NCBI GenBank assembly: GCA_948567375.1
Contig: OX419759.1
Span: forward strand, 61,656,593-61,720,592
Length of the DNA stretch: 64,000 nt
From: Lunularia cruciata
Taxonomy: Eukaryota; Streptophyta; Marchantiopsida; Lunulariales; Lunulariaceae
Reading direction: 5' to 3'
Part shown: positions 1-64,000 of the stretch, one piece after another
How the letters are laid out: each line of letters begins with the position of its first letter
Numbering within the stretch: position 1 is the stretch's first letter
Program-made: the position numbers and the translations under genes
Notes under the pieces: generated by a model
The model's database searches: none
The model's input: only the letters and a program-made list of their open reading frames with translations
Told to the model about the DNA's origin: nothing

Positions 1-192
1 ATATGTACTCCATGACGAGGGAAATTAGTGGGTGAGGGACTGGCTGTTTCACCCAATACAGCAAAGATCCACAGCCAGTTTCTGAACGGTTGAAACATCT
101 CATGTTTGCGAAGTGCGCACCAATAATTCGGAATAGTGCTCGGATATATGGAGCAGACAACTCATTTCGTACTATATACTCAGGCTGCAGCA

Positions 193-1335
193 ATGTCCAG
201 ACGCAATCGCTTGTTGATACTTCTGTTCTTCACGTTATGTAGTCAGAATACATATCAATCTGCACATGCCTCAACTCCAAGTAACTCATCGGCATCTTCA
301 TCTGTGTCCTTTAACATCGGAAAATTCTCTTGTGGACCTAAAGGGAATTTTGAGTGCCTGGGAAACGCCACAACGACGTCGAAAGGGCTTCTGAAGCTTC
401 TGCCTGACGCAAGAGCTACTACCAATATGTCAATCAATGCAGCGAGTATGTACTACGACCAGGCGAGAGGAGTGGCCCTTTACAAGAAACCAATACGGGT
501 GCTGGATTGGTGCTCTGGGAAAGCGGCCTCTTTCAATATTACATTCACTTTTCAGATTGAGATTGAAGTGAACGGCACCCCCGGTGATGGCATAGCGTTT
601 GTGATGTTTCCAGAGAAGGATTACATCGGAGGAGCAGGGAGTGAATTGGCGGCTTACTCAAGTGGCGACGTTCGAACTCGACCACCAATTTTAGCAGTTG
701 AGTTTGACACTTACATAAATGCCCACGACGTAGACGATAAGAGCCATGTAGGTTTGAACAAGAATGACGTATCATCTTTAGTCACTAAGGACGTGAGCAA
801 GATGAACATAACAACGGCAAAAAGAGTCTTCGTATGGATCACTCACGACAACAAGCTGCCTTTGATGGAGATCCGAGTGAGCACGAAGTCTTCAAAGCCA
901 AAGAAGGCAACTTTGAGTTACGCAGTGGATCTTTTCAGCGTATTCGAGCACGTAGACGCTGTTTGGGTGGGCTTTTCTGCAGCGAATGGTAAAAAGTATG
1001 CTTTCTACTCAGTTCATAGCTTTAGTCTCAGCAGTATGTTAGTAGCACCTATGAACCTAACAAGAGCAAGAGTAGCAGGTCCGCCTTCACTCTCACCAGC
1101 TCTATCTCCTGAAGAGGATGAACGGGATGCTCCAGATGAAGAGTTAGAGAATCTCACCGAGAAACCCGTACCGGAGCCTGAGGTACAGAGTCTACCTCCT
1201 TCTATGTATCCTATGGTTCCAACGCAGTCACCGAAACCATCAGGAACGCCATCACCAAAAGTAAATGCTGGTCTCCTGGTAGGAGTTACATTTTGCATGT
1301 GTAGCACAATGTACCACTATGGGGCTTTGCGCTGA
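193..1335 (+). CDS. L-type (legume-like) lectin domain protein, secreted or truncated lectin receptor
   Basis: The frame opens upstream at 148 (ATG), but the ATG at 193 starts a typical secretory signal (MSRRNRLLILLFFTLCSQ then a small-residue cleavage region), so 193 is preferred; this gives 380 residues. The body shows the L-type lectin signature: GDGIAFVMFP, then AVEFDTYIN with the metal-binding Glu and Asp, an Asp before SHVGLN for the calcium/manganese site, and near the C-terminal end VWVGFSAANGKKYAF. These families bind sugars or hydrophobic ligands at the cell surface. A Pro/Ser/Glu-rich linker follows (about residues 295-360), like the stalk of lectin receptor kinases, then a short hydrophobic stretch AGLLVGVTFCMC and a stop. 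No kinase domain follows in any frame before the repeats begin. It is either a secreted or tail-anchored lectin, or a receptor that lost its kinase. The reading frame is intact, unlike everything else in the window. Confidence 0.88.
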   Translation: MSRRNRLLILLFFTLCSQNTYQSAHASTPSNSSASSSVSFNIGKFSCGPKGNFECLGNATTTSKGLLKLLPDARATTNMSINAASMYYDQARGVALYKKPIRVLDWCSGKAASFNITFTFQIEIEVNGTPGDGIAFVMFPEKDYIGGAGSELAAYSSGDVRTRPPILAVEFDTYINAHDVDDKSHVGLNKNDVSSLVTKDVSKMNITTAKRVFVWITHDNKLPLMEIRVSTKSSKPKKATLSYAVDLFSVFEHVDAVWVGFSAANGKKYAFYSVHSFSLSSMLVAPMNLTRARVAGPPSLSPALSPEEDERDAPDEELENLTEKPVPEPEVQSLPPSMYPMVPTQSPKPSGTPSPKVNAGLLVGVTFCMCSTMYHYGALR

Positions 1336-2299
1336 TCATTTGTCATTGCTTCCGATATCATTAAAGTTCCACGAGTCTCACATCATATACTTATGTCGTT
1401 GGCTGGTTACGTAGTAGTCTGCAAAGAGTACGAGTAAAAGGAAGTTCGACATCAAGTGTGCATGATATAAACTTCTTTCGAGATCGATATCGTCGAGCCT
1501 AAATCTCTCCGTTCGAGCTCCTTAGCTTCGGATGGCATACGCTTCTTTTCCTCAAAATCCGACTTTTAGTTTCCAACTCTTTTCGTGGCGCAATTAGCTC
1601 TAGATTATTGTCAAACAAAGGCCTTAGAAATTAGGCACGGAGTAGGCTTTCATAACAGAATTACAGAAGTTAGGTTTAAAATTGATCAGGTAGACAGGCA
1701 CACCTTTGCCGCTGAATTAGTGGCAACCAATATCGTGAGCCCGGATAAGTTCTTTCTTGGATATTTGACTACGTACAATATATGTTTGACATTCATTTGA
1801 GTTGAATATTTGACTTGCAGATTTCGATGTCAAAATTAAATGGCTCCGCGCGATGAAGGGTAAAATCTTGTCCGGCACCAATACTTAAATAAAATTGGTC
1901 ACTTAAATAAAATTGGTCTAACATGAACAATTGGACTTAGATCGTCCTGTTTACTCATTTGTACGATTTTAGGATATGATAGTTTACGAGAGTTTGTGAC
2001 CAATATGATAGTTTATGCCAATTTCTGACCAATAAAATTGGTCAAATGATATCTAACATGAACAATTGGACTTAGATCGTCCTCACTGCTCATTTGTACG
2101 ATTTTAGTTTACGACAGTTTATGACCGATATGATAGTTTATCCCAGTTTATGACCGGTATGCAATTTTAGGATATAATAGTTTATGCCCCTTTATGATTG
2201 ATATGACTTTGCATGTTTTAGGAGACAAATTTGGCCATAGTATACCATATAGTCCACCCAATTATAATGGTGTAGGACATTGGGTCAAACATGAAAATT
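1336..2299. other. Intergenic region downstream of the lectin gene
   Basis: No convincing gene. An open stretch at 1585-1800 starts only with GTG and has no recognisable motif. The right half is AT-rich and holds the short tandem duplication described separately. A promoter for a following gene was not recognised. Confidence 0.6.
1918..2220. repeat. Imperfect tandem duplication, period about 132 bp
   Basis: The block beginning TAACATGAACAATTGGACTT at 1919 recurs at about 2053, followed in both copies by a CTCATTTGTACGATTTTAG segment and then by several copies of a short motif of the form ATGATAGTTTATG(A/C)C. The second copy is diverged. It is not linked to a known element. Confidence 0.7.
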
Positions 2300-3052
2300 T
2301 AGTAGAGTAACAGGAGCGCTACACTCTTTGTCTATGTCCCAAATGAGATTATATTTTCCTTATGCTCACTATATCTTATGACAAGAGGGAGAATACCATT
2401 AGAGGTCTTAAGATTATCAACCTTGTGCATCTTTTATGTCTTGATAGGTCACTTTTTGCAAAAGCATTGTGCACCACCTCTCGCCTCACCTCAAGAGGCT
2501 TGTCAGGGATGGTATATGAGCATCTTACTGATTGCTTGTATGCAGATGATCCTTCTAGTGGATTTACTGAGCTGTTTCAGGTGGCTGCATTGGTAGTGAT
2601 GGGAGATATCCCCATGTCAATTAGTCAGGTGTTATGGGCTAGTCTACTTCTCATGATGGAGAAGGGCACGGGGGCATTAGACCAATTGCTATTGGAAAGA
2701 TCTTTTTGCACTTGGTTAGCTGCACCATTGTCCTTCAACATCAATCCCACTTCCAAGATCACCTTAGTCCACATCATTTGGAGTAGCTACACCTAGAGGT
2801 TGTGAGGTTATTTCACTAGGCATCAAGGCACTACTAGATATCAATACAAAGTGGGTTGTCCTACAGGTGGGTGCTGAGAACACTTTTAATAACTTCTCTT
2901 GGGCATCCATCTTTTGAGAGCTTAGGGAGGCTGGTGGATCTTTAATAAGTCTCATTCCCTTTGTGTGGTTGTTCTTTGTCTCTCTTCCTTCTCTTTACTA
3001 CTAGGATGGGTGGTCACAAGAGGGAATCACCCTCTTGGAGTCAGTTGTCGAT

Positions 3053-3181
3053 ACACGACAAGGAGATCCTTTATCGGACCTTTCTTTCCATGGCTCACTT
3101 TAGAGCTCTCTTATCTGTTACTTTGGTCATGCCAAGTGTGTATTTCCCTCCTTAGTAGACAATACATACATTGTGGGCCCC
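3053..3181 (+). other. Reverse transcriptase palm motifs of element G
   Basis: TRQGDPLS is read at 3053-3076, and LVDNT at the catalytic Asp-Asp position is read about 100 bases later. The second catalytic Asp codon is AAT (Asn), so the enzyme is dead. Confidence 0.7.
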
Positions 3182-4070
3182 ATAGATCAAATTAGGCAGG
3201 CTTTTGATCACTTGACTACCGAGCTACATCTTGTAGGCTTGAGAGTCAAGATGTCAAAGTGTAGAGCATGGTCCCCTTCAGGTATACCTCACCACCTTGA
3301 GCTTCCAAAGGGGTGTGTCACATCTATAGATGGACTATGTATGCTTTGAGCACCAATAGGATCCAAGTATTTTGTCACATGCTTCTTAGACGCTACCCTT
3401 ATAGAGGATATTCTCTAGATGGATGACTGTTCTCTACTAGGAGATCCATAGGTGGCATTTGGTATACTCTCATCTAGTATTGCATATCAATTGACTTACC
3501 TTCTATGCACAATTCTCCCTTCCTTGTCTTTCCTATCACATTTGAGAGCTTTTGATAAGAGGATTATAGGAGTCTTTGGTGATACCATTGGACCAAAGAC
3601 TTTTGATTGTATGACGAGGGATTGGGGACGTAGAAAAACATCTCTACTAATCTTGTGTGGAGGAGTAGGCCTATTATCTATGCATGAGATGGTACCTATA
3701 GCATTTTTTGGTAATTGTGCTCTCTTGGCACCCCTACTTTCGTCCCATTTTTTGGTTACTAATAGGCTAGTTTTGGAGACTTATGTGACTAAGGTGGAGT
3801 AGAGATCCTTTTCTCTCCAAGTGTTATTATGGCAAACCAGAGATGGTCTATCCCCATGAGCATGGGAGGACCTTCCATCCTTTGCTTCACTATTGTTAGA
3901 TTGGACCAAAGGTTTGTAGTCTTCCTTGATGGAGCGACAGTGTCAACATATGGTACATACTCTCTATGTTGACTCCTCCATTCCTCGGACCACTAGAACA
4001 TATTTTTGCTCTTGCTCCGGCAAGTGTGCAGGCTCTTGGATCCTAGCTTGACCATGCATTAGGGCACTTT

Positions 4071-4074
4071 GACT
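4071..4074 (+). repeat. Target site duplication of element A1, left copy (GACT)
   Basis: GACT precedes the TG start of the A1 LTR and recurs at 23420-23423 straight after the A1 3' LTR. Only four bases match, where five are usual, so drift or slight misplacement of the edge is possible. Reading G across the gap restores a continuous homologous frame, which supports the edges. Confidence 0.65.
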
Positions 4075-4500
4075 TGTAACATCCATTTGTGCATGTGTGA
4101 TATTGTGATATTTAGCTTAATATTACAAATACTTGAGAGATATTATTTATATAAAGATAAATGATGGTTCTATATTAGTCATGATTAGCTAAAGTTAATC
4201 ATAGCTAAGATAGAGGGGACCTTACTTTAAAGGAAGTGGAAAAGATGAACACTACTATTTTGGATTCTAGTGTGTTGACTTGGTATTATTCCTAGGTATT
4301 TGGCTTTGAGGAAAGAGTTGAGAACTCTTGGGCCCGCAAGCCTTTTTGTTTTGGATTCTTCTATAGTCTAAGGATAGCCCATGTGAAGGAATCCTTGACT
4401 TAGTAGTTGTCAAGATAAGATCACATGCTATTGGAATATGCCCATGTGAATGGATATTGCTTTTTACTTTTTGACTTTATTTGACTTTTAGTCTAATAAC
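4075..4500 (+). repeat. Element A1 5' LTR, truncated
   Basis: It matches the first ~430 bp of the A2 LTR (60399 onward) and of the A1 3' LTR (22734 onward), up to the motif AGTCTAATAAC. It then jumps directly into internal sequence matching A2 at about 61520. The LTR TATA box, LTR end, primer site and first ~400 bp of the interior are therefore missing, a deletion of roughly 0.7 kb relative to A2. Confidence 0.85.
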
Positions 4501-5120
4501 AATTTTCTTTGGAAAATTGTATAGAGTCTGCCATTTCTTCAATTTTTTGTGAATTGTTGTGAAACTTTTCAAGAAAATTAAGTGCATTGTATCCTACCTT
4601 TTGACACAAAAATTAGACAAGGATCATTCTTGAGCAGAGAGTTATAAGTTTTTAAAGTGAGTGGAGTGGTTTTGAGACCAAATCTGAAATATGTGTGCGG
4701 AATAGAAAGGTGTCTAGGCCAAATGGTTTAATGAAAAGATTTGAAATTTTGCAGGGAGAGACCCCTTGAAGTTGTGATCAAGTGTGCTGAATTTCAGAGG
4801 GATGTAACATACCACTTGCAAGATTTGACTGACATTGTAAGGAAGGGTCAATTCTACATAGTTTAGATTTCATGCATGAGGAGTGTGAGAGCAACAAAAA
4901 GCATGTTTGAGTGTTTAGACTCATCGTGGGAACATGGAGGGTCACCAAGAGTGGAAATTGGCTATGCAAGGTTCCCCACGGGTTTGAGTTGATTTTAGGG
5001 GCGGATTTGAGGAGAAGAGAGTTAAGTAGAATTTGAAGAGAGTGTTGAGAGGATCTAGAAACCTATACCACTTGGAGGAAAGAGTGAGTCTAAGTGTGTT
5101 TTATATGGAGAGAAGGGACA
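4501..5120 (+). pseudogene. Element A1 leader region and first half of the zinc-knuckle leader frame
   Basis: This is homologous to A2 at 61520-62138. It encodes the N-terminal half of the leader frame, with the knuckle start visible just before the B insertion (GEKG codons at 5110-5118, partly mutated). It contains several stops. The second half resumes at 11696. Confidence 0.7.
5116..5120 (+). repeat. Target site duplication of element B, left copy (GGACA)
   Basis: GGACA lies directly before TGTAATACC and recurs at 11691-11695 directly after the 3' LTR. The empty site is seen in the paralogue A2 at 62136-62140, where the sequence runs through as GGACATAAGG. Confidence 0.92.
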
Positions 5121-5855
5121 TGTAATACCAAGAGCTAGCCATATGATCTAGATGTGAAATTAGGTTTGGTAACATCTAGAATGATGTTATACATGATGGT
5201 CAAAATAGATAAGAAAGAAGTATCACCAAAAGAGTACTTTTACTAATAGTGCAGAAACCAAAATAGACTTAAGAACTTTAGAACCAATAGCTAGACATAT
5301 AATTTAAAGGTGAAAATTGGTTTGGTAACATCTGGAAAGATGTTACACATGATGGACTAAACAGATCAGAAAGAGATATCACCAAAAAGGGACTTCTACT
5401 AATAGAGTAGGAACCAAAATATGCATGAAATCTTTGAAGGTGATTTTGGAGGCCTAAATGGATGAATTAGGCCTCAAAAATTTGCAGACCCCCCCCAACA
5501 AATGAAAGGCTGGCCTTCCCTCCCCCTGCTTTGTCTCGTTGAGAGCTTTCCAATAGTACCTTACTCATGTGATTATGAGATTCCTACAAGAAGATTCTCT
5601 AAAAGATTCCCTCTAGTCAAAGCTTGTTTGACCAACCAGATAGGACTTAGACCAGACATGTCACCCATCCAAGTATGTAATCCAAGGGTGGAGCTTGCTG
5701 ACATGTCACATATCTGTGTGCCTAATCCTACTGTGGAGCTTCCTTGGAGGAGATCCTCTTTGTCTATATAATAAAGAGAAGGTGCTCCTTTGGGGCATCA
5801 AATGTTTGAGTGTGCAATTTGTGTTTCTCTCTTCTCTTGTCCTCAAAATATTACA
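5121..5855 (+). repeat. Element B 5' LTR
   Basis: It runs from TGTAATACCAAGAGC to ATTACA, with TG and CA ends. It contains an internal imperfect duplication of about 156 bp in its first half and a TATA box near the right end. Confidence 0.92.
5765..5774 (+). promoter_or_regulatory. TATA box in element B 5' LTR
   Basis: TATATAATAA lies about 80 bp before the LTR end, and the same motif is at 11600-11609 in the 3' LTR. It is placed to start the genomic RNA near 5800. Confidence 0.6.
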
Positions 5856-5856
5856 A

Positions 5857-5870
5857 TGGTATCAGAGTGA
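5857..5870 (+). promoter_or_regulatory. Primer binding site of element B (tRNA-iMet type)
   Basis: TGGTATCAGAGTGA begins one base after the 5' LTR. TGGTATCAGAGC is the usual complement of the plant initiator tRNA-Met 3' end. Confidence 0.88.
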
Positions 5871-5995
5871 GTGTTTTAGTCCAAGAGAGTGGATCATCCC
5901 TCTTGGAATAGCACGAACTACTGAAATTGAGTAATTTGAGGTGGAGAACATAAAGTAATTGCTAGACTTAGGAAGGACTTTAGAGAGCGGATGAG

Positions 5996-7543
5996 ATGGA
6001 TGCACTGGGAGGACAATTTCTTGCACCTAGCTTCCCATTCTTGAATCCATTCCACATCAAGGTTCTGTACATCGAACGTGAGCAGATGAGGGTATCGTTA
6101 GTTTATCACTTTGGTGCAGAATTCATGGACAGAGTGATGAACTCACCAAACTTGGTGATTCTACCTGTGGTGATATATGAAAGAGAGTGGGATTTGACAA
6201 TCTACATTCTATTATAATAATATAGATATGAATGTCCTAAATCCTCTCCCTTTCAACACTCAAGAGGAAATCCGTTATGTAGTGAGACCAAAAGTGATGT
6301 TTAGAGATTTTGTGATTAGGAATTTCAGTGAGGAGTATTATCAATGAGTGATAGCTTCTGAGGTCCCAATGGTAGTTCCAATAGTTTGTGCGCCTTCTAG
6401 AGTGATCATATTGACTCTGGATTGAAGTAGATATTAGCAATTGAGTGTGGCAGGAACCATGGATTTGCAATTGCAAGAGCTGGTGCAAGGAATGCAAGGG
6501 ATGTTGAACAAATTTTGAGAGATTAAGATGACCATGGAGACATTACAAAGTCAAGTGCAGATCCTCAGAAACGATCAAGCCATGCAAGAAGAAGAACCGT
6601 CTCAAAACCCAATACCTATGACTGAAGTACTTGGAGAGGCACTTGTGCCTACGAACCCTATCAGTGATGAAGCCACATTGCTACTCTAGATGAAGAAGAC
6701 TTGCAACATCAAGCCTTACAAGGGGCAGCGTATGATGGGAGTAGTGGAAAATTGGATCTCAAGAATGAATTGATATTTCCGATTGTTCTCAATAGAGATC
6801 ATAAAGCATGCTGGAGGTATGTTTGCATGTGGGTACTTGACCGATAAAGCCCTCACATGGTATGATGCTTAGGAACGATCCATGTTGGCAAAGAGAAGAG
6901 AGGTCACATGGACAACAATGCAAGAAGGATTGCTGAAGAATTACCAATCGGTGGATTCTATGCAGATAGCTTGAACCCAACTATGGGGATTGAGACAAAA
7001 AAATAGCGTACAAGAGTATGTGGAGGCAGTTCTGGATCTACAAGTTGCAATTAACGACATGAGTCCAGCAGAGGCTCTCAACAATTTTAAATGAGGTTTG
7101 AAAGGGTAGATTCGCCAAGAAGTCATGGTGCAAAATCCTTGCATGGTATTTGAAGCCATTGCTTGTGCGTAGAGACTAATAGGAGCATTAGGTGGAGGTG
7201 AAAGAGTAGTTCCACCTCAACATTATTGGGCAGAAATGCCACACATGGGTAGACCAGTACCAATGGAATTGGGCAACCTTTGATTCTGAAATCGAGGAGC
7301 ACGATCGCTTCAAGGGGAGCGTGGACAGGTAGAAGAACAAAGAGATGGAGTCCCATGAGGAGAAAAGACTTGAGGAGAACAACGCCATTGTTACAATTGT
7401 GGCCGTATTGGGCACATATCTACCAACTGTCACACTCGTTTCCCTAGAGGCCCTCGGCCTTCATACAAGCAATCTTTGAACAACATGGAGAGGCACATTG
7501 AAGAGGAGGAGATGGAAATCACTTCGGAAAACAAAGATCACTA
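5996..7543 (+). pseudogene. Element B gag (broken), with CCHC zinc knuckle
   Basis: It begins MDALGGQFLAP and continues through a capsid-like segment with the LTDKALTWYDA motif near 6838-6870 and VQEYVEAVLDLQ at about 7010. It ends with the nucleic-acid-binding knuckle CYNCGRIGHISTNC near 7398-7440. Gag packages the element RNA in the cytoplasmic particle. At least six in-frame stops and some frameshifts break it. The N-terminus resembles the gag start of C at about 21730 on the other strand, so B and C are related. Confidence 0.85.
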
Positions 7544-8080
7544 GTAATTGCACCTTGCGGCCTTATTGGCTCAATAAGGAAGCAAAGAAGCAAGGGAAGG
7601 AAGAAGACTAATGCGCAAAGATCTCGAAAGGCAACCTCACAATTGATTGTCGTGAATGGAATCCTAGAAGGTAATTAAGTGAGAGTATTAATAGATCCAA
7701 GAGCAATAGAGAATTTCTTGTCTTGCTTTGTTGCAATAAGATTGGGAATGGATCTAGAGAGAGATGAGAGTGAAGAAGTAGAGTTACCTAATGGGTAAAC
7801 AAAGAGGATTGAATCATTACCTAGATGGGTAACACTCTTTGTAGGAGAATATCAGGAAGCAATTGAGTGGCGAGTGATACAATTAGCTTGTTATGATGCA
7901 ATTTTAGGCATGCCATGGATGGAACATTACAACCCTATGGTAGATTAGAGGAAGAAAGTAGTGAGAACCCACCAATGGTCAATCATTGGGGTTAAAGAAA
8001 AATCACACAGGCAGAAACTGCCTCTATATGTCATAGGGATGGCAAATGTTAGTTAGACCAATAGATGTTTCATGGGTCTA
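7544..8080 (+). pseudogene. Element B aspartic protease (broken)
   Basis: The retropepsin-like core is recognisable by LIDPRAIENF near 7690, where most relatives have DSGA (here Asp is kept but Ser-Gly became Pro-Arg), and by YDAILGMPWM near 7895-7925, the conserved ILGMPWL strand. It would process the Gag-Pol polyprotein. Stops are present and the active-site context is altered, so it is not functional. Confidence 0.82.
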
Positions 8081-9560
8081 ATAAAAGTCTAGAGTGCACA
8101 ACTCAATGGACAAATTCCTGAGAAATTGAAAGATGTGGTGGATGAGTTTCAAGATGTCTTTCCTGATGATCTATCCTTAGGATTACCACCAAAAAGGCAA
8201 GTAGATCACAAAATTGAGACACTCCCGGGGAAGACACCTCCTTGTAAGGCCCCATATCGCCTATCGCCTCATGAGTTGGAGGAGTGTAAGGCTCAAATTG
8301 AGGAGATGCTGCAGAAAGGATTCATCCAACCTAGCATATCACCATATGGGGCCCATGTCTTGTTTGTGAAGAAGAAGGATGGTACAATGCGCATGTGCAT
8401 TGACTATCGGGGTCTCAATCAACAAACAATGAAGAACAAATACCCCTTACCTCGCATGGATGACCTATTTGATCAACTCCATGGAGCAAGATACTTCACC
8501 AAATTGGACTTGCAGAGCGGTTACAATCAAATCCAAATTACAGAGGAGGATGTGTACAAAACTGCCTTTCAAACCAAGTATGGCCACTTTGAGTATCTTA
8601 TGATGCCTTTTGGCCTCACCAATGCACCTGCCACTTTCATGAGTCTAATGAATGACATATTTCATCCATACTTGGATAAGTCTATTATTGTCTTCTTGGA
8701 CGATATCTTAGTATATAGTAGCACGATGATAGAACACAAACAACATCTACGAGAGGTCTTCTAGATTGTAAGATAGAATCAATTGTATGCCATAATCTCA
8801 AAGTGCAAGTTTGGCAAGTCTAAAGTAGACTACTTGGGGCATAGAGTAAGTGCAAAGTGCATTCAAGTATTGACGGATAAAATAGAGGTCATTAAAAAAT
8901 GGAGTGCCCCAAAAGATCAGACTCAACTTAAGAGCTTCTTGGGGTTGATGGTGTTCTATTGTAGATTTGTCAAGGACTGCTCCAAGGTTGCACAGCCTTT
9001 AACAACACTTCTTAGCAAGGGGAAGAAGTGGACATGGGGAACTGCATGATTGGCCTTTCAAGAATTGAAAGCCGCCTTGCTACATGCACCAATCTTGAAG
9101 TGGTATGACCCAAAATGTCCAATCAAGTTGGCTATAGATGCATCAGGCATAGCAATAGGAGCAGTCCTACAACAAGAGTGGCATAACGAATGGCATCCAA
9201 TTGCATATTTCTCTCAAAAGTTGTTATCGGTAGAGCACAACTACCACACCATAGAACAAGAAGAGCTGGCCATTGTTCTAGCAACCAAGCATTTGAATCA
9301 CTATTTGGGCAAGAAGGCATTTGTAGTAAAGACATACCACAAACTTCTAGTCTACCTCAAGACGCAAAAGGATCTATCTTGTTGCCAAATTTGGTGGGCA
9401 GAGTGGTGATAACGCTTCAACATGACAATCACCTACATGGAGGGTAAGAAGCAATTTGCAGATGCATTTACTCGCACACAAATGGTAAAAAACTTGGTGG
9501 CAGAGGTTAAGATTAACCTAAATTCTGGCCAGAGATTTTGGGTGTTACAAAAACTGATCT
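8081..9560 (+). pseudogene. Element B reverse transcriptase and RNase H
   Basis: The longest open piece is 8126-8764 (212 codons), carrying the palm motifs [22 protein letters not shown] and the catalytic FLDDILVYS, all intact. Stops at 8762-8764, 9047-9049 and 9407-9409 break it into connection (8783-9049) and RNase H parts (9050-9409, with IDASGIAIGAVLQQ and EQEELAIV). The usual HKPL step of RNase H reads YHKLLVYL. It copies element RNA into DNA from the tRNA primer. Confidence 0.92.
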
Positions 9561-10452
9561 ATAGATTGTAGAAGCGCAATCATCCAAAGGTGTCACCAAC
9601 ACCAAGGGACTCACCTTTTGGGATGGCAGATTATGGATCCCAAATGTCCCAAAATTATGCTCCACCATTCTAGTGGAATGTCATGATTCAGCCATTGTAG
9701 GTCATGTCGGAGTGGACAAGACCTTGGATGCAATCTAGCGCCATTACTATTGGCCCAAGATGAGCAACGATGTGATGGACTACGTGCATAGCTGCCTACT
9801 TTTTCAATAGAACAAAGCTTCTAATCAAGCTCCTACAGGGCTCCTTCAACTTCTCCCCACTCCTACCCAACGTTGGGAACAAGTGAGTATGGATCTAGTT
9901 TGTAAATTACCCAAGACCACCTTAGTGTTTGATTCCATCATGGTCTTTGTAGACCGGCTCAACAAAATGATTCATGTATGCCCTACCACCAAGGAGGTGA
10001 CTGCTCCACAACTAGCTCAATTATACTTAGATGCAATCTTTGCTCACCATGGCTTGTCTAGAGTACTCATCACCGATAGAGGCACCCAATTCACGAGTTT
10101 GTTTTGGCAAACACTCTTTGGTTTCTTCAAAACCAAGTTGGCCATGTCCATAGCATACCACCCACAAACAGATGGCCAAACAGAGCGGGCTAATCAAACA
10201 ATTGAAGACATGTTACGTAGCTTCACCTTAGAAGAGCAAGAGAGGTGGGACACCCTACTTCCGTTGGTAGAATCCGCTTACAACAATTTGGTGAATGCAT
10301 CCACCCAAGTCACTCCGTTCTTCCTCATGTATGGTGAGCATCCCTTTACACCTTCTAGCTTGATGAAGATCCATCCAGTCAACACATTTGTTTCTAGAAT
10401 CCAACAAGGTGTGGAGAGCGCCAAGCACATATTACAGATTGTGCAAAATTGA
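9561..10452 (+). pseudogene. Element B integrase, zinc and catalytic domains
   Basis: The HHCC zinc module starts near 9676 (ECHDSAIVGHVGVDKT) and runs to CLLFQ, interrupted by stops. The catalytic core is open from 9883 to 10452, with the three acidic residues in MDLVCKLP, ITDRGTQF and GQTERANQ. The core therefore looks chemically intact although the protein as a whole is broken. It inserts the cDNA, leaving a 5-bp duplication as seen around B. Confidence 0.9.
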
Positions 10453-10944
10453 TAGAAGTAGTATGCTAATGCACATCGTAGGCACATGGAGTTCAATGTT
10501 GGGGATCAAGTGTGGCTATCGACAACCAACCTCAGATTAGTTGGACCTCGTAAGCTCAGACCTCATTTTATTGGGCCTTTCTCGATTCTTCATCGCATCG
10601 GCACTGTGGCCTATCACCTTGAGCTACCACCACACATGAAGATCCATCCAATGTTCCATGTCTCCCTACTACACAGATATGCTCCCCGATCAGGCCAGGG
10701 TCATTCCACACAAAACATTCGACCTTGTCCGACACTCATTGATGGCATAAAGGAATATGAAGTGGAGCGGATTCTCCAAAAATCCATGCATGGCACTCGC
10801 CATCCGTGGATGGAATATCTAGTACAATGGAAAGGTTACCCTCTCTATGAAGCAACCTGGGAGCCCCCTGCCAATTTGACACATGCACCGGTGTTGGTGC
10901 AAGCATTTGAGCAACAATTGCACAATGAGGATATTGCGTCTTAA
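10453..10944 (+). pseudogene. Element B integrase C-terminus with chromodomain
   Basis: The open frame at 10486-10944 holds the GPF/GPY module (HFIGPFSILHRIG and YHLELP) and then a chromodomain: YEVERILQ, MEYLVQWKGYP, ATWEPPANL, with the aromatic cage positions Y, W and W present. Chromodomains at this place define chromoviruses and help direct insertion to marked chromatin. It ends at TAA 10942-10944, next to the polypurine tract. Confidence 0.92.
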
Positions 10945-10957
10945 AAGGAGGGAGGTC
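10943..10957 (+). promoter_or_regulatory. Polypurine tract of element B
   Basis: AAAAGGAGGGAGGTC abuts the TG of the 3' LTR. It is the expected plus-strand primer site. Confidence 0.8.
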
Positions 10958-11690
10958 TGTAATACCAAGAGCTAGCTATATGATCTAGATGTGAAATTAG
11001 ATTTAGTAACATCTAGAATGATGTTATACATGATGGTCAAAATAGATAAGATAGAAGTATCACCAAAAGAGTACTTCTACTAATAGGACAAAAACCAAAA
11101 TAGACTTGAGAACCTTAGAACCAATAGCTAGACATATGATTTAAAGGTGAGAATTGGTTTGGTAACATCAGGAAGGATGTTACACATGATGGAATAAACA
11201 GATCAGAAAGAGGTATCACCAAAAGGGGACTTCTACTAATAGAGTAGGAACCGAAATATGCTTGAAATCTTTGAAGGCAATTTTGAAGGCCTAAATAAAT
11301 GAATTAGGCCTAAAAAATGTGCAAATTTTCCCCCAACGGAGGAAAGGTTGGCCTTCCTTCCCCCTTGGTTTGTCTTGTCGAGAGCTTTCCAACGGTACCT
11401 TACGTGATTATGAGATTCCTATAGCAAGATTCCCTAAAAGATTCCCTCTAGTCAAAGCTTGTTTGACCAACCAAATAGGACCTAGACCAGACATGTCACC
11501 CATCCAAGTAAGTAATCCAAGGGTGGAGCTTTATGACATGCCACCTATCTGTGTGCCTAATCCTATGCTGGAGCTTCCTTGGAAGAGATACTCTTTGTCT
11601 ATATAATAAAGAGAAGGTGCTCCTTTGGGACATCGAATGTTTGAGTGTGCAATTTGTGTTTCTCTCTTCTCTTGTCCTCGGAGTACTATA
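10958..11690 (+). repeat. Element B 3' LTR
   Basis: It starts TGTAATACCAAGAGC and ends TACTATA, where the 5' copy ends TATTACA; the last C has become T. The TATA box is at 11600-11609. Confidence 0.92.
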
Positions 11691-11695
11691 GGACA
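11691..11695 (+). repeat. Target site duplication of element B, right copy (GGACA)
   Basis: Identical to 5116-5120. The A1 sequence resumes here. Confidence 0.92.
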
Positions 11696-11972
11696 TAAGG
11701 CAAGTTCATGTCCACTGACTTTTGAGATCAAGAGATTGAGAGAAAGGAGAGGCTTACTTGACTTGGGTTTGCATGTTGAACCTTCTTCACCAAGATTGGG
11801 AGGGAGAAGATCTAAGACCAAGGAGTTGTATGAGGTTTGTGGAGTGGAAGGACTTCCAAAAGGATATGAGTGTAGTGGAGTAAAAGCACTTTTGGAAATT
11901 TTGATGAAGGATCTTGGAGAAAATCTTAGTACAACTATAGAAATACCACCATCTTCATTAGCTAGTTCTTAA
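11696..11972 (+). pseudogene. Element A1 leader frame, second half (zinc knuckle remnant)
   Basis: It continues the frame cut by B: KASSCPLTFEIKRLRERRG, then the Cys-rich CEVCGVEGLPKG equivalent (YEVCGVEGLPKGYEC, first Cys and a His lost), and stops at TAA. It is colinear with A2 62141-62423. B landed inside the CCHC motif, between the Gly-His step and Lys-Ala-Ser-Ser-Cys. Confidence 0.8.
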
Positions 11973-12208
11973 GATTAGTGATGGAGATAATCTTTCAACT
12001 TATGGATAAACTATTCATGAGAGTTTGATTAATATGCACTCTAGGATTTGATGTTGCTATAGAAATCTTGAAACAACCTAAACTTTTTTTGTTCCCTAGG
12101 ATGGATTGTTCTCAGGTATTTTTAGTCATATATATACTCTATTAGTTATAGACTGAGAGAAAAAAAAGAAAAAAAATTGAGAGAAAAGAAAGATAATGAG
12201 GGGTTAAG

Positions 12209-13829
12209 ATGGGGAAACATCCGGTTTTCTTTGGCAAGGATGGAGAAGATGTGGAGACCTTTGTGAGATAATTCAAGAGAGCTTGCATAGGAAAAAATGA
12301 GAGGAGGAAGAATGAGTGGATCTCACTATTACCAAATTTCTTTAAGGATGCAGTACTTACATGGTATGAGTCAGAATACCAAAAGAGAGAGAGTAGAGAT
12401 GGGGAAGAAGAGTCTTAGGAGAGTTTGACTTCATCACTCATTAAGAACTTTCTTCCATATGAGAGTTATGAGAGATTGATGAGTAAGGTTACCTTTCTCA
12501 AACAAGAAGATGGAGAGAAAATGAGAGTCTATGTGAAAAGAGTGGAAAAGTTAGAGTCTTGATTTCACATAGTGTTGAGGAAGGGTAGGGATGATATGGA
12601 GACTACTATGATTGGCATTGGAGCTATGCTCACCAAGAATTTTGTGGGAGGATTGAAACCACAAATTAGAAGCAAGGTGAGATATGAGAAACCTTCTTCC
12701 AAGGTTGAGGCTATCAAGATTGCAATTCGTATGGAGGAGAGTTTGGAAGGAGATGAGAGTGGTTTGGTGGTGAAGGAGGTTGGCATCCTCCTCAAGGTTA
12801 CAAGTATAGTGAAAATTTGGGTACTTTGGTGGCAAGGGTTGCACCACAAGTAGTAGTTGCTCCAGTTCTTGCATCTCCACCACATGATCCATTTCAAACC
12901 ATCACAAACCAACTTGTAGATCTCAAGATCAATGTGGTGCAACTATGGGAGAAGAGAGAGGTGGATCAGAATGTGGGGAGAGGGCCTAGGAGTTATAGAA
13001 GTTTTCCATATAGAGGAGGCCAACCAACCAACAATTTCAGTGAGAGAAATTGTTTGGTTGTGGAGGAAGAGGCCATATCCAAAGGAATTGCCCTAATTCC
13101 ACTTATCATGGAAGAAAGGGTTATGAGGGAGCCAATAAAGAGAAAGAGGGAGGTAGTGAAACCCAAGTGGCTCCTAATCCAAACAAAGGTAAGGGGATAG
13201 CATCTATAGATGTGGTTGAGAGCAAGTATGAGAAGGGAGAGTGCTCAAACTCCAAGGGTCTTAATTTGGAGCTTTTGGCACATGAGAAGAAGAGAGCTCA
13301 TTTTGCAAAGGATGTTCACTCTTCTCAAGGATTTACTCCAAGCAAGGATACTCCAATGTCTACTAGGAGTACTTGCACCTCAACACCATCAACAACAAAG
13401 ACTCCAAGGAAGAAGTTTGGGATGGAGGATTTCTTGATTTCAAAGCAACAATGGAACTACAATATGTTGGAGGATGTTGGTAGTCACAAGGCTAACATCA
13501 CAGTGGGTCAATTGATTGCTTTGAACTCTACCTTGAGAAAGGATCTTAGAGGTGGTTTGAGTTCTACATGGAGCAAGAGGAAGAAGAAGGCAAAAGCTAC
13601 AATATCAATGAGGGTGGTGGATGCCAAGCCAACACCATGGGAGGCTTGTGAATATGCCTCCAAGATTGATGTGAGAGTGAATGGTCACAACATCAAGGAT
13701 GCATTGGTTGATGGAGGATCAATAGTGAACTCCATGTTAGAAAGGTTGATAAAGAAGTTGGGTATGATACTCTCAAGACCTTCAACATTTGTGGTGAGTA
13801 TGGCAACAAGCAACAAGCAACAAGTTTGA
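12209..13829 (+). pseudogene. Element A1 gag and protease (broken)
   Basis: It aligns with the A2 gag from its ATG at 62664. It begins MGKHPVFFGKDGEDVE, holds the capsid segment around 12570-12790, and has the zinc knuckle CFGCGGRGHIQRNCP at 13050 onward, reached by a frameshift. The frame 13050-13829 continues into a protease core with ALVDGGSIVNSM near 13703 (the catalytic Asp of the D(S/G)G motif kept). YDLLLGRPWL of the protease C-terminal part follows, out of frame, near 13915. Several stops (first near 12268) kill it. In this copy gag and protease are in one frame, without the stop found in A2. Confidence 0.85.
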
Positions 13830-14460
13830 CCAATAGAGGTGATGGATAAAGTGGTTGTTTCAGTTATGGGGGTTCAAAATCTCATGACTTTCTAAGTCTT
13901 GAAGGATTCAAGCTATGACTTACTTCTTGGGAGGCCATGGTTGAGAGTAGCATGCAAAACTGATCGATGGCACAAAGGGTACTTGAGGATTGGGCCATGA
14001 AACCCTAGAGTCATAATTCCTATGACTAGCACCACCAACACTTCACATTCAGATACACCATCTTTTGATTATTGGGAATCAAATTCTGAAGAAGGAGCTT
14101 CAGGTGTGGACACAAGCATGGAGGAGGAGACTTCCATGGAGTATGATGAATCTGAATCGGATTCAAATGTGTATCTCTTGTGTGTTATGGATTTTGCACC
14201 TAAGCCAGAGGTTTTGAAGGACCCAGATAAATCACCATTGACACTTGAGGAGGTAGAGAGAAGGTTAGTTACCCTTTAGTATGGCCCAAATGTTATCAAG
14301 GAGGAGAAGGTGAGATTTGAGGAGATTTTCTGCAAGTTCATCCATGTGTTTTCTTTCAATTAGAAAGATTTGAAGGAAGTCACCTTGGAGGAGAACAAGA
14401 TGGAGTCACATGCAAGACATGCAAGAGTCACATGGAAGGTGGAGTCACATGCAAGACCAA
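13830..14460 (+). pseudogene. Element A1 protease-to-RT linker
   Basis: Holds the end of the protease and an acidic linker (14022-14279, rich in Glu, Asp and Ser), then the start of the reverse transcriptase near VFSFN and the E-rich segment at 14370. Stops are frequent. Confidence 0.65.
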
Positions 14461-15890
14461 TCTACCAAAAGTAAGGTCACATTAGCCTACCAATATCTTT
14501 GGTTGTGAAGGAGGAGATTGATAAGCTCAAGGAGGTTAGATTTATCTTTGAGATGGAGAATTTAGAATGGGTGTCTCCAATTGTGATTGTGAAGAAAAGA
14601 ATGGCAAGCTTTGAGTATATGTGGATTACAAGAAGCTCACTACTATTACCAAGAAGGACTACTACCCATTACCATTCATTGATGAGATCTTGGAGGAGGT
14701 TGTAGATCATGTGAGGCATAGTTTTGGAGATGATTATAGTGGATATAACCAAATCAAGATTGCACCAAAGCATCAACAACTCATCACATTCACCACACCT
14801 TGGGAGACTTATGCTTTCAAGGTCATGCTTTTTGGGCTTTGCAATGCCCCAACTACATTCCAATGGTTCATGAACAAGGTATTTAAACCTTTCATTGGGA
14901 AATTTATGAGAGACTTCATTGATGACTTTTGTGTCTATGGGAGCAAGGAGGAGCACTTTGACCACCTAATCAAGGTCTTGCAATGCTTGGATGAGGCAAA
15001 TGCATCACTTAACCTAGAGAAGTGCATTTTTGGATGTGAAGAAGGTCTACTTTTGGGGCACATCATCTCCAAGGATGGAATAGTAGTTGATCCTAAGAAG
15101 GTGAGGAAAATCTCAGACCTTCCATTCCCTTCAAGCTTGACAAAGTTATGCTAATTCTTGGGGATGGTTGGGTACTTTAGGAGGTTCATCTTCTCATTTT
15201 CCAATAAGGCTTATGCATTGACCAACTACATGAAGAAGGGTGTAGATTACATGGTGATTTTAGAAGACAAGGAGGCTCTCAAAGTTTTTGAGGAGCTCAA
15301 GCAATCCCTTGTTGTAGCTCAAATTCTTGCTAAACCTGATTGGAGTAAGCCTTTCATCCTCTACATTGATGCTTCTAATGTAGCTATAGGATGCACTCTC
15401 AATCAATTAGACCAAGATGGGCATGATCATCCAATAGCTTATGCTAGTAAGTAGATGGTTTTAGTAGAGGAGAATTACTCTGTCATAGAGAGAGAGAAGG
15501 GTTGGCAGTGATCTTTGGTCTCAAGAAGTTTAGACACTACTTGATTGGAGGGAAAGCCACCATTGTCATAGATCACAAGGCTTTGAAGTACATCTTCAAC
15601 AAGCCTAATGTGGAAAGGAGACTAGCAAGGTGGATGATATTCTTGTTTGAGTATGACTACACCATTGAGGATAGGCCAAGGAAGAAACATGCAAATGCAG
15701 ATGTGTTATCTAGGGCCTATGATCATGATGGAGATGAACCAGTGGATGATTCCTTTGAGGATGAGGAGCTCATGACAATCACAATCACTCAAGAGGTTCC
15801 AATGGAGAACAAGGAGATTGTGAATTTTGTGACAACTATCCAGAAGGGATGCATGCTAGGGAGAAGAAGGCCCTTGTAGTAAGATCTAGA
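14461..15890 (+). pseudogene. Element A1 reverse transcriptase and RNase H (broken)
   Basis: Fingers and palm are visible at 14499-15154: DYKKLTTITKKDYYPLP, SGYNQIKIAP, FGLCNAPTTFQ and the catalytic FIDDFCVYG. The first palm Asp context reads DDYSGYNQ. The connection resumes at 15158 (GMVGYFRRF) and RNase H at about 15340-15720 with YIDASNVAIG, DHKALKYIF and ADVLSR. Stops at 15152-15154 and 15452-15454 and a frameshift break it. FIDDF instead of the chromovirus FLDDI places A1 with the non-chromodomain plant gypsy branch. Confidence 0.9.
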
Positions 15891-16550
15891 CCTTGCACAA
15901 TGGTGGAGGATATTCTTTTTCACCAAGGAGCAGATGGTCTACTTTGAAGAGCATTGGGTAAGGAAGAGTCTATCCTACTCATAAAGGAGTTTCATGAAGT
16001 TTAGTATGTGGAGGACAACTTGCAGGAAAGGTGATTGCTTTCAAGATTCTAGATGCAGGTTACCATTGGAGAAGTATTCTCAAGGATTGTCTTGATTATT
16101 GCAAAACTTGTCATGTTTGTCAAGCTTTTGCTAGAAATTTTACATCTATTCCACCACTTAGATCAATTCCATTGCTAGGACCTTTTGTAAAGTGTGGAAT
16201 TGCTTTTGTAGGTCCTCTCTATAGAACCCGAGGAACAATCAGTACATTGTGATAGTTATTGATTACCTTACCAAGTGGGTTTAGGCTAGACCATTGAGGG
16301 ACAAGAATGAAGATGAAGTTGGTAGATTTCTTTATGAATGCATTATCACTAGGTTTGGATGCCCTTTGGAGTTGGTTTCTAATAGAGGAGGAGAGTTTAT
16401 AGAAAGCATCACTATAGCTATGCTACGGCATTTCTCTATCACACATAGAGTAATTACATCCTATAAGCCAAATTCCAATGGCTTGGTAGAGAGAACCAAT
16501 CAGACCTTGTGCATGATGTTGGCCAAAGATGTAGAAATGGAGGGGGCTAA
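15891..16550 (+). pseudogene. Element A1 integrase, first part
   Basis: The zinc module is at 16031-16130 (HWRSILKDCLDYCKTCHVCQ). The catalytic core follows with IAFVGPL (Asp of the usual DFMGPF replaced by Ala), then SNRGGEF near 16378 (first Asp of SDRGTHF-like replaced by Asn) and NGLVERTNQT with the Glu kept. Element C interrupts it at 16550; it resumes at 22173. Confidence 0.85.
16546..16550 (+). repeat. Target site duplication of element C, left copy (GCTAA)
   Basis: GCTAA before TGTAAAAGACC is repeated at 22168-22172 after the right LTR. Joining the two sides restores the integrase frame of A1. Confidence 0.92.
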
Positions 16551-16654
16551 TGTAAAAGACCAAAACCGAGGAGAGAAATAAGAGAATGGAAACTCACATT
16601 GGGACACTTGAATGAGGGAAAACTCCAAATGCCTAGCATGAGCTTCGGCTTTGG

Positions 16655-16662
16655 TATTTATA
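16655..16662 (-). promoter_or_regulatory. TATA box in element C 3' LTR
   Basis: TATAAATA on the minus strand. Equivalent copies lie at 21859-21866, 59571-59578 and 50617-50624. It sits just downstream (element sense) of the GAA/TTC array. Confidence 0.7.
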
Positions 16663-16685
16663 GGTAACATACAAGACCCTTGAAG

Positions 16686-16890
16686 CTTTCAAGAAGCTTC
16701 CTTGAGCCGCTTTCTTGGAGTGCAAGCCAAGTTAACTAGGAAGCTTCTCAAGAAGCTTCCTTCTAGAAGCCGCCTACTTGGCGTGCAAGCTAAGCTAGTT
16801 AGAAGCTTCTAGAAGCTACCTTCTTAGGGTGCAAGTTAACTAGTTGGGAAGCTTCCCAAGAAGCTTCTTAGATTCTTCTAGAGTATTCTA
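16686..16890 (-). promoter_or_regulatory. Clustered heat-shock-element-like units in element C 3' LTR
   Basis: The stretch is packed with GAAGCTTC and TTCTAGAA palindromes. GAAGCTTCTAGAA at 16802-16814 is a perfect three-unit nGAAnnTTCnnGAAn element. A second run at 16876-16888 fits with one mismatch. The array lies immediately upstream of the TATA box in the element sense, where heat-shock-factor sites work. Function is inferred. Confidence 0.65.
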
Positions 16891-16958
16891 GGCTATTTTG
16901 TCTTATTCTCTACTTCGTAAGCCCGACTAACTTTGTTGCTAAACTCCATATTGTTACA

Positions 16959-17690
16959 TATTCCCTCGCCGCTAGTTGGTGACGTCCTCGTTGCCAATGA
17001 AGATTCGAATTCCTTGATGGCCATCTGTGCATTTTGGAGGTAGGAAAGAGGTTCCTATGTGGCATCATGAAGGGGATACCCTTTCCAAAGGACCTTGTAC
17101 TCCGTATGTTGGCGACGGCCTCGTTGAATATGACGATGTGCAAGGATACAATCAACTTCGTACTCCTCATAATCATTGATAGGGACAGGCAGAGGGGGAG
17201 GTTGGACTCGAGAGGAAAAGGAAGAGGGGTTAGGAACAAAGGGTTTCAACTTGGAAACACAAAAGACAGGATGGATATGCGTGTGACAAGGCAAGGCAAG
17301 TCGATAAGCAACAGGAGAGACAATGTGGGTGATATTAAAGGGTCCTATCCAATTAGGAGTAAGTTTACGAACTTGGGTATCAAGTGGGAGAGGGAGGTTA
17401 CTAGAAGATAGCATGACTTTATTGCCAACTTCAAAGGTGAGATCACAACGATGGTGGTCCGCATATTGTTTTTGGTGATTCTGAGCAACAAGGAGGTGAG
17501 ACTTGGCAGTTGGAGAGATTGGGATATAGTGGTCAAGAATGTGGAAGTTTGAGGAACCTGAGAGGGAGGGGGAGCAAGAAGAGAAGCTGGAACAAGCGGA
17601 TCTTGGCCAAAATTGAGACAGAAGAGAGAAAATCCGGTGCTTGCCTGTTTGGAATTGTTGTAGGCAAATTCTATAGCTGCAAGACATTCA
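16959..17690 (-). pseudogene. Element C integrase C-terminus with chromodomain
   Basis: The frame on the minus strand 17687-17055 carries the GPF/GPY module (NWIGPFNITHIVSPVAYRL), a Pro-rich hinge, and the chromodomain: EEYEVDCILAHR, TEYKVLWKGYP. A stop comes just after LHDAT, before the final aromatic Trp-Glu-Pro part, which is read only beyond the stop. A polypurine-like GAGGGAATA precedes the LTR at about 16959-16970. Confidence 0.88.
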
Positions 17691-18500
17691 TCTCAATTGG
17701 TATGATGGACATTGACAAAGGCCCGCAACATATCCTCCAATGTATGATTTGCACGTTTGGTTTGTCCATCAGTTTGAGGATGATAGGCTGTGGACAAAGC
17801 AAGCTTGGTGCCGAGTATCTGGAAGAGTGATTGCCAAAACTTCCTGGTAAATTGAGGATCATGGTCAAAGATGAGTACACGTGGCATCCCATGATGATTG
17901 AAGGCATTGTCGAAGTAGATTTGCACTAAGGTTGGAGCATCCATGGTATCACAGGTTGGTGCCAAGTGGATTTGCTTACTAAGCTTATCCACAAACACCA
18001 TGATTGCGGTGTGTCCTTGTTTTGTCTTTGGCAAGGCTGTGATGAGATCCAAGCTCACATGCTCCCAACAAGCGGATGGAATGGCAATTGGTTGAAGGAG
18101 TCCACTCGGCTTCTGGTTGCTAGCCTTGTTCCGTTGGCAATTCTCACATGATTGGATAAAGTCTCGAACATCTTGTGTCATGTTGGGCTACCACCATTGG
18201 TGTTGGAGGGTGCCCAAGGTCTTGTCCACTCCCATGTGACCAACTATTGGTAAATCATGGGCTTCTTGAAGGCACACAAGTCGAAGATCACCTCTAGTTG
18301 GAACATAGATTTGGTCTGCATAGAATAAAAGGCCTTCCTTGAAGGAGAAGGTGTTGTACTCCTTGTCGCATGCTGTCGGACAACCGTGTACCATTTGGAA
18401 GAAGGGATCTTGTTGTAGAGTTGGTTGAAACTCATTATGGACCTTAGGGTCAATGGACACCGTTGTAATTGCCGCCGTGATGAGAGGAAGATTCTTCAAA
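17691..18500 (-). pseudogene. Element C integrase, zinc and catalytic domains
   Basis: The zinc module lies at 18499-18120 (GHMGVDKTLGTLQHQWW and CENCQRNKASN). The core is open from 18181 to 17693: SLDLITALP, LIFDHDPQF and GQTKRANHT. The third acidic residue of the D,D-35-E triad, normally in GQTERAN, is Lys here (GAG to AAG in the coding strand), which should abolish catalysis. Stops separate the two domains. Confidence 0.9.
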
Positions 18501-19834
18501 TCAGGTCATCGTGATAGAGCATCGGGGATGACATGGAACCGACCTAGTTTGTACTCAAGTTTGATGTCAAAAAATTGGAGTTGCTCTTCCCATCGATGAT
18601 GCCAACTCTTCATGTGCTCCAAGTGTAACGTATGCAACAATGGCTTGTGATCAGTTTGCATGATCACTTGTTTCCCCAAGAGATAATGCCTCCATACCTT
18701 GGTGGTATATACCATTGCAAGTTGTTCTTGATCTCAAGCAGAGTAATTTCTTTCAGCTGTATTTAGTCGGTGAGACACAAAGGCAATAGGATGTAGTTCA
18801 TCTGGAAATTCTTGTTGCAACATAGCTCCAATTGCAAAGTTAGAAGCATCAAAATCAACCACACAAGGTAGTTGAGGATCATATGGTTGAAGAATAGGTC
18901 TTGAAGACACCATATGCTTTAACTTCTGGAATGCTTCTTCATGCTTGGTGGTCCACTGGAAGCTCGAGTTCTTTCCCAAGAGGTCAGTCAATGGTGTAGC
19001 CATGTGAGCATAATAGTGGATGAACCAACGGTAAAAATTGGCCAATCCATTGAATGCTTGTACTTCTGTAGCATCCTTTGGGGTAGGCCAATCAGTAATG
19101 GCCTTGATCTTCTCTTCTTCCATCTTGATCCCCTCTGATGAGATCTTATGACGTAAGAAGGTAACCTCCTTCTGCCAAAAAGCACACTTTGACTTCTTGC
19201 AATAAAATTTCCATTGTCGTAGTCGTCTTAGGACTTCTTGCACATGATTCACGTGTTCTGCCTTTGTCCTACTATAGATTAAGATATCATCTAAGAACAC
19301 CACCACGGCCCGATTCAATAGTCCTTCCAACACCCGATGCATCTGATCTATGAAGACTGCTGGAGCATTAGTGAGTCCGAAAGGTAGAACTCTCCACTCA
19401 AAATGTCCATACCTTGTGCGAAAAGTAGTCTTTTGCACAGCCTCTCCTTCAATAGGAATTTGCCAATAGCCACTACGAAGATTCAGCTTGGAAAAGTAGC
19501 ATGCTCCACTTAGTTGATCAAGCAGGTCATCGATCCGAGGCAAGGGATATGCAATCTTCACGGTTTGCTTATTGAGTCCATGGTAATCAATATAGAAATG
19601 AAGTCCTCCATCCTTCTTTGGAAAAAATAGTACCGGTGCTCCCCAAGGAGAGGTACTATGTTGTATAAAATCCTTCTCCAACAACTTTGTAAGTGTTGTT
19701 CGCAACTCCTCCAACTCCTTTGGTGAGAGCCGATAGATTGGTCTACTCATTGGAGTACTCCCTGGCAATAACTCAATCTTGAAGGGCATACCTTGATCGG
19801 AGGGTAATCCTTTTGGCAGATCATCCGGAAACAC
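18501..19834 (-). pseudogene. Element C reverse transcriptase and RNase H
   Basis: A 366-codon open frame, 19834-18734, contains fingers (PIYRLSPKELEEL), palm and thumb. MPFGL appears as [12 protein letters not shown], and the catalytic box VVFLDDILIYS is intact. The other catalytic Asp, normally KLDLRSGY, reads KLNLRSGY (GAT to AAT). RNase H continues through FDASNFAIGAMLQQ and, after a stop, 18715-18506 with QTDHKPLLHTL and HVIPDALSR. One of the longest open frames in the window, yet catalytically disabled. Confidence 0.93.
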
Positions 19835-20557
19835 ATTTGCAAACTCCTAAACTATCTGATCAACCATTGCTTGATGAGGCTCTTGGCCCTCCTCAGATTG
19901 TTCTTGTGCAATCGGCTTGATCCACACCATGAATACAGACTTATCTTCCTCCAAAGCTTGCTTTATGGCCGCTTCATTAACAAACTTCCCTTCCAGGGAC
20001 CCATCTCTCTTCCAAGCTTGCTCCATGGTTGCCTTCTTGGCAAACTTCCCATCTTGGGACTCATCTCCCTTCCAAATTTGCTCTATGGCTACCTTCTTGA
20101 CAAACTTCCCATCTTGGGACTGACTATTCTTAGGCGTCTTACCCAGAGGTGCCAGACAACCTAATCGGAAATTTCTACCTTGGTGTTGTACTTGAATTTG
20201 TCGTCGGGTCCAATCAAATTGAACCTTATGACGTTCAAGCCAAGGTAGACCCAGAATGATATCATAGTGTAGAGGTGCCACTACAAACCTCATACACTCC
20301 AAATACTCCTTCCCAATCTTGAAGGTAACAGGATGTGAGGTGCAAAATGTAGAACCCTTTCTACCATCCACCATCATCAACCTACTTCCAAACACTGGCT
20401 TGATAGGAATACCCAATTCCTTTGCTACTTGCATAGACATGCAATTCTCTGAACTTCTAGAATCAACCAAAATCCCACAACCCCGATTAGATATCATGCC
20501 TTGCAAGTGAAGCAAACTTGCATATGTCAAGCCTTCAATCCCATTGGAACTAATCAA
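19835..20557 (-). pseudogene. Element C aspartic protease
   Basis: The open frame at 20557-19847 has GILVDSRSSENCMS (active site DSGAS changed to DSRSS) and IILGLPWLERH, the typical retropepsin pair. It is followed by three to four repeats of a short KFVKKVAIEQ-like segment (20150-19950), each about 20 residues, a linker tandem repeat not usual for this protease. Confidence 0.85.
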
Positions 20558-21738
20558 GCTCCCACTAGGCGGCTCAAAATCTCCTACTGGGATTCTTCAT
20601 TTCCCTGATCATTTTGTTCCACAAACTCCATCTGGGCAACTTGTTGAGGTCACCCATTCCTAAGTAGACATTCAGCAATGCAATGTCCAACTTGGCGACA
20701 ATAAAAGCAACCTCCATTTTGTCATAATATTTCTCTATCTGTTGTGCCAAGTGGTTTCTGTTGGATAGCATCAATCTCCATTGGTATCGGTTCTTCCACT
20801 CGTGGTACTGGTAGGCTTTGTGTAGGTCAAGGTCGAGACCAAGTTGTTGCAACCAAGGAATCAAAACGCTCAGCTAATTGCATGGCTTCTTCTACATTCT
20901 GTGGTTCTTGCATGATCACCTCCAATTTGGTTCGTGACTTCAATCCTTGCATAAATTGATCCAGAACTTCACCTTCTTGGATATCTAGAATTTACATGAT
21001 GATGTTTTGAAATTATGTGATTTAGCTTCTCGTTGAACCAATCTGTCTCCACTCTGCCAATTTATCTTGTGCGGCTCAAGTGGCATTTATAGTTTGAAAT
21101 CGACCAAGTATTGCATCCTTGAATTCTGCCCATGTCAAAATTGGTGTAACAATTTGTCATTCAGCTCTTTCTACTCAGAATCGCCACCAAAGTTTTGCCA
21201 TGCCATCCAATTAGCTAGAAGCCAAGAGAATTTGTTTCCGCTCGTCTTGAAGATTGGTGGCTTCAAAGTAACATTTGCAGTCAAACACAAAATTCTCCAC
21301 TGTGCCTAGAAGATTCTTGCCTTCAAATACCTTGGGTTTTGTAAATCAAATGCAATCTTCTCCATCTCAAACTGGCGCTCTATCTATCTATTCTTGTCGT
21401 TGCTAGTCTTGTTCATCCAACAATTGAGTAAGATGCTCGATTTGTTGTTGCATTGCAAGGATAACATCCGGTATTGCTGCCATCACTACTACTCTATTCC
21501 ACTACCCTCAATTTATCTAATTGATTACCACATAGATACAACACGTCCACCGTTCTCCATAAGTTACAACTGGAAGTATCAAGGGTTCCTCTGACATAGT
21601 GATCATATGTAGAAAATCCTGCCCAAAGCGCGAGATGATGAATTGTGTGAAATGATACTTTGGTAATATCAGGACATGAAAGTCCCAATGGTTTGGCAGA
21701 AGTGGATTTGGTGGTCCATAAATTCCATCCATCCCATT
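20558..21738 (-). pseudogene. Element C gag (broken)
   Basis: Read from 21732 leftward: an N-terminus related to that of B (MDGIYGPPNPLLPNH and a FHTIHHL-like shift), a capsid region with many stops, and a CCHC knuckle CFYCRQVGHCIAEC near 20716-20670. It is heavily frameshifted. Confidence 0.75.
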
Positions 21739-21753
21739 CCTACTCTAATACCA
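21739..21753 (-). promoter_or_regulatory. Primer binding site of element C (tRNA-iMet type)
   Basis: On the minus strand TGGTATTAGAGTAGG follows the right LTR after one base. One C-to-T change separates it from TGGTATCAGAG. Confidence 0.85.
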
Positions 21754-21754
21754 A

Positions 21755-22167
21755 TGTAAAAGACCAAAATCAAGGAGAGAAATAGGAGAATGGAAACTCA
21801 CATTGGGACACTTGAATGAGGGAAAATTCCAAATGCCTAGCATGAACTTTGGCTTTGGTATTTATAGGTAGCATACAAGACCCTTGAAGCTTCTCAAGAA
21901 GCTTCCTTGAGCCGCTTTCTTGGAGTGCAAGCCAAGTTGACCAAGAAGCTTCTCAAGAAGCTTCCTTCTAGAAGCCGCCTACTTGGCGTGCAAGCTAAGC
22001 TAGTTAGAAGCTTCCTTCTAGAAGCTACCTGCTTAGGGCGCAAGTTAACTAGTTGGGAAGCTTTCTAAGAAGCTTCTTAGATGCTTCTAGAATATTCTAG
22101 ACTATTTTGTCTTATTCTCTACTTTGTAAGCCCGACTAACTTCGTCACTAAACTCCATATTGTTATA
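21755..22167 (-). repeat. Element C 5' LTR (right copy)
   Basis: Plus strand TGTAAAAGACC to ATTGTTATA. It has a heat-shock-like array at about 21886-22097 including a perfect TTCTAGAATATTC at 22085-22097, and a TATA box at 21859-21866. The outermost CA has become TA. Confidence 0.92.
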
Positions 22168-22172
22168 GCTAA
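22168..22172 (+). repeat. Target site duplication of element C, right copy (GCTAA)
   Basis: Identical to 16546-16550. Confidence 0.92.
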
Positions 22173-22733
22173 CCATCATTGGACAAAAGGATTCATGCGG
22201 TTTTGTGGGAGTATAGGACAACCATGAAGACTTCCATCGGATATTCTCCATTTCAATTGGTATGTGGTATTGAGTCTACCCTACCTAATCACTTTGATCT
22301 TCCTACCTTCCAAAGCATTCATAGGAGATTGAAGAAAGCAAAAGGAGGTGATGAAGAGAAGTCAAGGAAGGAATAACTCATGGAGTTGGAAGAGGCAAGA
22401 GCAGTTGTGATAGTTCGAGTGGAGCAAGCCCAAAGGAATTAAAAGGAGAGCTTTGACAAGAGGCAAGGCAAGAAGAAGGTGGAGCCTTTCAAAGAAGATG
22501 ATTGGGTAATGTTGTTTGATTCTATTCGATTCAAGAGAGTGGAAAAGAAATTTTTGCCTAAGTACTTTGGACCTTTCATAGTAGAGAAGGTGTGAGCCAA
22601 TTACACCTATGATCTCAAGGAGTTGGGAGGAAGACACTTTAATAGGATTAACCATGATAAGTTGAAGATGTATCATAGAAGGTAGAGAGACCTTCACTTT
22701 GAGGACAAAGTGAAAACTTAGTCCAGGGGTAAA
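22173..22733 (+). pseudogene. Element A1 integrase, second part, and 3' untranslated end
   Basis: It resumes the core after C and shows ALWEYRTT-type sequence (VLWEYRTTMKTSIGYSPF), QLVCGIESTLP, then the C-terminal module KYFGPFIVEKV and YDLKELGGR. It stops before the purine-rich CCAGGGGTAAA at the LTR edge. No chromodomain is present. Confidence 0.85.
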
Positions 22734-23419
22734 TGAAACACCCATTTGTGCATGTGTGTGGTATTGTGATATTTAGCTTGGTATTACAAGTACTTGAGAA
22801 ATATTATTTATATAGAGAAAAAGGATGGTTCTAATCATGATTAGCTAAAGTTAGTCATAGCTACGATAGAAGAGACCTTACTTTAGAGGAAGTGGAAAAC
22901 ATGAGCACCACTATTTTGAGTTCTTGTGTGTTTACTTGGTATTATTCTTAGGTATTTGGCTTTGAGGAAAGAGTTGAGAACTCTTGGGCTCGCAAGCCTT
23001 TTTGTTTTGGATTCTTCTATAGTCCAAGGATAGCCCATGTGAAGGAATCCTTGACTTAGTGGTTGGGTCAAGATAAGATCACATGCTATTGGAATATGCC
23101 CATATGAATGGATATTCCTTTCTTATTTTTGATTTTACTTGACTTTTAGTCTAGTAACTTGAGTTACTATGGTAATTAGTAACTTTGGTGTGTAACTATT
23201 TCACAAGTATATAAACAAGGGGTGAGGAGGTACTCATCATCCTTTCATTTGCAACTATCTCTCTCTCATTGAGTTCTCTAGTGAGTAATGACTTGAGTCT
23301 TGGAGTGTTAGCCTTGGAGGAGTATGATGGAGTTGGGGTTCTTTGCCTTCTTAGTCCATGGTGCACTACCATAATACCCATCAGAGGTTCATCCTGAGTG
23401 AGAGACAAGCCGGCTCATA
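22734..23419 (+). repeat. Element A1 3' LTR
   Basis: 686 bp, starting TGAAACACCC and ending GGCTCATA; the A2 LTR starts TGTAACACCC and ends GGCTCACA. TATA box TATATAAA at 23208-23215. Confidence 0.9.
23208..23215 (+). promoter_or_regulatory. TATA box in element A1 3' LTR
   Basis: TATATAAA followed by CAAGGGGTGAGGAG, identical in A2 at 60879-60886. Confidence 0.65.
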
Positions 23420-24150
23420 GACTAGCACCAAGCACTTTCTCTATAACAATGAGGTTCCACTTAGGTTTGGTTCACCTATTTGCATCTTTGTTACTCACTT
23501 GTGAGTGTGGTTCTACACTAGATGCAGTACCAGTCCATATGACATGGTGTTCTTATAGAGTATAGAGGATAACTACCCATGATGCCATCAGGGACATGAG
23601 TTTGCTATGGCAAGAGAGAATGGATACCTTGCATGGAAGGAGCGTTCATATTCTTTGTAGATGACATGTGTCGGAGTAGACTTATACTTGGCCCGACATG
23701 ATTAGGTGATAGTGGCAACTGTTGTGGTTATAGATCCTATGCATGATGCAGTTTTTAGAGGGAGTGATTACTCATCCTTATGGATGGGCAGCAAGTAGAG
23801 TTGCAGCACACAAGGTCTCCAAGTATAGGAGTATGCAGTGAGGTCACCTCTTTATTCCTCTAGCCTTGGAGTTATATAAAATGGTGGACATGGCATTTGA
23901 CACATTTGTCAAGGAATGCATGAGAGTTTATCATACTAGCCACCAAGGGGTACCACTCTCACTCTCATACTTTGTAGCATACTTTAGACAACAAGTTTCC
24001 ATTGCTCTACAAAGAGCATTGGCTGGCAAAATCCATAGGAGAGCAATCACTCTAGGTGATGCTTCTTTGCATGCTTCAGTAGTTTGTAGACCTTACGACT
24101 TGCGTAGCTCAAATATCTTAGGTGCATGTAGGGCAGATTTTTCATATTAA
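23420..24150 (+). pseudogene. Element G, right part: CCHC motif and endonuclease-like C-terminus
   Basis: After the GACT duplication, G resumes with VPLRFG, matching the RLRLG-type step of the same protein family. The Cys-His motif CECGSTLDAVPVHMTWC lies at 23500-23550 (C-x-C-x9-H-x3-C), followed by HDAIRD at 23578-23595. Such a motif precedes a restriction-like endonuclease in early-branching non-LTR retroelements. The last open piece, 23866-24150, ends with FRQQVSIALQRALAGKIHRRA. Stops in the middle confirm a relic. The endonuclease active-site residues themselves could not be assigned with confidence. Confidence 0.68.
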
Positions 24151-24350
24151 TACCATTGGGGTCTAGCCCCATTCTACCTCTTTTGTCTCTTCCTTGTATT
24201 GCTTGATGTCTTCCCGTGCTTCTTGTGTTCTATGTGGTCACCTTCATACCTAGATATGACAGACTTTGGTCATTAGTGTTACACTAATATCAAATCCTAC
24301 AACACACTTGTAAAAGGTTCATAAGTCAATTTCTGTCATATCCTACATTT
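24151..24350. other. Spacer between element G and element H1
   Basis: No gene seen. It may be the 3' untranslated part of G. It is slightly T-rich. Confidence 0.5.
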
Positions 24351-24702
24351 ATCCGGTGTCGTGGGGAACGTTTGGTCTCGAGAGTGCGCCAAGCACATGG
24401 CTGCTTGTGCTTAGTTTTTCCTTACTGTCCTTCTTTTGGATTTTTCCCGTAGATTGACATTCCTTCCCTACTCTTGGATTGTCGGGAATTTGTCTCTATA
24501 TGAACTTGTTGTTTCAGTTTCCTTGAGGTTGGCTCTCCCTGAAGGTTTTTTTTTATCCTTGACTTTTGCAAAACTAATCTTGTCATGTGAGTCTGGTGTT
24601 ATGGTTTCTACCTCTGCCTGGTCTCATATTCTATTTTCACGTCAGGTTCAAGCTATGGTTTGGGATTTGGCAGTTCATTGACCTAGGTCAGGTGGCCCTT
24701 TA

Positions 24703-24733
24703 ATAAAAAATAAAATAAAATAAAATAAAATAA
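24703..24733. repeat. TAAAA microsatellite
   Basis: Five to six copies of TAAAA inside H1. Confidence 0.85.
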
Positions 24734-25283
24734 ACGACAACTGAGTGATCTAACCAAACATAAACCCGGGCACCCAGATCATTTAATTATGCTATTCACA
24801 TGGACCAGACTGAGAGCTCCTAGAATGGAGTTTTCCTCAACTCTAGTAACAATTCATAACACAAATCCGCTCAAGACTGATCATTCATAGGAATTTCAAC
24901 AACAAAGTTCACAAGGTTGGATAAGTCAAATAGTTCTAGTTAAGACAATGCCTGCCCTAAGGTTGCAACTGCTCATCAACTCAGCCCGGCACTTCACATA
25001 TACTCTGTCAGACAACAGACAAGGCAACTCACCCTCCGAGCCTTTTCATTCTCCTATGCCCTGTTTTGCAGATCAGATTCACTCCATTCAGACAGGCCAA
25101 CCAACTTCAAATCTTTTCTTGCCTTTGCTCCAGATGAGCTGATCCACTTTGGAATTCTCCTCCTCTTCTTCTTGACTAGCTCCTATCAATGCCTGTTCAG
25201 TCACTCTTCACAACATTTTCCCAAATTTATTTTTTTTCTTCTTCACTCCTATCCTCACCTTCGGGAGATTATCCTTTGGCAAC

Positions 25284-25650
25284 TTCTGCAGCAAATCCCC
25301 TTCAGACCTGCAAAAATTCCTCTCCAATTTTTTCCTTCATCACTCTATCCACATTTTTCCACAAAAATCTTCCTTCCTCAGTCCTGTTCTCACCTTTGTG
25401 AGAGTTCCCTTATGCAACTCATGCAGCCAACCCTTCAGACCTGCAAAAATTCCTCTCCAATTTTGTCCTTCATCACTCTATCCACATTTTTCCACAGAAA
25501 CCTTCCTTCCTTAGTCCTATTTTCACCTTCGTGAGAGTTCCCTTATGCAACTCATGTAGCCAACCCTTCAGACCTGCAAAAATTCTCTACTGCCTGAATC
25601 TCCTGTCCTCTTGCTTCCCTACAAAATTTCGTTCTCTTCAACTTCTGCCC
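25284..25650 (+). repeat. 133-bp tandem repeat in H1
   Basis: The motif TTCAGACCTGCAAAAATTC occurs at 25301, 25434 and 25567, giving a period of 133 bp. A shorter degenerate step follows at 25658. Confidence 0.85.
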
Positions 25651-25834
25651 AAACCCCTTCAAACTTGCAAAAATTCTCTACTGCCTGAATCTCCTGTCCT
25701 CTTGCTTCCCTGTGAGATTTCATTCTCTTCAACTTCTGCCCAAACCTCTCAAGCCCTAGCATCTTCTTGCAAAAATTTCCTTTCTCCCAGCCCTCTCTCT
25801 CCTGCAAAGTCCTTCACTCTCTTGAGAAGAAATT

Positions 25835-26862
25835 TTTTTTGCCTTGCACTCTCAAGCCCTAACAGTCCTCCTGCAAAAATTTTCCTTCTGTCCCATCACT
25901 TCTCTCTTGCACAAGCTCCATTTCTTTGAGAAGAAAACCCTCCCTTGCCTTGCTGTCTCAAGCCCTAGCATCTTCCTGCAAAAATTTTCCTTCTATCCCA
26001 GCACTTCTCTCCTGCACACGCTCCATTGCTTCGAGAAGAAAACCCTCCCTTGCCTTGCTGTCTCAAGCTCTAGCATCTTCTTGGGAAAATTTCCTTTCTC
26101 CTAGCCCTCTCTCTCCTGCACATGCTCCATTCCTTCGAGAAGAAAACCCTCCCTTGCCTTGCTGTCTCAAGCTCTAGCATCTTCTTGGGAAAATTTCCTT
26201 TCTCCCAGCCCTCTCTCTCCTGCAAAGTCCTTCACTCTCGCGAGAAGAAAAACTTTTTGCCTTGCACTCTCAAGCCCTAACAGTCCTCCTGCAAAAATTT
26301 TCCTTCTGTCCCAGCACTTCTCTCCTGCACATGCTCCATTTCTTCGAGAAGAAAACCCTCCCTTGCCTTGCTGTCTCAAGCCCTAGCATCTTCCTCCAAA
26401 AATTTTCCTTCTGTCCCAGCACTTCTCTCCTGCACATGCTCCATTCCTTCGAGAAGAAAACCCTCCCTTGCCTTGCTGTCTCAAGCTCTAGCATCTTCCT
26501 GTGAAAATTTCCTTTCTCCCAGCCCTCTCTCTCCTGCAAAGTCCTTCACTCTCTTGAGAAGAAAAACTTTTTGCCTTGCACTCTCAAGCCCTAACAGTCC
26601 TCTTGCAAAAATTTTCCTTCTGTCCCAGCACTTCTCTCCTGCACATGCTCCATTTCTTCGAGAAGAAAACCCTCCCTTGCCTTGCTGTCTCAAGCCCTAG
26701 CATCTTCCCGCAAAAAATTTCTTTCTCCCTGCCCTCTCTCTCCTGCAAAGTCCTTCACTCTCTTGAGCAGAAAAACTTTTTGCCTTGCACTCTCAAGCCC
26801 TAGCAGTCCTCATGCAAAAATTTTCCTTCTGTCCCAGCACTTCTCTCTTGCACATGCTCCCT
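25835..26862 (+). repeat. 105-bp tandem array with ~314-bp higher-order unit in H1
   Basis: TCCCTTGCCTTGCTGTCTC occurs at 25941, 26046, 26150, 26359, 26464 and 26673. A variant TTTTTGCCTTGCACTCTC fills the places at about 25836, 26254, 26568 and 26777. Spacing is 104-105 bp throughout, and the pattern of variants repeats every 314 bp, a small higher-order structure. Both strands contain incidental open frames here. Confidence 0.88.
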
Positions 26863-27210
26863 CCTGTCCAACTCAAAAATTCCTCTCCTGTTTGTTCCTC
26901 TGTCCAAAACCCTTCTCTTCTCAAGAATTTCTCTCCTGCCAAACCCCCTCCTGTCCAACTCAAAAATTCCTCTCCTGTTTGTTCCTCTGTCCAAAACCCT
27001 TCTCTTCTCGAGAATTTCTCTCCTACCAAACCCCTTCCTGTCCAACTCAAAAATTCCTCTCCTGTTTGTTCCTCCGTCCAAAACCCTTCTCTTCTCAAGA
27101 ATTTCTCTCCTACCAAACCCCCTCCTGTCCAACTCGAAAATTCCTCTCCTGTTTGCTCCTCTGTCCAAAGCACTTCTCTTCTCAAGAATTTCTCTCCTCT
27201 CTTGAGCTGA
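26863..27210 (+). repeat. 87-bp tandem repeat, four copies, in H1
   Basis: CCTGTCCAACTC(A/G)AAAATTCC starts at 26863, 26950, 27037 and 27124, exactly 87 bp apart. Since 87 is a multiple of three, long repetitive open frames arise on both strands (for example 26682-27230 plus, 27290-26793 minus). I do not call these genes. Confidence 0.9.
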
Positions 27211-27625
27211 GTTCCTTCACTGTCCTCTAACCTTTTCATGTTGGTATTCCCCATACCTTTCATTGTCAAAACTCCTCTAAAGCCTCCCAAAGTAGTTCCA
27301 ACTCAAATGACTCTTTTTTTTGCTCCTCCACTAAGGAAAACACTCTTTCACTCCAATAATGTAAAACAAACCTGAGCTAGTTTAACCCAACATCATTTCT
27401 TGGCTCAAGCCAGATTAAAAGACTCCTTGAGCTAATAATACCATAACTTTTTCTGGGCTTCACAATAATATAGGAAATATCTCCCGCGGCAAGGTAGCAT
27501 ACACCACACCCAAGACATATTGACATAAATCCATGTTCCTTACAACAACTAAAAGAGAAAAAGAAAATTTATCACACCAAAAGCCTCATGTGTACACGTG
27601 GGCTATTTTCCTGATGACACCGGAT

Positions 27626-29117
27626 GGTGGTACATAGGTCCTTGGAGTCACACATCCAACTCTCATATCTACTGACCTAATTCATGTTCATTCCTTAAGC
27701 AGATGAATTGTGTTCATGATATCTTTGGAGTTCTTGGACTTGTGTCAAATTCAACAACAATTCAGTGAAACTATTTTGATGAAGCTGATGGTATTATGGG
27801 TGTGAGAGAAACTAGTCTCTTCCACCACAAAACAAAAATTATGTCCTAATTACACATTGAATTTAGAAGGTTCTAGAAGATTCTAGATGTATCAACCTAT
27901 TCACCAATTTTGAACTACATATTATCCAAATACTCTTCATCATAAGTCCAGAATTGAGATGTTAAATGTCTATAAATATAATGCTTAAAATCCAAGATTT
28001 TAATCTTTCCATATATAGATATGACAAATTTTCAACATCAAGGATGTGCTTAACTTATTGCCAACCAGATTTGGTGATGGCAATGAGACCAATAATTAAG
28101 CATAAAAAATTGGAGTAGGTTAGTAAGTTAGATATTCATACACACATGTTTAATTTATTTTGTTAAATGCAGCCTTCTGAGAAGGTTTTGATCTCAATTC
28201 TATTCTAATCTAAAGAGAAAATTAGTAACAATAATATAAAAATAATATAGGATATTGATCATCATTTTATCTACAACTTCATATATGGAAAGTCTAATTA
28301 CTAGAAAAAGTAAGAACATAGTGATGGATCTCTCAAAAAAATATTTTTGGTCATATTAAGAGAAATTATATTACAGAAAATTCCAACCACTAAAAACTTT
28401 CCTATTCTAATTGCATTTCCATAAACTGGACTACCTTAAATTTGATACAGATTTTCTCATAGGCCAAATTCATTACCAAATCTTTGAAAGCTAAATTTAT
28501 CAAAATGTCAGATTTTGCTAAGTGTTCATGAGCAACCCAACTTTTTTCCTCTAAATCTTGTACCAAGTTTTTCCTCACCACAATATTTAGTCCAAGAAAG
28601 ATTAAAAATAGATTAGTTAGGTATTGATGGAAAAGGACACAGCTAAAGAAAAAGATTAATCAAGTTTCCATATATATAAGATAACATAGGAATCCATGGA
28701 GAAATAAGTCTTTTAAACATCACTACCTAAGGTCTAAAAGCAAAAGGTGAAGGAGCAGTAGAACACGATCTACAAGTTTGAATATAAGGATGAATGAGAA
28801 TCCAATGCAAAAAATAGAAAAATAAAGAGCAACACTACCCCAAATCCACTACTTGTAAGACCGAAAGGATGAAATGAATCCCTAGTCCCAAAGAAGCTAG
28901 GGAAGAATCTCATCCAATAACAAGATATACCTTAAGAGTTGTGCCAACCAAAGCAGATAAATAAGAATATATTCTAGAGATATATAATTACCCAACTCCA
29001 CTGCTTGCAAGGCCAAAGTAGATAAAAGACTCCTTAGTTCCAAGGAAGACAAGGAGGATCCTAACTAGGACCAATGTACTTCCTAAGTTGTTCCTCTAAA
29101 AGTAGAGGAAAACATAG
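27626..29117. other. AT-rich stretch without recognisable genes
   Basis: No open frame of note, no LTR or coding relic recognised. Two diverged copies of a ~80-bp block sit near 28846 and 28990 (CCA(A)CTCCACT(G/A)CTTG type). A run of GAA/TTC units lies at 27866-27883. Confidence 0.6.
27866..27883. promoter_or_regulatory. Perfect four-unit heat-shock-element-like sequence
   Basis: GAAGGTTCTAGAAGATTC fits GAAnnTTCnnGAAnnTTC without mismatch. No gene or promoter next to it is recognised, so its role is unknown. Confidence 0.45.
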
Positions 29118-29254
29118 ATGGCCCATAACTAGAACTTGAGATTCTAGGGTTCATGGTAGAGATAGCTATGAGTAATTGTGAGGAGGGTTGCAAAGCAGAG
29201 GGGAAGAGAGGCAATCTAGATTGATGGATAGAGTTCAATTGGAGATCACCTTCT
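29118..29254 (+). repeat. Fragment of the F-type LTR, left of the H2 insertion
   Basis: It aligns with 41625-41795 of the F 3' LTR (AACTTGA(G/A)..TTCTAGGGTT, then AGCGGAGGGGAAGAGAGGCA-like sequence). It stops at CACCTTCTATC, exactly where the LTR resumes at 31971 after H2. The first ~745 bp of this LTR are missing. Confidence 0.8.
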
Positions 29255-31974
29255 ATCGGTGTTGTAGGGAAAATAATCTACGCGTGGCATTGGTGCCATT
29301 TGGTGTGAGTTTCTTTTTTTATGTTATAGTGAAGTCGGCATTTCTTTTATGTTAGTGTCTCGGGACTCATTTTACCTTGTATTGGGAGTATTTTTTTTAT
29401 GCTACATAAGTTCAAAAGTTTTTTTTGGGTATTACATAAGCTCGGGAGTTTTATGTTGCTGGCGACAAAGGATAATATCTCAAAGAGAAGGAGTTGTAAA
29501 AAACAAAGGAGAGGAAAAGAGCCTTAGAAGGGATAGAAGAAAGAGGGAAGTCAAAAAGGCAGAAGAAAAAGGAAGGGATAGTTGAGAGAGGCAGAAAAGA
29601 TTTTCAAAGAGGAAGGAAAGGGGCCTGGCAGGTACAAAGAGGTTTTCTTTTGAAGGAAAGGGGCATAGGGAAACTCCAACAGGACAGAGGAAAGAGATTT
29701 TTGGGGCAAGTGTTTTGTGTGACAAGGAGAGGAGAAGAATTCAAAGGAGTTAGGGTGTTGTAGCAGGGACAGAGGGGAAGAAAAGGGGAAGGGAATTATC
29801 GAGAGATTGGTGACTTGGCAGTAGGGAAAGATAGAGGAATTATCAAGAAGGAAGAGAGGTTAAGCCAGGAAGAGGGATCAAAGGGAAAAGGGTTTTGGGG
29901 GTGATAGAGTTTGATATCGAAGGAGAGAGGTGGAGCCTGGAAAAAAAGGGGTTTTGGAATATAGAAGAGAGAATATCAAAGGAGTGAGGGCAGGTCTGGA
30001 CAGCTAGAGAACTCCATAAGGAGAAGATTGGTAATTTTGTGACAAGGAAGGAAAAGGGCAGAGCATAGAGAGATTTGTGGTTCTGTCACAAGAAAGGAGG
30101 AAGAACAGAAATTTTTGAGAAAGCAGAGGCCTGGACAGAGGAGAGGGAACATTTTGAAGGGAAAATGAGTTTGTGTCTTGTGAGACACGAAGAGTGATAA
30201 TTTTTGAAAGGGGAAGAGAACTGGCTAACAAGGGCAGAAGAGAAATTCGAGAGGAAGACCTGGACAAGGACAGGGGAAGGAGAAATTAGAGAGAGAGGAG
30301 AAAGGTCTGGACAGGAGAACCTTTGAGGGAACGGTCTGGACTGATCAGGGAGATTGAAAGAGTAGAATTTTTCGAAGAGAAGGGCTTTTGGCTTGTAGAG
30401 AGGAAATTTTTTTGAAGGGAATAGGGCTGGGTAACAGGGATAGAGGAAAAAGCTTTGAGAGGAGGACCTGGACAGTGACAAGAAGGGAGAAGAAAAATTT
30501 CAAGAGAGCAAAGGCCTATGTAGGGATTTGAAGAGAGAGTGCTGCAGAGGAAGAATTTTTTTTGAGAAAAAGCTTGATAGTGCAGAGGGTTTTGAAAGTG
30601 CAACAAAAGCAGAAATTATCAAGGACATGTGGACCCTCATGTCCTTTGATAATTTTGCAGGAGAGGACTCTTGGAGAGAAGAAGGGCTTTGTGAGAGCTT
30701 GGCTGTGATAGTGCAAGGCAGAAGAGGATTAGTAAAAAGACTTTGACAAGAGGGCTGGAAGATTTCTAGAAGGAAAAGCTTGTGGGCTGCTTGGACAGGA
30801 GTGTAAATTTTTGAAGGGAAAGGATAGGGACCTTGTGACAAGGGGATAGAATTTGAGAAGAGAGGTTCTTCTTGGACAGGAGGGCTGAGACATAAGGGCT
30901 GGACAGAGAGAAAGAGAGGAGAATGAAAAGGGATTTGAAAGAGAGTGCTGCAAGAAAGGAATTTCAAAGGAAGGACCTGGGCCTGTGCAGGGTTTTTGAG
31001 AAAGAGTGCTTGTTGTATTGGAAAACTTGAGAGAGGCTTAGGGCTTGTGCAAGAACAGCAAGGAAGAACAATTGATGTGAAGGCTTGGCTGTAATAGAGA
31101 CCTGAACAAAGAGAGGGCTTTGCTTTGGGGAGAAGGCTTGAACAAGGGGGACAAAGAGAAGAAGAGTTTTGAGGAAATAGGGCCTAAATAGATAAGGAAA
31201 GAGAGGAGAATTTTGGAGAGACATGCCTGAACAGGAGAGAGACAGAAGGAGAATTTTTGAGAGAAAGGCCTGGACAGAGAGATAGGAAGGAGAAGTTCTT
31301 GAAGAGTGGGAGCTTCGCCTGAACTAGACTTGATAGAGGAAGAGAACGCGTTGGAAAGAACAGGGTTGAACTTGGCTATATTTGATTCTTTCTTTGCCTA
31401 CTTGAACAGGTGTAGAAACTTAGGATAGATCATTGTATTATTCTGGATTTGGTTGGCTTTCCCAAGTGGACTTATAAATTGCGAGACTCAATGGTGCATG
31501 AAAAGTTGCGTGGCTCTTGTGAATGAATGTGTTTACTGTATATTGTGAAGAGTGTTGGGAAGAATGAACTCCACTCTAGGAGCTTCTAGTCCGGTATGTG
31601 CAGACAGATCAAATCACTGATCTGTTTGCTCTAAATTGAATCTGGCCCATAGCTTGTGACTTGCTAGACAAACTCCATCAGATCCAGAAACCTCAAACCC
31701 AAAATTTTAACAAAACATGAACATGCCTTAGTGATATGTGAAGGTCAATGTTAACCTGCTAAATTCAACACAAAAAGCCCTTAAGAAGAGCCTACTATCA
31801 GGAGCAATTGTAGACCAGTTGCTCCAACAAGAAGGAGAATGCTATCCTGACAAGAGTAGAGATAGTGTCAGATAACGAGAAGCTTTTGAATCATTGACAA
31901 ACAGCTCAATCTAAGCACAAGCAGTCAGGTGCTTGGCGCACTCTCAAGACCAAACGATCACCGTGACATCAGAA
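29255..31974 (-). mobile_element. Element H2: second copy of the H family, inverted, inserted in an F-type LTR
   Basis: It is bounded by ATCGGTGTTGTAGGGAAAA on the left and a right end whose reverse complement, GATGTCACGGTGATCGTTTGG, matches the left end of H1 for about 60 bp. The interior is purine-rich on the plus strand (about 29470-31330), the complement of H1. A segment near 31560-31600 (ACTCCACTCTAGGAGCTTC) is the inverse of 24808-24830 in H1. Removing it joins the F-type LTR cleanly. No transposase frame; purine-run frames are not genes. Edges are good to a few bases, and no sure duplication is seen. Confidence 0.6.
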
Positions 31975-32026
31975 GAGGATTCTTTGGATAGAAAACCACA
32001 GAGGTTAAGAATTAGTTTAATGCTCC

Positions 32027-34092
32027 TTGTACCAACAATGGATACACTGTGGATATGTATCAAGAGCCAATGAAGCAAAGTATTTTCAGGGCCCTAATGG
32101 TGATATTCAAACCCAAGTGCACTTTGTATGTGACAAAGAATTAGGTGGTTATCTTCCATCATATGTTTGCATGAGAGGAGGTGAATTGGGCAAAGTGTTT
32201 TCACCAATGAACAAGGCAAAGGATTGTGAATTGGAGAATGTAGTTGTTGTCATACTACTTTGTGCAGTTTGTAGCGCATTTCTACTTTGGATTGAACTTG
32301 TTGACTTTGGAAGATATTTAGAGAATGGTTTCTCACTTCCACCTAGATCTTTGTCGAGATGCGGATGCAGACAAGCAATAGTATATCAAACAAATCCAAG
32401 CAAGCAATGAACACTTTGCCAGGATGGGGCAACAAAAGATAGTGGCAACTACCATTCCGAAGACAAAGAAGCAAAATAGACCTGAAGGGGTAGTGTCACC
32501 AGTTCAGCCACACAAGACAAGAAGATTAAACCCAAGGAGTGAATCACTAGTGGACCTATCTTTGAGAGTAGAGTCTTAAGGCAAGGTTGAGTACAAGTCA
32601 AAAGATTTGGATGAAGAAGAAGAAGGAGAAGAAGAGCTCATGTTATAGAGCAAGGAGTCAAGTAGTGAGAATGAAGGAGAACCTAAAGTACAATAGGCAG
32701 TAGGTTGAGGAGGAGAATAGGGAGTTCCATGTGGCAATTGAGCATATGGAAGGAAGAGATACTCCATATTTGGAATTGCCTAAAGTGGAGATGGCTAAAG
32801 ATTAGGATGAAGAGCCAAGACTAGTGCTCTAGAGGGGAGTTAGGTCAATGAAGAGTATGCAATCTGCAACTACAAGGACAAGCCAAGCCAATGAAGGTGA
32901 AGAAAGCTCAGAGGATGTCAAGTTAACAGTGAGAAGATCACAACTTTGGGTAAGGCACCTATGGATGACTTGCTTGCCAAAGCCAAGTACAAATATAATA
33001 TAGACAAGGTGGTGGACTGCGGCAGAGTAGAGTATCAGTCAAAGATTGTGTGTCTCTTGTTCTTGCAGTTGAAGTAGAGAAGGAGGAACTGAAGAAAGAT
33101 CATTTTGAGGTGAAGGATGAGTTGCAAGTTGTGAAGTACCTAAGTGATGAAGTGCAAGTGTTAAAGTAGGAATTAACCTGAAGTGAAGAAGAAGTCAAAG
33201 AACTTTGGGTTGATGTGGTCCTATAGAGGATAATTTCAGCTAACTTGAAGGAGAGTTTGGCAAAGTGCAAGAAAGATCTTGAATGTCAAGCCAAAGAAGT
33301 GAAGAATCCAAAGGCATCATTCAGGAAATTGAAGAGAGCCTTCAATGAAACGCATTTGGAAGCCATGCACTCCAAGGCAATTGTAGTAGTGATGGACCGG
33401 GAGTTGGAGCACTTGTGGTTAAGTGCAGCTGAGAAGGATCAGGCCTGGCAACAAGAGTTGGCAAACCAAAGTCAAGAAGAAGAAAGGTTGCAAGATCTGG
33501 TGAACTGCACAGAAGCTCAGGTTGTCCATCATGTAGAGGAGAAGAAGATGTTGAAAGCAAAGTATAAAGAATAATTACAGATGTACCATGAGGAGTTGAA
33601 GGTGGAGAGAACTCATGGAAGTACATCAAAATTAGTAGTAGAGATCAGTATGAGGTTAAAGGCAATGTTCAACACTCAAACCAAAGTCAGAATGAAGGAA
33701 GCTAAACTGCACAAATTAAAATTACTTGTGCATGAGACAAGGAAGAGAAGAGCAAAGGAAGCAATATGAACAATCTCTTAATTCATCTTAGAGATAGAGT
33801 AGATAAGAAGATGGTAGAGGTAGGAGAAAATGTATGTCTTAGACTAGATTTAGTTAGATTGGAATTAGATGAACTTTGTGGTAATATAAAGGTAAGAGTG
33901 CAAGTGTCTTTGGGTGAGTTACCTCGAGAGGTTAGAGTAGACAGAGAGAATGTAGTGAGGATATCTCTGACTTCAGTTGCAATTCAAACTAAAGACGTGA
34001 TAGAAGAGATAGAAGTAGTAGATAGACCCAAAGTGCAAGACCAGATTGTAGATACATTGGGTGTAGAACCCAAAGTAGAAGTAGACATCTGA
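32027..34092 (+). pseudogene. U3-encoded coiled-coil reading frame, copy 1 (element F 5' LTR)
   Basis: Broken pieces with the same order as in the other two LTR copies. First, a segment ending in a Cys-containing hydrophobic stretch (32209 onward, SPMNKAKDCELEN, LLCAVCSAFLLWIEL). Second, an acidic Glu-rich stretch (about 32580-32760). Third, a long coiled-coil stretch rich in Lys, Glu and Leu (33245-33574). Last, the best-conserved domain 33766-34092: MNNLLIHLRDRVDKKMVEVG, followed by LRLDLVRLELDEL. No known family recognised. It lies wholly upstream of the LTR TATA box, so within U3. Confidence 0.6.
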
Positions 34093-34219
34093 TTGGATTA
34101 GTAACAATTTTTGAGATGTGAAGATGTGTGAAATGTGAACAAAATGATTTGGATTTGAGGATTTGTAAAGGAGCAGATAAAGCAATTTAGGTAGTTAGAT
34201 AACTATTGAGTGCTTTGTC

Positions 34220-34226
34220 TATTTAA
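34220..34226 (+). promoter_or_regulatory. TATA box in element F 5' LTR
   Basis: TATTTAA in the context GCTTTGTCTATTTAAGG. The same site is at 44059-44065, 45745-45751 and 54275-54281 in the other copies. Conservation at one place in four LTR copies supports a promoter. Confidence 0.65.
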
Positions 34227-34921
34227 GGAGTCATTTGTAGTGATGCATTTTTATTTAGTTCAATTAATACTTTTGAGTTGAGTTGAGTTGAGAAAAGTTG
34301 AGTAAAGCAAAGGATTGTAACTCAATCCTTGTCGTTTAAGCTTAATTTTGAGTACCAATCATGTGTGTGTGGTTGTGAGTGTTTGGAGAAGTTTGGATTG
34401 CAATCAATGAATCTTAGATGTTGGATTTTGCAGCTATGATTCCATTCTCTATGTTTGATCTTGAGTGGACAACAATCAAAGCAATGCTTTGACAAATTTG
34501 TGTGGAATTGTATGTTGGTAGTATTCTGCATTTGTGATCACAACATTGGATTGATGCAAGCAACTTTGATTGAGGAAGTTGTGCCTTTAGTGGAAGGGTG
34601 GAACACAATTCCAAGACAAAGTCAATTTGTGATGAAGTACCTTCTTTGGGAGAATTGAATAATCACAATCAAGACTGACTTGGAAAGATTGGAAGAATTG
34701 TGATTTATGGGTGTCATTATTTTGTGACAAGAATGCGAATTGAGCACTTGTTACTCTCTTTTGGGTGTGGTTTCTACCCAAGAGATCAAAGAAGCAATCA
34801 AGAGGAACTATTTGGTTATTGTTACTTTCTATTTGACCATTTTTTACTCATATCTTTATGGGAACAAACAATTACTTAGCAATTATTGCAAGATTGATCC
34901 TTGCTAAGTTGTCACATAATT

Positions 34922-34940
34922 TTGGCACTACTACTGAGGA
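34922..34940 (+). promoter_or_regulatory. Decayed primer binding site of element F (possibly tRNA-Asp type)
   Basis: TTGGCACTACTACTGAGGA lies six bases after the LTR end. Compared with the plant tRNA-Asp complement TGGCGCCGTTGCCGGGGA, 11 of 18 positions match, and all seven differences are transitions, six of them C-to-T or G-to-A, as expected from decay of methylated DNA. The tRNA identity is inference. Confidence 0.5.
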
Positions 34941-35003
34941 TACAAATCTTGGGAGTAGAAGAATACAAAGCCAAATCCTAAGTTAATTATCCAAAAAATA
35001 TGA

Positions 35004-36930
35004 ATGTCTATATCAAGAGAACAATGGGAAGAGTGTGCTTGTAGAAAAACTCTACAACATGAAGAAGAAGAACATCAAAAGAGCCAATTTACTAATGAAG
35101 AATCTGAGAAGGTGGCATTGGATCTACAACTTCTTCACAAAGTTCAAGAAGCCTTGCAAGAACTCAAACAAAAGAATGAAAAGTTGGGTGGTGAGACTAC
35201 TTTACACCTCCTCATTGCAAAAGAAAGAAATATGCAAGTGGAAAAACATATGCAGTATGACAAGCACACCAACTTCCTCAAAAACTATCAAGGGAGCCGG
35301 TTTTTTGAAAGATTTGATTTGTGATAAGACAACACAAATCTTGAATGAAGAAGAGTGTCAATACATCTTATATACAATCCCCCAAATAGTTCATTGGGAT
35401 CTTGAAGAGAAATTTGATGATATTGACCCTCTTCCTCAACCTCGGGTTGAAGTCAATGTGCCTCTAATAAAAGTACCTATTGATGAAGACCCAAATTTGA
35501 ATTTGGTACCTTGGGATCCCTTGCCTGAATCCAAAGTACAATCACTAGCCAATACCTCAGGCCAACCAAGTTCAATACCACCACAACCCTTTTATCATAC
35601 TTACAACATGTCATCTCTCTATGTTACCAAACAAGCTTACCAAAAGTATAAGAGGACTAAACATGATGAAGACCTTGATGAATTCATTGAGGAGTTTGAA
35701 GTTATCTCCTTTGCAATAAAGGAGCACAACTCTATTGATTGGTTGCATATTTTCCTAAGTCTGCTCCACAAGAAAGCAAGCAGCTGGTATACCTACATAA
35801 CTCAGAAGGGGTTCAAACTAGCAAATTGGATAGGCTTGCAAGACAACTTCTTGAAACAATTCTGGGAAGTTGATTACAATTCAAATGTATTTACAACACT
35901 CAATGATTGGATCAGAGTAAGAATGATAAGTTAAGAGACCATTCTGAGCAGTTCATGGCTTTGGTGAACCAAGTATGAAGCACTGTAGTGTGGTGGGGTA
36001 CTCCGATGCCCAAGCCATTACTTGGTTTCTTGGGGGATTTCCACCAGAGATTTCTATTTTTGCTAGGAAGAGAAATGTAACTTCCTTGGACAAAGTACTT
36101 AAGCATGTTGCCAGATATGAAGCAACTCACTCTCATTTGGCAGGTAACAAAAGAAATCAAGAGAAGAAAGGCAAGAAGCCAAGACAAAGGGCTTCTTGCA
36201 GTACCTCCCTTTCTTCAGAAGAATCCTCCACGTCCTCTACTTCTTCTTTGGAATCAAGAGAAGATGTAAAGCCAAAGAGAAACAAAAGACAAGGAGGAAA
36301 GAAGGCATTAACTACTCTAGCAAAAGGAGTCACCAAGACAAATGCTAAGCTGGAGACTCTTATAAAAGAGTTTGTGGATTTCAAGATCCAAATGATTGAG
36401 GCAAAGAATAGAAGAAAAACTCCTTCATTTGGAAGACCAAATGTATGGTGCATTGCATGTGGCAAGTTGGGTCATGCTAACACAAAGTGTTTGACAAGAA
36501 ATGCATTTCTGGTGCAACATATTGATTGTGTTCCAAGTTGGGACCAGAATGAGGACATGAGTTGGTATATCAGACTCAAGATGTATGACTTCAAGCAAGT
36601 ACATCATATCAAGGTCCAAGGTATGGACCACAAGAGTACACCAACAACTCATCCCAACAAAGAATTCCAATGGGAAACCAAAACCATCCTCAAAATGTTG
36701 CACCAAGGGCATGTTACAATTGTGGCTTGATGGGCCATTAGTCACCAAATTTCCCTAAGCCAAGATGTTAGATCAGTATGTTCCCACTTTGTGGGAACTG
36801 CAAGGGGTTTAGTCACATGGGCAACCAGTATCCATATCCACCCAACCTAGAGCTTCCGGTCAAGTATGTGCAGACTCTGGCTAAGCAAGTTGCACTTCAA
36901 GCAAAAGGTGATGCCATGATGAATTGCATT
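35004..36930 (+). pseudogene. Element F gag (broken), two zinc knuckles
   Basis: An N-terminal coiled-coil piece (35004-35324) is followed by a capsid-like segment read near 35640-35900 (KRTKHDEDLDEFIEEFEVIS and KKASSWYTYI). After frameshifts, 35975-36730 contains a Lys/Ser-rich linker and the knuckle CIACGKLGHANTKC near 36450-36490. A second knuckle-like CYNCGLMGH (36709-36735) lies out of frame, and a CGNCKGFSHMGNQ segment follows. Gag would package the RNA. Several frames and stops. Confidence 0.8.
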
Positions 36931-38215
36931 ACCCTTGAAGAGGAATGACCTCAAGAAGGAAGACCAGCCTTAGAAGGGAAATGGGCAGAAATTGATGTAT
37001 TGAGAGTTGAGACACGCTTAAGGAAGAAGACAAATGATCCCAAAGAAGTAAGTACTACTTTGTTGTCTTCAAGAAAGGCAAAGTGCCTATATCCTAAAGC
37101 AATCTCATCTTCTAAGGAGAAGAAAATTTTGGTGAAAGCCAAGGCCAAAGCCTTGCAGAAAGAAATCCACAAAGTAGTGCAAAGAACTCAAGAAATAAGT
37201 TTGGAGGTAGACCCAAAAATGTAACCTCCAGTATTTACGGCTAACATCTGATCCAAAGTAGAGGATCTGATTCAAGCCAAGGTGGTTAAACCACCCAAAG
37301 TACCTTGGGTCTAGACCATTAGTACTTTGATCACTAGTCTGAAGTGACCCAAAGTAAGGTCGGAGCGGGGTGAGACCTCAAACCCAAAGATGAAGCCAAA
37401 GAATGTGAAAATGGTGAGAGTACTCCAATATGATATTGTGGCAGATTTGGCATCTACCCAAGCCAACATAACCATTAAAAACTATGGACAACAAGTTGTA
37501 CAAGAAGCAGGTGAATTCAACCCTCAAGAAAGTAAGCGTGATGACCAAAAAAGATTTACCAACAACATATTATATTGAGCAAGAAAATTTGGGATCTCTT
37601 GAAGTAGATGCGGAGATTGTGGGTTGCATGATCACATATATACCCATTGACTTGAGTCTAGGAGTGAATATCATGATAGAAGATTCCGCACATTGATTGG
37701 GGTATCATACATCTCAACCTACACCCCAAATCTTGAAGTTTGCAGATCAAATCAGGCATTGACCTTTGGGCATGCTGTCCAAAAAGGTTATTGGAGGATT
37801 AACCTTCAAATTGAACAATTGTGTTAAGACTAGTGACCAAAATTGATTACCATTGTTGATCAAAAGGCCTTGGTTGTACAATGCCCAAGTTTTTTTGGAC
37901 ACCAATAGAAATTGAGGTTTAAGGACATCTTGTACAAAGACCAAAAATTGGTGATAGTCAATTGGATGAAGATTCCACACCTTGGGAAAACAACTTTGTT
38001 GGAAGATGAAGATGAATCCAAAGATGAAGATGAATCCAAAGATTCATTGTCTTTGTCTTCAAAAGACTTGGATGAAGAAGTCCAAGTCAATTACTTGGAA
38101 TGCTACAAGGTGGAGGTTGAAGAAGAAGATCCATATGATGTCACCTCAGGTAATAGTGATTTGGAGGAAGGGGGGATGAGCTCCATCTGACTTGCATTAA
38201 GCCAAGTCAGCCATG
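36931..38215 (+). pseudogene. Element F protease region (very degenerate)
   Basis: Basic and acidic open pieces (37000-37224, 37390-37578, 37912-38190) lie where the protease and its linkers belong. A clear active-site D(S/T)G was not found. The acidic run near 38000-38100 is rich in Glu, Asp and Ser. Confidence 0.5.
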
Positions 38216-39780
38216 TTGTGGGAGTCATCAACCCTGATGAATGTCAAGATGTCATCTTGAAAGAAGACAAAATTTTGAAAATATCCAAGACAGTCACTTC
38301 TAACGAGTTGGCATGATACATTGCTTTGTTTATTGAGTATTAGGATGTATTCACTTGGTCTATTGATCAAATGTTGGGTATTCCATAGAATTGGGGAACA
38401 TTGGATTCATCTTGTTAAAGGTGTAGTTCCAGTTTGGCAATGATAGTATCATCTGAACCCAAAGTACTCACTCTTAGTGAAAGATGAAATCTGCAAGCAC
38501 TTATGGGTCAGAATACTTTTTCTAGTCTTGAGTAGTGAATGGGTATCTCCCATTATCATTGTTCCAAAGAAGAAGACGGGGAAGATTCAAGTGTGCCAAG
38601 ATTTTTGCAAACTAATGTAGTAACAAGGAAGCATCATCATCCTTTACCTTTTACAAACACAATTTTGGATCAAGTAGCAGGCCATCCTTGCTATAGTTTT
38701 CTTGATGGATTACAATCAAGTGTCCATTTGAGAAGAAGACACAAATAAAACCACATTCACTACCAATCGGGGCACATTTGCATATAATAAAATGACCTTT
38801 GGGCTATGTAATGCTCCCACTACTTTCCAATAAATGATGAATGCCATTTTTAAAGACTTTATGTGAAAGTTTCTAGAAGTCTTCATTGATGATTTTTGTG
38901 TGTTTGGCCAAAAAGATGTACACTTGGATTACTGTCACCAATTGTTTGAAAGGTGTTGTTCTGCCGGATTGTCATTGCACTTGGAGAAATGCTTCTTTGC
39001 AATGAAGGAGGGACTTCTATTGGGGCATTGGGTCTCAAGTCACGGAATTGAAGTTGACGTTGAGAGGGTAAAAGTTATCTCAACTTTGGAATCCCCTAAA
39101 AACATTTGGGAGTTGAAGCCTTCTCGGGACATGTTGGATATTACAAACACTTTGTGTCTACTTATGCGGTGCTAGCTGCACCCTTTGAGGAAGCTTCTAA
39201 AGAAGTCCAAAGACTATTTATGGGAAGCAAAATAAGAAGAAGCTTTCTAAGTATTGAAAAAGAAGCTAGTGAAAGCACCAATAATGAGGGCTTTGAATTG
39301 GGATGTCCCTATCCATGTGTATGTGGATACTTCATCGATGGAAATTAGATTAGTCATGAGTTAGAAGGACAATAAGAAGAAGAACTATCCAATCTATAAT
39401 GCAAACTAACAACTTTTAGTTGCAAAGAAGGACTACACTATGATTGAAAGAGAAGCACTCAGGATGGTATGCCTGTAAGAAGTTTCACCACTACTTGTTG
39501 GGATACAAGTTTGTATTCCATGTAGACCATTATGCATGCAATATTTGGTGAAGAAGGCAGATTTGTTTGAGCAAATTGCCAGATGGATCTTGTTGCTACA
39601 AGAATTCACATACATGATACAAGTAAGAAAGGAGCTTTGCATTCAAATGCGGACTTCCTATCCAGGTTGGAGACTCAAGACCAAGACCGGGAGGTAGATG
39701 ACCGGTTTCCTAATGAAGAATTGTATCACTTGATGGCAATGTGAAGTATGAGGTATGTGGTAAAATATCACTATTTTCAT
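38216..39780 (+). pseudogene. Element F reverse transcriptase and RNase H (broken)
   Basis: Motifs in order: a fingers start near 38540 (WVSPIIIVPKKKTG-like), FGLCNAPTTFQ near 38799, the catalytic VFIDDFCVFG near 38880-38909, then LHLEKCFFAMKEGLLLGHWV and AFSGHVGYYKHFV (39111 onward). RNase H is only faintly visible to about 39700. Stops and frame changes are frequent. Confidence 0.85.
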
Positions 39781-40830
39781 ACTTGCCAATGTCCTAAGGG
39801 ACTGGACCTAGAGTAGAGGGTAATCTTCCTTAGGAAAATAGGACCATATGAGCTAAAGCATAACATTTTGTTTAAGATGGGTGGAGACAAAGTCCTTTGA
39901 AGGTGCTTAGAAGCATAAGTAGGAGGAGTAATTGAGTCCTTACATTTAGAAGCATCTAGAGGACACTATGCCTTGAAGAACACCGCAAAGAAAACTTTGG
40001 CAATAGGGTATAGGTGGCCTACAATGTATAAGGATACTCAAGCCCATATCCAAAGTTGTGATGCCTATCAAAGAATAGGAAAGCCAATGGCTTCTTCACA
40101 ATGGCCTTTGAGACCAATTTTACCATTTTCCCTTTTGAGAAATGGGAATTGATTTTGTGGGTCCAATTCAACCAGTGACCAAGGACTCACTTTTTGAACT
40201 TGCTTATGGAAGCATTAACCAAGTACTGCCAGATAAACATCAGAAGATGACTCTTTACGACCCAAAAGCCAATGGATTAACAAAGAAGGCAAATGGATTC
40301 TTGTGTAAAATTTTGAATCAGGTGACTGTCAACTATGCTTACGATTGGGATACAAAGTTACCATCAACTTTTTGGGCATATAGAATGACAGAAAAGATCA
40401 CCACCAAGCAAACACCATATTTCTTGACATATGGATTGCATCCCATACTACCATATCGGATCCTATAAAAAGCATAAATGTCAAAGGAAGAAAGTCAAGA
40501 TCTTTGATCCATCAACTGATGTGGTTAGAGGAGAAAAGAGACAATGCAATGCAAACCACAAAGGAAATACAAGATGAGTGGAAAGTCAAGCATGATAAGC
40601 ACATTAGGCCTAATGCTAATTGGAAGAGAGACTTGGTACTATTAAATGACAATTGCTGAATATTTTTTCCAGGCAAGCTATACCTTAGGTGGATATGGCC
40701 ATACCATGTAATGCACATCTATGACAATGGCTCTATTCAACTTGTAGATTTGGAAGGAGATCCTTTTGCCACTTGCATAAACAAGTGGAGAGTCAGAAAA
40801 TATTGGATTGTGGACACAAAAGTGTAAATA
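39781..40830 (+). pseudogene. Element F integrase (broken)
   Basis: Zinc-module remnants lie near 39970-40080 (CDAYQRIGKP-like). The core begins MGIDFVGPIQP at 40142 with the first Asp kept. The second Asp region seems deleted, and the Glu region reads ANGLTKKANG (Glu replaced by Lys). The C-terminal part near 40680-40826 has RWIWPYHVMHIYDNGSIQLV and ends with TAA. No chromodomain. Confidence 0.82.
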
Positions 40831-40865
40831 AGAGAGGAAGCTGATGTTCATATGAATGCTCATAT

Positions 40866-40880
40866 TTGAGGGAGGGGGTT
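40866..40880 (+). promoter_or_regulatory. Polypurine tract of element F
   Basis: TTGAGGGAGGGGGTT directly before TGTGTTACCC. It sets the left edge of the 3' LTR and so places the coiled-coil frame inside the LTR. Confidence 0.75.
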
Positions 40881-41991
40881 TGTGTTACCCACATATTATT
40901 TATTATTTTGAGTTTTCAAGAAGAAGTGCAAATTTGAAGCCAAATTGAAGCAAGATGGCAAAGAAAGGAGAAGAATCATGTGTTTGGGTCAAACATGAAG
41001 AAGTCTACTTTGTGTTAGAGGAAGAAGAACTCAGATCAGACTTGATAGGTGTTATAAACAAAGGAAGGGGAAAAAGGCGACCGCGTAGGAAAAATGAAGG
41101 ATGGGAAGGAACAAACAAAGGAAGGGTACTTCACCTTGGGATAATCAATCCGATGCAAAGAATTTGTAACAACTTTCCTTTGGGTCAAACTAGTCAAGAA
41201 GGTACAATCAAGAAAAAGGTTGATTTGTGAGCGAGATAAAATTGAAAGTGACGGAGCAATGCATGTAGAAGGCTTGAGTGTCAAGTGAAGATCAACTAAA
41301 GAATGACCACCAAGTATAATGCTATAAGGTTAAGAATTTGTCAAGGAATTTCCAGAATGTCAAGAAGATATCCTATTCCTCTCAATAGTTGTCCCAAAGG
41401 AATCAAAATTATGGGGCCAAACAAGAGTTTTATTTTCCAAAGACCGGAGGGAGTTAGAATCACTTGTCCATGTGAGGGGATAATTTCCCAACAAACTAGA
41501 ATTTGCAAGCGCACAATGCCAATGAAGGGAGGTAGGAAGTCTCCTTCTCTCATAGTGAAAAATCAATTGGAGGTTGGATGTAATGGCAAGGATCAAAGTC
41601 TTAGTAGACTTTGGATCACTTTCCTGGCCTAGAATTGGAACTTGAATTTTCTAGGGTTTATGGCAGAGATAACTACTAGTAATTTTGAAGAGGGTCCCAA
41701 AGCGGAGGGGAAGAGAGGCAATCCTGATTGATGGACAGGGTCAGATTGGAGATTAGTCTTGGGAAAGGAAGTTGGGGATGCGGCCGGGATCACCTTCTAC
41801 CAAAAGGGAGATTCTTTGGAGGAAACCATAGAGGTTAAGAATTCTTCAATGCTCCTCACACCAACAATGGATACAAGGTGGATATGTATCGGACCAATGA
41901 GGCAAAGTATCATCGGGGCCTTGATGGCAATGTACATGACAAATAATCAGGTGGTATTCTTCCCTCAGATGTCTATATGAGATAAGGTGAA

Positions 41992-43930
41992 TTGGGCAAA
42001 GTGTTTTCACCAATGAACAAGGCAAATGATTGTGAAATGGAGAATGCAAGTGCCACCACACTACTTTGTGTAGTTTGCAGTATATTTCTACTTAGGATTG
42101 AACTTGCTGACTTAGGAGGAGAAATAAATAATGGTTTCTCACTTCCACCCAAATCTATGTCAAGATGCAAGATGAAGATGAGCAATAGTATATCAGACAA
42201 ATCTGAGCGGGTGATGAACACTTTGACAAAATGGAGCAACAAAAGATAGTGGTAATTACCATTCTGAAGATGAAGAACCAAAATAGACCTAAAGAGGTAG
42301 TGTCATTAGCTCAGCCACATAAGAGAAGAAGATTAAACCCCAAGGAGTGAATTAGTGATGGACTTGTCTTTGAGAGTAGAGTTTGAAGGCAAGGCCAAGT
42401 ACAAGTCAGAAGATTTGGATGATGAAGAAGAAGAAGAGCTCATTTTGCAGAGCAAGGAATCAAGCAATGAGAATGAAGGAGAACCCAAAGTCCAACAGTC
42501 AGTTGAAGAAGTGGTTGAGGAGGAGGATTGGGAGTTCCATGAGGCCATTGAGCATATGGAAGGAGGAAATACTCCATATTTGGAATTGTCTGAAGTGGAG
42601 ATGGCCAAAGATCAGGATGAAGAGCCAAGGCTGGTGTTCCATAGGGGAGTTAGGCTGAAGAGGAGTATGTAGTCTGCAACTGCAAAGACAAGCCGATCGA
42701 ATGAAGGTGAAGAAAGCTTGGAGGATGTTAAGTTAACAGTGAGAAGATCATGACTTTGGGGTAAGGTGCATATGTATTACTTGCCTGCCAAGGCTGATTA
42801 CAAAGATTATGAAGATGAGGTGGTGGAGTGCAGCAGAGTAGAGTATCTTTCAAAGATTGTGTGCCTCTTGTTGTTGCAATTGAAGTAGAAGAAGGAGGAA
42901 CGGAAGAAAGATCAGCAAGAGGTGAAGGATGAGTTGCAAGTTATGAAGTACCTAAGCGATGAAGTGCATGTGTTAAAGCAAGAGTAACCCAAAGAGAAGA
43001 AGAAGTTAAAGAACTTCAGGTTGATGTGGTACTACATAGGAAGATTTCAACTAACTTGCAAAAGAGTTTGGGAAAGCATGGGGAAGATCTTGGATGTCGA
43101 GCCAAAGAAGTGAAGAACCACAAGGCAACGTTCAAGAAATTGAAGAGAGACTTTAATGAAATGCATCTGGAAGCCATGCACTCCAAGGTGATTGCATTAG
43201 TGATGGAGTAGGAGTTGGAGCGCTTGGAATTAAGTGTATTTGAGAAGGATCAGGCCTGGCAACATGAGTTAGCAAGCCAAAGTCAAGAAGAAGAAAGGTT
43301 GCAAGATTTGGTGAAATGTGCAGAAGCTCAAATTATCCATCATGTAGAGGAGAAGAAGATGTTGAAGGCATAGTATGAAGAAGAATTACATATGTATTGT
43401 GAGGAGTTGAAGGTGGAGAGAACTCATGGAAGTACATCTAAACCAATAGTAGAGATCATTGTGAGGTCAAAAGTGATGTTCAACATTAAAGCAAAAGTTA
43501 GAATGGAGGAAGCTTGACTGCATGAATTCAAATTACTTGTGCAATAGACAAGGAAGAGAAGAGCAAAGGAAGCAGATTTATGAACAATCTCTTAATTCAT
43601 CTTAGAGATAGAGTAGATAGGAAGATGGTAGAGGTAGGAGACAATGTATGTCTCGGACTAGATTTAGTTAGACTCAAATTAGATGAACTTTGTGATAGTG
43701 TAAAGTTAGGAACCCAAGGCAAGGTAATTGATATAGGAGTGCAAGTGCCTTTGGGTGAGTTACCTAAAGAGGTTAGAGTAGAGAGAGAATGTAGTTAGGA
43801 TATCCATGACTTCAATTGTAGTTCAGACAGAAGATGTCATAGAAAAGATAGAAGTTTTAGATAGAGCCAAAGTGCAAGACCAAATTGTAAATACATTGGG
43901 TATAGAAGCCAAAGTAGATGTAGATATTGG
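41992..43930 (+). pseudogene. U3-encoded coiled-coil reading frame, copy 2 (element F 3' LTR)
   Basis: Open pieces: 41992-42249 (SPMNKANDCEMEN, TTLLCVVCSIFLLRIEL), 42355-42672 (acidic, EEEEELILQSKESS, then EEDWEFHEAIEHMEG), 43026-43211 (coiled coil, KATFKKLKRDFNEMHLEAMH) and 43580-43798 (MNNLLIHLRDRVDRKMVEVG). The same segments in the same order occur in the solo LTR and the 5' LTR. I recognise no family. It resembles a filament-like or scaffold protein more than an enzyme. Because it sits in U3, it would be on the 3' end of the genomic RNA. Confidence 0.6.
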
Positions 43931-44058
43931 ATCAGATTAGTAACAATTTTTGAGATGTGAAGAGGTGTGAAATGTAAAAAAAATGATTTGGATTTGAAGA
44001 TTTGTAAAATAGCAATTGAAGTAGTTTAGGTAGCTAGATAACTATTGAGTGCTTTGCC

Positions 44059-44065
44059 TATTTAA
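44059..44065 (+). promoter_or_regulatory. TATA box in element F 3' LTR
   Basis: TATTTAA, same context as at 34220. Confidence 0.65.
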
Positions 44066-44751
44066 GGGGACATTTGTATTGATGTATTTTTATTCAGTTC
44101 AATTTAGTATTCATATTTTTGAAGTTGAGTAAAGCAAGGTACTATAGCTCAGTTCTCATCATTTAAGCTTAATTCTAAGTATCAATCATGTGTGTGTGGT
44201 TGTGACTGTATGTTTGGAGAAGTTAAATTCCAATTAGTGAATGTTAGATGTTGGATTCTGTAGCTTTGATTCCATTCTTTATGTTTGATCCTGACTGGAT
44301 AGAAATCAAAGCAATGTGTTGAAAAATCTGTGAGGAATTGTAGTGTTGGTCATATTTTGCATTTGTGATCACAACATTGGATTGATGCAAAACAACTTTG
44401 ATTGAGGAAGTTGTGCCTTCAATGGAAGAGTGGAACACAATTCCAAGGCAAAGTCACTTTGTGGTGAAGTAGCCTTCTTTGGGAGAACTGAATCATCACA
44501 ATCAAGATTGAATTGGAAAGATTTGGAAGAATTGTGATTTATGGGTATCATTATTTTGTGACAAGACTACAAATTGAGCCCTTGTTACTCTCTTTTGGAT
44601 GTGGTTTCTACCCAAGAGATTAAAGAAGCAATCAAGAAGAACTATTTGGTTGCTATTTACTTCATATTTGACCATTTCTGACTTGTAACTCTAAGGGAAC
44701 AAATGATTACTTAGCAATTACTACAAAAGTGATACTTGCTGAATTGTCACA

Positions 44752-46415
44752 AAGGCATTCAAGAAATTGAAGAAGAATTTTGATTACACCCTGAATGAAT
44801 TAATTCAATATAGAATGCAAATCCAAATGCAAAAGCAATCAATAAAAGAGCTAAGGCAAGTAGTGGCTAACAAGAATCAAGCTTGGGAGAGGGAGCTTGC
44901 AAATAATACAAGAAAAGAGAAATGTTTGTATGATTTGATGAAGCATGCCAAAGCCCAAGTTGCTCATGAGGAAGTGGAGAGAAAAAAGATGGAGGTGAAG
45001 CATGTTGAGGGGTTGCAGCTACTTTGTATGAAGTAAGAGGAGGAGGTGATCCAAGGCAAGTCATTCTTAGCAAATGAGGGTATAGGTGCAATTAGTGAGG
45101 TTTCTACTTAATTGAAGGCAATACTCAATACTAACATTGAGGTGAAGTTAGAAGAAGCCTACCTATAGGAGCTCAAGTTGGTAATGTATGAAACTCAAAG
45201 GAGAAAGTTAATGGATGTAGATCTGAATACTTTATTAATTAGCCTTAGAGATAGAGTAGATAGGAAGATGATCAACGTAGGAGATAACATATGCTTAGAC
45301 TAGATTTAGTTAATACCTTTGTAGACAATCACACTTGTACTCTGTGTGAAAGTAGAGTTATACAATTAAAAGCACTCAAGATTGGAGCGCATGTGACTTT
45401 AGATGAGTCACTCAAGATTGGAGTGTAGGTGACTTTAGATGAGTCACTCAAGTTGCTCAAACTAGTTAGGATGGAGGAGGTGGAGATAGATAGGACACTT
45501 ATGACTTCAATTTTACTATAGACTGGTGAAGAAGAAATATTAGTAGAAGTAGTGGATGAACCCAAAGTGAGGAAACCCTTGTAGTGGATTTGGGTGAAGA
45601 ATCCAAAGTTGAGGCAGCACTTGGATTGGATTAGACTCAAGAGTAGTCACAAATCCAAAGTGGTGGGATGATGCTTTGTATCTAGAGATTTGTAGAAATT
45701 AGTCAAGTAGTTTAGACAGATTTATAATTACCAAGTGGTCTACCTATTTAAAGTTGCTATCCACAATATTATGTATTCAGTAATTGAATCAAAGAGTGAG
45801 TAAAGCAAAGTGTTGAACCAGTACTTGCTGTTTTGCTTAATTCTGAGTATCAATCAATTGTCTACTTTTGTGAGTGTGTAAAGAATTTTGAATTGGAGTT
45901 TGGAGTTTTTAGATGCTGGATTCTACAGCTTTAAATTTCCCTCTATGTGTTTGATGTTGAGTGGAACGCATCTGAAGCAATGCCTTGATGGATCTATGAT
46001 AATTGTAGCGTTGGTAGTATTTGTCATTTGTGTTTGCAAGCAAGAGACTAATGTGAAGTCATTTTAGAACAGGAAGTTGCACCTTCAATTGAAAGGTGGC
46101 ATGCAATTCCATAGAAAAGTCACTTTGTGGTAAAATAGCCTTCTTTGTATCAACAAAATCATCACAATTATGATAAATTTGGAATAGAATTGAAGAATTG
46201 TGATTTGGAGTGACATTTAATTGTGGCAAGACTATTGTTGAGCATTTGCTACTCTCTTCTAGGTGTGGTTTCAACCCAAGAGGCTAAATACATAACCAAG
46301 AAGAACTGTATTGTTACCTTTTACTTTGTATTTCACCATTCTTGACTTGTATCTCATTAGGAACAAACAATTACTCACATATCACTACAAAAGTGATACT
46401 TGTTGGGTTGTCACA
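44752..46415 (+). repeat. Partial F-type LTR following the 3' LTR
   Basis: It begins abruptly at AAGGCATTCAAGAAATTGAAG, which matches the middle of the full LTR (about 43124), and runs to TTGTCACA at 46415. It contains a coiled-coil frame piece at 44767-45036 and a TATA box at 45745-45751. It is quite diverged from the neighbouring LTR, so it is not a recent duplicate. Confidence 0.78.
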
Positions 46416-47504
46416 AAGTTGCAAGTATGAGGAATGTGAGATGGAAAGAGAGAAAGAAAAGAATCTAGAAAAAATGAGTCTTGGCCAAAATTAAGGAAGA
46501 AGAGAGAGAATCCAATAGATGCTTGCTTGGGAGTTATTGTAGGCAAACTCAATATCTACAAGGCAAGCATCCTATTAGGTATGGTGAATGCTCACAAAGG
46601 TAGAATGTATATCTTCCAAGGTGCAATGTTTTGGTTTGCCCATCAGTTTGAGGATGATAGGCCATAGACAGAGCAAGCTTGGTGTCGAGTAGCTTGAAGA
46701 GTGCTTGCCAAATTTTATTAGTGAATCAAGGATCACAATTAGAGATGAGAATTCTTGGCATCCCATTGTGCTTGAAGACAATGTCAAAGTAAATCTTGGG
46801 TAGCATAGGGGCATCCATAGTATCCACAATGGGTGCTAAATGAATCTACTTGCTAAGTTTATCAATAAACACCACAATGGCAATATGGCTCTAATCTTGT
46901 TTGGGTAAGGATGTGATGAGATCAAAACTTACATGTTCCAATCGGGCAGTTGGGATGGGAAGTGGTTGAAGCAGTCCACATGAGTTTGGGTTGCTGACTT
47001 TGTTGCATTGGTAGCTTTCACAAGTTCAAAAAAACTCTCAAACTTCTTGTGCCATGTTTAGACATTAGAGGGTACTTAGGGTTTTATCCACACCAAAATG
47101 ACCAAAAATTGCTAAGTCATGGGCTTCTTGAAGCCATAATCTAGAGGTCACTCATAGCTAGAACAAAGATCTATTTCTTACAAAATAGAAGGCCTTCCAT
47201 GAAAGAAAAGTTGTTGTACTCCTAGTCATGCACTCCAAGATGACTTTGCATGAGCTGAAAGAAGAGTTCCTATTGTAAAGCAATCTTGAATGCCATATGT
47301 ACCTTTCAGTGACCTTGTGGTGATTATTGCTACCATGGGAGATTTGAGAAGAAGCTTTAAATCAAGATGTCATGATAGGGCATTGATAATAATATGGAAC
47401 CTACCAAGCTCAAGCTTGATGTCAAACAACTATAGTTGTTCTTCTCACCATTGATATCTACTCTAATGTGCTCCAAATGTAAGGTTTGCAACAAAGGGAA
47501 AAGG

Positions 47505-47535
47505 GGTTTAAGGTTTAAGGTTTAGGGTTATTGGG
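47505..47535. repeat. Short telomere-like repeat inside element D
   Basis: GGTTTAA twice, then GGTTTAGGGTTATTGGG, close to the plant telomere unit TTTAGGG. C lacks this stretch at the same place (near 18640), so roughly 45 bp were added in D. Confidence 0.6.
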
Positions 47536-50506
47536 TCTAGAGGTGTGATCATTTTTCATGATCACTTGTTTTCCCAATAGACATTGTCACTATACCTTTG
47601 TGACATATAGCATTGCTAGTTGTTATTGATTCCAAGTAGAGGTGTCCCTTTCTATAGTGTTTAGTTGGCAAAGAAAAAGGTAATGGGATGTAACCTATGT
47701 AGAGATTCTTACTACAACACAACTGCAATGGCAAAGTTAGAACTATCACTTTCAACAACACAAGGTAGTTGAGGATCACATAGTTGGAGGATGGGTCATG
47801 AAGAAACCATATGCTTTAGTTTGTTGAATGAATGAGCTTGGTTTTCCATTGAAAGCTTTAGGTCTTCCCCAAGAGATCAGTCAATAGTGTGGCTGCATGA
47901 GCATAGTAGCGGATGAACCATAGGTAAAAACTCACCAATCCATTAAATGTTTGCAAATTTGTGGCATCCTTTGAAGTAGGCTAATTGGTAATGACCTTGA
48001 TTTTCTCTTCTTCTATCTTGATCCCTTCTAATGAGACTTTATGACCCAAGAAGGTAACTTACTTTTACCAAAAGGTACACTTTGACTTCTTGTAATAAAA
48101 CTTCCATTGGTGCAGTCATCTTAGGACTTTTCATACATGATCCATGTGTTCTACATCCATCTTGTTATAGATTAAAATATCATCCAAGAAAAACACCATG
48201 TATCATTCCAACAATCTGTCCAACAACCCATGCATTTGATCCATGAAAATAGCCAAAGTGTTAATGAGCCCAAAAGGCAAGACTATCCATTCAAAATGCA
48301 CATACCTTGTACAAAAGGTAATCTTTTTGCACATCTTCCCTATTAATGGGAATTTGCTAATAGTCTTTTTGAAGATCCAACTTGGAGAAGTATTGTGCTC
48401 TACTCAATTAATCTAGCAAGTCATCAATTTGAGGCAAGAGATATATATATTCCTTATAATTTGTTTTTTAAGGCCATGGTAGTCAATACAAAATTAAAGT
48501 CTTCCATCCTTCTTTGGTACAGAGAGTATTAGTGCTCCGTATAGAGATGTACTATGTTATATAAAATCTTTATCCAACAACTAAGTCATTGGTGTTTGAA
48601 GCTCTTCTAATTGTTTTGGTAAGATCCTATAGATTAGTCTTCTCATAGGACTACTACTTGTTAATAGCTCAATCTTGAAGGGCATACCTTGCTTAAAAGG
48701 TAACCCCTTTGGTAGATCATCCAAAAACACATATGCAAACTTTTGAACTATTTAATCAAACATTGTTTGATGAGGCTTTTGGCTCTCATCAATTTCTCCT
48801 TGCAAAATGTGCATGATCCTATATCACAAAAACAAAAATGTCTTCCTCCAAAGCTTGCTCTATGGCTACTTTATTGACAAAATTCCCATCTTGGCATTGA
48901 CTACTCTTAGGTGTCTTACTCAAAAGTGTTAGACAACATAATTGGTGATTCTTACCTTGGTGTTGTACTTGAATTTATCATCCAGTCTAATCAAATTGAA
49001 CCTTATGATATTCAAGCCAAGGCAGATTTACAATGACATCATAATGTAGAGGCATTATTGACAAACTTGATAAAATCCAAATACTCTTTTCCAATCTTGA
49101 ATGTAACATGATGTGAGGAATAAAATGCAAAACCTTTTCTACCATCCACCATTATCAATCTACTTCCAGATACTAGTTTGATACAAATACATAATTTTTT
49201 TGTTAATTGTATGGTTATTCAATTCTTTGAACATCTAAAAACAACCAAAATCCTACAATTATGATTAGATATCATACGTTACAAGTGAAGCAAACTTCCA
49301 TAGATCAAGCCTTCAATCTCATTTGTACTAATCAAGTTTGTAGTAGGTTGCTTGATATCTCCTATTAGAATTCTTTGTTTCCTTGATCACTATGCTCCAT
49401 AAACTCCATTCACATAATTTGTTAGGGTTATCCATTCTGGAGTGGACATTCAATAATGTAATGTCCAATTTGACAACAATAAAAGAAATCAAAATTTTAT
49501 CATAATCTCTCCTTGTTTATAGTGCCAAGTGGTCTTTATTGGACCACATCAATTTCCTTGATGTTAGCTCCTTCACCTTTATTTAGTGTGTTTGCAAGTT
49601 TTCTGAAGGTCAAGGTCAAGGTCAAGACCAAGTTGTGGTAACCAAGCAATCAAATCGTTAAACCAATTGCATGGCTTCTTCCAAGTGTTTTTCCAAGTGA
49701 CCAAGCAAGGCTCTTGCATGGTCACCTTTTATTTGGTGCATGACTTAAGCTCCTCACAAATTGATCCAAAGCTTCACCTTCTAGTATTTAAAGAATTTAC
49801 ATTATGGCATTCTAGAATTAAGTGATATATCTCCTCACATAACCAATGTGCTTCAATTTTACCAATCTATCTTGTGCAGCATGTGCATCATTCATAGCTT
49901 AGAATCTCCCAATTATTGTGCTCTTGAATTCTTCCCATGTTGAGATTGGCATAATAGATTGCCATTGAGCTTCCTATATTCAAAATTTCCACCACAGTTT
50001 TACAACTCCATCCAATTGGCTTGAAGGCAAGAGAATCTTGTCTTTGTTCATCTTGAAAATTTGTAGCTTCAAAATAATATTTGCAACTAAATAAAAAATT
50101 CTTCACTACATCCAAGAGATTCTTACCTTCAAATGCCTTGGGCTTTAGAAATCAAATGTGTTATTCAAAGGGTGCTCTCTCTACATGCTCTTGTCATTGA
50201 TGATCTCTCTCTTCCAATAATTGAGTAAGTTGCTCAATTTATTATTGTATAACAATGATATTTTCAAGCATTGCTGCCATGGCTAATAGTCTATCAAACT
50301 ATTTGTAATGATCTAAATTGACATGTAAATGTAACACATCCACCACTCTTTGTAAGTTACAATTACAAGTATCAATGGTTCATCGGAGTGATGAACTATG
50401 TGAAATAATGCTTGGGTAGTTCATAGACATAGAAATCTTGATGGTTGAGGAGAAATGGATTTAGTGGTCAATAAATTGCATCCATCCTATTCTTGCTCTT
50501 ATACCA

Positions 50507-50927
50507 ATATAGAACTCTAAGGAGAGAAATAAGAGAATTGAAGACCAGAGTGGAAAATCATATTAGAACTCTCAAATGAGAGCAATCCAAATGCCTAGCA
50601 TGAGCTTAGGCTTTGGTATTTATAGGAACATACAAGGCTCTTGGTAAGTTCCCAAGAAAGCTTCCTACTAGAAGTTGTCATCTTGGAGTGCAAGCTAAGC
50701 TAATTAGGAAGCTTCCAAAGAATCTTCCTTCTAGGAACCATCTTCTTGGCATGTAAGCTAAGCTAGCTAAGAAGCTTCCTATTTGGCATATATGTTACTC
50801 GATACTTGGAAGGTACTAAGAGTTTCCTAGATGCTTTTAGAACATTCTTAGACTGCTTGGCTATATTTGGCTTATTTGCTATCTTGTTAGCCTCTACTAA
50901 CTTGTTTGCTAACTCCATATTGTTATA
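50507..50927 (-). repeat. Element D 5' LTR
   Basis: Diverged from the C LTR but colinear: the CTTTGGTATTTATAGG block with TATA at 50617-50624 and the end ATTGTTATA. Its GAA/TTC units are partly eroded. Confidence 0.85.
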
Positions 50928-51311
50928 ACTTCCTAGTTGTGTTCCTATTAATCTATGATCTTTAGTAGATAAGAATTGTGGATTGAATTGAACTTCCTAT
51001 TTGTATGTCCTTGGAAGCATAGAGCAAGCTAGTCCATTTTCTCTTCCTTGTATGTCTTCCTTCAATTTCTGAATTTATGACTTCAATTTGTGGATCTTTG
51101 CTTTGACTGCCTTTCCTTTGGCCTCTTCTTAAAGCATCTCCACAAATTTGGGTGGGACTTCCTCCAGTTGCCAAATATGTCCGTCTTCTTCTCCTCCAAG
51201 TGCAAGCACTTTGCCTAAAATTCTTCTTTGAATACCTTGTGCATTTGTTGTCATTCTGCTTCTTTCTCCATAGCCAATGCTAGCTCCTTTTCTTGGGTCT
51301 CCAATGGCAAT
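50928..51311 (-). pseudogene. Element I, part 1: unknown coiled-coil coding relic
   Basis: The minus strand reads short Lys/Glu-rich pieces such as KELALAMEKEAE, with frameshifts. It borders the solo LTR at 51312 and seems to continue beyond it at 54958 (flanks GCAAT and ACAAT). No family recognised. Confidence 0.45.
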
Positions 51312-52129
51312 TATGGTACCCACATTTTTCATTTTCTTATGTTTTGGATGAGTCTCAAGTAGAAGTGTATTGTTAAAGCCAAAGTAAGGTTTTAATGAAG
51401 AAGAAAGGAGAACCAACATGTTTGAGGGGGTGGAACCCAAAGAAGTCAACTTTGGGTCAGAGAGAGAAGGACTCGGGTTGAACTTATAGGAAGATAAACT
51501 TCAAAGGACCAAGGACTTTGCATTGGGGAAAATCAAACTGATCCAAAGTAACCATAACAAATTTTCTTTGGAACACAAAGATCAAGAAGGTACCATTAAA
51601 GAGGGAAAATGTCTATATCAAGAGGGAACAAACACACAAAATTAGTGAAAAGAGATTTAAAATGACTAAAGAATGACTGCACAATGGAGCATTATAAAAA
51701 TGAGACATTGTCAAGGAAAAAAATGAAATGAGAAGACAATGTCCAATTCCTATTAGCAGTTACTCCAAATAAATGCAAAGCACAAGGCCAACAAAGAGTG
51801 TAGTTTTCCAGCACCTTGAAGGAGTTAGGATTTAGGCAATGGGGAGGGTTCAAAACCAAGAGCTAGAAAGCACACCATGGCACCAAGGGGGAGCAAGCAA
51901 AGTTCCTCACTGTCAATGAGGAGTTTGGCAATCCAAAGGTTAGATATTGTAGCCAGAATAGAAGTATTGAGTAGACTTTGGATAACCTTCCTAGCCTAGA
52001 ATTGGAACTTGAGTTTTTCGTGTTTCATGGCCAAGATAGCCACCAATAATTGTGAGGACAGAGTCAGATTGGAGATTAGTTGTGAGAAGGGAAGCCGGGG
52101 ATGAGAGTAGAGTGACATTCTACCGCAAG

Positions 52130-54170
52130 GGAGACACGATAAAAGAAATTGAAGAGGTGTGTAATTCCTTCAATGTTTTGCAGACCAAGAATGGCTACAA
52201 GGTGGACACATATAGGGACCTGATAAGATGAAGTATTGTTGGGGCCCTAATGCCCATGTTCAAGCATAAGTGGATGGCTTACATCACCAAGAACCAAGCG
52301 GTCTCTTCCACCAGATGTTTGCAAGGGAGAATGTGAATTGCGTAAAGTGCATTCACCAGCGGATGAGGCAGATGATCTTCAACTAAAGAATAAAATTGCC
52401 ACCACACTACTTCGTACTGTTTGCTACACATTTCTACCTCAAGTTAAATTTGTTGACATCAGAGGAGAAGCAAAAGATGGTGTCTCACTTTCACCCAGAC
52501 TTGTGTAGAGAGGCGGATGCCAATGAGCAATAGTACATTTAGCAGATTCAAGCGAGTGATGAGCACTTTGGAAGAATAGGACAGCAACAGAAAGTTGATA
52601 TATCTTTTTTGAAGACCAAGAAGAGGAGTTGACCCAAGGAAATGGTGTCACCAGTTCAGCCAAGAAAAACAAGAAGAGTCAACCAAAGGCATGAAGTAGT
52701 GATTCATGATATGTTGTCAGGAGTAGAGTTAGAGGGAGAAGTTGAGTCAAAGTCAAAAGACTCAAAGAAAGAAGAAGAAAAAAAGCTCATGCTGCAAAAC
52801 GGAGAATTAAGCAGTGAGAGTGATGATGAACCCAAAGTACTGCAGCTGGTAAAAGAAATGGCTGAGGAAGAGGATCAGGAATTTCATGCAGCAATTGAAT
52901 GTATGGAAGGAGAAATGCCTATCTAGAGTCACCATCAATGGCATTAAAAGATTGTGTAGAGGAGGAGTTTAGGTTGGGAAGGCCAAGTCCAGTAAGGGAA
53001 GAAGAAGAGAGCTTGGATGATCCCAGGTAAGAAGATCCCAACTAGGAGGAAAGGCACTGGCCAAAGATATCACTGCCAAAAAAGGGTACAAAGATTGTGA
53101 AGAAGAAGAGCTCAATGGGGTGGCATACTTGAAGAAGATTGTATGTTCCTTGTTGGTGCAGTTGGAGCAGACCAGAAAGGAGTTGATGAATCAAGGAGTG
53201 AAGAATAAGTTGCAGGTGGTGAAGTATCTATAGGAAGAAATTATGTAGCTAAGATCCAGTTTGACTTGAAGAGAGGAGGAAGCCAAAGAACTTTGGGTGG
53301 ATGTAGTGCTCTAGAAGAAGAATTTTTCAAATTTTGAGGAGAGTTTTGAGACACAAGGAGCTTGAGCAGCAGAAAGCAGAAGTGAAGGAGCTGTCATTGC
53401 AAAGCTGATGGAGGAGGTGAAGAGTGCAAGACTAGAGGTAACACAATTGAAAGTGGTGGTAATTGTGCTGGAGCAAGAGGGGGAGAACTTGAGGAGAGTT
53501 GTAGTGCAAAAGGATGAAGCCTAACAGCAAGAGTTAATAGGCCAACATCGCAAGGAGGAGAGACTACAAGGATTGGCTCATAATGTAGAAGCTCAGTTGA
53601 GTCAATATGTGGAAGAGAAGGAAGCGTTGAAAGCTGAATTTGAAGATGAGCTGGAACATGTATCAGAATGAGTTGGAATCAGAGTGAAGGCAAAGTTAGC
53701 TCAAGCAAGTACATCAGAGATAGTTGAAGATTTTATTGTAAAGGTGAAACTTTGAGTGTTAAAGCCTAAATGGAGATAGAGGAGGCATGGTTGCATAAGT
53801 TGAAACTGTTAGTGCAAGAGACAAGGAAGAGAAGTGCAAGGAACACGAATATGAACAATCTCTTGATTTGCTTGAGAGATAAAGTAGATAAGAAGATGGC
53901 AGAAGTAGGAGATAATTTTTGTCTTAGATTAGATTTAGTTAGGCGTGAGTTAGATGAGCTTTAGAATAGTGTAAAGAAAGATATCGGAAGTAGGAGTACA
54001 TGTGTCTTCAAGTGAGTTACTTGAGACCTTAGTTAGGATTGAGGATAGGATAGAAAGAGAAGAAAGAATATATCATAACGGTAGATGAACCTAAAGAAGG
54101 ACAACTGATATGAGGAACATTGGGTATAGAAGCCAAAATAGAAGTAGAGATCGGATTGGATTCATAACTG
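52130..54170 (+). pseudogene. U3-encoded coiled-coil reading frame, copy 3 (solo LTR)
   Basis: The pieces follow the order of the other copies: SPADEADDLQLKN near 52358, then 52642-52926 (MVSPVQPRKTRRVNQ, KKEEEKKLMLQNGELSSESD, EEDQEFHAAIECMEG), a coiled-coil stretch near 53100-53650, and 53770-53964 (MNNLLICLRDKVDKKMAEVG). It is diverged from copies 1 and 2, yet the acidic and MNNLL segments stay recognisable. Confidence 0.58.
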
Positions 54171-54274
54171 ATTTAAGATAGGAATCTACAGATATGAAGA
54201 AGTGGGTTGCCATTTTGGATCTGGAGATTGCTAGGAAGCAATTTAAGTAGTTAGATAACTGCCAATGCTTTGCT

Positions 54275-54281
54275 TATTTAA
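54275..54281 (+). promoter_or_regulatory. TATA box in solo F-type LTR
   Basis: TATTTAA in the context TTTGCTTATTTAAAGGAG. Confidence 0.6.
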
Positions 54282-54957
54282 AGGAGACATTGGCAATGAT
54301 TTTTTTTGTTTAGTTCAATTCAGTAATGTTATTCTGAAGTTGAGTAAAGCAAAGTGCTATTACTCAATGCTCATCATTTCAACTTAATTTTGAGTATCAA
54401 TCTTGTGTATGTGAGTGTATGGAGAAATTCAAAGTGTAAGTCAATGGATGTTAGATGTTGGATTCTACATCTCTGATTTGATTTTGTGGGTTTGATCTTG
54501 AGTGGATAGCAATAGGAGCAATGCATTGACAAATTTGTGAAAAATTGTAGTGTTGGTAGTATTTTGCATTTGTGAGTGTAACATTGGATTGATGCAAAGC
54601 AATTTTGATTGAAGAAGTTGTGCCTTTAGTGAACGAGTGGAACACAATTCTGGGGTGAAGTTGTTTCATGGTGAAGTAGCCTTCTTCAAAAAGAAATGAA
54701 TCATCACAATCAAGATTATTTGGAAAGATTTGAATGAATTATGATTTATGGGTGTTATGATTTGTGACAAGATTGCAAATTGAGCACTTGTTATTCTCTT
54801 TTGGGTGTGGTTTCTACTTGAGAGATTAAAGAAGAACTCAAGAAGAAATATTGATTACTATTTTACTTTGTATTTGACCATCTCTAACTCATATCTATGT
54901 GGGAACAAACTATTACTAATGGATTATTGCAAAAGTGATACTTGTTGGGTTGTCACA

Positions 54958-57900
54958 ACAATGTTGCCTCCTTTGTATATTCAAATATTTGGAGGTCCAA
55001 GATGGCATTTTGAACCTTGGTATTGTTCAGCTCTTGTCATATGCTCTACTTTTCCTCATCTCTAGCTCACAATGATCTTTGTAGTTGAGCTTTATTTCCT
55101 TCTTCTCTGTTTATAGCTTGCTTAATTTGAGTTGCACTCGCCCTAATGCCTTCTCTTGCTCTTGTAATATAGAAGCAAGGGAAGATTTTTCTTTCTTGCA
55201 TTGAGGAGCTCCTATATTAAGGAGTTCACTCTCTTGGTCTCTTCCTTGAATCTGTCTTAGGCCTTGTTAACTTCCTCTTGGAGCTTGTCCTCCCTTGCCT
55301 TCTTGGTGTTTATCTCCTTGTGCACACTCTACACCAAGATAGTATAATCCACAATTTCTAGACCTCCTTTTGGTACTATGAAAGCAAGAGTTCCATCATA
55401 TGAAGAAACTTCCTACCAAATATATCATGAAGTGAGCTCTCTTCATTTGGCTGGTGGTTGCTTGGCTTGCTTCTTCCTGGTCTCCCTTCTCCTTTGGAAC
55501 CAAGAATTTCCTCTTCTTTGTTGATTCTTGAGCCTATTCTGCCTCAATACCAACCTCCTCTTCATTGGCTCCTTCTTTCTCTTTGGGCCAAAGTTCATTC
55601 TCCCCTTCTGGTTGTGCAACTTTCTTCCCAAGGATGAGGATTGAGGAATGGGATTGAAACATTTGGGCAATTTACTTGGGGTTCCTTCTTGCACTCCTTT
55701 GTCTTCCAAGTTGTCTTCTTCAATTATAAAGGGCTCTAGATGGAGATTGAATTGAGCATCCTTGTATTTCTCTCTCCAACTTCTTCTAATTTGGTACCTT
55801 GCAAGATAAAAGATCATTTTCTTGTTGATCTCCTTCTTCTTCATTGGTATCTTCCTCTAAAGCCACTTCTCCCTCCTCATCAAAGTTACTTTGATGACTA
55901 GAGAGTTCTTTTGCACTCTCTTCTTGGTTGAAGTAGTGGTTTGGATAGGAGAAGGAGCATGCTTCTTCTTTGGTTTGGACCTACTACTTCTTCCTCCACA
56001 AGTACAAACTTGCTTTTCTTGGAAAATTTTGCATTCACTTCCCAATATTTCTTATTCATTCTTAGTTTGGGAAGCAACGAACCCTACAGGAGGGAAGTGG
56101 CAAAGGAATCTCCTTTGTTCTTTCTCCTTTGGCAAATTGAGACCCATGTAGAAATGGATCACAATGAGGGCTAGTTATGTACCTTATTCTTTGTCCAATA
56201 AATCTTGATGAAGGGTTTGGGCTTGTAGATAGAAAATATGAGCAAGATAGAACATGTGAGATTTAATTGAGCTACACTCCAGGCCTAAAGATAATACCAA
56301 ATTTGTGAAAAGTGGAATTGATCATTCTTTACTTTGTTTTATAGCAAAGCCTTCAGTTATTCTTTGGCCAGGAAATGGTTGGCCCCTCCTTGGATCCTTG
56401 TTTTTTATTTAATGCATGGTACAATCTGCACATGAAAAACATCCTCTTCCTCAATGGTCCTAGTTATTGTGGTGAGTAATGAGCTGAATGCCAACACTCT
56501 TCCTACAAATGCAAACCATTCTTCTTGAAATGAAATAATCATCCTTGAACTAGAAGGTGGCCCATTCAAAGAGGTGTATGGTTCTTGATATCTATCGGCT
56601 TTGGGACAAGGATGATGGAGTCAAAATCAGTTGCTGAGTTTTATCTTGACCAAAGTGCTTCTAGGATGAAGGTTCTTCTATATGGATATCTTTGTACCAA
56701 GACTCTTCTCCACCAAAGCCATCTGCTCTTGAGCATTTTTTGACCTGGTCAAATTTTCATTCTTCTTTAGCTGAACTTTTGGCCTATGATCTCTCATTCA
56801 AGTTGCTGGCTCATCGAGCATAACTCTGAAGAATGTTTTATCTAAGAGCTTCCACCTAGAAGAATTTAGTAACTTTTCATTTCCTCACAATAAAGATGAA
56901 ATAACATAAAATAAAATAAAATACTAATGTAAAAACACAGGCACCACAATTCTATACTTGGTCTTTTGCTATCATTTTCCCTTTGCTGAGGATTTCTTCT
57001 GTCCTAGAGTCTAGGTCCAAGGAACTACCATTTCCTTTATTCATTTTAATCAAAAGATTTATCCTTTCCTTATACTCTATAGCCAGCTTGAGGGCCTTGA
57101 TGGAATCCTTGAACTTCTTTGTGGTGTGTTTGCAAAGAGTGTCAAAGAGTTGCTTCCATTGATCATTTGTGTCATCTTTGTCTCAATGCATGTACTTGAG
57201 ATCTCAACTCTCACAACTTCAACCTTGACACTTTGGTCTCCATTTCCTCCTTAGCTATTGCGACCTAACTGATCTCATGTCATCTCTATCTATGCAATGA
57301 TCTTGGTCTTTTGCTCATCTATCCACCTTTTAACTCCCTATAGCTTTGCCAATACTTTTTCACAAATTGTCATGCAATATTTTTCCTATTCTTCTTCATT
57401 CTCATTCAACTTCCTAATGAGCTTCATAATTTATAATTTGGTAATTGGTCTTCTTGATGTTGGACCTCTACGGCAACCACCATTACCTTTGGTCTTAAGC
57501 ACTCCTTTTACTTCTAGTACTCCTTTATCCTAAAGAACTACTTCATCTTTGGGTTAGGATGTGACATGCTCTAATTATGCTACGAACACTCCTTTTGCCT
57601 TTGTTCTCAAGGGCCCAACTTCTTTGTTGTTTCTCCTTCTTGACAATGTAATCCCTGCAACTAGAGAGCTTATCTTGATTCATGTGGGCTTCTTGGCTAG
57701 AATAGACTAAACCTTTTCTCCTCCTTTGTCCTACTTATTTTCTTCCAAAGAGGTGAAGGACTTCTCACTGGGTGTAGGTTTCTTAATTCTTCAGCTTCTT
57801 TGTGTCCAGTCTTATCTTCTTCTCCATCCTTCTTTTCTTTGGTGGTGGGTTTTTCTTTGTCTTTGTCATTGGTTGAATCATTGACCACTTGAGACCTCTA

Positions 57901-58204
57901 TGCCTGCTTCTTAGCTTTGTCTTTGGCCTAGCAAGTATAGTCTTTTTCTTCTTCTCAAAGCCCAAAGTGTTGTGAGCTTCCTCCACCAAGACAAATTTCA
58001 TATCCTTTGTAAAGCCTGCATCTGCAAGTTGGTATTTCTTCTTGTCTTGAAATCCTTATGACTTCCAAGATAACCTGCAGGAAAGTAAGGATTCGGGTAT
58101 TTCTCCTTATCCTTTGGTGTTAATAGCTCCATCCTTAGGTAAAAGTGAATGGTGAAGAGAGAGAAAGAGAGAGAGAGATGAGCTCCTCCTCCGTCTTTGT
58201 TCAT
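54958..58204 (-). pseudogene. Element I, part 2: unknown minus-strand coding relic
   Basis: Reading right to left from 58204: MNKDGGGAHLSLSFSLF, then YPNPYFPAGYLGSHKDFK, Lys-rich pieces (57697-58001), a segment near 57060-57180 (DDTNDQWKQLFDTLCKHT, then KFKDSIKALKLAIEYKERI), a long stop-rich middle, FPPVGFVASQTKNE near 56080, MGSECKIFQEKQVCTCGG (56045), and the basic 55844-55443 frame, followed by coiled-coil pieces to 54958. It looks like an extra, non-polymerase reading frame carried by a plant retroelement. It could also be a decayed host repeat gene. No catalytic motif seen. Confidence 0.45.
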
Positions 58205-59461
58205 GTTCTAACATGTCTTCCGTGCTCTTCTCTAAAACATCTTTGCCCAATTACCTGGCCATCCTTCATAGAAATATTGAAAGAAGTTGCTTGAATATTA
58301 TTGACATAGGTGGTGCTCTTAGCCTTGAAAAGTTTCATGATTGCTTTGGCAAGGGCTTGTTAAGAAAGATCATTGTAGGATTGGACCAACTATTCATTAC
58401 TTCTCTTAGGTCTCTCAAACAAAGCCTTGAGTATGGCTTCTATAGCCCAATTGGGCCTACGCCATTGAGTATCAAGAGTTATGGTGCTTGGAGGTGAATT
58501 TTCTAGCCCCAACACTCTTTGCCAATGCTTTTGCATCTAGGCAAAGATATTTCCTCTCAAATTTTCCATTCTTGGATCTTGATTATCCCTAATCTCATAC
58601 AATATGTTGTGGTCCTTAATTTCCCAATTCTTAGAAGGAATTTGAGTTTCTTACTATGGAGGAATTTTGCTTTGAAATACAATTGCCTTTTAATTAACCT
58701 AGGAGACTTGAGAATAATCTTCGGTATCTTCCTATGATGTTAAGGTACTTGGGTGCTAAGCCATGTCTTTCTCCTTCATCTCTAGTAAGGGAATTCACTC
58801 ACCAAAAGATGTTCTTTCTTGTAAGTCTAAATCTCATTCATCTCTAGTAAGGGAATTCACTCACAAGAAGGTGTTCTCTCTTGTAAGTCTAATCTCACTA
58901 TGACAACCTAGTGTTGATATACTAATAATATAATTGGTAAGAAAAGGTTGTTCTCATGAGGATAAGGTTCCAAAATGGATATTGAGGGAAAGTGTCACTT
59001 TTTCAAAAGTAGTATATTGGTATGTCTTTATCCTCTTGGGTAGGACAATTCCTAAAAGAGGGTAATGAATCCCACAATGACATAATACAAAAAAGTCAAA
59101 CACTAAAATTACATTCACAAAAGATCTTCTATCAATGTGGCTCCTAAAGATGATGGTATAGTCTTCCTTGCAGGTCAGTGGCCCCAAAGATCTTTTCCCT
59201 CACAATTACCTATATCATGTATACCACAATGCAAATGAGAACATTCTACTGTTTCCCAAAGGAGTTCCTTACCAAATTGAGGACTCTTTTTGGGAAGGAG
59301 TTCCTCGTTGCTATGCTGCAAGTTTGGGACATGTTGGGTTTTTCATTACACATGGTATTTCATAATGCTCATAGTTGGCTGGTCAACACATTGCCCTAAT
59401 CCCTTAGAACACTTTGGATCCAACACCCTAGTCAAGCCTTATTGCCATCCTACACCTCATC
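58205..59461. other. Unassigned region
   Basis: An open stretch at 58213-58497 (plus) has no recognisable motif. A 60-bp tandem duplication is at 58778-58890. The remainder shows no element or gene that I can name. The right edge is the target of the solo LTR at 59467. Confidence 0.5.
58778..58890. repeat. Tandem duplication, about 60 bp
   Basis: CATCTCTAGTAAGGGAATTC occurs at 58779 and again at about 58839, each followed by a CACTCAC and a GTGTTCT or ATGTTCT step and TTGTAAGTCTAA. Confidence 0.85.
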
Positions 59462-59466
59462 CCTTG
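59462..59466 (+). repeat. Target site duplication of solo C-family LTR, left copy (CCTTG)
   Basis: CCTTG is repeated at 59879-59883. Confidence 0.92.
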
Positions 59467-59878
59467 TGTAAAAGACCGAATCCAAGGAGAGAAATAGGAG
59501 AATGGAAACTCAAATTGGGACACTTGAATGAGGGAAAATTCCGAATGCCTAGCATGAGCTTTGGCTTTGGTATTTATAGGTAGCATACAAGGCCCTTGAG
59601 AAGCTTCTCAAGAAGCTTCCTCAAGCCACTTTCTTAGAGTGCAAGCCAAGTTAACTAGGAAGCTTCTCAAGAAGCTTCCTTCTAGAAGCCGCCTACTTGG
59701 CGTGCAAGCTAAGCTAGTTGGAAGCTTCTAGAAGCTAATTACTTAAGGTGCAAGCTAAGCTAACCGGGAAGCTTCCCAAGAAGCTTCCTAGATACTTCCG
59801 GAATATTCTAGGCTAATTTGTCTTATATGCTACTTCGTGAGCCCTACTAACTTTGTTGCTAAACTCCATATTGTTACA
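59467..59878 (-). repeat. Solo C-family LTR, 412 bp
   Basis: TGTAAAAGACC to ATTGTTACA on the plus strand with both terminal dinucleotides intact, flanked by perfect CCTTG. TATA on the minus strand at 59571-59578. The heat-shock-like array spans about 59596-59808, with perfect GAAGCTTCTAGAA at 59721-59733 and TTCCGGAATATTC at 59796-59808. No internal sequence remains. Confidence 0.95.
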
Positions 59879-59883
59879 CCTTG
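59879..59883 (+). repeat. Target site duplication of solo C-family LTR, right copy (CCTTG)
   Basis: Identical to 59462-59466. Confidence 0.92.
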
Positions 59884-60398
59884 CATTCCTACTTCAAGTT
59901 CCTCACCACTACTCCATCCAAATGACCATGAACATACACAAATATTGATATTGATGCATAAAGGATCATGGAGGACCTCATTGCATCTTCCTCAATATAG
60001 AATATAATTCATGTGCACAAAGGCAATTGCAGATTGAGCATGCAAACACATGGACAATGAAACTACAATTTTGCATAGGCTTGAACTTGTATCATGTTAA
60101 AGTGATTCCTCTTATACCTTCTACTACAAAAATATGGGGTGCATCCAAAGTTGTGCAAATGTCACAATCCTTGAGTTAACTCGCATCAAGACTAACTCTA
60201 ATGCACCTAATCTATTGTACTAGATTAATGTTATGATGGTGCTACCTACAAAGGGTGCAAATTGTACACTCTACTAATCATAAGACTTTAGTTAGAAATT
60301 GGGAGAATGGTCCCAATGACATGGCACTAGCAAAATTGTCCTCTATACATGACTATTGTCATCTCTTAGATTATACACATGTTGCACTAAAGTGGTAC
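59884..60398. other. Unassigned spacer
   Basis: No gene or element recognised; a short open frame at 60255-60518 runs into the A2 LTR and is not supported. Confidence 0.5.
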
Positions 60399-61090
60399 TG
60401 TAACACCCATTTGTGCATGTGTGTGGTATTGCGATATTTAGCTTGGTATTACAAGTACTTAAGAGATATTATTTATATAGAGATAAAGGATGGTTCTATA
60501 TTAGTCATGGTTAGCTAAAGTTAGTCATAGCTAAGATAGATGGGACCTTACTCTAGAGGAAGTAGAAAAGATGAGCACCACTATTTTGGATTTTAGTGTG
60601 TTGACTTGGTATTATTCCTAGGTGTTTGGCTTTGAGGAAAGAGTTGAGAACTCTTGGGCCCGCAAGCCTTTTTGTTTTGGATTCTTCTTTAGTCCAAGGA
60701 TAGCCCATGTGAAGGAATCCTTGACTTAGTGGTTGGGTCAAGATAAGACCACATGCTTAGGGGAATATGCCCATGTGAATGGATATTCCTTTCTACTTTT
60801 TGACTTTACTTGACTTTTAGTCTAGTAACTTGAGTTACTACGGTAATTAGTAACTTTGGTACGTAACTATTTCACAAGTATATAAACAAGGGGTGAGGAG
60901 GTACTCATCATCCTTTCATTTGCAACTATCTCTCTCTCATGGAGTTCTCTAGTGAGCAATGTCTTGAGTCTTGGAGTGTTAGCCTTGGAGGAGTATGATG
61001 AAGTTGGGGTTCCTTGCCTTCTTAGTCCATGGTGCGCTACCATAATAGCCATCAGAGGTTCATCCTGAGTGAGAGACAGGCCGGCTCACA
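60399..61090 (+). repeat. Element A2 5' LTR, 692 bp
   Basis: TGTAACACCC to GGCTCACA, matching the A1 3' LTR. TATA box TATATAAA at 60879-60886. Confidence 0.92.
60879..60886 (+). promoter_or_regulatory. TATA box in element A2 LTR
   Basis: TATATAAA, followed by CAAGGGGTGAGGAGG as in A1. Confidence 0.65.
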
Positions 61091-61094
61091 TTTT

Positions 61095-61110
61095 TGGTTC
61101 CGTTGCCGGG
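61095..61110 (+). promoter_or_regulatory. Primer binding site of element A2 (tRNA-Asp-like)
   Basis: TGGTTCCGTTGCCGGG follows the LTR after four T. It differs at two positions from TGGCGCCGTTGCCGGG, the complement of the 3' end of plant tRNA-Asp. Another tRNA with a matching end is possible. Confidence 0.78.
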
Positions 61111-61809
61111 ACCTCTCTAGAAGGCAAGATAATGTTCCGCGTCCAATTCTACATTAGGCAGAAGGAGGCTATGAGAGCTCACTTGGAGAGAACATTAGGA
61201 GAGGAGAGGGCTGAACTTATGTTTGAGAACCAAGATCCATTTGTATACCTTGTAGTTCATTATGATGTCTTTGAGGTGATTTTGTACATCTTGTACACAT
61301 GAGAGGAATTGGAGAGATTGTGTGAGGTGGATTGCAGATTTTGGGGATTAAGGTGATTTTGAGCAAAATCTCAAGTTTGAGATCTGGACTTGAGATTTCT
61401 ACACATGATAGCTTGGGTTATCTTTCAGTTAGCACACTCAAAATTATTGTGAGAACATCTATGGGCACTGGGCTAAAAATTTTGAAAGTTGATAGGGTAA
61501 ACTGCTCCCGCAACTGCATGCTCTCTAGAAAATTGTACAGAGTCTGCCATTTCTTCAATTTTCAGTGAATTGTCCTGAAAATTTTCAAGAAACTTTAGTG
61601 CATTGTATCCTACCGGCTGCCACAAAAAATAGAGAGAGATCGTTCTTGTGTAGGGAGTAATGAGTTTTTGAAGTGAGGGGGGTGGTTTTCAGACCAAATC
61701 TGAAATATGGGTGCTGAATAGGAAGGTGTCTAGGCCAAATGGGTCGATGAAAAGATCTGAAATTTTGTAGGGAGGGACGCCCTGGAGTTTTTATCAAGTG
61801 TACAAAATT

Positions 61810-62423
61810 TCAGAGGACTGTGACATATTGGTTGGGAGATTTGAGTGACATTGTGAAGAAGGGTCAATTCTGCAGAGTGGAGATCTCATGCATGAGAAGT
61901 TTGAGATTAACAAAAAGCATGTTTGAGTGTTTAGATTCATCTTGGGAACATGGAGGGTCATCAAGAGTGGAAATTGAGATTATGCAAGGTTTCTTAAGGG
62001 TTTGAGGTGATTGTAGGGGTTGATTTGAGGAAAAGAGAGTTTACAATAGAATTTGAAGAGAGTATTGAGAGGATCCAAAAACCTACACCACTTGGAGGAA
62101 AGAGTGAGTCTAAGTGCTTTCTATGTGGAGAGAAGGGACATAAGGCAAGTTCATGTCCATTGACCTTTGAGAGCAAGAGATTGAGGGAAAGGAGAGGCTT
62201 ACTTGACTTGGGTTTGCATGTTGGACCTTCTTCACCAAAATTGGGAGGGAGAAGATCTAAGACCAAGGAGTTGTGTGAGGTTTGTGGAGTTGAAGGACTT
62301 CCAAAAGGACATCGGTGTAGTGGAGTAAAAGCACTTTTGGAAACTTTGGTGAAGGATCTTGGAGAGAGTCTTAGTACAGCTACAGAAATACTACCACCTT
62401 CATCAACTAGTTCTCAAGATTAG
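61810..62423 (+). pseudogene. Element A2 leader frame with two Cys/His clusters, upstream of gag
   Basis: Two overlapping frames make one putative protein. The first is 61820-62005 (WLGDLSDIVKKGQFCRVEIS, then MFECLDSSWEHGGSS). The second is 62007-62423, with DLRKREFTIEFEESIERI, the CCHC knuckle CFLCGEKGHKASSCP near 62117-62161, and a second Cys cluster CEVCGVEGLPKGHRC near 62274-62318. The frame change near 62003 and lack of a clear ATG suggest either a mutation or a spliced or frameshifted product. A1 keeps a homologous frame, so the feature belongs to the family. Gag itself has its own knuckle downstream, which makes a second zinc-finger protein at the 5' end unusual. Confidence 0.65.
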
Positions 62424-62663
62424 TGATGGAGATAATCTTTCAACTTATGGATAAACTATCCATGAGAGTTAGATTAATATGCACTCTAGGATTTGATGTT
62501 GCTATAGAAATCTTGGAGCAACCTGAACCTTTTGTTTTCCCTAGAGTGGATTATTCTCAGATGGTGTTAGTCATGTATATACTCTATTAGTAATAGAGTG
62601 AGAGAAAAAAAAAGAGAAAAAAAAATAAAATTTGAGAGAAAAGAAAGATAGTGAGGGGTTAAG

Positions 62664-63848
62664 ATGGGAAAACTTCTAGTTTTCTTTGGCAAGGATGGAG
62701 AAGATGTGGAGGTCTTTGTGAGAGACTTCAAGAGAGCTTGCATAGGAAACAATGAGAGGAGGAAGAATGAGTGGACCTCATTATTACCAGATTTCTTTGA
62801 GGATGCAGCACTTACATGGTATGAGTCAGAATACCAAAAGAGAGAGAGGAGAGAGGGGGAAGAGGAGTCTTGGGAGACTTTGACTTCAGCACTCATTGAG
62901 AACTTTCTTCCTGATGAGAGTTATGAGAGATTGATGAGTGAGGTTACATTTCTCAAGCAAGGAGATGGAGAGAAAGTGAGAGTCTATGTGGAAAGAGTAG
63001 AAAAGTTGGAGTCCAAATTTTGCATAGTGTTGAGGAAGGGTGGGGATGATGTGGAGACTACAATGATTGGCATAGGGGCCATGCTCACCAAGAATTTTGT
63101 GGGAGGGTTGAGACCACAAATTAGAAGCAAGGTGAGATATGAGAAACCTTCTTCCAAGGTTGAAGCTATCAAGATCGCAATTCGTATGGAGGAGAGTTTG
63201 GAAGGGGATGAGAGTGATTTGGTGGTGAAGGAGGTTGTGCATCCTCCTCAAGGCTACAAGTATGGTGGAACTTCTGATACTTTGGTGACAAGGGTTGCAC
63301 CACAAGTAGTAGTTGCTCCAGTTCTTGCACCTCCACCAAAAGATCCACTCCAAACCATCACAGAACAACTTGCGGATCTCAAGATCAATGTGGTGCAACT
63401 ATGGGAGAAGAGAGAGGTGGATCAGAATGTAGGGAGAGGGCCTAGGAGTTATAGAAACTATCCATATAGAGGAGGCCAACCAGCCAACAATTTCAATGAT
63501 AGAAATTGTTTTGGTTGTGGAGAAAGAGGCCATATCCAAAGGAATTGCCCAAATTCCACTTACCATGGAGGAAGGGGTTATGAGGGAGCCAATAGAGGGA
63601 AAGAGGGAGGTAGTGAAACCCAAGTGGCTCTTAATCCCAACAAAGGTAAGGGGATAGCATCCATAGATGTGGTTGAGAGCAAGTATGAGAAGGGAGAGTG
63701 CTCAAACTCCAAGGGTCTTAATTTGGAGCTTTTGGCACAAGAGAAGAAGAGAGCTCGTTTTGCAGAGGATGTTCACTCTTCTCAAGGATTTACTTCAAGC
63801 AAGGATACTCCTATGTCTACTAGGAGCACTCGCACCTCAACACCATGA
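62664..63848 (+). CDS. Element A2 gag, nearly intact
   Basis: 394 codons from ATG. The N-terminal capsid part begins MGKLLVFFGKDGEDVEVF, with ALTWYESEYQKR at about residues 50-61 and FLPDESYERLMSEV near residue 90. The capsid C-terminal half includes MLTKNFVGGLRPQIRSKV. A coiled-coil-like stretch ITEQLADLKINVVQLWEK is at about residue 235, then the CCHC knuckle CFGCGERGHIQRNCP near residue 285. A TGA at 63846-63848 ends it, where A1 has TCA, and the same frame goes on into the protease linker to the window edge. So the stop is either a recent mutation or a gag/pol boundary. Gag forms the particle and binds RNA. Confidence 0.88.
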   Translation: MGKLLVFFGKDGEDVEVFVRDFKRACIGNNERRKNEWTSLLPDFFEDAALTWYESEYQKRERREGEEESWETLTSALIENFLPDESYERLMSEVTFLKQGDGEKVRVYVERVEKLESKFCIVLRKGGDDVETTMIGIGAMLTKNFVGGLRPQIRSKVRYEKPSSKVEAIKIAIRMEESLEGDESDLVVKEVVHPPQGYKYGGTSDTLVTRVAPQVVVAPVLAPPPKDPLQTITEQLADLKINVVQLWEKREVDQNVGRGPRSYRNYPYRGGQPANNFNDRNCFGCGERGHIQRNCPNSTYHGGRGYEGANRGKEGGSETQVALNPNKGKGIASIDVVESKYEKGECSNSKGLNLELLAQEKKRARFAEDVHSSQGFTSSKDTPMSTRSTRTSTP

Positions 63849-64000
63849 ACAACAAAGACTCCAAGGAAGAAGTTGGGGATGGAGGACTTCTTGATCTCAA
63901 AGCAACAATGGAACTACAATGTGTTGGAGGATGTTGGTAGTCAAAAGGCTAACATCACAGTGGGCCAATTAATTGCTTTGAACCCTACCTTGAGAAAGGA
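63849..64000 (+). pseudogene. Element A2 start of protease region (cut by window edge)
   Basis: In the gag frame the sequence continues with TPRKKLGMEDFLISKQQWN and NITVGQLIALNPTLRK, as in A1 at 13398-13550. It is truncated by the window end. Confidence 0.8.

What the first reader, a model, noticed from the sequence alone, without database searches (positions are those of the whole stretch)
40881..44751. Gypsy element with giant LTRs that encode a coiled-coil protein within U3
The purine tract and TGTGTTACCC at 40881 place the LTR edge well upstream of a broken frame with acidic, coiled-coil and MNNLL(I)xLRDxVDxKM segments. The same order of segments appears in the 5' LTR remnant (32027-34092) and in a solo LTR (52130-54170). 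The conserved TATA box lies downstream of the frame, so it is in U3 and would be carried on the 3' end of the genomic RNA, as the MMTV U3 gene is. Retention of the same segments in three diverged copies suggests it was once a real gene of the element.
Basis: partly seen in the sequence, partly recalled or inferred. Interest (0 to 1): 0.78.

Follow-up and report, generated by a model that had tools for sequence, protein, structure and literature searches.

The report
Plant retrotransposon gene inside its LTR
An old, very numerous plant-like Gypsy retrotransposon family carries a large protein gene inside its long terminal repeats, and differences between copies show that selection once kept that gene working, although no intact copy was seen here.

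Summary
Window 40881-44751 is a 3.87-kb 3' LTR of a Gypsy element, directly after a purine tract; its 5' partner is truncated (31978-34916). L001, an LTR of 3822 bp with a 5-bp target duplication, supports the borders. Inside U3 lies one broken frame of about 880 codons, 41303-43940 (likely start kept in 20 of 21 copies, stop in 53 of 64); a TATA box downstream is kept in 49 of 65. Differences between DNA-chosen copies are codon-phased over about 41.5-43.7 kb (dN/dS 0.28-0.35; shifted frames 0.56-1.17) and not phased in the leader or R/U5. Two same-element LTR pairs (one inferred) show no third-position excess, so selection acted while the element replicated. LTR 5' ends number 9,616 in the 566-Mb genome. 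No intact copy was seen in a small, capped sample. The protein (novel N-terminus, acidic middle, long helix, basic patch, conserved C-terminus) has no Pfam match above cut-off and no PDB relative. The layout is that of the MMTV U3 gene, without detected homology. Promoter, splicing and function are unknown; my guess is a nuclear accessory protein made from the 3' end of the element's RNA. No plant LTR-resident gene turned up in seven paper listings.

The parts
40881..44751 (+). 3' LTR (3871 bp), TG..CA
   Evidence: L001 has the same ends with a 5-bp duplication
40868..40880 (+). purine tract directly before the LTR
   Evidence: sequence; like tracts before the LTR start in L003 and L083
40881..41302 (+). 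leader of U3, no codon phasing
   Evidence: mean diversity 0.285 against 0.319 in the frame
41303..43940 (+). broken U3 gene; substitution-derived frames (coordinate mod 3) 2, 1, 0 then 2 match the frames of the recognisable peptides
   Evidence: ATG kept 20 of 21, TAG stop 53 of 64; start inferred, in-frame ATGs 41357 and 41516 are kept at 0.82 and 0.83
41303..42230 (+). N-terminal part (novel, aromatic-rich)
   Evidence: phasing significant from the 41481-41780 window on
42300..42760 (+). acidic middle part
42760..43570 (+). helix / likely coiled-coil part ending in a basic patch
43580..43937 (+). conserved C-terminus (MNNLLIHLRDRVD..)
   Evidence: phasing fades after about 43730
44058..44067 (+). 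TATA box, downstream of the gene
   Evidence: 49 of 65 copies keep TATTTAA
31978..34916 (+). 5' LTR of the same element, first 929 bp missing; carries the same gene
34922..34943 (+). primer-binding-site-like stretch after the 5' LTR
   Evidence: similar sequence after the LTR in L002, L017, L019; primer tRNA not identified
34987..36727 (+). gag-like frames (broken), zinc-knuckle-like motif; start just after the 5' LTR
   Evidence: no Pfam gag hit; motif read by eye
38867..39172 (+). reverse transcriptase piece
   Evidence: PF00078 E 6.4e-4, below the curated cut-off
39919..40465 (+). integrase pieces
   Evidence: PF17921 E 1.1e-7 for 39919-40149; 40139-40465 by eye only
44760..46415 (+). fragment of a second, more diverged LTR of the family (coil, C-terminus, TATA, R/U5)
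51937..54957 (+). third LTR copy with the gene segments; 5' end not seen

Best explanation
A protein-coding gene of the retrotransposon itself lies inside U3 of its LTR, after the polypurine tract and before the LTR's TATA box. In a live element the genomic RNA, begun at the 5' LTR's TATA box, would carry this gene once, at its 3' end after pol; reverse transcription would then copy it into both LTRs. Shown: LTR borders, position, reading frame, kept stop, past purifying selection, no sign of selection after insertion, great abundance of the LTR. Inferred: the exact start, expression by splicing or re-initiation from the genomic RNA (which I put above an own promoter in the 422-bp leader), and a role as a nuclear accessory protein (acidic part, long helix, conserved basic patch, no membrane span in most copies) acting for the element, for instance on its transcription, silencing or RNA handling.
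For: Codon-phased diversity over 41481-43730 in the frames in which the peptides read; not significant in the leader or R/U5. In DNA-chosen rows the third-position excess holds for transversions alone, outside CG/CHG contexts and for each reference base. dN/dS 0.28, 0.30, 0.29, 0.35 for four of five pieces against 0.56-1.17 in shifted frames; the fifth was saturated. Same-element LTR pairs show no third-position excess: window 103/628, 80/628, 88/630 (p 0.17); L002-L082 38/238, 42/240, 34/236 (p 0.65). ATG 20 of 21, stop 53 of 64. L001: LTR of 3822 bp with duplication ACATT. Purine tract before the LTR in the window, L003 and L083; primer-site-like sequence after it in the window, L002, L017, L019. 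9,616 LTR 5' ends against 1 for the reversed pattern. Basic patch 59 of 78 against a 0.026 background. Helix 22-108 of 109, pLDDT 87.
Against: No complete open copy seen: of 145 places listed for a 264-aa piece (14,716 candidates) only the query's own has no stop, although shorter pieces without stops are common. One N-terminal codon is a stop in 46% of 39 copies. Phasing is not significant in windows before 41481 or after 43731. ATG 41303 is not alone: other in-frame ATGs, and one at 40955 upstream, are kept at 0.82-0.97. A heptad test is mixed: 28, 177 and 9 of 300 shuffles reach the observed value in three pieces. One 5-bp duplication was seen; L007 shows a possible 4-bp one, and L008 none. 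The L002-L082 pairing is inferred. The codons were aligned by tblastn, and one of its added loci (L082) came through a protein hit. No RNA or protein evidence; no homologue of known function.
Confidence: 0.82

Rival explanations
1. The gene is real, but it has its own promoter in the 422-bp U3 leader, as MMTV sag has promoter P2. Both LTRs and any solo LTR could then express it.
For: The leader is no more diverged than the frame (0.285 against 0.319) and holds a kept box TAACAACTTTCCTT. MMTV U3 has such a promoter (PMC9412291 passage).
Against: The two TATA-like sites that a simple pattern found in the window's leader are kept in 0 of 11 and 0 of 3 copies; a weaker site near 41163 reads CTATAACA in some copies only.
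Confidence: 0.25
2. The frame was a captured host gene or another element's gene whose selection signal predates its capture, and it is mere passenger DNA in the LTR.
For: No match to Pfam or PDB fixes its origin.
Against: The phasing is measured between LTR copies of one family with kept stop, and is absent within same-element pairs, so selection acted while it was copied as part of the LTR.
Confidence: 0.06
3. No gene: the phasing is an artefact of composition, methylation decay or choosing copies by protein similarity.
For: The stretch is purine-rich and full of stops; codon phase can correlate with mutability.
Against: The signal stays in DNA-chosen rows, transversions and non-CG/CHG sites; same-element pairs, with the same composition, lack it.
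Confidence: 0.03
4. The LTR really starts downstream of the frame, and the gene is an ordinary internal 3' extra ORF.
For: Plant extra ORFs are described in the internal region (PMC11963269 passage).
Against: Purine tract upstream of the frame, frame present in the 5' LTR, L001 target duplication around the whole 3822 bp.
Confidence: 0.02

Closest known systems
MMTV sag/Naf gene in U3 (Betaretrovirus)
   Same: A protein gene inside U3 of the LTR, so present in both LTRs (PMC9412291 passages)
   Different: No detected sequence relation (no Pfam family above cut-off); Gypsy element of a plant-like genome; frame of about 880 codons; expression unknown
Sense extra ORFs downstream of pol in plant Gypsy elements (aORF-3S, env-like)
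   Same: Sense strand, 3' of pol, in the 3' part of the genomic RNA, no known domain
   Different: Those lie in the internal region (PMC11963269 passage; env-like reading in PMC7264820 passages); this one lies after the purine tract, within the LTR, so it is duplicated, and lacks a membrane span in most copies
Plant non-chromovirus Gypsy elements with giant LTRs (up to about 5 kb)
   Same: Large LTRs; no chromodomain seen by eye at the end of integrase
   Different: The PMC6317226 passages seen name extra ORFs and large LTRs but no ORF inside an LTR; lineage of this element not tested

Membership tests
Ty3/Gypsy LTR retrotransposon | pol order: reverse transcriptase before integrase | tested here: met
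   RVT_1 at 38867-39172 (E 6.4e-4, below cut-off) before Integrase_H2C2 at 39919-40149 (E 1.1e-7)
Ty3/Gypsy LTR retrotransposon | LTRs with TG..CA ends, primer site, purine tract, short target duplication | tested here: met
   duplication clear at L001 only (5 bp), possible at L007 (4 bp); primer tRNA not identified
MMTV-type U3 gene (by layout) | frame within U3, downstream of the purine tract and upstream of the TATA box | tested here: met
MMTV superantigen family (by descent) | sequence homology | tested here: not met
   hmmscan of raw pieces against Pfam: nothing above cut-off, weak coil matches only; a direct comparison with the MMTV protein was not made
MMTV-type U3 gene (by expression) | spliced or internally promoted mRNA | not testable with these tools
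   no RNA data held
Plant env-like extra ORF (aORF-3S) | located in the internal region, before the 3' LTR | tested here: not met
   inside the LTR
Plant env-like extra ORF (aORF-3S) | transmembrane segment (a feature of some of them) | tested here: not met
   maximum 19-residue hydropathy of at least 1.6 in 5 of 40, 0 of 46, 1 of 71, 0 of 72 and 1 of 70 copies for five pieces
Plant Gypsy lineage (Athila, Tat, Phygy, Selgy) | reverse transcriptase phylogeny | not tested
   no reference set held

The most novel reading that the evidence does not exclude
A plant retrotransposon lineage evolved a U3-resident regulatory gene with its own leader promoter, so that each LTR, solo LTRs included, is a self-contained, gene-bearing unit able to supply a trans-acting nuclear protein long after the rest of the element is lost.
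Probability: 0.17. Interest if true: 0.85.

Novelty: new variant of a known kind. Interest (0 to 1): 0.66.

Why it matters
LTRs are commonly annotated as non-coding. A selected gene of about 880 codons in U3 of a Gypsy family with thousands of LTR ends in one plant-like genome would extend U3 coding, described for MMTV, to plant retrotransposons. It would help explain giant LTRs, would mean that solo LTRs can carry genes, and would warn that annotation pipelines which look only between LTRs miss such genes.

Tried and rejected
Pfam scans of raw pieces of the gene in three calls found nothing above cut-off; the best was a weak match of the helix piece to RdfA (E 0.00099, 19.4 bits against a cut-off of 27). 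PDB profile searches gave one match at E 0.9 and none. The fold of the C-terminal piece was poor (pLDDT 46.7); neither model was taken to a fold search. The 127-aa frame at 32027-32410 in the 5' LTR, and the like frame in other copies, look open in places, but the phase test assigns that stretch to another frame. The 91-aa frame at 40955 has a kept ATG (0.86 of 14) but no phasing, so I treat it as leader; a genome search with it did not complete. Plant lineage and species were not determined. Seven paper listings on LTR or extra ORFs and one on liverwort genomes showed no plant LTR-resident gene; they cover open-licence papers only, and I saw passages of four papers and no whole text; the nine papers were not opened.

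Full report
What is there. The window lies in a 566-Mb genome of 74 contigs. That it is a land plant is my reading of a lectin-like frame at 127-1335 and of the repeat types; no call names the organism. Positions 40881-44751 form a 3871-bp 3' LTR. The purine tract GAGGGAGGGGGTT ends at 40880, the LTR starts TGTGTTACCC and ends GTCACA. The 5' LTR of the same element is 31978-34916, cut at its 5' side, followed by a primer-site-like stretch similar to what follows the LTRs of L002, L017 and L019. Between the LTRs are broken gag-like frames from 34987, a reverse transcriptase piece and an integrase zinc-binding piece in Gypsy order.

LTR borders. L001 is an LTR of 3822 bp whose two ends are flanked by ACATT. 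The frame lies between those ends. A purine tract stands directly before the LTR start in the window, in L003 and in L083.

Abundance. The LTR 5' end (18 bases, at most 1 mismatch) occurs 4825 + 4791 times against 1 + 0 for the reversed pattern. The 3' end (23 bases, at most 3 mismatches) occurs 4194 + 4102 times against 0 + 1. These are counts of ends, not of genes. A protein search with the 108-aa C-terminal piece had 13,286 first-look candidates, of which 150 were scored.

Is it a gene. I placed copies on the window 3' LTR by DNA similarity and measured diversity by position modulo 3. The DNA-chosen set is 20 loci (L001-L020, taken from the 74 matches listed) and two window copies, 27 rows. 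Its 300-bp windows from 41481 to 43730 are phased at p 0.003 or below, except 42081-42380 (p 0.035) and 42831-43130 (p 0.014), where the frame of the reference changes. The frames are 2, then 1, then 0 modulo 3, those in which the peptides read; the window 43581-43880 fits frame 2 (p 0.039). Windows in 40881-41630 starting before 41481 are not significant (lowest p 0.076), nor are those from 43731 on. With 86 of 98 rows (12 rows of overlapping loci dropped) the picture is the same, with 42081-42380 at p 0.137. In the DNA-chosen rows, differences per site at codon positions 1, 2 and 3 are 0.293, 0.248 and 0.393; the excess at position 3 stays for transversions only (0.110, 0.099, 0.166) and outside CG/CHG contexts (0.283, 0.238, 0.387). 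Pooled dN/dS is 0.28, 0.30, 0.29 and 0.35 for four pieces against 0.56-1.17 in shifted frames; a fifth piece is saturated in the true frame and gives 0.69 and 1.28 when shifted (that set is L001-L020, the window, L082 and L083, aligned by tblastn, and L082 was found through a protein hit). An earlier run that included protein-chosen copies gave medians of 0.25, 0.26 and, for the C-terminus, 0.53.

The internal control. Differences between the two LTRs of one element arose after insertion. In the window pair they show no third-position excess: 103/628, 80/628, 88/630 at positions 1, 2, 3 (p 0.17 for any difference); K80 is 0.158 over 2912 columns. At rates of 7e-9 to 1.3e-8 per site per year (recalled, not measured here) that is about 6-11 million years. 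A second pair, L002 and L082, inferred from strand, about 15 kb distance and 85% identity over 1300 bp, is alike: 38/238, 42/240, 34/236 (p 0.65). So the sequence decays without codon phase once inserted but differs in phase between lineages: selection acted while the element was replicating. Two pairs are few.

Start, stop, promoter. ATG 41303 is kept in 20 of 21 copies and phase 1, that of the N-terminal frame, leads from the 41281-41430 window on; the next in-frame ATGs 41357 and 41516 are kept at 0.82 and 0.83, so the start is inferred. TAG 43938 is kept in 53 of 64 and the next TAA in 56 of 65; the TAG is in frame with the C-terminal frame of the 5' LTR. The TATA box at 44058, downstream of the gene, is kept in 49 of 65. 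The gene is thus in U3. Two TATA-like sites of the leader are kept in 0 of 11 and 0 of 3 copies.

State of the copies. No intact copy was seen, in a small and capped sample. In the search with a 264-aa piece, 144 of 145 listed places (14,716 candidates) have at least one stop, the exception being the query's own; shorter pieces without stops are common. The commonest internal stop stands in 46% of 39 copies at one N-terminal codon, the next in 35% of 55. The first is against a simple reading; I did not settle whether it is shared by descent or a site of repeated decay.

The protein. N-terminal part with conserved aromatic stretches, acidic middle, a helix (single-sequence model, residues 22-108 of 109 in one helix, mean pLDDT 87), a basic patch kept in 59 of 78 copies against 2.6% of seven-residue stretches, and a conserved C-terminus. 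A heptad test was mixed (28, 177 and 9 of 300 shuffles reach the observed value), so coiled coil is likely but not proved. No membrane segment in most copies (5 of 40 for the N-terminal piece, 0-1 of 46-72 for the others). No Pfam family above cut-off and no PDB relative.

Mechanism. By layout the gene would sit at the 3' end of genomic RNA and be copied into both LTRs at each cycle. I think it was translated from a spliced or re-initiated RNA begun at the 5' LTR and served as a nuclear accessory factor. This part is inference.

Compared with what is known. MMTV has a gene in U3 with an extra promoter (PMC9412291, passages). A passage of PMC11963269 places plant extra ORFs in the internal region, upstream or downstream of gag-pol; PMC7264820 passages call sense ORFs downstream env-like; PMC6317226 passages mention LTRs up to about 5 kb and extra ORFs. 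None of the passages I saw has an ORF within a plant LTR. Seven listings on the subject showed no plant case by title or start of abstract, in open-licence papers only. I rate it a new variant of a known kind.

Noticed in passing
window 44760-46415: A more diverged LTR fragment of the same family starts directly after the 3' LTR, with coil, C-terminus, TATA and R/U5: a likely nested insertion.
   Followed up: partly
window 25238-27198: Arrays of imperfect tandem repeats (periods 87-418) with long open frames and strong GC skew.
   Followed up: no
window 8093-10944: Another Gypsy element with a chromodomain-like end of the integrase frame (read by eye).
   Followed up: no
window 14615-15154: A further Gypsy reverse transcriptase (PF00078 E 3e-18) with a FIDDFCVYG motif like the focal element's FIDDFCVFG.
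   Followed up: no
window 41069-41115: About 47 bp that L001, L002, L009 and L010 lack (their matches skip LTR bases 189-235): perhaps a small insertion in the window's LTR.
   Followed up: no
LTR 5' end, genome-wide: The LTR start TGTGGTACCCACA is a near-perfect palindrome; with five following T it recurs 9,616 times within one mismatch. The window's own copy reads TGTGTTACCCACA.
   Followed up: no
G000:C11 42.9-43.6 Mb: Ten or so family hits cluster here, some with identical match statistics, suggesting segmental duplication.
   Followed up: no
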